From NCBI GenBank assembly GCA_905160935.1, contig CAJHZI010000705.1, positions 322,501-386,500 on the forward strand: 64,000 nucleotides of DNA, in the 5' to 3' direction. Both the position numbers and the translations under genes were made by a program. Under the pieces are notes generated by a model. It worked only from the letters and a program-made list of their open reading frames with translations, was not told the DNA's origin and did no database searches. This document shows, in pieces, positions 1-64,000 of the stretch; positions within the stretch are counted from its first letter, which is position 1, and every line of letters begins with the position of its first letter. The DNA comes from Enchytraeus crypticus (lineage: Eukaryota; Annelida; Clitellata; Enchytraeida; Enchytraeidae).

Positions 1-560
1 ACGCACTGCTAGTAAAATACACAGACAGGTATATCGAGAGAGAAAGTGTTGTAAGTATATAAACAGACGAAGATATAAACAAATCTATACACTAACGGTT
101 AGATAGATAGACAGATATATACAGGGCCAAAGAGACAGAGACACTGGTAGATTAGCAGATAGGGAAATAGAGGGACATATACACTGATAGAAAAACAACA
201 ACAACACACAGTTAAAGTGCTAAAGCCGACCGCGACAACATCTAGTACTACGAAATATAGGCAAGCCGACCAGCTAAACAAAAAAGTGCAAATGTTAAAT
301 ACTAAATCTAATATCCAAAGATAAAATCTTAATATTCAAAGATTAAGATTAACTTCAGAACGCAATATCCCTATATAGACTTTATTTCACCAATACATGG
401 TAGTTTCGAACAAAGATAGAAAAAAAGAAAAGTAAACGAAAAGAAGTAACACTTAGAATACAAGTACAGTTAAGGATTATACGTTTAAATTAGTTAAGGA
501 GTATACGAAGCTTTAAATTAGTCTATAATTACATTATAGACTAATTTAAACGTTTCTCAC
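1..560. other. GLG1 intron, left edge
   Basis: Contains an ATAG-rich degenerate simple repeat at about 90-180, the R4 copy, and AT-rich sequence with a repeated TTTAAATTAGT motif at 484-550. No exon of GLG1 was found here. Confidence 0.5.
199..285 (+). repeat. Dispersed repeat R4, copy 1 (diverged)
   Basis: The run ACAACAACA ... AGTGCT ... GACAACATCTAGTACTAC is shared with copies at 5605-5735, 14035-14140 and 34790-34915. Its nature is unknown; this is the most diverged copy. Confidence 0.45.
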
Positions 561-785
561 CTCACTCTCCTGCACTCCGCCCACTCTGCCGCACTTCAAG
601 TCTCTGATGTCGGCCTCGCAGTGCTCGGCAAACCCATGGATGAGCCGGTAGTCGCTGAACACTATGTTCTCCATGCGCTGCAGAAACGTCCTGCAGCCGT
701 GGTCTGTCACGTTGCTGTCTATGTGCTCGATCAAACAAGGAATGACCATTCCGTTGCTACCGCTAAGTGAGTTGCATTCTGGTGT
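561..785 (-). CDS. GLG1: GLG1 coding exon 4
   Basis: Seventy-five codons in phase 0 from a TTTCTCTCAG acceptor to a GAG|GTGAGA donor. The peptide has the repeat pattern with MVIPCLIEHI, a sequon (NVTD), IVFSDYRLIHGF and DIRDLKCG. The next GLG1 exon must lie to the left of the window. Confidence 0.9.
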
Positions 786-3700
786 CTGAGAGAAATAGGT
801 AAACATGTAATATAGTGAAACGATCAACTATGTCGATATCTATCACTTTTAATACCACGTACCTAAACCGTTAGGCAATTTTGACTATTTTCCGTATAAC
901 CAGTCCAGCGAATGTCCGAGATTTTACTCTCAGATCAGTGCGGCTGGGATTCGAACCCGCGAGAGTTCAATTCACCTCAGGATCTGTCACTTAAAAGTTC
1001 ATGACGTTACCCCTACGCTATTGAGACATTCTAATTATTTATTTATTATTTATTCTAATTATTAATTATTGAGACATTTTAGGCATAGTTAAATAGACGT
1101 GGTAAAGAATAACTGACGACTAAGTAGAAGAAGAGAGAGTTCACAAAGGCTAAGCTGTGCGTAGTTATGAACTCTAAGCTGTGATTAGTAATTTGCTAAG
1201 CAAAGATTCAGTCGAGAAAATTTGCAGACAGAGAGAGAGAGAGATATGTGTTTATTTCAGCATCAACACCAAATCACTGACAAATACAAATATAAATAAA
1301 CATAACAGAAATAAAATTTAACAGAAATAAAATTTAAAAGTCCCAGAAACACAGGGTATCAAACAGTCTGTAAAAACTAGAACAACGGCCGTCAGGGAAG
1401 ATGATACACATCTTATCTAGCTGACCACCGTCTAGAACTATATAACTATAGACAGCAACAGAGGACTTGTTCTAATTGATGAGCTCGGGTAATGAGGATT
1501 GGACTATGATGAGACTATGGTGGCTCTGCTTAGCATCACACACCTGTTCAAATGATCATCAGAGATTAAAACTAAAATTTACGTTAATTTACGGCCTATT
1601 CACTATGTTATATCCGTCGTTTCTAAGTTAGTATAGAGGCCTCCATTGCTTATGATCGTAGAGCTCAATATCCAACATTTGGATGCAGTCGCGGACTAAT
1701 CGATATATAAAAGTTTTTAGCCAGTGAACTTTGTAAGGTTGATCGAATGCCAAGCTCAAGTGTATCATGTATCTGTAACTTTATCAACTGTTATTTCTTT
1801 TACTTGTATTATATGTTTGTCCCGTTTGCCTAGTTATTTTTCAATTTGTATGACTGAGGTGTGGTCAACTAGATAAGTTACTTGTGACCTCTTTGACGGC
1901 CTTGTCTGTGTATGTCACCGCATTGAAAATCAACATAGTTCTCTCCCTCTCTATGAAACCATACAGAGTATTGCACAAAAACTAAACGATGCAATTAACC
2001 AATGATAACAAGAAGCATAAAAGAGAAAAGAATCTTGTAAACGCATTCATTTTCCATAAACCTTGCAGGAATTAAAATAATTAGAACTAGGAGTTTATTA
2101 GAACTTCATTTATAGTAAAAAAATGTATACTTATTAAATAAATATCTATATATGATTTTCTAAGGTACCAGTAAGTAATCGCTATGTAAGTTATTTAGGT
2201 CCAATTTAACTCGGCAGGTTTTGTGTCACAGAAGTGGGCGTGACTAGAAGTGGGCATGGCTAGAATTAGGCGTGACTAGAAGTGGGCGTGACTAGAAGTG
2301 GGCGTGGCTAGAAGTGGGCGTGACTAGAAGTGGGCGTGGCTAGAAGTGAGCGTGGCTAGAAGTGGGCATGACTAGAAGTGGGCGTGACTAGAAGTGGGCA
2401 TGACTAGAAGTGGGCGTGGCTAGAAGTGGGCGTGGCTAGAAGTGGGCGTGGCTGGAAGTGGGCGTGGCTAGATTTGGGCTTGGCTAGAAGTGGGCTTGGC
2501 TAGAAGTGGGCTTGGCTAGAAGTGGGCTTGGCTAGAAGTGGGCGTGACTAAAAGTGGGCGTGGCTAGAAGTGGGCGTGACTAGAAATGGGCATGGCTAGA
2601 AGTAGTCCAAGTGTCCAGGATTGGTCAGGCTGACCTAGGCAAGTCAGTCGAGATAGAGACATTTAAGAGAATAGATGAAGCACGTGGAAAGAGAAGGATA
2701 GAAAGGAAACCAAGTGTTGGAAGGATAGTTGAAAAGGCTTAACTATATTGTCTAATCTTTAGATAAGTCTACATGGTCTATACTTAAGACAAGATAGCAA
2801 AGTTTGGACCAACAGTCTAGAAAAGATTTGTCGTAAAAGTCTGTGTCATTTACGACACATGCAGTTTATAGTTGGTCTATTCTTAAGTGCCTCTATTATA
2901 ATCAATAAGCAACAGGAAACCTTTTCCAGTGTATCAGCACAAACTTCAAATGCGGCCGAGTCGAATCTGATATCATGGGTGAGGTTTAGCTTGTAGCTCC
3001 AGAGAACCTGTCATATAAAAATACAGCTTGAAAAATAGACTTAAATTACAGGGAAGACACAAGTCCATGGCCATTACACTTGAACACTCTCAAAACTTTT
3101 AGGGACACGAAAATAAAATAAGTCATATAAAGATAAGCAGCTTCAGAAGAAAACGGTTCAATGACTACTGTAAGATTAAGCAGATTATAAACCAAAGAGG
3201 TGTACAGAAATTAAATACTACGAACTAGATTAACACAAACATGGGCAATTAAAATAATTGATGTAAAATATTAAAGCTAGAGTTGAAGAATTGGATACTA
3301 TTTATTTCACAAAGTAAAATAGGCAACCATACAAAAGCAACAGAAGGGACATATAAGCCTCAAGGCACCAACCAATATAGACCTTTTATAATATGTAGTG
3401 GTAACTCTGTTCACATTATAAACAAAACGTAATGGGGGAGCAGGAAGGGGAGTGTGATTATATTTCCCGCTGGCAATATTATATATATTCCCATATATTT
3501 ATTATGTTTATCGTCATTTATTAACAGAATGGTGTTTTAAAAATTACAAAGAAATTATATTTCCATTACTTATCAAATGATGATAAACATATGTCTTAAT
3601 TTACATTTAATATATGTCTAGATTAAATATCTAGAGAGGATATATTACATTTTTACGATAAATTACGTTGCAGTTGCCTGCCACAAAACAATTAAGTTTA

Positions 3701-6566
3701 TGATGGCACGGTGGCGCTTCTTAGTGAAAGAAACACTATTAAGTGCAATTTTTAAAAGTAAACACCTTTTATATTAGGTCTACATGACCTGCCACATTAG
3801 TTAAATAATATCCATTTAAACTCCGATATTTAGAATTTCACAATATCCAACATTTACAGGAGGCCAATCTTAATTAGAACTTGTCAGAGTCTCAACATCA
3901 TGAACCATCAGGTAAGAGTTAAACCTTAAATAAAATACTTGAAATTAAATTTCGGTGCCAATGAATGCTCCATGCCAAAAAGTTAGCAGTACTAATAAAT
4001 TCCAAATTTTGATTACCAGCCATTCCTGCCTACAGAGAGCTGGATGAACAGCCCTGGATGTTTGATTAACACATCATCGGATGTGTACAGAAAAACAGCA
4101 TCTGATACACTTCTGTGTACATATCCTAATGTGTACATATTCAGATGTGTACACTCCGAAACATCATTTGAAACATCAATTGGCTGGAGCCAGTGGCGAC
4201 GTCGGTAAGATACTCGACCGTGGATCAGTATGTGTGTGATTCAAATCCTGGGCTCTCTCGACACTGACATCGCTTTCGAGTGAGGAAATTGATGTTAACA
4301 TTAGCTTTTAGCTTCTTTTTTACCATTAGAAACATTAAATGATTTCCCAGATGTTCACATGAAAAGCAGCTGTGAAGTTCATCTGCGAAAATGAGCCTGC
4401 ACAAGATCTTAGTACACTTATGAAAAAGTGAGACTAAGAATGACAAGCAGAAGATCCTCGCACACACCCTGTTTATAAGTGAGCATGTGAAGCTGTGATT
4501 GTTATACAGAACTCTTGAATTATATAAAAGTTTGTAAACCTAGATCTAGATGTAATAAGTGAAAGAAGAAACATAAATCTACTTACATGCTGGCAGTCTT
4601 CGGATATTTCATCAATCTACAACAAATAAATTATGCATCCATATCAGAAATTGGGGCATCGTTTCACAACAATTTCAGCACTAGAGATCATTCAAAGGTA
4701 GGTCACTTCTTATGCAATAAGTAACATAATAGTAACTTTATGTGCAATCCTAAGTATATCTGTGTTACACAAGGCATTTTGCTTTTGTATATTAACAGCT
4801 CAGAGACAAGTTTGTCATCAGTTTGTCTTGAAAGAATTTCAGTGAAGAGATTTGAATCCCACTGCAGCTTTTGATCCACGGTCGAACACCAAAAGACCAT
4901 GCTACAGGCTTAGCACAAAGACCTACAGTATTCAGTAAACTTTAATAGCAACAGTAATCGACAGTCCTTTTAAGAAAAGCTCTCGTAATAACAATCATAA
5001 AGGTTTAACATCTGTTTCCTCATACAAGGATGATGTCAGGGATGTCCCCAATCACATGTCACTACAAATCAATTCACCCCAAAACGATATGAAAAAACAT
5101 GTGCTGAAGGAAAAGAAAAAGATCCAAAATGGTGCCAGTCCGGTGATCAAAAAAGTGAAAGCTTAATTCTATTTTATAAAGTAGGGTAGCTCCATGGGAC
5201 AAACACTAGTTATATTCAAGGACAAGAAATAATTTGTACAATCACGCTCCAAGCAAACAATTCATGTAATGAATCTACAATTCATTGTTTTCGCAGAAAA
5301 GAAAAAGTGAATTAACAGCAAAATGGCTGTTTTTATTTCATATTTTATTTGTATCCTGCAGCAAATCTTATGTACAAATATTTGATGAATTCTTGCTGCA
5401 AATCTTTATAACTAATGCACAAATTAATCGTATAACAGCAGTTTTACTTCCATAATCAGTACACATTTCTTATAAAAACCAGAATGCGATAGAAAACAAA
5501 TTGTTAAATCTATCAAATTATCTTTTCATTATTTCATCTGACAAATTCCTATAGAAATGAATTTCAAATTGAATAGCAATGTTCTTTTACTCTCATTATT
5601 ATCAAAACAACAACAATTAGAGTGCTACAGTTATCAATGACAACATCGAGCACTACTGAGATAAAATCAAGCTGGCGATCAAAAAGAAGGTAAAAAAATG
5701 GTGAAAATTCAAAATCCAGAAAATCAGTCCAAAGTAAAGGAATTAAAGAAATAGAGATTTAGGCGCAGGTCGCAGCTCATGAACACTGGATGGAAAAGAG
5801 GGATGGAAAGATAGGTCTTGAACTGCCTATAGAACAGCTCATAGGAAAGCAAAGGCCGAAGTGATTCAAATGAAGATTTGCGAAGATTGGACGGAAGAGA
5901 ATTCCAGATCTGTGGTGCAGCATGTTGGAAAGAACGATTAGATAGCTTAGAGCGTGAAGGTAAGCTAGGTCTCACAAGAGTAATTAATTTAGAAGACCGA
6001 GTAACAGCAGGCTGCATCACTTTAATCAAATGAGACATACAAGTTTGTCCAGGGATGGTGATGGACTTAAAGGTTAATGAAGTTCATTTGACATGCTATT
6101 TTGTAGAATACTACAGGAAAAGATACTCGAAATTAACAGAAAACTATAATAAAACAGGTCTACTTACAACGCGCTCACTCTGTAAACACTCCAGAATTGC
6201 AAAATTGTTGTAATTGTTTTTCGGCAAATTGTGGCATAATCGACGGACCTCCGGATTACACTCCGGAGTATCTGCAATCCGAAAGCCTTGGCGATCACCC
6301 TTAGATTTTCCTTTAAAACGATGAGTACTAGAAGCATCAACTCTGTGTCTATCTTCAACTTCTTTCCTGTCATCATTCTGTCTCTGAGATTCAGGTTCAT
6401 GGCCTAAATTAGAGTCAATCTGATTCTCATGATTCTCCATCTCTTTGCTATTGCCGGTTTCACCAACATGATCGCCTGGCTGACGTCCGTTCACACTAGG
6501 TGGTGGCAGCCCTTCCGTAAGAACACTTGAAAGTGAAATTAGGCAGACAATTAGTAAAAGATGCAT
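561..6566 (-). CDS. GLG1: GLG1 / Golgi apparatus protein 1, N-terminal part (4 exons, gene continues past left edge)
   Basis: Coding exons in transcript order are 6566-6168, 4616-4587, 3007-2921 and 785-561 (399, 30, 87 and 225 nt). All are multiples of three and all junctions are phase 0 with AG/GT sites, giving 247 codons. The protein starts with a hydrophobic signal peptide (MHLLLIVCLISLSS), followed by a low-complexity charged linker to about residue 105 and then cysteine-rich GLG1 repeats. Recognisable family signatures are the C-x6-C pair of CNPEVRRLC followed by FAILECLQ, then LWSYKLNLT, and IVFSDYRLIHGF with DIRDLKCG. GLG1 (MG-160, ESL-1, CFR) is a type I Golgi membrane sialoglycoprotein that binds FGFs and selectin ligands. 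Only the first of many Cys-rich repeats lie here; the remaining repeats, transmembrane segment and tail should lie left of position 1. NLT and NVT are potential N-glycosylation sites. Assignment is by recalled family similarity. Confidence 0.9.
811..1031 (-). repeat. SINE-B, near full length
   Basis: On the minus strand it reads from AATGTCTCAATAGCG (A-box-like) through GGTTCGAATCCCAGCCGC (perfect B-box) to GTTGATCGTTTCACTATA. Other copies of this tRNA-like SINE lie at 36906-37145, 37193-37441 and 57284-57516. Confidence 0.8.
1040..2220. other. GLG1 intron sequence without recognised genes
   Basis: AT-rich. A short (GA)n run sits near 1227. I see no exon or convincing mobile element. Confidence 0.4.
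2228..2605. repeat. 16-bp minisatellite, about 23 copies
   Basis: The unit is close to AAGTGGGCGTGACTAG, with G/A and C/T variants. It lies in a GLG1 intron. The array is strongly strand-asymmetric (G-rich on plus) and could form G-rich secondary structure. Confidence 0.9.
2921..3007 (-). CDS. GLG1: GLG1 coding exon 3
   Basis: Twenty-nine codons in phase 0 between a GACAG acceptor and an AAG|GTTTCC donor. The peptide begins VLWSYKLNLTHD and ends CADTLEK. It aligns by eye with LLWNYKLNLT and VCKSTITEIK of vertebrate GLG1. It contains one N-glycosylation sequon. Confidence 0.88.
3475..3675 (+). repeat. Dispersed repeat, inverted partner of 14145-14335
   Basis: About 190 bp with clear similarity to the reverse complement of 14145-14335. 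Shared landmarks are TTTATTAACAGAATGGT, AAAAATTACAAAGAAATTAT and GAGGATATATTACATTTTT. No coding capacity. Confidence 0.7.
4181..4312 (+). repeat. SINE-A, full-length copy
   Basis: Head TGGCTGGAGCCAGTGGCGAC, A-box-like GTCGGTAAGATACTCGACC, B-box-like ATTCAAATCC, then the conserved body ACTGACATCGCTTTCGAG and a tail ending TTAGCTTTT. It sits in the GLG1 intron after the microexon. This family has about 18 copies in the window. Confidence 0.85.
4587..4616 (-). CDS. GLG1: GLG1 coding exon 2 (30-nt microexon)
   Basis: TTGTAG acceptor and CAT|GTAAGT donor enclose ten codons, IDEISEDCQH, in phase 0. This matches the family's NEISSDC segment between the first repeat and LWNYKLNLT. A ten-codon exon would be missed by most gene finders. 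The frame and family match on both sides make it convincing. Confidence 0.83.
4970..5170 (+). repeat. Dispersed repeat R5 (GATGTCAGGGATGTCCC family)
   Basis: The run GGTTTAACATCTGTTTCCTC ... GATGATGTCAGGGATGTCCC ... CAGTCCGGTGATCAAAAA is shared in part with 50040-50190 and 53465-53540. Confidence 0.55.
5605..5735 (+). repeat. Dispersed repeat R4, copy 2
   Basis: CAACAACAATTAGAGTGCTA ... GACAACATCGAGCACTACTG ... AATCAGTCCAAAG. It borders the 3' end of a decayed LINE on the other strand. Confidence 0.65.
5745..6045 (-). mobile_element. LINE reverse-transcriptase C-terminal remnant (CR1/Jockey-like), in GLG1 intron 1
   Basis: A 104-codon minus-strand frame contains AAPQIWNSLPSNLRKSSFES and FKTYL, the usual C-terminal signature of CR1/Jockey-type polyproteins. 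Only the C-terminus is present, as in 5'-truncated insertions. It lies in the same orientation as GLG1. Confidence 0.75.
6168..6566 (-). CDS. GLG1: GLG1 coding exon 1 (signal peptide, linker, first Cys-rich segment)
   Basis: The start ATG is at 6566. It is the only in-frame Met directly before a hydrophobic leader. The exon encodes 133 codons and ends in phase 0 at a GTT|GTAAGT donor. Residues 20-105 are rich in D, E, N, R and S and look disordered. The last 30 residues carry the conserved CNPEVRRLC and ECLQ motifs of the first GLG1 repeat. Confidence 0.88.
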
Positions 6567-6720
6567 ACTGAAGAATTGATAACAAACACGCAGAGACTTA
6601 TTTTATTATTGCAGCTGCTGAATCAAACAGCTGTTCATTTCGCCATCTTTGTTTAAAATACACATCACGATTTGGTTGCCATCGCTTGCTGCTGCTGAAG
6701 CTGAAGAAGGCTTCATTTCC
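6567..6720 (-). promoter_or_regulatory. GLG1 5' leader with two short upstream ORFs and an AAGATGGCG motif
   Basis: Upstream of the GLG1 start, the minus strand reads CAAAGATGGCGAAATGAAC at about 6632-6650. The first ATG opens a three-codon ORF (MAK, 6646-6635). A second ATG overlaps its stop and opens a ten-codon ORF (6638-6606). Both end before the main ATG. AAGATGGCG resembles the YY1-type initiator element seen at many animal housekeeping genes. The transcription start site is unknown, so leader status is inferred from position. Confidence 0.4.
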
Positions 6721-6923
6721 TTGAGAAAATGAAGTTTTCGAAGTCAAATGGTCTAGTTAGGTATGTTACCCGCGTGTACAGTGATAGACAAAATACTCCT
6801 TGAAAAGTATTAAAAAAATACTTTTCAAAAGTATTGTGAAAATAGGAAATAAAGTAGTGTTTTGAAAATACTTTTGAAAATACTTTTCTAAAATACTTTT
6901 TTATAGTCGAGTCAGCAAACACG

Positions 6924-7062
6924 CATTACAGTGAACGATCAACTATGCTGATATCTATCACTTTTGTTAATACCATATGTTAACACCGTTAGGCAATTTA
7001 TATTTGAAAATGGTCCAGTGAATGTCCGATATTTTACTCTCAGATCAGCGCGACTGGGATAG
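6924..7062 (-). repeat. SINE-B, partial (tail half)
   Basis: Matches GATCAACTATG ... AGGCAATTTATATTTGAAAA ... TTTTACTCTCAGATCAGCG, then ends abruptly before the B-box. Located between GLG1 and the 7391 segment. Confidence 0.7.
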
Positions 7063-7390
7063 ACGACATTTTTTCAGTTTTATTTTTGTCTTAAAAGCTA
7101 GGGGAGGTGTCAGGGTTCGTGCTTCTAGTTATGTAAGCTTACTTGAATAATCAATATATTATGCAGAATTGCTGTTGCTGTCGCGCGTAGCTGCGAAGAA
7201 GACGAATCTTTTTGTTTTGTTCAGAAACATTTGTTTTGTTCAGAAACATTTGTTTCTGAAAGTTTCTGAAAAAATTTGCTTTGTCAGGGACAGTCCTGCC
7301 GAGTTTAGAGCCTGTTGCCTACAGCCTGTCACCTAGAACTTCTTAAATATAAACAGAGACGGGTTTGGCGTGTCTTGTCATGGATAACCC

Positions 7391-7588
7391 TCTCTAATTA
7401 GTACATGGCGAGGGTTTTCTAGCGAACTTGCTCATTGGCGTGTACTAATAACTATTTCGCAGGGCGAATTTATCTGTGGGTTTGTCGCGGCACCGGCAAA
7501 AAATTTTCTAGTTATGCGCTCCGACGAGCAAGTTCGTGCGCAAAACCTTCGTCGTGTACTATTTATAGAGGATATACCTCGAGTTTGA
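7391..7588 (+). other. Coding-like open segment, unassigned
   Basis: A 66-codon open stretch with no in-frame ATG until mid-way. After a CGCAG acceptor-like site at about 7463 it reads GEFICGFVAAPAKNFLVMRS then DEQVRAQNLRRVLFIEDIPR and a TGA. Its composition looks like real protein and it lies divergent to GLG1. I do not recognise the family. An overlapping 64-codon ORF in another frame (7435-7629) looks less protein-like. Confidence 0.3.
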
Positions 7589-7629
7589 AATATAAGAAAT
7601 CTGGTTTATGTACTGTGAAGCCATTGTAG

Positions 7630-9880
7630 TGCTATTTCTTTAATTCAGTTTTTAATATATTTAAAGTGATTTAAGAAATTGAAATTTTATTCGATATTCA
7701 TGGCTGGCTCTGTGAGAGCGGGAATATTTATCTTTTGCTGCACTTAACAAGTAATCTCGAGTTATATTTACTATTAAAAATCACTGTAAATTGCTCTAAA
7801 CTGTACCATGTACAAGATGTGGATTATTTCAAATGGCTATTTGTGCATTGAGAGATATTTTAATAAATTGTATATTGTAAACTGATATATAATTTGTAAT
7901 TTAATCTTAAAGTAAGGTGGGAATAAAAGATGATTTGACGTTTCACTATAATGTAGTGCAACTAAATGGGTTACATAAATTATTTCTCACCCATATGTTT
8001 GGAATTAATTTTATTTGCACTCATGTTTGTATTTAGATGTTTAAATTGATCTTTGTGCATCAAGACTTGTATTCATTTCAGCTTATGTTCATTAGAACTT
8101 ATTTTGCGTTAGAATTGCAAGGTTATGAAACGAGGATATTAAAATAAGTAATGAGGAAATGCAAATTAATATGTTATTAGAAGTTTAACCTTCATATATT
8201 GAGATATGATCTTTGCTTATTGGTGCATTCATGTAAAAACTGATGTTAAATTAAATATGATATGACATTCAGTAAAAACAGTAAATTATGTAAAGTAATA
8301 ATAGAAATTATATGCATAAGATACATGCATGCAACGCAACCACTCGTGGGGGTTGGGTGGAGAAATGCTTATGAAGAGCTTGATTCTGATTGGCTGTTGA
8401 GCATGGCCTCAGTCAAGACTATATGACCAGAGAACAGGCTATAGAATTTTAGTTCACTCCTGAACTCTGGCATGTGTGGAATTACTAGCTGAACTTGTCT
8501 AAAGATAATTCTGAATGAATTATTGCGACAAACACATAAACTAGTAGATTCCATACAAGCTTCTGAACTTCTGATTGCATTCGTAGAAAGTACTGCTATT
8601 ATGCACCTTCTATAGGTCGGTGATAGTTAGCACGAAAAATACGAAATCTATATTGAAACAATTGTGCCTCACGGGATTGCAGATTTTGTGTGGAATTGTC
8701 GTCTAACCTTCAATGAGTTGGTTAACCACGATCCATTTCAATATCTCAATCCATTGAATGTAAAAATCCTTGATTGTACCAGAAACGCCGATTACTAGAG
8801 ATCTAGATAAGCGTTTTCTCGTCAATTCAGGTGAATAGCTGCGTTTACAACACTTTGTGTTGGCAGTGAAGATAGAAGACTAAAAATTGAAGAAAGAAAT
8901 TGAAGAGGAAGACAGAGTCAGAAAAGAGCGAAATTCTACAAAAAATACTGATTTTCTAGTGCCTAATCTAGATAGGTGTTGCTTTCGTAGATTTCAGCTA
9001 AACAACTACAATTCTGAATTCTGCGGAAAGCGCAATTTACTAGTTGCCTACTCTAGTTAAGCGTCTTTTTCACAGATTTAACTGAACGACTGTGAAATAA
9101 CACCTCACGTGTTAACAGTCATACTGAAGAAGAAAAGAGGGAAAGTATCAAATCATATAAGCGAGGAGTGCCTGGAAGCCAATAACTCGTTCCCATTTTC
9201 TCTCTCTTATTTTGATTGCAAGTGCAAACATCTAACTAACTGATTGTAAGTAGACTGACTTTACATTTATCGCCTATTTTTAGCATTTTATTAATTATTA
9301 CGTACTGTTAGTTTAATATTCTATGCTATCTTTATGTTTAATGTTTTAACTCGTTATATTGCTATCGTGTTTCTTTGTTAATAATAAATCGTTTGAGATA
9401 ATAAATCACTGGTTTTTGTGTCAATATTCTAATTTAGTTAGAATCCATACAAATAATACACAAATACTATAATTTATCATACATTGAACGAATAAGCATG
9501 AGTTCTGTTCACAGCAGCTCCAGTCTTATTGATTTAGCCTCTAACTGGCTATATGAGCAAGACATCCTTGCATCCTCAAGATTAATACCGCCTAAGCATG
9601 AAGAGTTGGAAAAATCGAACCCACGACTCCATTTCCAAACTCCTATAACGGAGAGAGGATTGGAGAACTCAATAGAAACATGACACTCTTAATCATGTAG
9701 TACACACATGGAGCCAGCCACATAAACTTCATCCCGTAACAAAAGTGTTACTTAGTACTGGGCATTATATTTCAAGCTATACATACATGTATCCAGTATT
9801 GTGTTCAGGGTACTGAACAATAAACGAACCGTTAAATGCATGTCATAAAAGCCAACAAAGCAAAAGCAGAGGAAGGCAAT
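7630..9880. other. Intergenic, no gene recognised
   Basis: AT-rich. The 61-codon plus-strand ORF at 9498-9683 (MSSVHSSSSLIDLAS...) has no family resemblance or clear splice context and may be chance. A B-box-like GGGTTCGATTTTTCC on the minus strand near 9615-9630 hints at a decayed SINE. Confidence 0.35.
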
Positions 9881-9976
9881 GCGAAACCATCTCAGAATTA
9901 ATAATTTTCCTTTAGCTATTGGATACATAAGGAATGGATAATGCGTAGTCTTTTGTGAAGAGATTAACTTGTTTAA

Positions 9977-10105
9977 AAAAAGCTAAGGTTAACGTCAGTT
10001 TCCTCACTCGAAAGCGATGTCAGTGACAGGCGAGCCCAGGATTTGAACCCACATCTACTGATCCGCGGTTGAGTATCTTACCGACTTCGCCATTGGCTCC
10101 AGCCA
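9977..10105 (-). repeat. SINE-A copy
   Basis: Reverse orientation, from GCTAAGGTTAACGTCAGTTT to CCATTGGCTCCAGCC. It keeps the conserved CTCGAAAGCGATGTCAGTGA body and GGATTTGAACCC B-box. Confidence 0.85.
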
Positions 10106-10299
10106 ATGTTGATCTATGGAGTGGTCTCTATGGGACGTGATATCAGACTACCCTGAATTTAGTGATGAAAAAACATGTTTTGGTCCCGAGTTTTTCTTTG
10201 TTGTTTATTTTTTCGATTTTATTTATTTTTTTAGTATAATAAAATTTCTGTACCAACTTTAAAATAACATAAGGCCTGCAGGTTATTGTTTCTCATCTC

Positions 10300-10463
10300 T
10301 TTCCACCATAGGTCTAAATTTTGACTCGCTTGCCTTGGATCTTGGACTTGCATTGTTTTAATCTCGCTTTCTCTTGTGGCCTCTGTATACTCGGTCGTCA
10401 TCATGTGGTGCTTTGGCGCCTATTTGTGTGGATTCTGCAAGAGACATCCCTGACATTGCCTTT
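10300..10463 (+). mobile_element. LINE 3' end (same lineage as 21270-21650)
   Basis: Shares CCATAGGTCTAAATTTTG ... CTCTTGTGGCCTC ... TTTGGCGCCTATTTGTG ... GACATTGCCTT with the 21.4-kb copy. Here the tail is cut off and joined directly to a truncated SINE-A. Confidence 0.7.
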
Positions 10464-10540
10464 TGGCCCAGGATTTGAAGCTCGCACACATTGATCCGCT
10501 GTCGAGTATCTTACATACGTCGCCACGGGCTACAGCCAGT
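10464..10540 (-). repeat. SINE-A, truncated head, abutting a LINE tail
   Basis: GGCCCAGGATTTGAAGCTCG ... GATCCGCTGTCGAGTATCTT ... GCTACAGCC. It lacks the body half. The junction with the LINE 3' end is exact at TTTTGGCCC. Confidence 0.65.
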
Positions 10541-11019
10541 TGCTACAGCCTCAAAATACAAAGGAAAATGAATAATAATTATGTTCTATGAAAATGAAGG
10601 GGTTAAAATTGTGCTTTTTATTTTATTTATGTGTCTTTTGGTTGTATCAAAAATTGCTTTAAAACAAGCTCACATCACTAACTATGAACCTGCTACTTGG
10701 CAGAACCATAGACAGATGATATGTACGGTGTTTTCATGTGTAGATTGGCCTCTATGTAAGCGAGTGCTATCTTCGAGGATCAAGGCTCATTATTTGTGTG
10801 TGGATTGATTGATTTGTAGGTTGGCGTCTCTTTAACTTGAGCTGTGCGCGGATTTACTCAGATTTAACGGACACTGCCACTGTTTAAAATATAACAGTTG
10901 CCTACAGCAATACCGAGCTTCTTCCCTCGGCATTACAACTCTCGTACCATCTCTTGTTGGTACTATTCTATCAATCACTGATTTAATGAAATAGTCAATC
11001 AATTTTCTTGCTAAATGAC

Positions 11020-11100
11020 ACGGTTTGGATCTTAGTGCCTTTTTGCCTTTTACGAGAAGTGCAGTCTACGGTTGGACTATTCTCAGCAGCCCAGATGCAA
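11020..11100 (-). repeat. SINE-C head fragment
   Basis: GATCTTAGTGCC ... CTTTTACGAGAAGTGCAGTC ... AGCAGCCCAGATGCAACACG matches the tRNA-proximal part of the family seen complete at 44710-45003. Confidence 0.5.
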
Positions 11101-11471
11101 CACGAGTAAAAATTACTGATATATTAGCTGATAAATGCATGAGCATTTGTAGTAGTTAAAGGTTTTATGCGTTACATGGACGTCATATAACTCTATGACA
11201 ATTTTGTATCAGGTACTTAGTTTATGATATTGTAAACTGTCATAAATGATATATAATCTTAATGAACGATAACACTTGTTATATGGGCTTTGTGCATAGT
11301 GCAGATAACTAGGATCTTAAGGTTTAACATTAAAGTTTATGGCGTATATTGTGGTTTAACATGTTGAATGTCTGTTTATATAAGTGGTGTACCGGATTTG
11401 ATGAAAATTTATCTGAAAATCGTGTCATATTCAGTTTAATTAACTAACCCTCTGGTATAAATTTTTTATAG

Positions 11472-11691
11472 ATACGCGCAAGGTGATCCGACGGAGAAAA
11501 GAATAAACATCGATTCGTTTGACAAGGAAGGATATCTAGTAACTTTGTTGTTCTGTGAGAAATTGTACGAGTTAACCCCGAATTTACGAAAACTTTGCAA
11601 GGGAATCCGTAGTACACCGATACATGCGGACTGTGAATCGTGTAACTTAACTGTACATGATATTGATGTTAAGATTCGTGCAACCTTCTGA
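11472..11691 (+). other. Coding-like exon, unassigned (about 71 aa, ends in stop)
   Basis: After a TTTTTTATAG acceptor the frame reads YAQGDPTEKRINIDSFDKEG, then YLVTLLFCEKLYELTPNLRK, then a Cys-containing tail ending RATF and TGA. No Met start, so if real it is a 3' terminal exon of a plus-strand gene. Codon use is balanced and residues look globular. I cannot assign a family. Confidence 0.38.
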
Positions 11692-11960
11692 GATTTCTAT
11701 TCTATCATTCTTTGTTTAACTCTGACAATTTTCCAAAACTTAGAGCTGGACGGTTTTTTCGCGACAGTGTTCTGAAACGATTCATTTTTTGGCAATAACC
11801 GTAGTTAAATTTATAAACCAGTACTATGGACATGTGTCCTATCTAGTCTCCAATCGAGTAAAAAATATTGAATGCGGTATAAAAAGAATTGACAAACTGT
11901 CTAGGTATTTGGAGTGCATTGTGTTCCATTGTCGTCTTTGATACGCAACTTTATATATAG

Positions 11961-12329
11961 CTAGAAAATAAGCATATTTCTATCATAACAAACCTAGTGA
12001 ACAATTCGACTTTAAGTAACAACTGCGAGGATGATTGGAGTGATACTGTGAGCGATTTAAAGTATTATACCGATGCTCTGAAAAATAATTGTAATGGTGA
12101 GAATTTTGGCAGTATAATATCTGCAGCTATAGGGACTCTTTTCGAGATATGTGTAGACCACCCCCGTAATATCTCTTCAGAAGTATTTGTTGAGGCACTG
12201 AAACTAGTGGAAAGGAGTCTAGATCCCAGTATCTCTGACTATTTTATTCTATCTGAAGGTGTAGAAACATTGAATAGCATACTTCAAGAAGTCGTACTGT
12301 ATGGCAGATACCCTGATGATGACATATGA
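11961..12329 (+). other. Coding-like ORF, unassigned (about 122 aa, no ATG)
   Basis: Open from 11961 to a TGA at 12327-12329. The segment from CEDDWSDTVSDLKYYTDALK to ISSEVFVEALKLVERSLDPS and LNSILQEVVLYG looks alpha-helical. It vaguely recalls the helical part of adhesion-GPCR GAIN domains or HEAT-like helices, but this is only an impression. It lacks an in-frame ATG, so it needs an upstream exon. It could belong with the 11472-11691 segment by alternative splicing or be a decayed copy. Confidence 0.35.
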
Positions 12330-12725
12330 GTCACTAGGCTGGTGCCTATGTACATGTTGTGGACTATTTCAGGATTAGTCCTCGGCAGTGCCACAAACTA
12401 TTCAAACTCGTAAATATCACGTGTTAAACCATACACTTTTCATTTACCTTTTTATGTCTGTAATAATTAATTAATTGATTAAGCCTTGCTGTTTATGATG
12501 CCTTGTATTTACGACTTGGTCTACTTGAAAGCTTAGTATTGACTTTTATAGTTTGCACATTAAAATGTAAACTAGTTTATAATTGTATATTGATTTAATA
12601 TTATATTATTTATATAATAATTGATATATAATTGATTATACTATATTATACATTATGATTTTAAATATTATTATAAATGTATTTATTGATTTTATTGTGC
12701 TAACTTTTCTGTGAAATTAAAAAAA

Positions 12726-12800
12726 AGGTTTAACAGACTTTACAACTGCCATTGACGAAGCTAAAATTTGAACTGATAATCTTTAAAGTCTGTTAAACGG
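12726..12800. repeat. Inverted repeat, 15-bp arms
   Basis: GTTTAACAGACTTTA at about 12728 is the exact reverse complement of TAAAGTCTGTTAAAC at about 12784, with a loop of about 40 bp. Confidence 0.75.
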
Positions 12801-12821
12801 TTTAATGGCTGCACCACGAAA

Positions 12822-12863
12822 CTGCTAATGCTAACGGTTATAGTATAGCCGTTAGCATTAGCA
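12822..12863. repeat. Palindrome, about 19-bp arms, almost no loop
   Basis: TGCTAATGCTAACGGTTATA is followed at once by its near-complement TATAGCCGTTAGCATTAGCA. It lies at the edge of the 27-bp minisatellite whose units contain TTAGCAAGTAGTC. Confidence 0.85.
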
Positions 12864-13075
12864 AGTAGTCACGAGATACAGCCTTTAGCAAGTAGTCACG
12901 AGATACAGCCTTTAGCAAGTAGTCACGAGATACAGCCATTAGCAAGTAGTCTCGTGGTACAGCCATTAGCAAGTAGTCACGAGATACAACCTTTAGCAAG
13001 TAGTCACGAGATACAGCCATTAGCAACTAGTCTCGTGGTACAGCCATTAGCAAGCAGTCTCGTGGTATAGCTGCT
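12850..13075. repeat. 27-bp minisatellite, about 8 copies
   Basis: Unit near TTAGCAAGTAGTCACGAGATACAGCC, with a TCTCGTGG variant. The first unit is part of the palindrome at 12822-12863. Confidence 0.88.
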
Positions 13076-13144
13076 GTAGTATAGGCCTTTCACCTCATTT
13101 AATCACAGCGTAGAGCATGCTGTTTTTAATGGTCTTCGTCGCGA

Positions 13145-13440
13145 AGGTCCAGTCTTGGTCTCAAGTGGTCTGGTCTTGGTCTCGAGGAGTCTGGTCTTGG
13201 TCTCGAGGGGTCTGGTCTTGGTCTCGATGTGTCTGGTCTTGGTCTCGAGAAGTTTGGTCTTGGTCTCGAGGAGTCTGGTCTTGGTCTCGAGGGTTCTGGT
13301 TTTGGTCTCGAGGGTTCTGGTCTTGGTCTCGAGGGGTCTGGTCTTGATCTCGAGGTGTCTGGTTTTGGTTTCGATTTTGGTCTCGAGGTGTCTGGTCTTG
13401 GTCTCGAGGGGTCTGGTCTTGGTCTCTTGGTCTTGACTAC
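13145..13440. repeat. 21-bp minisatellite, about 13 copies
   Basis: Unit near TGGTCTTGGTCTCGAGGAGTC. It is open in several frames (for example ETKTRPL on minus), but this follows from the 21-bp period and is not evidence of a gene. Related sequence appears at 18975-19160. Confidence 0.9.
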
Positions 13441-14034
13441 AAGTCTGAATATATGTATATATAGCAGTATAGGCTGTTTTAGAGTGATCATAATAGGCTA
13501 TAATGTAATAAATTGCTAAACTAATATTCAATCTCTCTAGCAGTCTATCATGTGTCAGGATTAAGGCATATATTCACTTTTCGTTGAATAGATTAAATAG
13601 GTTGAATAGATTTGGTGCTTCACCACAGACACATTCAGGCACTGAAGAATGCATATACAATAAGATTAATCCTATTACTACTGTCATAAACAACAGCAGC
13701 ACACTAATGCCATTGTTGCTGTTGTCGCTTATGACAATCCACTTTAGTATGGGACAGTAGGATTCGAACTTCTTGCCTAGTGTTGAGTATTTTAATTTGA
13801 TTATGCTGTTCAATCAAGTAACTAATAAAGTTCCAAAATTATCTCATAAATTTTACTGATAAAATCTGTACTCGAAGGAATTACTAAATCGAACTATCAT
13901 GCAATAATTTGAATAAGTTCACTGGTAATATTTATTTTCTCGATATATGATCTATAGAAAAAAGTAAGTCTTTTTTTTAACTTAACCACACAATTATACA
14001 CGAATGCAAACATACGTAATGTGCAAGCACATTA

Positions 14035-14140
14035 TCCTATAATAATAACAACAATTAGAGTGCTACAGTCATCAATGACAAAATCGAGCACTATTGGGAC
14101 AAATGCAAGCCGGCGAGCAAAAAGATCCAAAACCTGTGCA
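14035..14140 (+). repeat. Dispersed repeat R4, copy 3
   Basis: AACAACAATTAGAGTGCTAC ... GACAAAATCGAGCACTATTG. It directly borders the 190-bp repeat at 14145-14335, so the two may be parts of one larger element. Confidence 0.65.
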
Positions 14141-14144
14141 ACTG

Positions 14145-14335
14145 CAATGTAATATATCCAAAAATGTAATATATCCTCTTTATATATTCTATCTTGACAT
14201 ATTATATGTAAATTTAGATATATGATTATCACCATTTGATAAGTAATTGAAATATAATTTCTTTGTAATTTTTAAAATACCATTCTGTTAATAAATGAAG
14301 AAATACATAATAAATATATGCGAATATACTGAACA
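14145..14335 (-). repeat. Dispersed repeat, inverted partner of 3475-3675
   Basis: Reverse complement of the 3.5-kb repeat, roughly 80-85 % identical by eye. Confidence 0.7.
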
Positions 14336-15144
14336 CTGCCAGCCGTTAATCTAAACACTCGCCCACTAGGCTAGGCTTTGTTTATTATGTGAGCAGAGTT
14401 AGCACAATAATATAGAAGGCCTATACTACCAGCATCAACCTACACTCAAAGTGGTATATCAAGTAAGCGTTATCAAATGTTTTGATTTACAAGAAAAGTG
14501 GTAGAAAGCTCGCCTATTGAACGAGAGTTTGCGAGGTCGAGAATGCGTTTCAATAAGGGGTTTCTCTCATGAGAGACGCATAAAAACTCAGGTGTGTACA
14601 CTAAGTTGTGTCAGACAGACAGATAGTCGTCATTCGGTTCCATTTCCTATCTTCCTAATCTAGATCCCTCTATGTCGACCCCTTAATGATGGGATATAAC
14701 AGGCGGATTAAATTGACTTTAACAGTTTTTATTTAGGCAAACAAGTTACTTATTAAGCACATATTACGTGATATTTAGAGTTTTTGGCGATACCGATCTA
14801 TTTTACACATTACGGGTTACTACTGTAGAGTCGTTTTAACATTACTTATTTATATATAATACATAAGTGCAATTCTTAACACAGCCACAAAGAGTCGCTA
14901 TGAAGTGCAATACTTTCCGTGCACCCACTACCAGACAAGAATATGAGCGACTTTAGTTCGTAGGACAATTAGAATGTCGTTTAAATATAAGAACAAGCAT
15001 ATTTACAAATCTACAAGCGCCCGACCATCCGTAAAACAAACAAACACACAACTTTGATCACCAGGGGGAGCAAACTCTGATAATTTAACATTGCAGTCAA
15101 CTATTTGCTCCCTCTTCTTTAGTTAATACGCGAACAGTCAGTAC

Positions 15145-15350
15145 ATGCACCATATACATGTACAATAGCAGCATGGTGCATGCAGAATAGCAGTACGGTG
15201 CATGCAGAATAGCTGTATAGTGTATGTACAATAGCAGCATGGTGCAAGCAAAATAGCTGTTTGGGGCATGTAGAATAGCAGTATGATGCATGCAGAATAG
15301 CTGTACGGTGCATGCAGAATAGCTTTATGGTGCATGCAGAATAGCATTGC
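15145..15350. repeat. 22-bp minisatellite, about 9 copies
   Basis: Unit near GGTGCATGCAGAATAGCTGTA. The three overlapping minus-strand frames (His/Ala/Cys/Tyr repeats) are by-products of the period. Confidence 0.88.
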
Positions 15351-16137
15351 TAGAAATTTACAAATTTCGGGAAGTCAAATTAATATTTTACAGAGAATTA
15401 CCTCTTGTCAAAAAATTGATTCACAGGAAATTTATGGAGTTTAGAACACTGCGACTGTTCACAAACTAGAGAAGAGGGTAAGTGCTACAAATTAGATGTT
15501 AGAAAAGTTCATCAAGTGCATTCTGTGAATGAATCTCAGCAGCTGTTACTATTGCCTGACACTGCAGACATTACGATTTATAAAACCAAATCTAATAACA
15601 TCAGTAAATCAAAATTAAAGTTCATTATCACGATCACTAAGACTCTAGCACTAGTAAAGTCGCACAAGATCTACAATATAAATGCAATTTATATTCTACG
15701 CATCTGTGGCCACTCGATAAAGAGTTCAGCCGCTTGAATAGCTCAAACAACTCTCTAGCTTCAAGTACTCTCCACGTAAGCAGAAATCTGCAGGAGCATT
15801 ATGGGTTAAGAAGATGAACACATCGTCCAATGTATCTGTCATTTTAGTGTCTAATGTCATGCAAAAATGGCAGGTCCAAGGTTATATTCGTACTCTGTCT
15901 ACCATCTCGTCCACCACAAAGCATTCCATAGACTAACCAGTTGAACATAGCACAAGGGCTATATCTACCCCATTGAATCCTAATGCTTCTTTAGCTAGAT
16001 ATATTGATTTCTGAGGTAGTTCTCCATTGCCTTACACAGTTCTACTCTAGCTTCCCCTTCACACGACTACAAAGTAAGTAGTTGGTAAATCTGCGTCCAT
16101 GACACACCGCGGGGCTTATTAAAAATCTTAGTACACA

Positions 16138-16292
16138 ACTCTGAACATGTGTACAGTACAGTACAGAGTAAACTACATGTGTGCAACTCTGAACAAGTGT
16201 ACAGAGTACACTACATGTGTACAACTCTGAACACGTGTACAGAGTGCACTACACGTGTACAACCCTAAACAGAGTACACTACACGTGTACGA
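16138..16292. repeat. GTGTACAGAGTACACTACA-type degenerate tandem repeat
   Basis: Four or so irregular units with CACGTGTAC and GTACA palindromic cores, about 450 bp beyond the REPS stop. Confidence 0.7.
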
Positions 16293-16554
16293 CTTCGAGA
16301 AGGTAGAACATCGCATGTAAGACTACCTGAATAAGTCACAAGTTTCTGAACACAGTTGGGGCGTGTCTAGAGAAACTAAAGTATTCATGCTACATAATAT
16401 TACACTTAGAACGAAGAACAATCACGGCTACTAATGCTTCACACTGTGATCACTGGACGAGAAAGAAACAACCAGTGAAGACTCCTGTTTACATTGCAAG
16501 TTACTGACAAGACTGCGCAAGTCTGGAATCATTAATCTACGAGTGAGTGAGAGA

Positions 16555-16555
16555 A

Positions 16556-16618
<63 letters not shown>

Positions 16619-16800
16619 TAGAGATAGAAGAACGGGAGATAAACAAACAGGAAAGACATGAATACACTTTTAAAGAAACAGAAAACTATTGATAGACTGA
16701 AAGATACACAGATAGATAGATAGATAGATAGACAGAGAGAGAGAGAGTGAGAGAGAGAGGGAGACAGAGAGAGAGAGAGTAGGATAAAGAGTTAGATAGA
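16555..16800. repeat. (GA)n microsatellite and GATA/GACA-rich tract
   Basis: Uninterrupted GA at about 16563-16611, then mixed GATA and GA runs to 16800, just downstream of the REPS stop codon and probably in its 3' UTR. Confidence 0.85.
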
Positions 16801-16821
16801 GGTAAAGAAGGAGCAATGGAG

Positions 16822-16987
16822 CTAGCTATGGTATGGTCTAAGATGCTCCATCTGTATCTCTAGAGCAATCCTCTGCTCCATGACTTCCTGCAGCTCTTGA
16901 TTCAGCTCATTGTTCAGTCTAGACAGCACCATGTTACGCTCTCGCTGATTTCTTATCAACACTTGCAGGTCCTTCCTGTCCAGGCTT
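16822..16987 (-). CDS. REPS1: REPS terminal coding exon (C-terminal coiled coil)
   Basis: 166 nt ending with a TAG stop at 16822. [20 protein letters not shown] followed by [20 protein letters not shown] matches the C-terminal helix of human REPS1 ([30 protein letters not shown]). This region binds RalBP1 in vertebrates. Confidence 0.93.
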
Positions 16988-18087
16988 CTACGACAATAAC
17001 GATAATAATAATTATAATAATAATTGAAACAGCAATAACTATAACAACAACAATAATAATAATAATGCGTATATTTCTAAAGCGCCGCACTATGCTAAAT
17101 GCCAAAGTAGCACTGAATGGACAGTGAAGGTCAAGTAACTATAACACCATCATCATCCTCCCTTGAATTCTAGTTTAACCAGGGTCGGGATACAAATAGA
17201 CTGTCTCAAATCCTCGCTGTCCTACACCACACCACACGCCAATCTCCTATTTGAGACATTTCCATTCGTTTAAGTTTTTGTAGCAATTTCTGGAGCCTAG
17301 GCGCTCACCATCCAACAACAACTACAATGATAAAAATAATACTAACGATAATAATAATAGCAATAACTAAAGTCTAACATCCATAACGTACATAACATAA
17401 CATAACGGCACACTGGGTCAGGAAGCACAGATGCTTGTTTAAGACCATTTCCTCCTTCCTCTCCATGGTTATTAGTAATCGTTGCCTTTTGATGGCGCCT
17501 CAATTACAGCCGATGCCGATTTAAGATTAACCTTCGAACACCCTGGAAATGTTTCACTCAGAGCTGTCAACACTCGGTCTTCCAAATTGATAATCCAACC
17601 ATATACTAACCGAGGCCGACTTGACTTTTTGACGCGCAACTAAACCAAGTGCGCTAAATGCTGTCGTCATTCACTTCCTCGTTTATTTAATTATCAATAT
17701 ATATCACACAAATCAAATCACATTAATCAACAATTAAAGCAACAAATTCAGTTTATCAAACAGTGAGCTAGGTATATTTACAAAGCCCCTTATATCATCA
17801 CAAGGCAACAAAATGGAAACTACAGTGCAATACTGGACTCAGAAAAAGTATAACGTTAAAATGGTTGCTAGTTAAAAGATTAAAATAACATATACAGGAC
17901 TTCTCAAACAAACTACAAAATTCTCATCATTTAGAATTTCTCTTATAATTAATATTTCCATTTGAAGTTGTAATTTCTTCGTAATGATTTAAATGTTATT
18001 CACTTTAGAAAATCTACATCCCCAACTTCCAACTTCATTACTTATTTCTTGCTTTCTTATTCGTTTATAGGACTGATGAGTGGGAGA

Positions 18088-18141
<54 letters not shown>

Positions 18142-19523
18142 TATACGGTGAGAAGAGTGGAGGCGTTATATACCATGGACCTGCCAGTAGGTAGTGCACT
18201 GAGAGAGAGAGATAGAGAGAGAGAAAGAGAGAGTGGGTGATCAACTAGATATGATACAAAACATACTTTGAAATGCGATTAGTGATGGTTTTCTTTCCAC
18301 TGGACGCTGTATCACCGTCCTCTAGCGATGCTGCTTGTAACCGGTCTGCGGCACTGCCCCCTGTCTGTAAACACATAAATAAAACTAACCATAAAACTTA
18401 ATAATATAAATTTCTTAACCAATGTTTAAATTATACAGAAGTATATACTTAATTGTCAACAACTGTGAATTCTGAATTCTATGAATGCCTGAGACTTTAC
18501 TACCTCATCAGTTAGACTGGGAATTGATCCCACGACCTCAGGTTGAGTTACCTAGAACTTCACGACGTTACCAGCCCCCCTACGTACTAATCAATTTAGA
18601 TATTGTGATGCTATATACTGTCATTAGCAGTTAATCGAAGCGATCCAAGCATCTGCACCAACTACGCAAAACAGTGATAAATTTTAAAAACAAATAGAAA
18701 TAAATTATTACACATCAATGTTATTTTGTAATATCACTGCTTCACACCATTGGGCAGCTTATAGTCAATTGCCCACATTAATAGTTCTGTGAAAATCCGA
18801 TACTATACCACCCTATCAGCTTGACCGGGAATTGATCTGACCAAGACCGGGATTTTGCACGTTAGAGTATTAGATTACAGTAGACTCACAAAGATTTGAA
18901 GATTCAAATAAGCTTATATATAACAACAAGGCCTTTAGACTAGCAGACTTGTAGTCCTCGAGAACTGGCCTGAGTCTCGAGACCGATTGACGCCGGGTTT
19001 TCCCAGTCTCTTTCCCAGCCGGGTTTTCCCAGTCTTTTTCCCAGCCGGGTTTTCCCAGTCTTAGTCTCGAAGGTTCTGGTCTTGGTCCCAGTCTCGAGAA
19101 CCTGGACTGGTCTTAATCTTGGTCTCAGAGTTTTGGTCTTAAATACAAGTCTGGTCTCCTTGACAAGTGCATTGTAAGCTAATCAAATAAATTATATAAA
19201 ATAAATTATAGCTTGCTAGCAACGTTATTAAAGGAACAAGTTTTCAAATAATTTAATTTAAGTTTAAATATTTAATTCTTACATCTTTTGGAGAACTTCT
19301 GTGCGGCACTGGAGGGGCAAACTTAGCCGGGTGGGAATTCCCAGTTCCTACACAAACACAAAATAATGTAGATCTGAATGAAGAATGAATAATGAATTAG
19401 ATGAAATATTAAACAGAAGTTTTGAGTTAATAACCAAATAAGACAATGTTCATCGTCGTCGTCATTATCATGATCATGATCATGTGCATGATCATGATCA
19501 TGTGCATGATCATCTTGATCACC

Positions 19524-19590
<67 letters not shown>

Positions 19591-22500
19591 ACATCATAAT
19601 CATCATCATCACCATCTTCCTCCCTTGAATCTTAGTTAATAATAGTCGGGATTATTGCAGCAATTTCTGTAGCCTAGACGCTCACCAGTCGAATGTCCTT
19701 TCTGACGTTGATGTGGATCTTAGTGCTTTGTCGCCTTTTATGACACATGCAGTCCAGGATTAGCCTACTCTTCAGCAACCCGGACATAACACGGATGGAT
19801 AGTTTATATATTAGCAATATTCTTCACCATTCAATCAATAAGACAGTAAAATATTAAATAAATCTGTTGTCATAGAAGAAGAACCTAACTGGAATTGGGC
19901 ATAAAAGTCATTACTTAAAAACGACGCTAGAGCTGACAGTCGTTTGTTTACAAACAATGCATTGAACACAATGCTAAATACAAGAAAAATTATAAAATAA
20001 TACCTAAATTGACATTTATATTGGTATTTACGCCGTAGAAGCTGGTGATTACATACAGCTGCAAAGCATTTAACCATTTCCTATCTTATAATAATAAAGA
20101 AACGCTTTGAAAAAGATTATCTTGTGCTTTTAAGATCACACTGCTACGATCGACAGTACAAAAACAGCTTTTGTGTGTCAACAAACTGTGTCCAGCCTTC
20201 ACCTTCTAGTGTCTATTTATTTATTTCCTATTGGCTATATCGTTCAACCTCGACAATGAATCGTCACACTTTATGAGGAATTAGCCTACCAGAGCTTCTC
20301 TCCTCGGAGAGGTCGATGAGTTGATTGTCGAGGGAGGAGTTGCGCGAGTGGGTCATCCCAGTCCTGGGGGGAGGGGGAGGCGGGGAGGAGCTTGTGGGGG
20401 ACGGTAGCTCCTCAGTGGGCGTGGCGAATGGATCTAGATTGACAGGCGGAGGCGGAAGCATTACTAGCGACTCCTGACCGGGTACTGTTATAAAGAGGAA
20501 CACACACGCACAGGGTCGGACTTAGCAGCAGAGAAGATCAGCACAAATAGTTATAAGCATAAGTGACAGGCAAACAGATAAAAGCTAAAAAAAGCTAATT
20601 TAACGTCAGTTTCCTCACTCGAAAGCGATGTCAGAGACGGGTGAGCCCAGGATTTGATCCTAGCACATACTGATCCGCTGTCGAATATCTTACCGACATC
20701 GCCACTGCTCCAGCCAATTAAAACTATTATAACTATTATCAATTATTAGATAGTGAAACTATTATCAATTATTAGATAGTTAGTTACAAGCGTACCAGAA
20801 CATATAAACACACAGTTATGGATTATAATAGGATAAACCTGGATAAACCAGGGTGAACCAAGTAGCACAGTTACTCAAGTCAATTCATCTTCACGTAGAT
20901 CATTCAGGGACTGAGATTTAAGAAATCCTCCAATTAAAGTAATTAAAATATTTAAATTAAAACTGTTATCTTTGCTGCTAATGCTGTATTAATGCCCTGA
21001 TTCAGGTATTTCTCACAGTTAGAGTGTTAATCCAATAATTGAATTAATGTGGCTAAATTATTCAATCTTTGATCTTTAAACAAATTTATACTAATGTCTG
21101 AACTGGTTAATAATGATGTAAAGTTGTTATTCCTCTAAAAGCTTCTAATCATCTGTAAAACTTATTTTAAAAGTTTATTCCTATCCCGACATTCGTTAAC
21201 CTGAGATTCTAGGGAAAAAGATAATGCTGACGATAACACTTTACCAAACATTAAATCTGCCATGGGCAGATGCTCCTTCATGTTTTCTGCTCCGACAATA
21301 TGGAACTCTCTGCCACAAGATCTTCGATCTTGTAATTGTATTGTTGCTCTTCTTCTTATCGTGTCCTTATACAGCATTAATCCAGCGTCTGACACAATTT
21401 CTCGCCCGATCATTAAACTCATTTAGTATTATTGCTAAAATCCCATCTCTTTCCGCCATAGGTCTAAATTTTGGCCCGCTGCCTGGGACCATGGACTTGC
21501 ACTGTTTTGATCTAGCTTTCTCTTGTGGTCTCAGTGTACTCAGTCGTCATCGTGAGGTGTTTTGGCGCCTGTTTATGTAGAGTCCGCAAGTGACGTCCCT
21601 GACATTGCCTTATAGCAAGGAACCGGACGTTAAATTCTTATTGATTGATAGATTAAACACTACACATTAACACATTATTATATATATTAAATATAATCAG
21701 GTCTACGTACGTGACTGAGCTTTCTTTGGAGTAGGCCTGGGGCGCCCATGCAGTGACCCTGACATCTGCTGCATCTCTGAAGGGTCAAGGTCAAGGTCAA
21801 CCAAGAGATGAGCTGATTGGTTCTGCTGTACAACGGTGGGACTACCAGCGTAATCTCTAGAACCATCTTTACTGCCGTTCATAGTTACACCCTCTGAACC
21901 TTTGTTAAAATACGAAATAATAAATACACGATACAGTACAAGCATCATCATCATCTTCCCTCGAATTCCAGTTTAACTACTGTTGAGATTAGAAAATTTT
22001 ATAGCAACTTCTGGAGCCTAGGCACCTACCAAACGACTGCTCTATCTAACGTTGATTTGGATCTTAATGCTTAGTCACCTTTTACGATACACACAGTCTA
22101 TGGTTGGTCTATTCTTCAGCAACCCAGACAAAACATGACAAAATACTCTGTCTCGAGAGTATGCCAATGACGATGCGGGGTCTGGATTTGAATAGTGTTC
22201 CTCTGACCCTACTGACTGAGCTGAATGATTACTGAACCTTCCTTACTGCTTTTAATATAATGCATTATTTAATAAATTTTTTATACATATTACTTGAGTA
22301 TATTTGGTGATCATATTAAGCAAGGACTTCGCAGGTTGGATTTTCTTTGGTTTTTATTAAACGAAATAGACCACCTATAAAAACTCTAGCATTGTTCAAT
22401 TCAACTTTTGATAATTTTTTAACAACATAGAAATAAAATAAGAATTGTCTCTGGAAAAAGTTAATTTAATTTCTCTTTCAGCATATCCAGGGACAAAGTC

Positions 22501-24508
22501 ATAGGTCATAGGTCTGACTCGAGTTTAAACAGGAAATTATCAGGAAAGCAGGCTACCAAATGTATGACATTCTACTTTTTGCGCAGATTTATTAAAATCC
22601 AATTTTCAAGCTTCCTAGACACTTGATTGATTGATTGATCAATTGACGGAATTAACGCACCTTTACTGTCAGCTTCAGTGTGTGGCTGACCGTCAGGCGA
22701 CATTCTTACTGCAACTGGCTGAATGATTCTAGATTCCTACAGAGAAACGTAAAGTCAATGTTAAAATGAGTTCCAATTATACAGTAAATCAAGTTCAGAA
22801 GCCAATAAAATCAGAGCTCTAGACTAGAGTCCAGTACACAGCAATATATTCATGTATCTCTCGCTCGTCCTATCAGAACTACAACAAGTACACAGCATAG
22901 AGACAAGTAGAGAACTACTACACAAAGTACATAGCATAGCGACAAGTAGAGAAATACTACACAAAGTACATAGCATAGAGACAAGTACAGAAATACTACA
23001 AAAAGTACATAGCATAGAGACAAGTAGAGAAGTAGTACAACAAGTACATTGCATACAGACATGGATTAATACAAATTTCCCTTCATTAAAAATTATTCCT
23101 CTACATCATATAACTGCGAAAAATTAAACTAATTAGAAGTAATCTAGCCAATAGATTCGGTATCAGATGACGAATTAGTTTTAATAGTTAAAATTTTACA
23201 AAGCGTTTACCGTCTACTTGATGGTAAAAGCTTAAAAAGTTTAATAAAGTTTAATCTAATCTCTAATACTATGAATGCGATAGAAGATATTAGGGAAAAG
23301 TTCACATTTTACATCTGCCTCCTTGTGACTACGATACCAGAAACAGCCGCGGCCACGACTCGAACCTGTGACCCCCTGATTAACAGACAAGTTTGCAGCC
23401 AACCAGGTCATCAGTCAACCAAGACTAGATATTATATCACTTCAGAAAATATTCTTTAAATTCCTTCCTTAAAAAATGCAATATTAATTACAAACCGTAC
23501 TGCGTCAATTAATCTCTCTTAGCAAGACTTATGTTTGAAATTTGATAGTAGAATTTAAATTTTAGCTAAATGTGGAGAGATATAAATGTAAATACAGAGT
23601 CAATGTGGAGAGATATAAATGTACATACAGAGTCAATGTGGAGAGATATAAATGTACATACAGAGTCAATGTGGAGAGATATAAATGTACATACAGAGTC
23701 AATGTGGAGAGATATAAATGTACATATGTAGTCAATGTGGAGAGATATAAATGTATATACGGAGTCAGCGATGACAGGTCTGAACTCAAAGTTGACTGGA
23801 GTGGGCTTGTTGCTCATGGAAGACACGGAACTGGAGGTGGGACTCGAAGGATGGGGGAATGTGGACGTCCACTGCTGAGCAACAACAACAACAACATTCC
23901 GAGATATCAGCAACAACAACAACAAAGTGATTTCAAAAAATCAGCTCGATCAACGACAAGTTCAATTGCATTAATATGCTCTAACTGTTGCGATACAATG
24001 TTACCTAAATGACGACCCTGATATCAACCTTGTAAGAGGAAACGGACGATAAACCTTTATTATTATCAAACAGAATACACTATATTATACACCATACAAA
24101 TAGCTTAGCATGAAAAAATTTAACATCTACCCTCAGATCCATAAAAAAGTGGAATATTTAGTTTAGTAATATTGTAGAGACAATATAGCCGAGAGACAAT
24201 ATATCAACAGAGAAGAGAGGAGGTTTTATATGCCATGGACCTACCAGTAGGCAGTGCACTAAGAGAGATGATCGAGGCACAAAAAGGTCAAGTTAGAACT
24301 TTTGTTGAATTAAAGGCACCACTGCACAGGTTAATAAACTGAATACGTGAGAGGGCGACAGAAAACAGAGAGTAAGAACACCAAATATCAATAGAAACAG
24401 ACGTCAAGAGAGTAGACAGTGGGAGGAAGAGTAGAGAAATAGAGAGAGAGAGATAGAAATAGAGAGAGGAAGACAGAGAGACAGTGTGAGAGAGAGAGAG
24501 AGAGAGGA

Positions 24509-24566
<58 letters not shown>

Positions 24567-27500
24567 GAAGACATACCTGACTAGATATGGAGGAGGTAGG
24601 GGAAGAACGCTTTAACGTAGCACTTGATATCTCTGATGAGTACTGTTCATCTGCAGGCAGACAATTCATCAGAAATAATTAAAACTAAAATATACAGAAA
24701 CTTTCTAGTATTGCGTGTAGCCACTAAAAATAGGTCAGTTGCAAACTGCAGCATCGAAGCTCCGTGCGAGGTGATTAAGCATGAAGAGAGGAAACCATAT
24801 ATAAGGTGTGGATAAGGCATAGACTTGGTGAAGGGATTAACTTGTTGATCTAAGGAGTGCTCCTATGGAGCGAGAAAGCAGACTTTGAGTATGATGTACC
24901 TTGAACCTGCCACTTGGCAGTGCACTGAAGAGAGGAAACCAACGGGAAGCGACCTCAAAAACCATATTTTTTTAAAGAAAAGGTTACATGGAGGCGTAGA
25001 TAAGGCATACACTTTGAAAACTATTACTTAGTTGATTGAGGGAGTAAGAAAGTAGACCGAAAAGGAAAATATGTACCATGGAACTGCAATTTAGGAGAAC
25101 ACAAGAGAGAAAATTTACAGAAACTGAGGAAGTACTGGAAGCTAAACATAAAATATTGCTTTCTATAAAGATAAAACAAAGTTTAATATCAGTTTCCTGC
25201 TAATAGCATGCCAGTGACAGGGAGAGCACTGGATTTGAAACCTACTGATCCGCTGTTGAACAAATTGCCAACAAGCCATCGATTTCGTCTGATTGAATAC
25301 AACTCAACGACACTAATATATCTATATCATCATCGTCATCATCATCATCTTCTTCTCTTGAATTTCAGTTCAACTAGAGTCAGTCTTAGTAAATTAATAT
25401 AATACTATATACATAATATATATTAAAACATAATTATACAGAATTACACATATAATATATATAATATATGTGACCACCTACAGTCACTGTTAGTCTTAGC
25501 TAAACACTAGGCACATAGAGATTCATATTATTAGGTTGTGAACCAAGACAATATTCTTACGTGATGAAAAGAAGTTAAACTATTATCATGCCATCTGCAT
25601 GAGAACAAATATTTTATACTCACCTAGTAATGAAGATAATAACAACTATAAAATGTACTTGACTATGAATATCACGCAAAAAAACAAAGAAATTAAATTT
25701 TACCGAGACACTGAGAAGAATATGGAATAAGAACAGGAGGGAGTGTATCAGGCAGCTCTATGTCGTTCCTACGTAATACTACGAGGTGCATCGCAGTGCA
25801 GAATTCTTCAAGCGACAAAGCGCCATCTCGGTTGATGTCTGAAAGCTGCCTGCAATAACATATGATAACACAGACTTAAATGTTATACAAAATATAGCCA
25901 AGGAATTCTATAATATTAACCTACAATATTAACCTACAGTCTACGACTCGAGGCCGTATAGCTTTGCAAAACTTTCCAAATAATAAGACAATGTACGCAA
26001 CAATGCATATAACAGCTAAAAACTGATGGAAAGGTTAAGAAAGAGAAAATCAAAGGTAAGTAGGATTGGAATCTGACGAACAATAGGTTTGTTAGAACGA
26101 TTCCATGGAGCATCAGTTAACTTCTAAGAAATGGTAACAACATGAACACAGTGCAACAGTGTTAAATACAAGTCTTATCCTCCTAGGCTTCATGAAGAAG
26201 AATATTAGAGATTGGACTAAAGGCATCACAGGCTAGTTGCAAAGCATTGGTACAGGAGTAAGGAACATAACACTAAAAGCACCCAGGCGAAGCTGAGTGG
26301 TCGAGCCAACAGACAGGTAGGTAAAACCAAAAAGTTTGCAGAAAACAAAGGTGATAAATATGCATGTATGAACTACTACTGCAGCAAAGCAGCACACACA
26401 CCTAGTATCAAATTTCTAATTTAAAAGTATTAACAAAGTCGCTAACAAGTTACATGCGATTATATGAAGCTAAATATACTATATATTTAGTTAAATTAAA
26501 TGTATCTTATTTATATATATATATTGTAAAACATTTATATTTAAATCCATTAAATGCAATCAATACTAATTTTGTCCATAAATAATTTTATTATTAGATT
26601 TGAGGCTAAATACACCAGTATACATAGGCACTGCAAAATGCTCATAAAAAGTATAAAATAGATCGATATCCAGATCGATATCTTGCACAGGTCAATAGCA
26701 ACTGATAAGTTACAAATAGCTATTTTATAATCTCTCTTTTGTATTCTTCCTAAGTGTAAGCCCAAGGTACATATTCAGACTCGCAATTTTCCATATTCAA
26801 ACTACGTAATAGCACTTGACTGACTAACAAGTTGGTCCCATTACAAAGGCTAAGAGTTTACCAAAACCGAAATGTACCCATTAACTTGAGGTGAGGAAAG
26901 AAAGAGAAGTACCCATTTCCTTTCTCAATTTTCCGCTTAGTCACTTCTTATGACACGAGAATTTTACAGGTATTTTACAGGTTTTATTGTGCAGTGAACA
27001 GGACACAACATTGGAAATTTTATAATGCACTGTAAACCCTCAAAGAATCATAAGTGCAATTGTGTACCTACCAGATCTTAGACAGTTCCTGAACAGGTAA
27101 TTTTGATTTCTCAAAAAATTCCTTAGCAACAGCACCTACAATACATAAAAAACAGTTATTGTCAGCTACTATTGTTGACTGCAGAGTAGCAATCCACTAC
27201 AGCTAAATGTAGTAGAGCTAAATTTAAAGAGTGCTTCCATAAACAAGTGTACTGTGAGAGATACAATGAGGATTCGAACATGTGACCACTTGATTATCAG
27301 GCAAGCATGCTAATAACTGAGACAGCACCAAGTTAAAATTTACATCAGGTGATACTTTCTAGAGGTAAAATTAACATTAAGAAAATTTTAAATTAAAAAG
27401 ACAATCGTTGTCAAGACTCTAATTAATTATCTTACCATTACGTACCACACCATGCAGATCTAAGAGACTAACATGCAAGGCTAATATACATAACACGAGA

Positions 27501-30500
27501 GATTTAAAGACCAATCAAATAGAAGCAATTCAACATGTACTTTTGATTGAATTATTTTTATTAGAACTTGAAGCTTTTATACAAGGAAAAAAGGCAATGA
27601 ACACTAACAATGAACACTTCAGCAATGAACACTTACTTCAATGAAATAAACACTTACAGCAATGAACACTTACTTCACTCAAAGTTGAAGAAATGAGAAA
27701 ACCATGTCAGCGACGAGAAAGAAATTGTATTAACCTTATATAACGCCTCTCAGATCTTCCTGCATGGTTAACTGATTGAATAGAGACGTAATGTTAATCT
27801 GATATAACACCTCTCAGATCTACCTGCATGGTTAACTGATTGAATAGAGACGTAATGTTAACCTGATATAACACCTCTCAGATCTACATGCATGGTTAAC
27901 TGATTGAATAGAGACGTAATGTTAACCTGATATAACACCTCTCAGATCTACCTGCATGGTTAACTGATTGAATAGAGACGTAATGTTAACCTGATATAAC
28001 ACCTCTCAGATCTACATGCATGGTTAACTGATTGAATAGAGACGTAATGTTAACCTGATATAACACCTCTCAGATCTACCTGCATGGTTAACTGATTGAA
28101 TAGAGACGTAATGTTAACCTGATATAACACCTCTCAGATCTACCTGCATGGTTAACTGATTGAATAGAGACGTAATGTTAACCTGATATAACACCTCTCA
28201 GATCTACCTGCATGTTTAACTGATTGAATACAGACGTAATGTTAACCTGATATAATCTTCATGCATGCTAACTAACGTTAACCTGATATAACGCCTCTCA
28301 GATCTTCCTGCATGGTTAACTGATTGAAGAGAGACATAATGTTAACATATGTTATGTTATGTTGACCCTATATTACGTCCTACCGACTTTGCCACTGGCT
28401 CCAGCAAGTGACGAAGTCGGTAAGACACTCGACCGCGGATCAGTATGTGCGGGGTTCAAATCCTGGGCTCGCACGTCACTGAGATCACTTTCAAGTGAGG
28501 AAACTAACGTTAACTTTAGCTTTATCAGCTTTAACTTGATATAGCATCTCTCAGATCATACAGAACTAATGCTAACCTGATATAACGCCTCTCAGATCAT
28601 ACAGAACTAGTGTTAACCTGATATAACGCCTCTCAGATCATACAGAACTAGTGTTAACCTGATATAACGCCTCTCAGATCATACAGAACTAGTGTTAACC
28701 TGATATAACGCCTCTCAGATCCTCCTGCATGGTTCTGAACTGATTGACGTAGTAGTCTCTCTGCTCGTCAGTGATGGCCCACATATCGTCTATTGTCCCA
28801 TCAGAGCTGATGGACAGCGTGTCAGTTTTACCGCTGTCCATGAACTGAGCCCACTCCTTGCGCTGATCCATCGACATGGAGCCTGACTGACCCGCTCCAG
28901 TCCCACCTACCAATCAATCAATTAAGCAATCTATCAATCAATCAATCAATCAATTAAGCAATCGATCAATCAATGCCATTGGCTAGAGCCAGTGGTGATG
29001 ACGGTAAGATAACCCTTTCAAGAGACGAAACTGACGATAACGTCAGTTTCATCTCTTGAAAGGAGCATCAGTGAAGGGCGAGCCAAGCATTTTAACCCCA
29101 CATATACTAATCTGCAGTCGGATACCTCACCATCATACAACTGGCTACAGCCTGAGCCACATGCACAATTGATAACAACCCATTCCCAATATTCCATATT
29201 GGCTATCTTCTATGACACTCTTAATAAAATTATTTTGTGACACAGACGACGGTGTTAGATAAAAGCTGGTAAAGCCAATATTAACGTTAATTTCCTCACT
29301 CAAAAGCGATGTCAGTGACAGCCGAGCCCAGGAATTGAACCTGTACACACTGATCCGCGGTCAAATATCTTACCGACATCGCCCCTGGTTACAGACAGAA
29401 TATGAAATATCAGATAGAATACTAATAACATATACTTACGCTCACTTTCGTCCTCAAATGAAGCCCAGCCTTTCTCAGCATGCTGTTCAGCGCTACCAGC
29501 TTCCACGACTGAAAAACCTTCACTACGAACTGCCTGCAGCTTCTGCTGAACCAGCTGCTTCTGCTGCTGCAGCTGCTGCTGATGTAGCTGCTGCTGTATT
29601 TGTTGCTGTTGTATTTGCTGCTGTTGCATTTGTTGTTGTTGTTGCATTTGTTGCTGTTGCTGGAGCTGTAACTGTTGCTGCTGTTGCACGATTAATTGTT
29701 GCTGATGCAATGCGTGCACCTGAGACGGATTGGTTGTTATAGCAGCTGTTGTCATAACAACGGGAAGAGGATGCACCACAGTGGTTGCCGCAGGAGCAGA
29801 CTGCTTCCTAGCAACATTCTCGAGGAGTGTGGGACGGGGAGCAGGGGGTGAGGTGGGAGACACCAGTGCAGCATCCTACAATGTTTCAACTAAATTATTG
29901 ATAGGAGTTCAATAAAAAGAAAGTCTTTAAAATAGTATATTATAAAGATAAAAAGCTAGAAGCTTAGGTTAACGTCAGTTTCCTCACTCGAAAGCTATGT
30001 CAATGACGGGAAAGCCCAGGATTTGAACCTCGCACATAATGATCCATGGTCGAGTATCTTACTGACTAAGCCACTGGCTCCAGCCATTAATAAATTAATA
30101 ATCCAACCTATTAATAAATTTCACTATTTCAATTTTCGGCAGCATGTTTAGAAGAAAGCCTATTGCATTTGTGGTAGTATTAAAAAAAATTATGTAAGCA
30201 GAAGCTCAAAGTAAATTTCCAAACCTTTTGAGGACCAGTTGAATCTCATTTATATGACAATTTCAGATTCACTTTAATAAGCTAACTTCGTTAATAGCAA
30301 AAAGAGATATTGAGACAGCGAGCTTAAGGCCATATGCAATATAATATAATAGATATACACCTTCCAATTTCATATTAGTGTTATTACAGGCTAAAGATAA
30401 ATGTTGCACTTTACACTACAATAATATACACTACATTGAACAGTATCTGCTTTACCCAAATAAAGAACAAAAACAAACCACTCATATACACACAGACTGT

Positions 30501-33500
30501 CATGCATTAAACAAAGCTATATCTGATGATGAAGCAGAGACTACGATTAAGAACAACACCTGTAGTCACACCGATTGTCATACAATCTATACCTGATGAT
30601 GAAGCAAAGGCGCTGTTGTAGCAATTGACAAAGATCTGGGAGCGACTGGGTAAGCAAAACGATTTGAAGTCTGAGCAGGCTGTACACCAGTCACAGTTCT
30701 ACACATATATCATACAAATATACATATACACAGAGACACACAAACACACATACATACATACACACAGAGACACAAACATAAAAAAATACATACACACACA
30801 GATACACATACATGCACACAAACACACACAAATAGACAGATAGACATAGAAACTGGCTGGAGCCAGTGGCGATGTCGGTAAGATATTCGACAGCGGATCA
30901 GTATGTGTGGATTTAAAATCCTGGGCTCACTTGTCACTGACATCGCTTTCAAGTGAGGAAAATGACGTTAACATTAGCTTTTATAAATACACACATAAAT
31001 GCACACATACATACACACAGAGACACACATACATGCACTTTGTTAAGTTCAAAAAGGTGGCTCAAATTCACACACTGACAAGTAAACACTGTAGAAAAAT
31101 TATTTTGGCAGCATTTAGACACATAACTTAAAAAATTAGCATGTTTAATCTTACCAATGTAAAGTAATATAAGTAGATGTTCCCAAACAATAATACCTAA
31201 AAGCATGAAAATTGTCTTTCCACCATCGTGATCTTCATGGCCATAAAATTATTCTAGCTTATAAATTCATTTTATAGTTGAAAAAAGCAGGTAAAGCTAA
31301 TATTAACGTCAGTTTTCTCAGGCAAAAAGGATGTCATTGACGGACGAGCCCAGTACTTGAACCCACAATACCTCAATATGTCATCGGCACTGACTCCAGT
31401 CAGTGGCGATGGCGTATTGAAAATTATATACATGTATCATTTGAAAAGGTTAATGATACATTGGGCTAATGATAAAGGTAATGATATATTGATTAATCAT
31501 ACATGTATCATTTAAGTGCAACAGAAATAGTACTATCCTCGAATTGTACCAACATAAAATGGAATAGGTAAGACAAGAGGTACTGAGTCATGACAGACGA
31601 CTAAGCAGAGGCTGAGATTATTAATACACATCATGTTCAAGTTCAAAAACTTTACCAAGATTTGGATGAGGCACCATCTTAGAATCAAAACGGAGTACTA
31701 TAACAGTCTGATAGGATGTTTTTTTAGTTAGCAAATGAGAATCTGCATATAATCACACTCATATTTACATCTAACTGGCTATATAGTAAAACACAGCAAC
31801 GGAACTAAATTGGATAGCATTCTTACTATCCAACATGATAGCGACATACGATACGATAGCGAAATACAAATGCGAATATTTTCTGTCAAGTCTGTCCAAT
31901 TAGTCTCTTCTCAATTTTATAATATATTCGTTTATTTGTGTTTAATGTGACAACCATAGACAGTTACAGTACAGAAATTCCAACAGAAACAGCATAACAA
32001 AATGCAGATATAGCATAAAATGTAAATTTTAGTAGACTAGAAAGAGAACTGAGCTACCTATCGTAGTAGACGTACTGCTGATGCTCAGTAGCACCAATGT
32101 GAGGAGGCTGCCCCACTTCCATCAGCTGCTGCTGCTGCTGTAGATGTTGTTGTTGTAAATGATGCTGCTGCAGCTGAGCAGGCAGGGTAACGGGGTGCTG
32201 ACTGATGGGAGCCACAAAAGGGTGGGTGTGAGGCGGCAGCTGACCACCCACCACTCCTCCTCTCCACACCTCTGTCAACATTCAAACTACGTTATGAATT
32301 TATGAACACTCGCTGGAGCCAGTGGCAAAGTCGGTAAGATACTCGACCGCCGATCAGTATGTGCGGGGTTCAAATCCTGGGCTCTCCTGTCACTGACATC
32401 ACTTTCGAGTGAAGAAACTGACGTTAACCTTAGCTTTTAGATATACAAAAAGTGCCGATAAATATTTATGGAAGTAGCGAGAATAAATAAATCAATCAAT
32501 AAGAATTTAATGTCTAGCTCCTTGCCATAAGGCAATGTCAGGGACGACTCTTGCAGAATAGACACAAACAGTTGACAAAGACCACAAAGACTCTAGAGAG
32601 ATGTATTAATTCCTATGTTAACTGTACATAGTTCTCTCTCGCTCTTTCACACAAAATCTGTGGTTAAGCTCCATCATGTGCACTCTACAGATCAATGCCT
32701 ATAATCAATCAATCAATCTCTTCACAAAAAGCTAAATCTAATCCACATTTTACTATAGCCTATAGCTTAAGAAATATATGGCTTTGGAGGTGGCTTCCCT
32801 TTGGCTTCTTCATTTATTGCTCAGTCGAATCTAATGACAATGCGTTTTACCGTTTGTCTATTCTTCAGTTGCCCGGACACTCGGTAACTACTATATATAT
32901 TAATAATAATTGTTGTATTACTAATGCCGATATTTACTAAGCTTGTCTTAAACTGCAGATAACCTATAACTCGGATGATAGTAAAATTACGGATCACAAA
33001 TATTGGAATTCACCAGTAATGTCATGAGGCTATTAACTACTAGGTTACCCTTCGAAATTATATTTCAGCCAATGACAGTGCTGTCTATCAGGATGATCAA
33101 CCAGTCAGCTTACTCCGTAAACAAAACTGGAATATTACTTTTAATCAAGGTATTAACCTCAGTGTAAACCTCCAACAAAAGGAGGCGCAGCTACGCCTTA
33201 CTTTAAACTACGATTTTAGCTTTTGGAATATCAAATTGCGAATAATCAGTAGTTAAACCACTGCTGAGTTTTAAACTGAGGTTTATCTCGCTAGTGAATA
33301 CCGCCAAAAGAATTTCAAAGCTTTAGTTGAACAAGCTTGTCAGAGTATCAGTTTATAAAGTTATATTCTCCTACCTTGAATCGGTTGCTGCGGTGGAACA
33401 GAAAACCTCGGCAGTGGTAGCTCTCTCCCTGCATACAATACAGCAATTAAATTAACTGAACAGGCTATTAGTCAATCAAGAAATCACCAAAAAAAAATAT

Positions 33501-35728
33501 CTGCATTCTGCATAGGCCCATCCGATATACCATAGCCCTAGCAGAATTACCATTCATTTTAAATAAAGTACTTAGAATAAAAGCAAATAGATCCTTCAAT
33601 CTATCAATCAAATTAAATCTAGACACCAATTCGATCTAAATCCTGTCAATTGAATGTATATACTAAAAACCAAATCTAATCAGATCAAATTCTTGAAGAG
33701 AATTACGTTGGTGTTTGAAATTCATTACAAATGCATTGTTGTACGCACCAGATCTACATATGTCGAGGACAATCGGCAATCCATTCTGAGCCGCAGCAAT
33801 TAGCTTCAGAGCAACAAAGAACTGGTTCCTACCATAGTGGCCACCAAAGACCTTAGCACCTGACAATTCTATAACCTACAGCACAACAGTAGAAACCATA
33901 TTTATTTAAAATCAGATGATGAAACTGCAATCACAGACTATACTGCAAACAATTATAAAACCAGAAAATATCAGAAAATATTAGTGGCAGTATATAGGAT
34001 CAGCAGTAAATAGTACTTATATACAGTGGTGGAAGAAATTACATAGCTAATAACAGCAGTAGCAACAGTAACATTGCTAATAAAAGTAGTAGCAACAGTA
34101 ATATTTCTAATAAAAGTAGTAGCAGCAGTAACATTGCTATTAAAAGTAGCAGCAACAGTAAAATTGCTAATAAAAGTAATAGCAGTAACATTGCTATTAA
34201 AAGTAGCAGCAACAGTAAAATTGCTAATAAAAGTAGTAGCAGCAGTAACATTGCTATTAAAAGTAGCAGCAGTAGCATTGCTAATAAAAGCAGTAGCAGC
34301 AGTAACATTGCTAATAACCGTAGTAGTAATAAACTCTAAAATTCTATGGCTGTTTAGTACTAAAGTCTTCAAAAGTCTGTATGCTTTCAACAGTATAAAG
34401 TACTCATCTCCAGGCATTGGTAAACTCACTGCAATGGACTTCTGTTGATGATTTTGAAATGAAATCTTAACTAATTTTCTAGCTTTCTCAGTTCTTACCC
34501 GATTGCAGCAATTGGACTGAACCACACCAAATTAAAAAAATTCTCCCTCAACCACAGCAGAAGAGGTAAAATATTTAACAGCTGATTGGTAACTTTGACT
34601 GTCTCTTGATTAATTTGGTCAGCTTGTGACTTCCACCAGTTCAGTGGTTTTAAGCTAATCGGTCATTTATTTTAAGCTAATCAGTCACTTATTTAAAACG
34701 TGAATTCACAAACTAAAGGTGGAGCTTCTGCTTTATACTTTATAATGTCAGGTACTACGCAAAGGACTGCTACCTTACCATTACATAACACAACAACAAT
34801 TACAATGCTACTGTCGTCCATGACAACATCGAACACTATTGCGACAAATCTCAGCCAGTGAGTAAAAAGGTCAAAAACTGTGCAAATCCAAAACATCAGT
34901 CCAAAGATAAAATTTTACAACATTACAATATTACTTGTAAACTTACAATATTACAGTTGCACAGAACAACATATGTTGCATTTATAAAAGCCTATTATTT
35001 GTAGTTTAATTAAGTTTTAAGAATATTCTATAAAAGTACAGTACTTAAAGAGATAAAAAAAGTGCAACTTTAGTGAAATGAATTGAGAATTGCTACAAAA
35101 ATTTTATTGGACATAAAAACTTTGTAAAAAGGAGTTTAAACTGTGGTCTAAACGGTGTTTACTGTTTATTTTATTCAGACTTATTTCTTCTGCTATATTA
35201 CATCATGATTTAAATCAAAGGTCTGAATCAACTGATTTAAATCAAGGTAATCCAACTTCAAATATTTATTTAAAACTTTGCATTTGGCACAGAAAGGCAA
35301 ATTGACTTCCTGAATCAGTAAAACTGTTACAGCTTAAGAATGGTAGTTAGAAAGCACTGATTGCAAATATCAGGAAAAAATTATTAGAAAAGTTAAAATG
35401 CATAGTGAGGCCATCAAAAAGATTTAATAGCAAAGTAGTAGTAATTCAAGTGAAAAGGTTGTCATGAACAAAGTTCTGTAAACTATATGCCGCTGGATTT
35501 ATTCTAAATTTAGAATATTACTCATAGAAATGTGATTGAAGAATTTCGATGGCGCAGCAATTAGGCCAAGCAAAATACCTGCTGGATATGATCTGCAGAT
35601 AATCCGGAAGTGAGAAAAAGTTCCGTAACGAGCTGTCCAGATAGAATACCCGATCCGTCACCATCGTACATCTGGAATAGCTCCCAGTACCAACGCTGTT
35701 CTGATTCGGACAGCTTCAACGCCTCCAT
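16822..35728 (-). CDS. REPS1: RalBP1-associated EH-domain protein, REPS1/REPS2 family (about 17 coding exons)
   Basis: Exons in transcript order: 35728-35579, 33875-33749, 33428-33375, 32271-32058, [one exon not firmly placed], 29875-29440, 28906-28700, 27135-27072, 25849-25704, 24650-24577, 23874-23761, 22736-22661, 21899-21711, 20484-20290, 19347-19283, 18364-18267, 16987-16822. Resolved exons total 2375 nt. Phases agree at every junction except the unresolved gap, which needs an exon of length 1 mod 3. With a 22-nt candidate the total is 799 codons, close to the roughly 796 aa I recall for human REPS1. Domains: degenerate-type EH1 (residues 1-92), Gln-rich linker, second EH domain ([16 protein letters not shown] to [10 protein letters not shown]), Ser/Pro-rich tail with a DPF motif and a PPPPPP tract, and a C-terminal coiled coil ending EHLRPYHS. 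The family links Ral/RalBP1 signalling to clathrin endocytosis. Whether it is orthologous to REPS1, REPS2 or both is open. Confidence 0.92.
17140..17325 (-). repeat. SINE-C, ATC-tailed, 3' half
   Basis: CATCATCATCCTCCCTTGAA ... CCAGGGTCGGGATACAAATA ... GCAATTTCTGGAGCCTAGGC. Same sequence as the complete plus-strand copy at 44710-45003, reverse-complemented. Confidence 0.8.
18085..18240 (+). mobile_element. (AT)n plus LINE-2 3' tail with (GA)n
   Basis: A run of about 24 AT dinucleotides (18091-18138), then GTGGAGGCGTTATATACCAT GGACCTGCCAGTAGGTAGTG CACTGA running into GA repeats. The GTGG...GTGCACT motif is the end of a LINE lineage also seen at 24205-24270, 36730-36898, 54290-54540, 54590-54850 and 58640-58900. 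Confidence 0.6.
18267..18364 (-). CDS. REPS1: REPS coding exon preceding the coiled coil
   Basis: 98 nt, phase 0 to phase 2. Begins [18 protein letters not shown] and ends [10 protein letters not shown]. Only the upstream TTACAG acceptor keeps the frame open; the nearby CAG alternatives give stops. Confidence 0.82.
18467..18600 (-). repeat. Decayed SINE-B-like copy
   Basis: GGGAATTGATCCCACGACCT CAGG and CTTCACGACGTTACC are recognisable but diverged from SINE-B. A further diverged relative may lie at 18730-18860. Confidence 0.4.
18970..19160. repeat. Degenerate GGTCTCGAG / CCGGGTTTTCCCAGTCT repeats in REPS intron
   Basis: Three copies of CCGGGTTTTCCCAGTC (19000-19060), then CTGGTCTTGGTC...CTCGAG units like the minisatellite at 13145-13440. 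Both tracts end beside TACAAGTCTG, which suggests a common origin. Confidence 0.65.
19283..19347 (-). CDS. REPS1: REPS coding exon
   Basis: 65 nt, phase 1 to phase 0. Encodes [20 protein letters not shown] and a final Asp. The APPVPHR motif resembles the PPAVPPRP motifs of the family. Acceptor CTGTAG-type, donor AGAT|GTAAGA. Confidence 0.83.
19500..19795 (-). repeat. SINE-C with long (ATC)n tail
   Basis: (ATC)n from about 19505 to 19615, then CCCTTGAATCTTAGTTAATA ... GCAATTTCTGTAGCC ... GTCGCCTTTTATGACACATG. The tail is at the 3' end of the element, as expected for a SINE that seeds a microsatellite. Confidence 0.8.
20290..20484 (-). CDS. REPS1: REPS coding exon with DPF motif and poly-Pro tract
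   Basis: 195 nt, phase 1 to phase 1. Carries [20 protein letters not shown], then a run of six Pro, then [22 protein letters not shown] is a potential AP-2 ear ligand. HSRNSSLD matches HSRSSSLD of REPS1, and the Pro run is a potential SH3 ligand. Confidence 0.88.
20588..20717 (-). repeat. SINE-A copy in REPS intron
   Basis: AGCTAATTTAACGTCAGTTT ... CACTCGAAAGCGATGTCAGA ... CCACTGCTCCAGCC. Close to consensus. Confidence 0.83.
21270..21660 (+). mobile_element. LINE 3' end, CR1/Jockey-like, with TTGATTGAT tail
   Basis: The frame at 21285-21330 reads [15 protein letters not shown], the C-terminal signature also found at 5745-6045. It is followed by the 3' UTR (CCATAGGTCTAAATTTTGGC ... GACGTCCCTGACATTGCC) and ends TTATTGATTGATAG. 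Inserted in a REPS intron, opposite strand to the gene. Confidence 0.75.
21711..21899 (-). CDS. REPS1: REPS coding exon
   Basis: 189 nt, phase 1 to phase 1. Contains [20 protein letters not shown], followed by a basic [10 protein letters not shown] end. Junction phases agree on both sides; donor TCAC|GTACGT. Confidence 0.82.
21940..22140 (-). repeat. SINE-C copy
   Basis: ATCATCATCATCTTCCCTCG ... CAACTTCTGGAGCCTAGGCA ... CAGCAACCCAGACAAAAC. It starts about 40 bp from the 5' edge of a REPS exon (21899), that is, within that exon's acceptor side intron. Confidence 0.78.
22661..22736 (-). CDS. REPS1: REPS coding exon ([11 protein letters not shown] segment)
   Basis: 76 nt, phase 0 to phase 1. 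The peptide [16 protein letters not shown] resembles the TAIVHPVPIRMTP segment of human REPS1 as I recall it. Good TCTGTAG-like acceptor and AAAG|GTGCG donor. Confidence 0.85.
22880..23060. repeat. 39-bp minisatellite, about 4.5 copies
   Basis: Unit near CATAGAGACAAGTAGAGAAA TACTACAAAAAGTACATAG, in a REPS intron. The frames open across it are period effects. Confidence 0.88.
23325..23430 (-). repeat. SINE-D (tRNA-like), copy 1
   Basis: The minus strand contains GACCTGGTTGGCTGCAAAC (A-box-like) and CACAGGTTCGAGTCGTGG (B-box). Same organisation as 27255-27340. Not a functional tRNA: the stems do not pair well. Confidence 0.5.
23572..23765. repeat. 33-bp minisatellite, 6 copies, at a REPS exon edge
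   Basis: Unit near GTCAATGTGGAGAGATATAA ATGTACATACAGA. The array reaches the donor of the REPS exon at 23761, so each unit carries a version of the exon/donor boundary CAGAGTCAATG / CGGAGTCAGCG. Confidence 0.85.
23761..23874 (-). CDS. REPS1: REPS coding exon (WTSTF / VNFEFRP segment)
   Basis: 114 nt in phase 0. Starts [15 protein letters not shown] and ends [12 protein letters not shown]. The donor TCC|GTATAT is not the strongest. A 33-bp minisatellite begins right at the exon edge, and its unit resembles the exon/donor border. Confidence 0.75.
24190..24570 (+). repeat. LINE-2 3' tail fragment and GA microsatellites
   Basis: GAGGTTTTATATGCCATGGA CCTACCAGTAGGCAGTGCAC TAAGAGAG (24210-24265), then two long GA/GACA tracts at 24435-24570 ending beside the REPS exon donor at 24576. 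Confidence 0.6.
24577..24650 (-). CDS. REPS1: REPS coding exon (Ser-rich tail)
   Basis: 74 nt, phase 1 to phase 0, acceptor CTGCAG and donor CAG|GTATGT. Encodes [20 protein letters not shown] and four or five more Ser-rich residues. Probably disordered. Confidence 0.78.
24825..25115 (+). repeat. Repeat family R6, two copies
   Basis: Two tandem relatives: GAAGGGATTAACTTGTTGAT ... TATGATGTACCTTGAACCTG CCACTTGGCAGTGCAC (24830-24930), and a diverged one at 25010-25110. Other copies are at 46185-46310 (+), 47600-47790 (-) and 61555-61745 (-). Probably a LINE 3' end. Confidence 0.55.
25171..25390 (-). repeat. Decayed SINE-A followed by SINE-C tail
   Basis: 25171-25277: TCAGTTTCCTGCTAATAGCA ... 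GGATTTGAAACCTACTGATC CGCTG. 25327-25390: ATCATCATCTTCTTCTCTTG AATTTCAGTTCAACTAGAG. Confidence 0.5.
25704..25849 (-). CDS. REPS1: REPS coding exon, calcium-loop half of second EH domain
   Basis: 146 nt, phase 2 in and phase 1 out. [20 protein letters not shown] is the EF-hand loop with D-x-N-x-D-G-x-L-x-x-x-E spacing, followed by the [11 protein letters not shown] end of the domain. The Trp codon before it is split across the intron. Confidence 0.93.
27072..27135 (-). CDS. REPS1: REPS coding exon, middle of second EH domain
   Basis: 64 nt, phase 1 in and phase 2 out. Encodes [20 protein letters not shown], matching the [20 protein letters not shown] region of REPS EH2. Confidence 0.92.
27255..27340 (-). 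repeat. SINE-D (tRNA-like), copy 2
   Basis: The minus strand reads GTCTCAGTTATTAGCATGCT TGCC ... CAAGTGGTCACATGTTCGAATCC. B-box intact. Lies in the REPS intron just upstream of the 27072-27135 exon. Confidence 0.5.
27735..28348. repeat. 64-bp tandem array derived from a REPS exon end and its splice donor, 9 copies
   Basis: On the gene's strand each unit reads AATCAGTTAACCATGCAGGT AGATCTGAGAGGTGTTATAT CAGGTTAACATTACG. The authentic exon end (28700-28745) reads AATCAGTTCAGAACCATGCA GGAGGATCTGAGAGGCGTTA TATCAG|GTTAAC. The array is therefore copies of about 45 nt of exon plus the donor and start of the intron. The last unit before the SINE is interrupted by a short extra sequence near 28255. Confidence 0.92.
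28377..28532 (+). repeat. SINE-A inserted in the exon-derived array, with foldback head
   Basis: CCAGCAAGTGACGAAGTCGG ... GGGGTTCAAATCCTGGGCTC ... GAGGAAACTAACGTTAACTT TAGCTTT. It is preceded by CTACCGACTTTGCCACTGGC TCCAG, the reverse complement of its own head, giving a short foldback. It separates the 64-bp array from the 41-bp array. Confidence 0.85.
28535..28699. repeat. 41-bp tandem array derived from the same exon end and donor, 4 copies
   Basis: On the gene's strand each unit is GTTAACACTAGTTCTGTATG ATCTGAGAGGCGTTATATCA G, ending in the same ATATCAG|GTTAAC donor as the real exon, which the array abuts exactly. Confidence 0.92.
28700..28906 (-). CDS. REPS1: REPS coding exon, start of second EH domain
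   Basis: 207 nt, phase 1 to phase 1, 68 full codons. Contains [11 protein letters not shown] and the strongly conserved [20 protein letters not shown]. The exon ends ATATCAG|GTTAAC. The last part of this exon and its donor are repeated many times in the following intron (see the array at 27735-28348 and 28535-28699). Confidence 0.93.
28912..28976. repeat. (ATCA)n microsatellite
   Basis: AATCAATCAATTAAGCAATC units immediately upstream of the REPS exon acceptor at 28907-28908. Confidence 0.8.
28977..29155. repeat. Two SINE-A fragments in inverted orientation forming a hairpin
   Basis: A plus-strand head (GGCTAGAGCCAGTGGTGATG) runs into CTTTCAAGAGACGAAACTGA CG (29015-29036), a 4-bp loop, then CGTCAGTTTCATCTCTTGAA AG (29041-29062), one mismatch from perfect. 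A minus-strand SINE-A follows to about 29155. Confidence 0.85.
29258..29396 (-). repeat. SINE-A copy
   Basis: AAAGCTGGTAAAGCCAATAT ... CACTCAAAAGCGATGTCAGT ... CGGTCAAATATCTTACCGAC. It lies about 45 bp from the donor of the REPS Gln-rich exon. Confidence 0.8.
29440..29875 (-). CDS. REPS1: REPS coding exon with Gln-rich tract
   Basis: 436 nt, phase 0 in and phase 1 out (GAGC|GTAAGT). Begins [20 protein letters not shown], then carries a long interrupted poly-Gln stretch at about 29525-29700, and ends [10 protein letters not shown]. The last motif matches the NWVSFADT segment preceding the second EH domain in REPS1. The Gln codons mix CAG and CAA with Leu, Met and Ile. Confidence 0.87.
29947..30087 (-). 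repeat. SINE-A copy
   Basis: AAGCTTAGGTTAACGTCAGT ... TTTGAACCTCGCACATAATG ... CCACTGGCTCCAGCC. Close to consensus. Confidence 0.83.
30720..31050. repeat. CA-rich tract interrupted by SINE-A (+ at 30853-30987)
   Basis: Degenerate (CACA)/(CATA) at 30720-30835 and again at 30985-31035. The SINE-A between them has a standard head (TGGCTGGAGCCAGTGGCGAT) and tail (TTAACATTAGCTTTT). The SINE appears to have landed inside a CA microsatellite. Confidence 0.78.
31281..31410 (-). repeat. SINE-A copy (diverged head)
   Basis: AAGCTAATATTAACGTCAGT TTTCTCA ... GTACTTGAACCCACAATACC ... GACTCCAGTCAGTGGCGATG, with the head partly folded back. Confidence 0.7.
31656..31677 (-). CDS. REPS1: Candidate REPS microexon (22 nt), tentative
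   Basis: Exon 4 ends in phase 2 and the next firm exon must start in phase 0, because an in-frame TAG directly precedes it. A missing exon of length 1 mod 3 is therefore needed. The segment between TTCTAAG and TTG|GTAAAG is 22 nt and fits that arithmetic with no stop. Its eight residues (RWCLIQIL across the junction) are not recognisably conserved, and the acceptor tract is weak, so another exon may fill the gap. Confidence 0.3.
32058..32271 (-). CDS. REPS1: REPS coding exon 4 (Gln/His-rich linker)
   Basis: 214 nt, phase 1 in and phase 2 out (GATAG|GTAGCT). The peptide runs from VWRGGVVGG through a [17 protein letters not shown] tract to HQQYVYYD. Low complexity, so identity rests on frame and junction agreement. 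Confidence 0.8.
32310..32442 (+). repeat. SINE-A copy 40 bp upstream of a REPS exon
   Basis: CGCTGGAGCCAGTGGCAAAG ... GGGGTTCAAATCCTGGGCTC ... CTGACGTTAACCTTAGCTTT. Opposite orientation to the copy at 31281-31410; the two flank the exon at 32058-32271. Confidence 0.85.
32490..32575 (-). mobile_element. LINE 3' tail fragment
   Basis: AATCAATCAATAAGAATTTA ... CATAAGGCAATGTCAGGGAC GACTCTTGCAGAATAGAC is the reverse complement of the LINE end seen at 21590-21650 and 41428-41510. Confidence 0.65.
33375..33428 (-). CDS. REPS1: REPS coding exon 3
   Basis: 54 nt, phase 1 to phase 1. Encodes [23 protein letters not shown] is the conserved motif just after EH1 in this family. Confidence 0.87.
33749..33875 (-). 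CDS. REPS1: REPS coding exon 2 (second half of EH1)
   Basis: 127 nt, phase 0 in and phase 1 out (TCTG|GTGCGT). The peptide [20 protein letters not shown] followed by [14 protein letters not shown] matches the conserved LxGATRLGYFGRSQFYIALKL region of REPS EH1. Confidence 0.9.
34040..34325. repeat. About 30-bp minisatellite, 9-10 copies
   Basis: Unit near ATTGCTAATAAAAGTAGTAG CAGCAGTAAC, with AGCAGC variants. Long frames across it (poly-Leu/Val or Asn/Thr) are artefacts of the period. Confidence 0.88.
34788..34915 (+). repeat. Dispersed repeat R4, copy 4
   Basis: ACAACAACAATTACAATGCT ... GACAACATCGAACACTATTG ... AAAACATCAGTCCAAAGATA. Located in the first REPS intron. Confidence 0.65.
35579..35728 (-). 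CDS. REPS1: REPS coding exon 1 (first half of EH1)
   Basis: Fifty codons starting [18 protein letters not shown], ending phase 0 at CAG|GTATTT. It includes an intact EF-hand-like loop, [10 protein letters not shown]. The start ATG aligns with the family's MEGLTLSDAEQ beginning. Confidence 0.9.
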
Positions 35729-36404
35729 TTCTCCGTACACAAATGTCTTTCAATTAATCTTACTCAACGTGCAATGTTGAATATAACTATGCTATTCGAT
35801 ATCGTCTAATCTAACAACGTTACTGGAATTAGGTAAATTTCTAATTGATTAATTTATTTGATTTACAAAAAGTAAACAAAAATTATATCATCAAATACAA
35901 AATATAAAATCCCAGAAAACCATAGATACAAGTCTGATTATGAAGTGAACAACGAACAATATTTATGACAACATTGAACTTGAATAGTTTCAATACTATT
36001 AAATTATGCCAATATTCTGAAATATTTCGCCCACTATTTCACCCATTAATATTAGTTATATGCACTTACTTTTAGAATTTAAAATGCAGACATTTAATTT
36101 ATTTCACTCACTAAACCATGAATTTGGAAAAGAAGATTCAATTCCTCAACATATAGCAGAATTGCTATTGCAATTAAGCCTACTAAGCTTATTCTTCCAT
36201 CATTCGCAATTTTCATTGTCAAAGCACCATCTGATATATTATAAATAGATAACAGAAACAATATAAAGGTCAAAACGATATTTAAATGAATAATTTAGTT
36301 AAACGCAGTTTGACTAATTTATTTCAAACTCTAAAAGCATGTTCAGGAATCTTAATTAATCTACATATATATATTTATGCAACGGCATTTCGCATCTAAG
36401 CTCT

Positions 36405-36408
<4 letters not shown>

Positions 36409-36467
<59 letters not shown>
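36409..36467. repeat. (CT)n microsatellite
   Basis: About 28 uninterrupted CT dinucleotides about 0.7 kb upstream of the REPS start codon. Confidence 0.95.
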
Positions 36468-36473
<6 letters not shown>

Positions 36474-36729
36474 TCCAAAATTCATTAGACTGTGAGAAAA
36501 ATGTGCCAATATTTCTCTTGAACTGCATACAACAGCTATTCCATGATGGCCAATAATTAATAGACTTTAATACTATAATGTTTGATCCAACTTGAAGATC
36601 AATATGAAGGCTATGTATAGGATTGTCCCATTCAGGCCTACGTGGTCTCGATCATATGGATCATCCATAGCCGGAGAGTCTTATAGAAAATCAGAATTAT
36701 TGGAAACACATAGTTATAATAAATACCAA

Positions 36730-37200
36730 TAAGGGGGAAGGTCTATTAAAATATAGGTCATAGAAGGTAGAATGGAAGGATAAAAGGCAGGGGCAGGCCG
36801 AGATAAGGTATGTTAAATGATTTAAAGGCCCACTCATATGTGGAAACGAAGAGGTAGGCGGAAGACAGAGAAGTGGAGGCGTTATATACCATATGCATGT
36901 AAAGTAAAAGTAAACACGCATTATAGTGAAATGATCAACTAAGTTGATATCTATTACTTTATAATACCACATGTTTAAACCGATAGGCAATTTAGTCCAT
37001 TTTCCGTGTAACCAGTCCAGTGAAAGTCCGAGATTTTGCTCTCAGATCTGTGCGACCGGGATTCGAACCCACGAGGGTTCAATCCACGTCAGGATCTGTC
37101 ATTCAAAACTTCATGACGTTACCCCTACGCTATTAGGACATTCAATACGCTATTATGACATTCATGAACCTGCCAATAGTCAGTGCACTAAGAGAATGTC
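36730..37200 (+). mobile_element. LINE-2 3' end split by a SINE-B insertion
   Basis: 36730-36898 reads as a decayed LINE C-terminus on plus (AGAATGGAAGGATAAAAGGC ... GTGGAGGCGTTATATACCAT). The expected continuation GAACCTGCCAATAGTCAGTG CACTAAGAGA appears only at 37165-37197. The intervening block is a complete minus-strand SINE-B. Confidence 0.75.
36906..37145 (-). repeat. SINE-B, full length, nested in LINE tail
   Basis: Reverse orientation, from GCATTATAGTGAAATGATCA ... GGGATTCGAACCCACGAGGG ... CTACGCTATTAGGACATTC, with a short repeat of its head (TACGCTATTATGACATTC) at the end. Confidence 0.85.
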
Positions 37201-37441
37201 TCAATAGCGCAATGGTTATAGAGGTGTAGATAACGTCATGAAGTTTTGAATGACAGATCCTGAGGTGAATTGAACCCTCGTGGGTTCGAATCCCAGCCGC
37301 GCTGATCAGAGAGTAAAATCTCGGGCATTCACTGGACTGGATACACGGAAAATTGACAAAATTGCCTAACGGATTTAACATGTGGTAGTAAAAGTGATAG
37401 ATATCAACGTAGTTTATCATTTCACTATAATGTGGGTTATT
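37193..37441 (+). repeat. SINE-B, full length, inverted to its neighbour
   Basis: GAATGTCTCAATAGCGCAAT ... GTGGGTTCGAATCCCAGCCG ... GTAGTTTATCATTTCACTAT. About 50 bp from the minus-strand copy, so the pair forms a long imperfect inverted repeat. Confidence 0.85.
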
Positions 37442-37633
37442 ATTATTAAAAGAAAGAGAGAGAGAGAGAAATAGTTAAATACTTTCTATGAGTACTTGGC
37501 ACATAGAAAAAATAACATTGTAATAAAATATGATTATATTTTTTGAACTTTATGGTAGTTGAATAATTTAAAATTATAATAATTTGTCTTTAAGGTTAGT
37601 ACGAGACCTGAAGAACAGGACTAAGATTTCAAG

Positions 37634-37859
37634 ATGGCGCTGTCCATGGGCTATGTAAACAATATGAGAGGAATTAATAAAGTTGTTTTATTAGGCTGGT
37701 CTACCGGTTCGAGATGCTCTCCGCACAAGATACTACGGTTAACTGTCGATGCGTTGCAGAGATATAGGATCGCAGAGAATGTGCATATGCCTAGACACTT
37801 CACAACGTCGAGCAGGCTTTGGGAATCTCCAAATAAATTAGGAGTCGTGCACTTAGATG
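37634..37859 (+). CDS. MRPS35: MRPS35 coding exon 1 (mitochondrial presequence)
   Basis: The start codon lies in TCAAGATGGCGCTG, a strong initiation context. 75 codons plus 1 nt, donor GATG|GTATGA. Basic, with [10 protein letters not shown] as a plausible cleavage region. Confidence 0.85.
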
Positions 37860-40800
37860 GTATGATTTTTAAAGAGTCATTAATCAACGACAGCTTGCCA
37901 AATTTAATTACATCACTTGATTAATTTTTAGTTTAACTATATAAATATTTAGGCCTTGATTTAGGGCATAGAACGGAGAGTTATATTTATAATCACGAGA
38001 TGTTTCAGGTTAATGTTGATATTTTTATAATATCTATTAATCATCATCATCATCATCTTGATCTTACCTTAAATCCCAGTTAAACTAGGGTCGGGATACG
38101 AATAAATCTTCTCCAATTCTCTCTGTCCTAAACCATATCATCAATCATTCACCTATTTTTCAAGTCCCTCTTAAACACTGCATCCCACGTCAGTTGTGGT
38201 CTACCGCTTTCTAGTGTAGTTTTTAGTTTTTGATTTCTAGTTTCTGCTTTTAATGCAGATGAAGAGTTTCGTGTTCTTGTAATACCTGGACATACAAAAG
38301 TTCCTGAGAAAAGAGAAGAATCGAACAGAAGAAGACGTGAGGTAAGAATTTTTTGTTGGCCATGTGGTTACACACATAACAATCACAAAAAGTGTTGCAG
38401 AATTTCCTTTTTTAGTTGCTGTTTTTATAGCATTCATTATTTCCTTCTACCTCTCTATGATATTAATGATTACAATTGTTGCCTTTTGATCTCGCACTGA
38501 TGGAAGCCGTCACAGATTTAATAGAAACCTTCAAACACCAGGGGGATTTTTCATTCCAAGCTGTCAACAATCGGTCTTCCAAAGTGTTCATCCAGCCATG
38601 TACTAATCGAGTCCGACATAGGTTAACTTCGCTCAAATGATGCGCAGCTTAACCGAGTGCACTAAATCCCGCCCGTTAGTTATTTGGCTTCCACACTTTG
38701 GCAACCAAGCTTAACTGATATGGAATTGTCAGGTATTTTTGTAAGAATAGCTGGATTAGCCAATCACTTTTGTATTTTGGATTTGTACTGATTAAATAAT
38801 TAATGAAGGACGAGTTTACTGATTGATAGGTTGAGCCTGTGGTTTGTTGGCAAGTTATTCAATGGCGGATCAGTAGGTGCAGAGTTCAAAATCCGAAATC
38901 CAGTGTTTTCCTTGTCACTGAAGTGCTATTCAAGCAGGGAACTTACGTTAACTTGACTTAAGCGTTTGGCTTTTAATATAATTGTTAATAATATTTAATA
39001 ATAGTTTTTTAATTGATTAAGCGATTGTGTACTGATTGATTTCTTGATTAGTGGATTGTACCGACTGATTGACTGATGAATGGACTGCATATGGATTGAA
39101 TTGTGTATTCATGATTGGATTGTGTACTGACTATTACTGATTGCTGACATGCAATTGGTGATTTTACTGTTTACTGAGTTATTAATTGGTAATGTAGTTT
39201 GTACCGAGTGATTGATTTAGGTTCCTCCCCCGCGCTATAAAAGCATGAAGCTAGGAGATGACTGGACTAACATCTGGCCAGCGGCTCACACTTTCAAATG
39301 GTCTGTGGTTCCGTTCCCAGTCAGGCAAGGCTTTGTCGAAGTATGTTCTCTTATCTCTATATGCTTTTATTACTTCCTGTTTGATTTGCTGCTAAATTAT
39401 AGTCATTAATTAATCTTTTACTTTAAATCACATCTAACGATATTAGTAGGTATGAGACTAGGGTGATTATTAGGGATGAAACTGAGGGTAATAATTGGGG
39501 GGGGGGGGCTTGACTCTAGCTATATCTATATGGAAAAGGGGTTGAAAGTTTTGGGTGCCTGAGCATCGAATGTATGATTGTAATAGGCACTGTCAGGTAG
39601 TGATTATATTAGTCACTGTCAGGCAATGATTGTAACGGGCTCTGTCAGGCAATGATTGTAACGGGCTCTGTCAGGCAATGATTGTAACGGGCTCTGTCAG
39701 TCAATGATTGTAACAGGCACTGTCAGATAATGATTGTAACAGGCACAGTCAGGTAGTGATTATATTAGTCACTGTCAGGTAATGATTGTAATGGGCTCTG
39801 TCAGGCAATGATTGTAACAGGCACTGTCAGTCAATGATTGTAACAGGCACTGTCAGATAATGATTGTAATAGGCACAGTCAGGTAGTGATTATATTAGTC
39901 ACTGTCAGGTAATGATTGTAATGGGCTCTGTCAGGCAATGATTGTAACAGGCACTGTCAAGTAATGATTGTAGTAGGCATGTTGGGTAATGATTGTAGTA
40001 GGCACCGTCTGGTAATGATTGCTATGTAGTAACACATGATCTCTTGATTGATGATAAGATTGCTACAAAATCTTTAATGTGACTCTCATTTGACAATGCA
40101 TCCTTTGAAATTCTAATATGTAAGTCAAGCTTATGCATTTGCAAGAAATAGTAATTCAATTCACTTTATTAGTTACACAATTTTAATAAATTTGTTAAAT
40201 GAATTCTGTTGTTAGAAATCTGAGAACGATGGCGTAACCCCTTCGAAATATGCCAATGCAGAACTGATGAAGATTCCCAACTTCCTTCATCTCACACCAG
40301 CTCATGTCAAAAAACATTGCGCAGCATTAAAAGGTTTGAAACGTTGTCACAAATCAATAAATGAAGTTAAGCTATATCAGGCTGAGCTAGTACTTGGATG
40401 GGTACCACTTTGGAAGACTGAGTGTTAACAGCTTTAAATAAATAAAACTCTAAGGTGTTGGGTGGTTTTTCTTAAATCCGTTCTGACTGAATTTTATGCT
40501 CTACCAAAAGGCAATGATTACTAAAAACCTTGAAGAGGAAGGCTGATTTAATGAACACTCCAAAAATTGAAACTAAGCAAGGAAGTGTAGTTCTTGCAGT
40601 ATTACATGTGTGTGAACGTATGAAAAAACAAAAAAATAAATAATAAATAGCTAGCAATAAACTTAATATTATTAATTCTAAGTATAATATTCCTGTAAAA
40701 GCTTTCCACCTTTTGCTGGTTCAGTAAATGATCACCACACTCTAGCGCTGGTGCCGAATAAATCTGAGGTATTTGCTTAGAGTGCCCATGTAATGTCTGC

Positions 40801-43800
40801 CAGCTGACTTGCTTTAAAAATGTATTAATTTGAAATGTTTATTCTTCTTGTGACGTGTTCAAATAAAAGAATAAAACTCTCTGAAGTCATTGTAAGGACA
40901 ATATGTAGAATGAAAGAATAGTAAGATATATGTAATATTATTTCTAAATAAATTGATTCTGAATTAATGAGTATTGTTGATCATGATAACTGTGATAAGT
41001 ATATTGATTATCTATGTATAAGTTATGATCTTAATATCCTAATGCGGGTACTTACTAAGCTTGCCATTAACCGTGGTTTACTTAAACCACGGAAAAGGGT
41101 TAGGCCATGGAATAGAAATTATGGTATTCGCAAGAAAATAAGAGTATAATAAAGTTATAAGAGTCTGTGTGATACTTGAAACTAGCATCATTTTTGGGAT
41201 GCAGCCATACAATTACTATAGATACTAACTAAGCCTAGTTTAGCCTTAGTTTTCTGTTTCGAAGATTGTCAGTGATAAGACGAGTACTGGATTTGAATGC
41301 TACACGTACTGATCCACAGCTGAACACCTAACGTATCATGCTAGTGGTTTAATTCACATATGGCTTCAAAATGGCAGGATTGTTTAAATAATTTTTAATA
41401 TGGGTGTAAACATCGTTAGATTTATCTAACAACAAGAGACGTCCCTGACATTGCCTTATGTCAAGGAATCAGAAGTTAAATTCTTATTGAGTGATTGATT
41501 GATCTGTTGATTAATAGAGTTCTGCAGTGCTTGGCCGGAAGGGCTCGAGACAGATGAAGACTGTGAAAATCACTTCCCAATAGAGGTCATCACTAGAGAC
41601 TATCTGTTTGACTCTGTCTCTATCAGAGATTCCAGAGCCAGGCCTGTCACTCTGAGGGTACGTACATCTGTGTGCTTGCTTGTGTGCGTGCCTGCTTGTG
41701 TGTGTGCTTGTTTGTGTGTGTGCTTGTTTGTGTGTGTGCCTGCTTGTGTGTGTGCATGAGTTGATGTGTGTGCTTGCTTGTGTGTGTGCTTGCTTGTGTG
41801 TGTGCGTGAGTTGATGTGTGTGCTTGCTTGTGTGTGTGCCTGCTTGTGTGTGTGCTTGTTTGTGTGTGCTTGCTTGTATGTGTGCTTGCTTGTGTGTGTG
41901 CGTGAGTTGATGTGTGTGCTTGCTTGTATGTGTGTTTGCTTGTGTGTGTGCTTGCTTGTGTGTGTGCTTGCTTGTGTGTGTGCTTGCTTGTGTGTGTGCA
42001 TGAGTTGATGTGTGTGTGCATGCCTAAGTTAAATTCATTCTTGTAGCCTTCCTTCCTCAAGAAGGCTACAAGATGAAAATTCTATGATGGAATTCGATCT
42101 TTTTTGTATATCGCTGCTGATGCTGATGAAAAATTGATTACCAGTATCATCAGTAACAAACAGCATGTATTGCACCGGCTTCTTCCGCCGCTTAAAGATA
42201 ATTTGAACTTTAGGCTCAGGTACAGGGCTCATCCTTTCTCGTTACCATCTAGGCGCTCACCTATGATGGACAGCTTGATGAATTGATTGGTTGATCACAG
42301 GTGAAGCGTATTGATTAACTGATAAATAGCTTGATGAATTGATTGATTGATCACAGGTGAAGCTATCAGCCCTGGAGCTGGACTACCATGCTCGTGATAA
42401 GCTGATACGTTTGGCAGGTTTTAGATACGACAAATCAACCGATACTCTCACCATTGAAACTGATAGGTATGCTTATGGAACTTATATCATTCTATGTCGG
42501 TTTAAAAATGGTCTTCTCCTTGTTTATAAGTGTACTAACCAACGATATTCGTAACACAGGCAATGCTAGCGATCGTTGTCTCTCTTTGCCTAATATATCT
42601 ATACAAAAAAATGTTGGTTGTGTGTAACATCGTATTGTGGGGCTCATCAGGGCTCATCTAGTTGACTGGACACATTCGAACTACTGATATAAAGACTGGT
42701 TGAAGGTTATTACGACTTACGGGTTTAGTGCTGTATCTGAATTTTGATGAAGTGGAAATGAGCTTCTGATAATTATAATTATAGTTAATACTTCTAGTTA
42801 ATGATTATACTGTTTATTGGTGATATTGTTTGATGGAAGTGTTTGTATTTCTATGTTATATAGATGTCCTCTTAAGACACAAAACAGAGATTACGTTAAG
42901 TATCTGCTCACAGCCCTCTACATGGAGTCCTGGGTATGTGCAGCCTTATACTACTACATTAGTAATAATTATAATAATCATCATCATCATCATCATCATC
43001 ATCTTCCTTTATGAGGAAACTGACGTTATCATAAGCTTTATCAAGCTTTATGTAGCTTTACCTGGCTGGAGCCAGTGGCGGAGGATGTAAGATACTCGAT
43101 CGCAGATCAGTATGTGCGGGGTTTAAATCCTGGGCTCAGCTTTCACTGACATCGCTTTCGAGTGAGGAAACTGACGTTAACCTTAGCTTTTTTTATCTTT
43201 TTTGCTTTTACCTTTTAATCCCTAGTTTAGCTGAGGTCGGGAAAATTAATACTAATATTAATAAATATAATAACTACAAACAACTTACATAGCAGTGTCA
43301 TAGCTTTTTTACAGGTTCCTAGATAATTATTATCATTTCTTTCCGTTGGTATTCATACTTTTCCTTATTGATCGCAATTCGAAGTAAGCTCCGATACATG
43401 ATTAACCTTTCATGAGCACAAGAAGATCTCCAACATTTGTTGACTGACCTGGGCTTAATATCAATATAGTAGTATTTTTTAATTTTATTGTTATTGTGAT
43501 TTTATTGCATTAATTAAACATTTATACAATGTTAGTTCGTAGGTTTATCATTGATAACAGAGAAGTAGAATATTAAATCCATCAAATTAACCCAATGTGA
43601 AAGCAAATCACTTTACATTAATTTCCATCTTTTTACTGTATTTATAAACTATACTTGGTATATCTTCTTGCTTGTCTGATGTTATCCATATTTGTTTTAA
43701 TTTCTATTGTATAGTCGAAGATGATATCTATCAAATTTTTAGATGATACCTAATTTTAATTGATTTGTGAGAATAGATGTTTATTTTCTCAAACTAAAAA

Positions 43801-45477
43801 CCTTTGGTAAAACTCTCATCCAATAATACAATTGTTGTGTATAATATTTACAGAGAACTGAGTACTATGAAGCGCAAAAGATGTTATAATTTACAGTGCA
43901 TAAAATATTTCTTTCCAATTTGTAAAATCTTTGACACTCTCTCATTCTCTATCTACTGTCTCTATCTATCATCCAGTATCTCAGCCGTTGTTTTGTATAA
44001 TACAGCTCTGTCTATTGTCTCTATCTATCATCCATTATCTCAGCCGTCGTTTTGTATAATACAGAGAACTGAGAGCTGGGAGACAGAAAAGACGTTGGAC
44101 GACATGGAGAAGTATTTCTGGGATCTGAATCGATCTCGTGCAGTGGTCATGAAGACCCTGACCATGATGAAGCAGGTCTGGTGTTGTCATGGATAAGTGT
44201 TCTTAATTACAATTTCTCTCCTACATTCACCTCATATTCGCCAGTTTAATTTCACAGTTTTGGTTGCTTATAGACCATAAATATTGATCTGATTTATTAT
44301 ATATATCGTATCGGTAAACGCAAATGCAATTATTACAAAATTTGATTATCAAAGAATACTAGGAATACTGCTTTTTCGGCGAAAAATCTAATAACGGCGA
44401 AGGTGCCGTTATTAGATTTTTTGAGTGTCTCGATGTTTGAGATCAAAGAAACTAAAAGAATCTCAATTTTAACATATTTCTTTGTTTCTGTAATTAATGT
44501 CATTATTATTTCAGTGGCCAAGAGTTAATTGATATGTCTCTTTCGTAACGCAAAGGAATCTTTAGTCAGTCCGGCTGGAATTCCTAATCATGCTTTCTTG
44601 CTTAACAAGCAATGGTGTTATCAACTTGGCCATTCAGCAGTATGGTTTAAATCTTTAGTATATTTCTCATATTCCACTAGATCTTTAACTATTAAAGATA
44701 AGTGGTTCTAAGGGTTTGAGTCCCCGTGTTGTGTCCGGGTTGTTTGAAGAATTGACCAACCGGTGACTGCACGTGTCGTAGAAGGCGACTAAAGCACTAA
44801 GATCCATACCAACGTCAGAATGGGCATTCGGTTGGTGGGCGCCTAGGCCCCAGAAATTGCTACAAAAATTTAAACGAATGGAAAAGTCTCAAATAGGGGA
44901 TTGGCTAGTGGTGTGGTGTAGGACAGAGAGGATTTGAGACAGTCTCTTTGTATCCCGACTCTGGTTAAACTGGGATTCAAGGGGAGATGATGATGATGAT
45001 GATGGTTCTCAGGGTTTGAGCCGGACGTGAGCCAGTCACTGCCAGTGGACTTGGTACTGAGCTAATTAGGTACTGGCTCAACCATAAGCCGTTACAATCT
45101 TATCTGAGATGTTGATAAGTTTGAAGAAGTTTTATTTTTCCATTTAATAACATCGTTAATCGTACTAATTTTTTGTGTATCTGTAACAGAATTCAAAGAA
45201 TAAATCTGAAACTGTGGCGGACCCAGTGAAACAGACTAATGTGGCGGGTGAGGGACTGGTGAAGCAGACTACTGACGCGCAGGTACCAGACTATATCAAC
45301 AGCCTGCCTGATGATCCTACCGATGATGATATACTGGCTCTACCGCAGGTCAAGGAATATAAGTGGGTTGTTGAGGAACTGGTAAACGAGGAAGAAGATT
45401 TTAAAGTGGTGGAATTGTACAAGAATGCCGTTAAACGCCTACTTCTCAATCCTAAACAATTACAACACAATCTATAA
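37634..45477 (+). CDS. MRPS35: Mitochondrial small ribosomal subunit protein mS35 (9 coding exons)
   Basis: Exons: 37634-37859, 38259-38341, 39221-39340, 40216-40333, 41518-41657, 42357-42466, 42864-42933, 44065-44175, 45190-45477. They sum to 1266 nt (421 aa plus stop), with phase agreement at all eight introns. Conserved landmarks: [82 protein letters not shown] and the C-terminal [15 protein letters not shown]. The N-terminal stretch is basic with no acidic residues early on and contains RHFTTSS, consistent with a mitochondrial presequence. It is about 100 aa longer than human MRPS35 (323 aa from memory), mainly through the presequence and an acidic segment before KEYKW. It is transcribed divergently from REPS. 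Confidence 0.93.
38040..38220 (-). repeat. SINE-C copy in MRPS35 intron 1
   Basis: CATCATCATCATCTTGATCT ... AACTAGGGTCGGGATACGAA ... CAGTTGTGGTCTACCGC. It ends about 40 bp before the exon 2 acceptor. Confidence 0.7.
38259..38341 (+). CDS. MRPS35: MRPS35 coding exon 2
   Basis: 83 nt, phase 1 to phase 0, AATGCAG acceptor and GAG|GTAAGA donor. Encodes [20 protein letters not shown] then SNRRRRE. It has no strong family match itself, but it is the only segment found that restores phase between exons 1 and 3. Confidence 0.8.
38845..38972 (+). repeat. Decayed SINE-A
   Basis: TTGAGCCTGTGGTTTGTTGG ... GGCGGATCAGTAGGTGCAGA GTTCAAAATCC ... GGGAACTTACGTTAACTT. Clearly related but diverged. Confidence 0.55.
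39221..39340 (+). CDS. MRPS35: MRPS35 coding exon 3
   Basis: 40 codons in phase 0. [20 protein letters not shown] matches the DWxxVYPxAAPFKPSAVPLP motif of mS35. Donor GAA|GTATGT. Confidence 0.93.
39580..40025. repeat. 26-bp minisatellite in MRPS35 intron 3, about 16 copies
   Basis: Unit near TGTCAGGCAATGATTGTAAC GGGCTC, with higher-order periodicity: a block ending in a TATATTAGTCACTGTCAGG unit recurs three times. Confidence 0.88.
40216..40333 (+). CDS. MRPS35: MRPS35 coding exon 4
   Basis: 118 nt, phase 0 to phase 1. [20 protein letters not shown] is the most conserved stretch of the family. Confidence 0.95.
41238..41510. repeat. Decayed SINE-A (minus) then LINE 3' tail (plus)
   Basis: 41238-41350: GCCTTAGTTTTCTGTTTCGA ... 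TACTGGATTTGAATGC ... GTACTGATCCACAGCTGAAC. 41428-41510: ACAAGAGACGTCCCTGACAT TGCCTTATG ... TTCTTATTGAGTGATTGATT GAT, which ends within 10 bp of the MRPS35 exon 5 acceptor. Confidence 0.65.
41518..41657 (+). CDS. MRPS35: MRPS35 coding exon 5
   Basis: 140 nt, phase 1 to phase 0. [20 protein letters not shown] then [10 protein letters not shown], ending RARPVTLR at an AGG|GTACGT donor. A TG-rich minisatellite begins directly after the donor. Confidence 0.95.
41660..42025. repeat. 16-bp TG-rich minisatellite right after MRPS35 exon 5
   Basis: Unit near TGTGTGTGTGCTTGCT, about 22 copies, with a recurrent GCGTGAGTTGA variant. Open frames on both strands (HTHKQA, or CVCLLVC) are artefacts. Confidence 0.92.
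42272..42363 (+). repeat. Duplicated splice acceptor upstream of MRPS35 exon 6
   Basis: A 36-bp block (AGCTTGATGAATTGATTGGT TGATCACAGGTGAAGC) at 42272-42307 is repeated with one mismatch at 42328-42363. It includes the acceptor CACAG and the first seven exon bases. The real exon is the second copy, because the first runs into a stop after five codons (VKRID). Confidence 0.9.
42357..42466 (+). CDS. MRPS35: MRPS35 coding exon 6
   Basis: 110 nt, phase 0 to phase 2. [20 protein letters not shown] then [17 protein letters not shown] copy of its acceptor and first seven bases lies 56 bp upstream. Confidence 0.95.
42864..42933 (+). CDS. MRPS35: MRPS35 coding exon 7
   Basis: 70 nt, phase 2 to phase 0. 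[20 protein letters not shown] then ESW, matching [20 protein letters not shown] of human MRPS35. Donor TGG|GTATGT. Confidence 0.95.
43008..43245 (+). repeat. SINE-A pair, tail fragment plus full copy, with SINE-C remnants
   Basis: 42978-43001 is an (ATC)n run; 43008-43060 is a SINE-A tail (GAGGAAACTGACGTTATCAT AAGCTTT); 43061-43192 is a full SINE-A; 43205-43240 (TTAATCCCTAGTTTAGCTGA GGTCGGGAAAA) is a minus-strand SINE-C fragment. Confidence 0.75.
43952..44064 (+). repeat. Duplicated polypyrimidine tract and acceptor upstream of MRPS35 exon 8
   Basis: Two 54-bp copies (43952-44005 and 44011-44064), each TCTAYTGTCTCTATCTATCA TCC ... TTTTGTATAATACAG. The second is the exon 8 acceptor. Use of the first would add 59 nt and an in-frame TAA. 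A partial third copy of the exon border (TTTACAGAGAACTGAG) is at 43846-43861. Confidence 0.9.
44065..44175 (+). CDS. MRPS35: MRPS35 coding exon 8
   Basis: 37 codons in phase 0. [20 protein letters not shown] aligns with NTEEWEKSKTEADMEEYIW. The donor CAG|GTCTGG is weak. The acceptor and its pyrimidine tract are duplicated 59 bp upstream. Confidence 0.92.
44383..44425. repeat. Perfect hairpin in MRPS35 last intron
   Basis: AAAAATCTAATAACGGC, a 6-bp loop GAAGGT, then GCCGTTATTAGATTTTT. 17-bp perfect arms. No flanking transposon recognised. Confidence 0.9.
44710..45003 (+). repeat. SINE-C, most complete copy, (GATGAT)n tail
   Basis: B-box-like GGTTTGAGTCCCCGTGTTGT, then CACGTGTCGTAGAAGGCGAC TAAAG, GGTGGGCGCCTAGGCCCCAG, GACAGAGAGGATTTGAGACA, and TGGGATTCAAGGGGAGATGA TGATGATG. 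An A-box-like segment may lie near 44620-44640. The GTCGTAxxAGGCGACTAA core recurs in this window at 2840, 11040, 19730, 22080, 47880 and 53165. Confidence 0.83.
45190..45477 (+). CDS. MRPS35: MRPS35 terminal coding exon 9
   Basis: 288 nt in phase 0 ending in TAA. An acidic, probably flexible segment ([15 protein letters not shown]) precedes the conserved [17 protein letters not shown] and [10 protein letters not shown] end. AATAAA lies at 45481-45486 just after the stop, but it may be too close to be the functional poly(A) signal. Confidence 0.93.
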   Translation, partial: NSKNKSETVADPVKQTNVAGEGLVKQTTDAQVPDYINSLPDDPTDDDILALPQVKEYKWVVEELVNEEEDFKVVELYKNAVKRLLLNPKQLQHNL

Positions 45478-45489
45478 TGTAATAAATCT

Positions 45490-46180
45490 AATTGAGTGAT
45501 TGAAATAGTAATCTAATTGAGTGTGATTAATGCTGTAACTGGATTATGTATGGTCGATGAATTGTATTTGACCAACTTAAATTTTCTTGAATATATTAAA
45601 TAAGCGTCATATTCTAAAATTTATGTTAAATTCAGTAATCTAAGGTCGTATTAAATACTAGATCACATTATTATGATTTGAACTATATTACCTACTCTTT
45701 TCAAAGAAACTGAAAAAAATAAGAAAGAAAACGAGTAAACACTGATATATATGTTGAGAGAAGGACAATGTCAACATCTTCACTAAACGAATTCAGTTGA
45801 CATACTGTATACGCCTACCCGTCATAAAACCACTATGTAAACATTATAATGACATACTTGTTGACTGACGACCGCAGCGGTTGCACTAAGTACCATAATT
45901 TATATTGCAGACTGAGATCTTAAATGTCAATTCCAGTTTTTATAATTTCTACCTTACAAATTTGCCCCCAGGCTTTTCAACTGGTTAGACGGAGCACACA
46001 GTATATAATGTCGCTTAGCTGACGTCTAATTATGAACAGCTTTGACTAATCTATCCTGTATCAAACTTTAAAAGGGCATAAATGTAGCAGTAATACTAGG
46101 CAACCTCTTGGAAGCCGTTTTTTCCAAGCTATAGGGAATACCCAATGTATATTATCAATACCCAATCTATAGGGTATTGA
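45490..46180. other. Downstream of MRPS35, no gene recognised
   Basis: AT-rich with a possible second poly(A) context (AATATATTAAATAAG near 45590). Nothing coding or clearly repetitive seen. Confidence 0.4.
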
Positions 46181-46184
46181 CTTT

Positions 46185-46315
46185 TTGAAGGGGTTAGCGT
46201 TTTGATTTATTGAGTGCTCTTGATAGAGCGTGAAAGCACACTCTGAGTATGAATATGTACCTTGGACCTGCCACTTGGCAGAACACTAGAGAGAGAGAGA
46301 GATAGAAGTATAGGA
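46185..46315 (+). repeat. Repeat family R6 copy with GA tail
   Basis: GAAGGGGTTAGCGTTTTGAT ... GTACCTTGGACCTGCCACTT GGCAGAACAC then GAGAGAGAGAGATAG. Confidence 0.6.
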
Positions 46316-46494
46316 TTACTCTGTACTCTGTTATTGATTTATAGTGTATCATTCGACTACATATTTCATTTGCTATATTTTGTCAAGCTAAATTCTGCTA
46401 ACACAATAGGTATGACCGTATGACACGGTAGTGGTTTGTTTTTGTGATGAAGTCAACTTATTTGATATAAAGTTTTTGTTGGTGAACGCATTTC

Positions 46495-46560
46495 TCTTTT
46501 TTCTCTCTTTCTCTTTCTCTCTCTTTTCTCTTTCTCTCTCTCTTTCTCTCTCAATTTATC
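46495..46560. repeat. Degenerate (CT)n/(TCTTT)n tract
   Basis: Pyrimidine-only run of mixed TC and TTTC units. The plus and minus frames through it do not look like genes. Confidence 0.8.
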
Positions 46561-47283
46561 TCTACGGCACTGCCTCCGTGTGTTTGTCTGCCTGTCATAT
46601 TTATTTAGCGCAGAACTCGGCGCCTCGAACAAGTTCTTGTTCCATGATCGATGACAAAATGACATGGCCGGGATTAGAGGGGCGCAATATGGAATATTTG
46701 TTCTACATTTAGCATTCACAAGATAACAGAAGCTGCTTGGACGGCTGAAGGCAATTTAAGAGGAAGTCGGGAGGCGAGAGTGAGGGGAAGGTTGAGTGTT
46801 ATTAATTGAGCTGATATCGCTGATATCTATCTTATCGGGAGTAAGAGGAGGGACCAATGATAGCAGAGTTTAACAAATTAGAGTTTGAAAGTATTTAACA
46901 ATTTCTAGGTCGTTGAGCCATGATGTGATGGATTAAAAATTTCAATGGGAAAATAGTTTAAAAGACAGATCCTGACCTATATTTATATTAATTATTTTAT
47001 TTATTTTTTGATTTATTACCAACCTAGCAGAAACAAATCGAACCCCATTCGATTTTGCTGAGGGCGAATCTGAATTGGTGTTGGGGTTCAACGTAAAAAA
47101 CAGAAGCTGAATATTCGCACTAATTTTTATAGCGGAATATGCTAATATTTTAATAATAAGACATTTATCTATATTAAATCTAAAGTAAAAGACAGAGAAT
47201 TCTATATTTCATTTCATGGGGTAATCTTTTCCTCTATTCATCTAACCTACTCGTGTAATCTGGCTTACTCTAGTAAGCTCTTT

Positions 47284-47334
<51 letters not shown>

Positions 47335-47370
47335 TACACACAGACAGAGAGAGAGAGAGAGAGAGAGCTT
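47284..47370. repeat. (GA)n microsatellite
   Basis: Two GA runs split by GGAGATACACACAGACA. Confidence 0.92.
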
Positions 47371-47599
47371 CTTTATCTATAATTGTATTGACTAATCTAT
47401 GCTCACGTAATGGTGAAATTCCAACGAAAATTTCACGCGTATAAAAGTGTGTCAGTTACAGATCGAGTACTAAATTTGAACCATGCGTGTATACTGGTCA
47501 TCATTGATTTACAGTTGGACAAAGGACAAAGCTGTATGATTATAAATTAAAAATCTCTCTTCGTGACAGAGCTGTATGATTATAAATTTAAAAACTCTC

Positions 47600-47955
47600 T
47601 TTAGTGCACTGCCAAGTAGCAGATTCAAGGTACATATTCATACTCAAAGTCTGCTTTCTCGCTCCATAAGAGCACTCCTTAGATCAACAAGTTAATCCCT
47701 TCACAAAGTCTATGCCTTATCCATACCTTATGTAGCCTATATCTTGGGAAAAGTATGGCTTCTGAGGGGTTTCCTTTGTCTTCCTCAGTTAGATGGATTA
47801 ATTACCATTTAATCCTGGGGAAACATATTTCATGGTGAGGTGGGTCCCCTCTTGCCATCCTCAGCTCCTGCCTTAGTCGCCTCTTACGTACACGCTTCAG
47901 ATTGTTTGCGGTTGCCCTATTCTGCAGTGGTCCAACCACACCCGAGAATAACATG
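47600..47955 (-). repeat. Repeat family R6 copy followed by SINE-C-like head
   Basis: 47600-47790: GTGCACTGCCAAGTAGCAGA TTCAAGGTACATATTCATAC ... AGCACTCCTTAGATCAACAA GTTAATCCC. 47870-47955: TAGTCGCCTCTTACGTACAC ... CTATTCTGCAGTGGTCCAAC, the conserved SINE core. Confidence 0.6.
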
Positions 47956-48116
47956 GGGAAAATTAAAAATATGACGTTATAAATTTCTGGCGAGTATTTC
48001 TACCATTATTAAATTTATAGTGTACAAATGACAAAGATGCATGAATATATGATGAAATTTGCTAGACTAAGCGTATAAGGAATTGTTAATATGACGTTGC
48101 GACGCTCAGCGTTATG

Positions 48117-48168
48117 TCAGACAGACAGGCAGACAGACAGGCAGACAGACAGACAGACGGACAGATAG
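48117..48168. repeat. (GACA)n microsatellite
   Basis: CAGACAGACAGGCAGACAGA units with GGC variants. Confidence 0.9.
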
Positions 48169-48349
48169 AATTAACGGGCGTATGTTAGATAAAACAACTT
48201 ATCGACAAGCTAGAGGCTCCGCCAATATGGTTTGCAACTCGTCCGGTTATCAGTCGTTCTCTAGCTCTTTATTACACATGAGATCTTTGTACAACTGATT
48301 TTCGTCATGTTTATTTTCATTGATAGAATGAGGGATAGAAATCCCGCTT

Positions 48350-48520
48350 CCTACTGAGCCACACCCCTTCTCTCTCATATCGAGTCACACCCTTCCTCTC
48401 TTAATTCTTATCGAGCTATGGAGGGAATTGTATATATGAAGGAGTACATCCCCTCCTCTCTTCTTATCGAGCCACACCTCCTCTTCTTAGTGACCCGCAC
48501 CCCTCCCCCTTTTCTACGGA
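48350..48520. repeat. Degenerate pyrimidine-rich repeat
   Basis: Four loose units near CTTATCGAGCCACACCCCTC CTCTCTT. Period irregular. Confidence 0.55.
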
Positions 48521-49194
48521 AGTCTTAATAATATTTGTTGTCTCTTTATCAGATGTATATCTTCGTCAAACCTCTTAAGAAATCATAATTTTGTGTGTTC
48601 CACTTGTCCATTCCTTTCAGTAAATGATGTTTTTCTTTTTTCTGATAGGGACCTTTTATCTGATTTCACGTTTCGCAGCCAGATAGGATTGTGATTCACA
48701 CTTAAGTGCTAACATCGTCTTCTTGAATTAACGAATCCAACATTTATATTGCCAAATATTTCCCGATAGCCAGATTGATCGTGCTTTATTTAACAGCTTT
48801 GCCACAACAGGCCAGCATAAAATCCCAGTGAGAGTTTGACAAGTGGTGTCCGGTAGCAGGAATAACAGGACGATTAATTCGTCGAACACCGGATGTCCAA
48901 CTGAGAACGGTTTATGGGGATCCTGTGTCGGATTTGTGGAATGAATGCAGTTTGAGAGTAGGGGGAGGGGGGGGGGGTTAAGCCTTTAAGCACCTTACGA
49001 GTTTAAAGCAAGGAAATTATGTTTGACAAATTGTTTAGAGATATTGATAACAGGTTCAGCTTACCCGAAAAAAATGATCATTGCGTTAGTTTATAATACT
49101 GTTTAGTATCATGATCGATCTGCTTTCAAACGTTTTATAACAATAATAATAATAATAACAATAATAATAATAATAATTAATCGAGCTCATTGAC

Positions 49195-49590
49195 ACTATG
49201 GCAAACTCCTACCTGAATACGACTTCAGTCACAGCCGGTGGTGCTGCTGTTCATGCCGCCTCTAGGAAGTTGAATAAATACCGTGATCTGTCCTTAGGAT
49301 ATGAAATTGTTCCGGTGGCTATTGACACCATGGGCCCGATGAATCCCGAAGAAGTTGACTTTATTAATGGCATAGGCAGACTTATTGCAGAGCAAACCGG
49401 CGATAAGCGAGAGACATCTTTTCTTTGGCAAAGGCTTTCCATGACTTTGCAAAGATTTAATGCAGTCTGCTTCAACAATTCTTTTAAGCCGCTTGATGAC
49501 CTCGAGTAGCCGGGCGGCGATTCAGCACGTATTGCTCGAATCGTTTTTATCAAACCCCAGGTTCTTTACACCGGGGTAAAAATTAAAAAA
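49195..49590 (+). mobile_element. LINE-3 C-terminal ORF fragment, 103 codons
   Basis: The frame from 49198 reads AGGAAVHAASRKLNKYRDLS, then GDKRETSFLWQRLSMTLQRF NAVCF, then TAG. The EIVPVAIDTMGP ... GDKRETSFLWQRLS pattern is a common C-terminal tail of RT polyproteins in marine invertebrate LINEs. The sequence after the stop (CCGGGCGGCGATTC ... TTTACACCGGGGT) is the 3' end. Preceded by a degenerate AATAAT tract. Confidence 0.75.
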
Positions 49591-49764
49591 TTAAAAAGTA
49601 AAAAATAAAAAATAATAATAATAAATTTTAAAAACAGTAATAATTTAAGCATATCTTTTTAATCTTTCTTTTAATTAAATAAAGTCCTTCCTTTATCTTA
49701 TTTTTGGCCCAGGGCCCTATACAGCCCCAAGGGAATTAAAAATAAATAATAATAAAAACAATCC

Positions 49765-50005
49765 CGATGGAGTTGACTTCATTATTGGCATATGCAGACT
49801 AATGTAGAGCTAACCGGCGATAAGCGAGAGACATCTTTTCTTTGGCAAAGGCTGAATTTGCAAGGATTTAATGCGGTCTGCTTCAGCAATTCTTTTAGGC
49901 CGCTGGATGACCTCGAGTGGCCGGGCGGCGATTCAGAAAGTATTGCTCGAATCGTTTTTATCAAGCCACGAGTTCTTTACACCCATGGTAAATTTAAAAA
50001 TATAA
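49765..50005 (+). mobile_element. LINE-3 C-terminal fragment, second copy
   Basis: CGATGGAGTTGACTTCATTA ... GGCGATAAGCGAGAGACATC TTTTCTTTGGCAAAGG ... CTCGAGTGGCCGGGCGGCGA TTC. Same end as the copy at 49195-49590, with small deletions. Lies in the same orientation about 180 bp downstream. Confidence 0.75.
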
Positions 50006-50039
50006 TAATAATACATTTCGTCCGTTTTTTCATCCAAAT

Positions 50040-50195
50040 ATAATGTCATGAAGGGACATCCCACAGTACACATCACTACAGATCATTTCACCCAGCCCAC
50101 TCTGCTTTTTCCCAAAAAGAAATGTAGCCTACTTGGGGGGAAGTAGGTCCTTAAATAAAATCCGGTCCGGTGATCAAAAATGGTCAGAATAAATA
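50040..50195 (+). repeat. Dispersed repeat R5, copy 2
   Basis: GTCATGAAGGGACATCCCAC ... CACTACAGATCATTTCACCC ... AAAATCCGGTCCGGTGATCA. Matches 5035-5160. Confidence 0.6.
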
Positions 50196-50789
50196 GAGTA
50201 TGTTTACGGTCTGAAAAGATTTGTCCTAAGCTTGCAAGAGAAAGTTTAAAGAGAAGAACATGAGCGATGACATTTCCTGACTCTGTAGTGTTATGTTATA
50301 TGTTGTGTTAATATATCTGACGTAGACGTGAGGTTCAAATATAGGCATAGGCTAATAAAAAAAAGTTTAGGATAGCAATCATTGAGATCTTTGGGAAAAA
50401 CTAAAGGGCCATTGCGTTCTGCTTTTGGCTTTTAGTGAGATTATTTTAGTGGGATTATTTTTAGCAATTTTTATCTACATGTAGGTCTATATATAATAGG
50501 ATTATTTTTAATAGGAATATTTTTATAATGTTAATTTTTCTAGAATTGTATCTAGACTAGAATCGGCGACCTGGTTAAGAGCGAACTATTATGATTCTGG
50601 TATTATTGCGTATCGGTAAGTTGTCGATTTTGAATAAGTAGCTGCAAGCAGGGGCCCGACCCAATTAATGCTCTCTTGATCAATAGTGTGTTTTAGAGAC
50701 AGGAAACTGACGTCAAATTATATATTTTAGCCAACTTCCTGAGAGAGGAAATCGCTTTTTAAATTCAATTAATTCTGATATGTCTCAAG

Positions 50790-50965
50790 AGGTTAGAAGC
50801 GTTAGATGAAGTTATGAGGTTTTAAATGATAGATCCTGAGGTGAATTAGGTCTATCACTGGACTGGTTACGCAGAAAATGGAATAAATTGCCTAATGGTT
50901 TAAAAATGTGCTATTAAACGTGATAGATATCAACGTGTTTGATCATTTTACTATAATGCATGGTA
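50790..50965 (+). repeat. SINE-B with internal deletion
   Basis: AAGCGTTAGATGAAGTTATG AGG ... GATCCTGAGGTGAATTAGG, then directly TCACTGGACTGGTTACGCAG ... GTGTTTGATCATTTTACTAT. The B-box region is missing. Confidence 0.7.
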
Positions 50966-50969
50966 TCAT

Positions 50970-51840
50970 TCGAAATTTTTAAAGCTTAAATCGTTCTGTA
51001 GATTTATCTGATTTAATCAAAACCCAGATTGTAGAGTCTAAGGTTTAAGTTTCGACATTTCACCCTCAATCCTCCCTTAATAAAATTCTGAATTTCGCCG
51101 GTGTCGATACGTGATACATTCCTTATTAGCCAATTCCTCATGTTTAATTTTTGCGCTACAGCTCCATCGTTCCCCGAATATCGTCATACCGATACATTTC
51201 ACTCCAATTGCGCAGAAAGATGCATTATTGAATTTGTGAAAGGCATAGTTTGCATGCATGGCCATGGGTGCGATTATATCTAATAATTTGCTTTTCTACA
51301 CCAAGCAGGCCAATTATTTATATATCGTTGGCGTCAAATTGCATAGTTATACAGCATTCTGCAGTATGAAATATATTTAGCAATTCAAAATTAGATCACG
51401 AACTGCACCTGTTATAGGCCTATTTATTATACATTTAGGCCTATAGGCCTACTAGCAATCGGTAAGCCTACCCATAATTCCGGCCATGCTAACTATATCT
51501 CTCTTCTCTTTATATCTATACTAAGTGAATAATGCAATGAACTTTTAATGCAGTTCTGAAAGAGTTAAGGATACTTGAATGTGAAAAATATTTATAAATA
51601 AAGAAAATTGAAATGAAGCATTACAAAGATTACTAAATAGACTAAAACGAAGAAAGTTTTGTTGGTGGTCCAATGGACTCAGTCATTGTTCAATGCACAT
51701 ACATCGGCAGAAGATACTCAAATGTAGTTTAAAATTCAAACAAATTAATTCAACACGCTCCTGTAGGCCCAAGCAATGTTCCTGGTGGAACCTCTATGTG
51801 GATTGGAAGACGGACATGGTGTGCCCTTTCTTGAGCGAGG
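50970..51840. other. Intergenic, no gene recognised
   Basis: AT-rich. Short palindromic runs of AGGCCTATAGGCCTA near 51415-51460. The ORF at 51101-51283 and its antisense partner lack any family signature. Confidence 0.4.
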
Positions 51841-51875
51841 AAGGCTGGATTCTTGAGTGTGACAGACAAACAAAG

Positions 51876-51877
<2 letters not shown>

Positions 51878-51937
<60 letters not shown>

Positions 51938-51994
51938 ATGTCTACCTGCCTGCCTGTCTGTTGTCTGTCTCTCTGTCTGTCTCTATCTGCGACA

Positions 51995-52026
<32 letters not shown>

Positions 52027-52035
52027 ACCTCTCTG
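51878..52035. repeat. (AT)n then (CTGT)/(CT)n compound microsatellite
   Basis: AT run at about 51878-51933, CTGCCTGTCTG units to 51980, CT run to 52030. Confidence 0.92.
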
Positions 52036-52639
52036 AAGCTTTGAATATTGCCAGGTCCAAGGTAAATTTTCCTACTAATCGAATGAGTCTGCATTAGCTC
52101 TAAGTAGCACAATAAAGGCACATACTAGGTTACCAACGTGATTCATCCACTAACGCCATGACTTAACCGATATTTAAATTACACTACAGTAAATATTATT
52201 ATACACCAGAGAGACTTGCAATGATTGTACGTGTATATGTTATTAGATTAGGACAGACGGTGAGCTTATATAGTAAAGCAGGATACTCCATGTTCTATAC
52301 AAGTTCTCATAAATAGTGAGGGGTAGGTTACTCTTCAGCTATTATGCGATATAATCGTCAGAGATCTGACTAAACGATTTCCTCTGTAATATAATCAGCT
52401 AAATGTCCCTCACAGCGACAAATGTTTCCATGAGCTGCCATGGAAATTGTCGGAGATTATTATTTTTATTATTCTTCTACAAGTGCCGAGTCTGTTCCAA
52501 ACCTGGGCGGTCATGGTCATGTTCTTTCATATGTCCCTATCAGTTATTGCTCTGATCATTCCTGTTTCAGTTAGCTGCGTGCACTAGCCTTGACTATGAG
52601 CGTCATCCTCTGTCATGTGTTATTATTATATTTATGATA

Positions 52640-52685
52640 TTTATAATAATAATAATAATAATAATTATTATTATTATTATTATTA
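52640..52685. repeat. (AAT)n/(ATT)n palindromic microsatellite
   Basis: AATAATAATAATAAT flips to TATTATTATTATTATT, forming a hairpin-prone tract. Confidence 0.85.
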
Positions 52686-52809
52686 AGCCTATAGACGTAG
52701 TTTAATCAAATGAAAGTCATGCCTTTTCTCTTCAATACCGCCGTGTCCGACAGTTTGAGTTTGAGACCCAATACCAACATAATGGAAAACCATTTCTTTG
52801 TTCACTTTT

Positions 52810-52978
52810 TACACTCACTCTCTCACTTTCTCTCACCCTCTCCCTCCATCTCTCTCCCTCTCTCTCTTCCTCCATCTTTCTCTTTCTTTTTCTGTCTCCC
52901 GTTCTCTCCCTTTCTCTCTCTCTCTCTCTCTCTCTCTGCCTCTCTCTCTCTCTCTCACTCACTCACTCACTCACACAT

Positions 52979-53015
<37 letters not shown>

Positions 53016-53022
53016 GTCGGTG
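52810..53022. repeat. Long (CT)n-rich tract
   Basis: About 210 bp of nearly pure pyrimidine with CACT units at 52955-52975. Long Ser/Leu and Arg/Glu frames here are artefacts. Confidence 0.92.
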
Positions 53023-53154
53023 TACCTACTCTTGTTCACAATCTACTTTAGAGCTCCGAAATAGTAATCGATCGTTCAAGTAAGAAGTTTGACAGAAGTA
53101 TGACAGAAGCAATGCGCAATGTAGTTTTTAGCTTTGTTACCTTTCCTATTTCCT

Positions 53155-53240
53155 TCCTAAAGTTTTACTTAGTCGCCTCTTACGACACGTACAGTTCACT
53201 GTAGGTCTGCTCTTCATAGGCACAGACACAACGCAGAGAA
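53155..53240 (-). repeat. SINE-C core fragment
   Basis: TTAGTCGCCTCTTACGACAC GTACAG ... GGTCTGCTCTTCATAGGCAC AGACACAACGC. Confidence 0.55.
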
Positions 53241-53459
53241 TTCTTGAGAAACACAGAGAATTTTTAAAAGTAAAATTAAGATTCATGAGTGCTGTGTCGG
53301 CTGTTTTGCTTTAACTTTTAATGATCTTATAAAACTGGAGACATGAAACCTCTTAACAAGAAATGTCAAAGATTTCCAGTGCATCAGACTGATTGGTTCA
53401 AATAATAAGAGTAGCACCAGCACAACTCATTCTAGAGAGTGTATATAATAATATAAGTA

Positions 53460-53705
53460 CTAATAATAAAGGTTTAACGTCCGTTTCCTCACCCAGGGAT
53501 GATATCAGGGATGATATAGGGACAGGGAGTATCCGACTCCAGTTCAAATACAGTATTTCGGAGCTGAAATAGTTGCTCTTTTCTATTTTCTATTGTATAC
53601 TTATACTCGTGCTTCTATTCGCATCCCGACCCTAGGTAATCTGGGATTCAAGGGAAGATGATGAAGATGATGATGACGATGATGATGATGATGATGATAC
53701 TTATA
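53460..53705 (+). repeat. R5 fragment and SINE-C tail with (GATGAT)n
   Basis: 53465-53540: GGTTTAACGTCCGTTTCCTC ACCC. 53620-53700: GCATCCCGACCCTAGGTAAT CTGGGATTCAAGGGAAGATG followed by GATGATGATG. Confidence 0.65.
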
Positions 53706-54289
53706 ATCGTGTATGAAACTCTCGTTAAATTTGGCTTGACCCTTTTGGCTTTTAAATTTTAAATTCTATCATCAATTAAATCTCACATATAAAATCTGTT
53801 TGGAATTCGAAGCCGTCTTAAATATGTTTTGCATGGAACATTTTTGGCCTAATATACAAATTTTCAAAATTCTAAATTTGATTATGTATAAGAAATTCTA
53901 AATTTACTTGTTAACGCATAAAATCATGTTGCCGATATCCTTCATTCTGAACAAGCTTATCTTGTTTTAAAATGTCTTATAAGCAGTCAAAATTGAATAG
54001 ATAAGTGAGATCGACAATTGCTCTCAGCAGTTATATTACTTTATAAAACACTAGCACCTCATCAGTCATAGTAATCGTTGAAATCACGCCATCAGTACAT
54101 TGGGTTAATGACGATCTTGCTTCCATTAATAATCTCGTTTAAAAATCTTGTCGTAATCACAACTGTCATAGCGATGGATATTCTCACGCAGTCTTGCACT
54201 CAGCGTAGAATCGATCAGTCAGTGCGACAGGTTCATTTTTAGATAATCCTCTGAAGTAGGAACATAATTAAACAAAATTACTAGATAGC

Positions 54290-54850
54290 ACCCATTTGAC
54301 TTTTAAACCCTTTTAATGTTATATGGAATAGAGAGAAGAACTAGACGGGTCATATAGTGAAGTGATTGAAGGAAGAATGGAAGGGAAATGGCTAAAGGAA
54401 GTCCGTGACTTGGGATGCTGGACAATTTGAAATTTAATTTATATATTGTAATGATTCTAATGAAGAGAAAGGCAGAGAGTGGAAATATGAGGAGGAGTTA
54501 TATGCCATGGCAGTACAATCAGTGCTACAGGCTAATTTTTAGATTATCCTCTGACGTAGGAAAATAATTATCCAAAATTACTTGAGAGCACCCTTTTAAG
54601 GACTTTAAACCCATTTAATGTCATATGGCATACAGAGAAGAACTAGATGCATATACGGAAAATGATTTACTAAGAGAGGTAATTGAAGGAAGAATGAAAG
54701 GCAAAAGGCAAAAAGAAGACCGTGACTTCTTTTGCTGGATAATTTTAAAACTAATTCATATAATGTTTTATAGAGAAAAGCAGAGAGTGGAAATATGTGG
54801 AGGAGTTATATGCCATATATTAGTCAATAGGCAGTGCACTTAGATAGAGA
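54290..54850 (+). mobile_element. LINE-2 C-terminal fragments, two tandem copies
   Basis: Both units read TTTTAATGTYATATGGMATA then AGAGAAGAACTAGA ... GATTGAAGGAAGAATG ... GGAGGAGTTATATGCCAT. The second keeps a 72-codon frame (54625-54843) with LLREVIEGRMKGKRQKEDRD. It resembles the IxGRMxGxRxRGRPR ... AxDRxxWR end typical of RTE-like LINEs, but is decayed. The repeat period is about 290 bp. Confidence 0.68.
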
Positions 54851-55247
54851 AAGAGAGAAACCCTTTTAAACTACTTTAAACCCTTGAAAACCATCTTTGC
54901 CATTTTTAACCCTTTAAACCCTTTTGATATCTTCTTAACTCTTTGAACCCCTATTAAACATTAAAATACCTTCCTTTAAAACCCTTTTACGGACTTCTAA
55001 GGCTCAGTCATATTTAACAGTATGTGATATGGGTTAGCGTATAGTTTTTCGAAATCCTTTAGTCTATTTCAACATAGAAATCATAGCTGGAAACTTGATT
55101 CAAGTAGATGCATTTCAGTGTTAGATTTTCAAAAGGACCAGGTATACCGTTATCGAAATCATAATTAGCTTTTCTATTAAAATAAAGCTCAAAGTCTTTT
55201 TTGGAAGATTAGTTTAAATCAAACATTACTAGACTACCGGAATAAAA

Positions 55248-55249
55248 AG

Positions 55250-55281
<32 letters not shown>

Positions 55282-55283
55282 AA
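55248..55283. repeat. (CT)n microsatellite
   Basis: TCTCTCTCTC with one TTT interruption. Confidence 0.9.
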
Positions 55284-55514
55284 CAGCCAACTTCTCAATT
55301 TCTCTCAGTTTAACAGTTTAAAATAACTCGTGTAAACGACAAGTCCTAGGTGCATGTTACTGCCCGCGGTCAATATTAACGCACACCAAGCATCATTGCA
55401 TCTTCCAGAGCATTTAATTCTTATCAAAAGCGCTATATCTCAACAGGGCAGTTTTGAAAATATGGGTCAACTGCAGTAATAAATAGAAGAACTACTTTGT
55501 TTAACACCATTTGG

Positions 55515-55920
55515 AGAACAATGAACATACCTGAGAGTTGGAAGAGGGGCAACAAATTTTTAAGCTGCCCAAAAGGGAGATTTGTGTAATTGCAATAATT
55601 GGAGAGGTATATTATTGTTAAGTATACCAGGCAAAGTCACTTCTTCTGTAGTATTTGAAAGAATAAAACTTGAATAGATAAGCTTAGTCTAAGAGAATAT
55701 CAAGCTGGCTTCAGGAACGGTAGATCAGACAAATTTTCAGTTTGCGTCACATTTTTCCGCGGAGCACTGAATTTCAACAAGATCTGTACATAAATTTCAG
55801 AAATGCATTTGATCGTATTCATGTGGAGACTTTCCGAAAAATAACAAGAATCACTGGAATATTGCTATAGGTGTCAGACAAGGATGCATTTTATCGCCTT
55901 TCTCGATAAAATCGCATTTC
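55515..55920 (+). pseudogene. Decayed reverse transcriptase (RTE/endonuclease-RT type)
   Basis: In broken frames one can read IPESWKRG, then LPKKGDLCNCNNWRG, then LLSIPGKV, REYQAGFRNGRS, and near the end IGVRQGCILSPF. These are RT motifs of the LINE endonuclease-RT family, in the correct order. Several frameshifts and stops exclude function. The catalytic FADD region is not visible. Confidence 0.8.
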
Positions 55921-56296
55921 CTCTAATTTATTGGGTTCTAATTCTGCTTCTTTACTTGTGAATTATTAGAACTCTTATTACATGCATATGATGAATGCTC
56001 AATTTGGAATGCTATTCCTGCTGCCTGCAATACGCAACATAAACTCCTTTAATTCGTTGAAATTGTCATATAGATATTATCTTATGGAATCTTGGCATTT
56101 ATTTAATTCCTATTGAAAACCCTAGATTATCATGTCATATAAAAGTTTACTTTCTATTTGATACTACATAAAGATATCTATGTTCTGACTATTAAAGTTG
56201 ATTCGCACTGTTTGTTTCAACTCGTGACGATTTGTCAGTATTTAGAGTTACTTGTGCTTTATCTCTTTATTTTGATATTGCGATGTACGGTATATC

Positions 56297-56442
56297 ACTG
56301 GCTGGAGTCAGTGGCGACGTCGGCAAGGTATTCGACCGCGTGTCAGTAAGTGAGGGGGTTCAAATCCGGGGCTTGCCCGTCATTGATATCGCTTTCGAGT
56401 GAGGAAACTTACGTTAACATTAGCTTTACTTTTAGCTTTTAT
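56297..56442 (+). repeat. SINE-A copy
   Basis: TGGCTGGAGTCAGTGGCGAC ... GGTTCAAATCCGGGGC ... CGCTTTCGAGTGAGGAAACT. Close to consensus with a CG-to-TG change in the head. Confidence 0.83.
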
Positions 56443-56689
56443 ATGTTTGACGACTTTGATAACTTTCAATAAACATAGGCCTACTACTGCTACTACTAGT
56501 TAGGACACATATGCAGTTTACCATTGGTCCGTTCTTCAGTGGCCCACGAAACGAGTTAACAGCAGATTTCTCAGCGATATTATGTAAATGAGAAATATGC
56601 CAAGTATAATACTAGTTAGTAACAAAATAATAGTAATTTCAAAATAAATCTTGCCAAAACTGTTTATCTTGAGCAATATTAACACTCAT

Positions 56690-56785
56690 TCAAGTGAAAT
56701 GATCAACAATGCTGATATCAATCACTGTTAATAACACATGTTTAAACTGTTAGGAAATTTAGTCATTTCCTTTTAATTTAGTCCT
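56690..56785 (-). repeat. SINE-B tail fragment
   Basis: GTGAAATGATCAACAATGCT GATATCA ... TTTAAACTGTTAGGAAATTT AGTC. Confidence 0.6.
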
Positions 56786-57283
56786 ACAATTTACCTATTT
56801 GAAAATGTACCAAAATTTATAATTTAATTTAATTTGTTCTGACTCATATCTAAAAATGTTAGAACTTTCTCTTAACATGATTTCGTCAGCTATGCAATTT
56901 AACCGTATCAATTCTGCATCAATAATTCTTCGTTATACAATTAGCCTTTTTAAGAGTATTGTTGTTATGACAGAAAGAAACGAAGCTGTACAAGTAAGTT
57001 CTAAATTAGTGTTATTATTTACAGTATGATGACAGTTTTACACGCAGTCATTCCGTTTCTGCACTTAGTTAATTTACTTGATGAGTATTGCTCAGTCCGG
57101 TATTGTAAATGTCAAGAGCTTGCGTTTTACCGTTATATATAAAATTAATGTTTCTTTGGTTAATATTTGTCTTATAACAAATTTTCAAGCACTTGACTCA
57201 ATTGAATATGGCTTAGTATCTATCTTCAATTAGCCCATTTATGAGCTTTATTGTTGTGACAGAAAAGAACGTTGTACGAAATT

Positions 57284-57516
57284 AGAATGTCTTAATAGCG
57301 TAGGGTTAACGTCATGAAGTTTTAAATGACAGATCCTGAGGTGAAATGAGCCCTCATGAGTTCGAATCCCAGCGGCGCTGATCTGAGAGTAAAATCTCCG
57401 ACATTCACTGGACTGGTTACACGGAAAATGGTCTAAATTGCCTAACGGTTTAAACAAGTGGTATTAAAAGTGATAGATATCAATACAGTTGATCATTTCA
57501 CTATATTGCGTGTTTA
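57284..57516 (+). repeat. SINE-B, full length
   Basis: GAATGTCTTAATAGCGTAGG ... GAGTTCGAATCCCAGCGG ... GTTGATCATTTCACTATATT. Head, B-box and tail all present. Confidence 0.85.
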
Positions 57517-57519
57517 CTT

Positions 57520-58565
57520 TTACTTTCAATTCACGAATCGGAATATTGACTAGCGAAAAGAGTAACGTTTGCTTTCTATATCATACCAGGGTGTCATCAA
57601 CTAGACCACAGCTAGTAAGAGTACGACAAAAGACTTGTACACCTACTTCTCTCCCTTAATTGAAATAAACCTTTGAGCACAGGTTGTCGCAAGCATACTG
57701 TTCTGCTTTCGTCTTCTTTATTACAAAATTGAAGATTTCGAACGTGACGGTGTCAAACGAAGCTGTGATGGGATAGACGGTTAAATGTTATCAGTCGTAC
57801 GTTATCACGTCATCTGAGCAATACAGTGGTAGTCATCACGCTGAACTATTAAACATAAATTGGTGAGGGAGGAAATTACACAATCCATTGAGAATTAGAT
57901 CTGAAGATGCCATAAAACATCGCAATATTCTTCACTTACACGCATATGATACCTGCATTACACTGTCAAATATTTTAACCGTCTGACATGGACGATAAAT
58001 CAATTTGATTATATAGTTTGGTTTCTTTGAAGAAAATTAATTTATGCTAATCCACATATATTCCTGTGCCAACTTACCCCATGTCTCATATATTCGTACA
58101 ACTGAATCCCAATTCTAATGCGAATCTAATACTCACTCATTTAAAATATCATATAAATATAAAAAACAAGTCATTCAGAATTGCGCACAGGAGATTGAAT
58201 AAGTTCAAATAGGGCTCGTTCACAAGGGCACAGGAGATTGAATAAGTTCAAATAGGGCTCGTTCACAAGGTCAACAGCTTCTCTACAAGTGTCCTCTTAG
58301 AATTATAATTTACTTGAAAGTTATGCTATATGCATATTCTAATGCGCCTTCTAAAAAACTCTTTGCAGAGGAATCTAATTCATTCGCATATGGAAGAAGT
58401 AACATTGTATCTGCATTACTTTATATTAGCCACATTGTCTGGTCTGCTTTTAGAAAACCTTTGGTTCAAATTCAATCCCTCACAGCAACTTGTATTAAAT
58501 TGGCTCCTATATTATTCTTCCTAAGAATGGCGATACTATATGTTTATTATATCTAGATATTTATA
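57520..58565. other. Intergenic, no gene recognised
   Basis: A 43-bp near-perfect duplication (GGCACAGGAGATTGAATAAG TTCAAATAGGGCTCGTTCAC AAGG) at about 58185-58271 is the only structure seen. Short ORFs at 58314-58556 have no signature. Confidence 0.45.
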
Positions 58566-58579
58566 GTTATGACGCTGAC

Positions 58580-58591
58580 ACATACACACAC

Positions 58592-58637
<46 letters not shown>

Positions 58638-58638
58638 C
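58580..58638. repeat. (CA)n/(TA)n compound microsatellite
   Basis: CACACACACACAC run then TATATATATATAT. Confidence 0.92.
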
Positions 58639-58639
58639 T

Positions 58640-58905
58640 TTGTGCATTGCCTACCGGCAGGTCCATTGTGTTTAGCGCCTCTACTCTTCTCTGTCTTCCG
58701 CTTTCCTCTTCATGTCCACATATGAATGGGTCTTTAAATCATCTGACATGCCTAATCTCGGCCTGCCTCTTCCTCTATTTCCTTCCATTCTACCCTTTAT
58801 AGCCTGTTTTAATAGACTTTCCCTCAGAATATGTCCTTAGAATGTGTCCTATCCAACTCTTCTTCCTATTTCTTAATACATTTATTAACTGTCTATCTGT
58901 ACCAT
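58640..58905 (-). mobile_element. LINE-2 3' end
   Basis: Reverse complement reads as the same C-terminus seen at 36730-36898: GAATGGAAGGAAATAGAGGA AGAGGCAGGCCGAGATTAGG CATGTC, then GAAAGCGGAAGACAGAGAAG and a tail near CACAATGGACCTGCCGG. Confidence 0.72.
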
Positions 58906-58909
58906 CTCT

Positions 58910-60280
58910 CTCCAGAACTTACTCACTTATAACTTTTTAAGTCCAGCTAATCCTTTCCATTCTTCTCTATGACCACACTTCTAATGCCTCTAGTTTCCTA
59001 ATATCTTCCTTCCAATTATGTCTGTCAAAATATTCCAGCAAAATGATCGACTATACTAGAAAATAATGATATTGAATATTTAAAGTCTTTTCTGTAAATT
59101 TAAGGTAACTCTTTCTTCAACTGAGAAATCTAATCCGGATTATAATAAATCTCATACGATATTAGGTCACCTGCGGCTGAGTGATGTAGTGGAAGGAATT
59201 TAACGAATCTCTCTTTAAGTCTGTGTAGATCTGACGGATTTGTCTAAGTTTAACATCAATTGTTCACTATGAAGTCTTCACTATTATAACAGTTTATTCT
59301 AGAACTTGAGGAAAAACACATTACGTTACAAAACATCTTACGTCTCAGAACTACAACTAAGTTAAAGACAATTTTGAAACATGATAACTAAGGACTTTCT
59401 TATTTTTAGAACTACAGTATATTAGTAGAGAGTTTATACTGGCATACTTATTGAAATTAAATGTCATGTCGTATCTTGCCCTAGTTGATCATTAGATAGA
59501 ACTCTGATATTTCTAGTCATTTGAAGTGAGATGAAATTAGAACTTGAAACAGCTTAGTGATTCTATTTTAATGATTAAACAGATTTTAAATCTGTTTTTA
59601 TAATATATCTAATTTGCATAGAGTTGAATAATTTCGACAAGTGATTTGATACGATGACTTTGCGAACTTTGACTAATCGAAAACTATACGTGTTGAGAGC
59701 TGGCGACTACAATATACATGTATACAGCTCTGAATGGCAAAACACTTGACATAACGATGTTATCATAGATACGCAGCACACCAAACGATCTCTCATATTC
59801 AAGTTGATTCAACTGGTTGAATTCTTACATCTTGCGCGGAGCAACAATTATAATTAAAATAACGTAAATTTCAAAGTGTTTGAAATACTTTTAAATTTAT
59901 TAAGCGGAAATCTGTCAGTGTCTCAGGGTTAAGGCCGTGCAGCATTGGATTATATTTTCCAGGAAGTTGACTCTAATGAAATAAAGATTACTTTAAATAA
60001 GATGATTGCTATTACTGATTTCTATTAGTAATTTATTATTAAATATGTATTTATTTTTATTTAGTTGTTATTAACTTACTAGTAATTATGAATGATGCTG
60101 ATGGTTATTAAGATTTCTATTGATTACTTTAAATAAAGATTAGTCTAGTACAAATCTACTGGAATATGTTTTAATTCGGCTGTTAAAGAAGCGAATTTGA
60201 CCTCACAGTATGCAAGTCTCTAGCTGAAATTAAACTTTTAGACTAGTCCAGTTGCAGATGAGAGGGTAGAAGCAATTTCT
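58910..60280. other. Intergenic, no gene recognised
   Basis: AT-rich; no ORF of note, no SINE recognised. Confidence 0.4.
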
Positions 60281-60385
60281 TATCTGTTTCCTGTCTCGAA
60301 TTTACATCAGCGACGGGATAGCATTGGATTTGAACGTTGTACTCAGATTACTCCGATTACAGTGGTTGTAGATGTCGCAGTAAAC
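60280..60385 (-). repeat. Decayed SINE-A
   Basis: CTGTTTCCTGTCTCGAATTT ACATCAGCGACGGGATAGC ... GGATTTGAACGTTGTACTCA. Diverged. Confidence 0.5.
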
Positions 60386-61061
60386 ACTTTATTCATTGAT
60401 TAGCTTGAAAACGATAATCAAAGTTACTCCTGGATTGAAATTAGCAATTAACGCAGGTAAACTACACCATTAACGGTTTCAAAAGTTTATAGACGATCCC
60501 AAATTACTGAAAATTCGTTGTTTAAGAGAAGTAATGTAATTGATAGAGCCTGAGATTAAACTTATCCTGACTTAACCTAATAATGAAATTATTGCAATTG
60601 TAGATGCAATTAATTGTCACCAATTTCAAACAAACAAACAGAAAAGCGGTGTGATTTTATTTTGATATTTAAACATTTATTTTTAGCAGCAATTAATTTC
60701 TGGTAGGATTTTTAAAATCCAATTTTTAATATATTTTTATAGCTTCATTGTCTTTATTAACTTTGTGTGAATTTAACGGTTCAGACTCTATTCTGGTCTA
60801 CTGAGTCGCCATAAGATAAGTTTTTGTGTTAGACAAATGAAATCAATTTAAGACTAATTTGACTATCCGATAAACACAGAGAATGTGTAAAGTAACTGCT
60901 ATAAACTTTAGCAAGTCTAGAACTTTGTTTTCAGTCTACTTATTACCAACTTGAGCATTTAATCTGTTTGCCGCAACAATGAACGCGCTTAGCAATAAGT
61001 TCTTATTCATTTCTGAGAATAACAATTTCTGAAACACAATTAGCAATATCTTACTTTATTA

Positions 61062-61442
61062 TTAGGTTACTTTACCATCCTTATTACTAGGTTACTTTAC
61101 CATCCATATTACTAGGTTACTTTACCATCCTTATTACTAGGTTACTTTACCATCCTTATTATTAGGTTACTTTACCATCCTTATTACTAGGTTACTTTAC
61201 CATCCTTATTATTAGGTTACTTTACCATCCTTATTATTAGGTTACTTTACCATCCTTATTATTAGGTTACTTTACCATCCTTATTACTAGGTTACTTTAC
61301 CATCCTTATTATTAGGTTACTTTACCATCCTTATTATTAGGTTACTTTACCATCCTTATTATTAGGTTACTTTACCATCCTTATTATTAGGTTACTTTAC
61401 CATCCTTATTATTAGGTTACTTTACCATCCTTTTTATTAGGT
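61062..61442. repeat. 25-bp minisatellite, about 15 copies
   Basis: Unit TTATTAYTAGGTTACTTTAC CATCC, very homogeneous (C/T variant at one position), so probably recent. Confidence 0.95.
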
Positions 61443-61554
61443 GTATATTCATATAGAAACGCAAATACACAGATGATATATAATGTATATATATTCATAT
61501 ATATAATATATTATATGTATGTTATTTCTATATAAAATTCTATATATCACTCTC

Positions 61555-61745
61555 TCCAGTGGTTTGGCAAGTGGCAGATCCATGGTACATATACAAACTT
61601 GTAGTCTGATTTCACACTGCATGAATTAAGAGCACAACATAGATCACCATGTTATTACCCCCATTATTGCGTATGTCTTATCCATAGTTTGGAAAAGTAC
61701 GCCTTCCTGAAGTGGTTTCCCTTTGCTTTCCTTAGTTCCTGCTAT
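61555..61745 (-). repeat. Repeat family R6 copy
   Basis: GTGGTTTGGCAAGTGGCAGA TCCATGGTACATATACAAAC ... GGTTTCCCTTTGCTTTCCTT. Reverse orientation of 24825-24930. Confidence 0.55.
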
Positions 61746-61797
61746 GTTTTACTATGTTCTTGCGTGCTTGTTCTCTTGTTCAATTCATATATAATGT

Positions 61798-61799
<2 letters not shown>

Positions 61800-61847
<48 letters not shown>

Positions 61848-62065
61848 ACTCTATTTCTTTATTCGCCATCATCAGACAGAAGAAAACAAAACACACTAAT
61901 AAAATAAAAATAAAATATATGGGTCTATATATATATAATATATATAATATATATATATCTTTATATATATTTATATCTAATAAAATAAAAATAAATATAT
62001 ATGGGTCTATATATATATAATATATATAATATATATATATCTTTATATATATTTATATCTATATA

Positions 62066-62136
<71 letters not shown>

Positions 62137-62243
62137 TAAAGAGAGAGAGATGTGTGTGTGCTCTATGTATGTGTGTTCGTGTAGACCATATGAATAAAAC
62201 ATGCATGTGTACGTAATGTGTGTGCATGTATGTACATTAGACA

Positions 62244-62290
<47 letters not shown>

Positions 62291-62300
62291 ATATGTATAC
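61800..62300. repeat. Dense (AT)n/(GA)n/(GT)n simple-repeat block
   Basis: (AT)n at 61803-61845, 62065-62112 and 62246-62284, (GA)n at 62112-62150. A duplicated 85-bp block (TAATAAAATAAAAATAAA ... GGGTCTATATATATATAA) lies at about 61897-61975 and 61978-62060. Confidence 0.9.
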
Positions 62301-62879
62301 TTGTATATATATAAATAGTGTCTTATATAACCGATAAATTTTTTCCATTACAGTTACGGCCTAAAGAGCTAACCGAAGCTCTTGAAATTTACAAGACATA
62401 ACAAATATAATAACACTATTTAAAACAGTAATTATCATCATGATGAAGGCCTAGCCTATCAAATCTCCTGGAAATCTTTTTATTTACGACATTAATAATA
62501 TTAGTAAAAAAAAATAAAATAATAACACTGGTCCCGACCGACTCAGCGGATGCTGCACATTGGTTGATTGCTTTGGGAAAATTGTAACGGAACAATCGGC
62601 TAAGCAACGCAATGTCTTCTTTCTTTGCGCATTCTCTACATTTCACCGCTTTAACGTAGTGTGCTTTCGCAAGGTTTTTTTGAGATGTGAGTTAACGATC
62701 GTGATTTGTGATTTGTGATTTGTGAGGAGTGAGTTGTAATCGTGAGGTCTGATTTCGCGTTTAGCGATTTCGAAGTTTAGCGAGAAATTTGACGATTTCG
62801 AGAAATCCTACCTGTACATAACTCTAGCGAATTCTGGCGGAGCTCTCAAATTAAGAAAAGTAGATAAATATCATAAATT

Positions 62880-63150
62880 GACTTTAGATATGAAGTTGTT
62901 CCGGTGGCCATCAAAACCATGAGCCACATGAATCTCGTGCGAGTTGACTTCATTAATGGCGTAGGCAGACATATTACAGATCAAACCGGCGATAAGCGGG
63001 AGGCATCTTTTCTTTGGCAAAGTCTTTCAATGATTTTTGCGCATATTCAATACTGTCTACTTCAGTAATACTTTTAAGCAAGTCAACGACCGAGTGTAGC
63101 CGGGCGGTGATTCATCTCGCATTGCTTGAATCGTTTTTAAACAACTTTAT
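62880..63150 (+). mobile_element. LINE-3 C-terminal fragment, third copy (broken)
   Basis: GATATGAAGTTGTTCCGGTG ... ACCGGCGATAAGCGGGAGGC ATCTTTTCTTTGGCAAAG ... TGTAGCCGGGCGGTGATTC. Same end as 49195-49590, with frameshifts. Confidence 0.75.
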
Positions 63151-63154
63151 AATA

Positions 63155-63792
63155 TTTGAAATAGTAGAATGTAAGGTAGTTTCGTCTTAGAATAAAGTCA
63201 GGGACGTACTTTCGCGGTTCATATCTCGCTACAGAAAGATCCTCGACGACAGAACGATTTGAGTAAAATTTGTAGAGAAATATCTTAGCTATTTGATTTT
63301 ATAAACTATGCGAGTATCTTACGCACTCAAAAAGTTTCTTCAAATCTCGCAGCAGTTCCTCCGTAAGCCCTCTAATCTACCACTTAAGCATGCTGCTTCT
63401 AAATTATGCAATATTTCTTAACACTCGCGATACATTGATTAAAAATTGCAAAAGTTTTTGATTCACTACTTCTGAAGTTAGAACATTAGAAGATGATATA
63501 GTAAAATTCAAAATTATCTACACTGTAGTGCCTCTCAGATGGAATTCAATAGTGCTTAATCTAGGGTCATGCATGCCATTGGGTACAAATATTTTAAATA
63601 CAGATAATGTTCTAAACCACGCAATATTAAAGTCCACAAATAGTAATACTTTAATAATAGTAAAACTTTAATACTTTTTAATAGTAAAACAAAGTTTAGG
63701 TGCATTTGTGGACAATTCACTAAGTTTTGAGAAGACGTTAATAAAGTAGCTAATAATGCAAATATTGTTTTCTTCTTCCTCTGTCTCTCTAA

Positions 63793-63831
<39 letters not shown>

Positions 63832-64000
63832 TCTCACCATCACACTCAATTGAAGGCGCACCATGTCTGACTTTTAATCAACCTGCAGGCATTTATTTGA
63901 GACGTTGTAATCTCTTCTTTTTCGTTTATTCTTAAAATATTTCATAGCAATTTTCTAGTTCAATTATTTTATATAATATTTCATATAAATTTTCTTTGTC
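63155..64000. other. Right edge, no gene recognised
   Basis: AT-rich with a (CT)n run at about 63793-63828. The minus ORF at 63556-63864 runs through the (CT)n and has no signature. Confidence 0.45.

Follow-up and report, generated by a model that had tools for sequence, protein, structure and literature searches.

Copies of the end of a REPS exon and of its 5' splice site form tandem arrays in the following intron

Results

The REPS-like gene and its neighbours

The window, by which we mean the whole 64-kb stretch of DNA that was analysed, carries on its minus strand a REPS-like gene (RalBP1-associated EH-domain) whose 17 exons, located between 35728 and 16822, join in frame to encode a protein of 826 aa. 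A predicted-protein search with this model, in which 7978 candidates were scored, returned 681 relatives at E ≤0.001. Among the best 120 of these 681, the three top matches are unnamed (53-57% identity) and the best named ones come from annelids (Ridgeia, Lamellibrachia, Owenia), nemerteans, the brachiopod Lingula and many molluscs; chelicerates are few and rank lower, and no lancelet occurs among the named matches, many of the 120 being unnamed. On this protein similarity we take the animal to be a spiralian, and probably not a lancelet. The protein contains a polyglutamine stretch, encoded by CAG-rich sequence in exon D2 (29535-29680, minus strand), which largely corresponds to a gap in seven aligned homologues.

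On the plus strand, seven exons located in 39221-45477 belong to a gene for the mitochondrial ribosomal protein mS35 (PDB match 2e-9, Pfam MRP-S28). Two segments of the minus strand, 546-827 with a match to Pfam Cys_rich_FGFR (1.1e-10) and 6144-6602 with no Pfam match, are parts of one gene that we take to be GLG1-like. The reading frames at 49177-49509 and 49777-50043 (plus strand) have TGDKRETSFLWQRL in common and resemble repeated fragments of mobile elements. No tRNA was found in the window in a search run with the bacterial code, and none of ten single reading frames searched against Pfam passed a curated cut-off.

The end of exon E

Exon E of the REPS gene (28700-28906, minus strand, 207 nt) encodes the beginning of the second EH domain, the first half of which is made of the end of exon E together with exon F. 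Exon F (27072-27135, minus strand) is the next exon; it has the acceptor TATTGTAG and was positioned from the gene model and from an alignment with PDB 1fi6, the EH domain of REPS1. Pfam EH recognizes the domain begun in exon E (5.6e-20), and the alignment with 1fi6 is free of gaps over the exon E/exon F junction (E=7.2e-18), as are those of all seven aligned homologues. Because the structure and the seven homologues align across the junction in this way, the end of exon E was placed at 28700, with CAG/GTTAAC as its donor. The exon does not stop before this position, in agreement with an earlier annotation made from the letters of the window (hereafter the sequence-only reading). At this end the protein reads ...RGVISG and the DNA ATATCAG/GTTAAC, and the real 5' splice site GTTAAC (28694-28699, minus strand) would be read in frame as G-GT-TAA, a stop. 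At the other side of the exon, a CAAT-type tract (28911-28974) lies a few bases upstream of the acceptor, in the position expected for the pyrimidine tract.

Two types of unit repeat the exon E boundary

After the real donor of exon E, 14 copies of the boundary are present, all of them in the intron separating exons E and F and belonging to two types of unit, 41 and 64 bp long. The last 'exonic' bases of these copies are 28659, 28618, 28577, 28536, 28283, 28247, 28183, 28119, 28055, 27991, 27927, 27863, 27799 and 27735; the count leaves out two weaker pattern matches at 28367 and 28220 (4 mismatches each). The order behind the donor is a 41-bp array, a SINE-like element, a single unit of the 64-bp type, a shortened unit and a 64-bp array. 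Tandem Repeats Finder delimits the 41-bp array at 28531-28721 (minus strand, boundaries 28659, 28618, 28577 and 28536), with 4.7 copies that include the exon end itself as the first unit; each unit consists of 22 nt of exon end and 19 nt of intron. The SINE-like element located between both arrays (28391-28530, borders approximate, no strand assigned) was identified by blastn of 28360-28540, and its family is found at 10 other places in the window on both strands (E <1e-15, 81-88% identity, matches of 78-138 bp). It is followed by a single exon-like copy of the 64-bp type (28277-28340, minus strand, 44/45 aligned exonic nt) and by the shortened copy (28241-28276, minus strand, boundary 28247), in which 9 identical exonic nt precede GTTAACA. 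The 64-bp array itself (27730-28255, minus strand, 8.2 copies by Tandem Repeats Finder, boundaries 28183 to 27735) is built of units comprising about 45 nt of exon end with a 3-nt deletion, the donor and a short filler.

The last 22 exonic nucleotides are identical in four copies (28659, 28618, 28577, 28283) and match at 21 positions in eight others (28183 to 27735) and at 18 in copy 28536, while copy 28247 keeps just the final 9 in a row. In the nine copies of the 64-bp type (28283 and 28183 to 27735), 45 of the last 50 exonic nt can be aligned with 41-44 matches and a common 3-nt deletion. The inner units share derived changes (41-42/45 nt exon-like) and the outermost ones, 28283 and 27735, are closer to the exon (44 and 43/45), in an informal comparison of nine units from one locus. 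The dinucleotide GT is retained in 13/14 copies (27799 has AT), AG/GT in 12/14 and the complete CAG/GTTAAC in 10/14. The sequence-only reading had every unit keeping the same donor; this is overstated, since one copy has lost the GT and four the exact donor sequence.

The 52-nt boundary of exon E reached a score of 41.5, when 200 shuffled sequences gave 14 at most. The last 24 nt of the exon alone scored 22 against its own intron, whereas exon ends compared 240 times with foreign introns of this gene never exceeded 12. As these scores far exceed the foreign-intron and shuffle maxima, a chance likeness between the arrays and exon E is excluded, and the earlier proposal that the arrays repeat the exon end and its donor is upheld, with 14 copies. 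An unrelated 41/64-bp satellite that landed on the exon was rejected as a source: the exonic part of the unit is REPS coding sequence aligned without a gap in seven homologues, and exon E is therefore the origin of the repeats.

Predicted consequences of using an array donor

In a leave-one-out matrix derived from the two genes of the window, the real donor of exon E scores 2.6, the fourth lowest value among 22 donors; its duplex with U1 amounts to -5.6 kcal/mol and 5/16 REPS donors are weaker. Five of the 64-bp units also carry CAG/GTAGAT, at a place where exon E has no GT, and this site outscores the real donor both in the matrix (9.0 vs 2.6) and in U1 duplex energy (-8.0 vs -5.6 kcal/mol). 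Both rankings are rough, given the small size of the matrix and the simple duplex energy used for U1. The ladder of identical competing sites put forward in the sequence-only reading is thus retained in that most copies keep a usable GT, and has to be amended to take in these five stronger sites. With so weak a real donor and five stronger sites in the array, leakage to array donors is plausible. Using the donors of the 41-bp array would extend exon E to 248-371 nt, inside the 54-436 nt range of the 24 exons modelled in the window, and exon size therefore does not rule them out. Donors of the 64-bp type would require an exon of at least 624 nt, above all 24 modelled exons.

Each of the 14 boundaries was joined to exon F in silico and all 14 gave the same product, with a stop after residue 432 (...DLRGVISG), because the first in-frame codon past the real donor is TAA. 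The length included is a multiple of three for 5/14 boundaries and the product is unchanged either way. A shift of reading frame, which had been anticipated from unit lengths, is therefore not what use of a later copy would cause.

Four more boundaries are duplicated in the window

The exon E boundary is not alone: duplications also involve two other donors of REPS and two acceptors of mS35, some of them with just 6-7 exonic bases. A 33-bp array delimited by Tandem Repeats Finder (23569-23767, minus strand) abuts the donor of REPS exon I, which ends at 23761, and repeats TGACTC[CT]/GTAT. This boundary scores 16-37 depending on the window used, with 6-7 exonic nt repeated; taken alone, its exonic part (score 7) stays below the control value of 11 reached with other introns. 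The 33-bp unit keeps the frame and contains no stop, and would add 11 aa per later unit if used. GT is kept in 4/5 later boundaries, three of which score 3.7 compared with 2.2 for the real donor. Being in frame and without a stop, the exon I array is a better candidate for variation of the protein than the one behind exon E. The end of REPS exon D1 (exon end at 30593) has a single copy at 30514-30539 (minus strand), in which the donor GT is changed to AT; 16 of the 17 exonic nt aligned are identical and the score is 20, with a shuffle maximum of 14 in 200.

In the mS35 gene, the acceptor of exon x4 (exon start 42357) and the first 7 nt of the exon have one upstream copy, with its acceptor before 42301 (42264-42363, plus strand); the alignment of 44 nt contains 40 matches and scores 36, compared with a shuffle maximum of 15 in 300. 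The acceptor of exon x6 (exon start 44065) is duplicated as a 59-bp x 2 intronic repeat (43947-44064, Tandem Repeats Finder), and an older copy has its exon start at 43854 (whole region 43838-44108, plus strand). The two copies score 36 and 21.5, with shuffle maxima of 16 and 13 in 300; the exonic part alone scores 13, no higher than the foreign-intron maximum of 13 for REPS acceptors. The acceptor of exon K was marginal (score 14, 1/200 shuffles) and was not counted as a boundary copy. Elsewhere in mS35, a 16/50-bp TGTGTGCTTGCT array occupies 41669-42016 (plus strand), starting about 11 nt past the donor of exon x3.

Splice sites are not preferred targets of duplication

The frequency of local copies at boundaries was compared with that of other sequences in a sample of 22 introns of the two genes, using a score of at least 16 and 60 shuffles for boundary windows or 40 for random windows. 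Significant local copies were found for 3/22 donors and 2/22 acceptors with exon-heavy windows, and for 5/22 in each of four other windows that were half-and-half or mostly intronic. Donors H and x3 and acceptors D1, E, I and O were flagged in mostly intronic windows and not in exon-heavy ones, and were not counted as duplicated boundaries. Of 550 52-mers drawn at random from these introns, 106 have a local copy, against 0/37 of those from exon interiors. This background is about as high as the rate at boundaries; splice sites are therefore not favoured in this sample, and a special targeting of splice sites was rejected on these 22 introns, boundaries being duplicated no oftener than intronic sequence. 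Combined, these data indicate that introns of the window duplicate locally in general and that coding exons are kept clean.

Discussion

A probable passive growth of repeats across an exon edge

The most likely account of the arrays, to which we assign a probability of roughly three in four, is a passive growth of repeats, tolerated because splicing would keep to the first donor. Slippage during replication or unequal exchange would repeatedly generate short tandem duplications in the introns of the window; some of these would happen to run into an exon, where selection acting on the coding sequence would halt their further spread. By analogy with cases described in amphioxus, the 5'-most donor would normally be joined to exon F, and for this reason the array would be tolerated. 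Occasional use of a later copy would produce an mRNA with a stop right after ...RGVISG, probably removed by nonsense-mediated decay.

The arrays might have a function instead. If their donors competed with the real one and the transcripts stopped after ...RGVISG were degraded, the number of units would set the amount of REPS mRNA. Such a regulatory ladder of 5' splice sites would be consistent with the GT kept in 13 of the 14 copies, with a weak real donor outscored by five CAG/GTAGAT sites, with the finding that every later donor is predicted to be a poison donor and with the ordinary size of the exons that the 41-bp array would yield. The 31-bp VNTR of human CBS, in which each unit also carries a 5' splice site, is reported to give alternative splicing. 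That VNTR is also said, in the title of Lievers 2001, to be associated with reduced CBS activity, which points in the same direction. However, the exact donor is lost in 4/14 copies and there is therefore no sign of selection keeping it, donors of the 64-bp type would impose an exon far above the modelled range, and the published amphioxus 'mirages' (minisatellites straddling an exon/intron boundary) are said to splice normally (PMC3087553). We consider a ladder setting mRNA dose unlikely; tolerance of the array as the first donor wins is better supported, mainly by the amphioxus analogy. A broader proposal would have boundary-spanning minisatellites frequent enough in this invertebrate lineage to tune genes, the exon E array as a poison-donor ladder for mRNA dose and the exon I array as an in-frame ladder (11 aa per unit, no stop) varying protein length, both shifting with repeat number between individuals or tissues; we regard it as highly doubtful.

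Other readings of the exon E arrays have less in their favour. Tandem duplication of AG/GT segments may represent a step to a new intron or exon, according to the Rogers model, which has been published together with a recent potato case (PMC4974935) and was proposed for mirages by the amphioxus authors (PMC3087553). Against it, the REPS protein given by the gene model is collinear with its homologues and has no array-derived exon, and all array readings hit a stop immediately in this frame; the chance that the arrays are such a step appears slim. Splicing from copy to copy could also be recursive or internal, restoring the normal exon end while the array is removed stepwise: AG/GT is kept in 12/14 copies and excision between two of these restores the same junction by sequence. 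Yet the 41- or 64-nt introns involved would be far under the shortest of 22 measured introns (320 nt), and the AG sites of the array score 2.1 or 4.4 in 11/14 copies and below 0 in three, when just 6/23 real acceptors fall below 4.4 (leave-one-out) and the exon F acceptor, which itself contributed to the matrix, reaches 12.1. Recursive splicing is in our view slimmer still. Mis-assembled reads, near-identical tandem units being a classic source of assembly error, might have created the extra copies. Arrays with units of two kinds, substitutions peculiar to single units, degenerate copies on the outside and, between them, a diverged SINE-like element would be hard to produce in this manner, and an artefact is the least probable of these readings; the copy number of the arrays may still be wrong. 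Binding of U1 to the array, suppressing premature polyadenylation, was also considered, and a single AATAAA/ATTAAA match behind the array, at 27562, is all that was found in its favour.

The exon E arrays would extend mirages, which have been described mainly in lancelets, to an apparent spiralian, in which two genes within 64 kb have five duplicated boundaries between them. The intronic control suggests a simple cause with no attraction to splice sites, namely that tandem duplication is fast in introns, now and then runs over the edge of an exon and is then checked by selection. The REPS array also provides, behind a single exon, a natural series of many 5' splice sites that are nearly identical, from which the rules of choice between equal donors might be approached.

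Comparison with known systems

In human CBS, the 31-bp VNTR is named c.1444_1467+7(16_21); it lies at exon 13-intron 13, is polymorphic and has 16-21 units (PMC2630376, PMC1395315). As in REPS, many copies lie behind the real exon and each unit carries a 5' splice site, the CBS unit being by its name composed of 24 exonic and 7 intronic nt; unlike in REPS, the gene is a different one and copy number is known there to be polymorphic. Human CBS is also affected by c.844_845ins68, in which an intron/exon junction is duplicated and two adjacent sites compete, one of them being chosen and the protein remaining normal (PMC2630376). A duplicated junction with competing splice sites is common to this insertion and the REPS array, and the insertion differs in being a single 68-bp duplication at intron 7/exon 8 with the distal copy favoured. 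Genes of human segmental duplications contain variable internal tandem repeats, some of which are located at exon-intron boundaries (PMC2812944). Their units are also of minisatellite size; those at boundaries may form novel introns, whereas the REPS arrays sit in an existing intron. Earthworm metallothionein has intronic minisatellites, and the available text does not state that they span splice sites (PMC12783039). Among the papers screened by title and opening of the abstract, on minisatellites at splice donors or boundaries and on spiralian cases, none described a boundary-spanning minisatellite outside lancelets and humans, which leaves absence unproven.

The closest likeness is with the mirages of amphioxus, which are minisatellite-like tandem duplications across exon/intron boundaries at 5' and 3' ends and have been reported in Adh3, the globins BflGb6 and BflGb9, TnC and PGBD5 (PMC3087553, PMC3902484). 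RT-PCR on Adh3 and globin genes is said to suggest that they leave splicing undisturbed (PMC3087553). The REPS arrays are likewise minisatellite-like (41 bp x 4.7 and 64 bp x 8.2), and their units of 41 and 64 bp, as well as the 33-bp unit behind exon I, are inside the 10-72 bp given for amphioxus Adh3. In both systems a unit joins an exon edge to an intron edge, 12/14 copies in REPS having no more than one mismatch to the final 22 exonic nt before the donor region, and AG/GT is present in many units and not in all (AG/GT in 12/14, GT in 13/14 here). Inner units are homogenised and cluster edges excluded in amphioxus; the corresponding values here are 41-42/45 for inner units and 44 and 43/45 for the outermost ones, from an informal comparison of nine units at one locus. 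Both 5' and 3' boundaries are hit, in this window as REPS donors and mS35 acceptors. Unlike the REPS arrays, which are described from sequence alone, amphioxus mirages had their splicing and length variation examined by experiment. In conclusion, the exon E arrays are probably a mirage.
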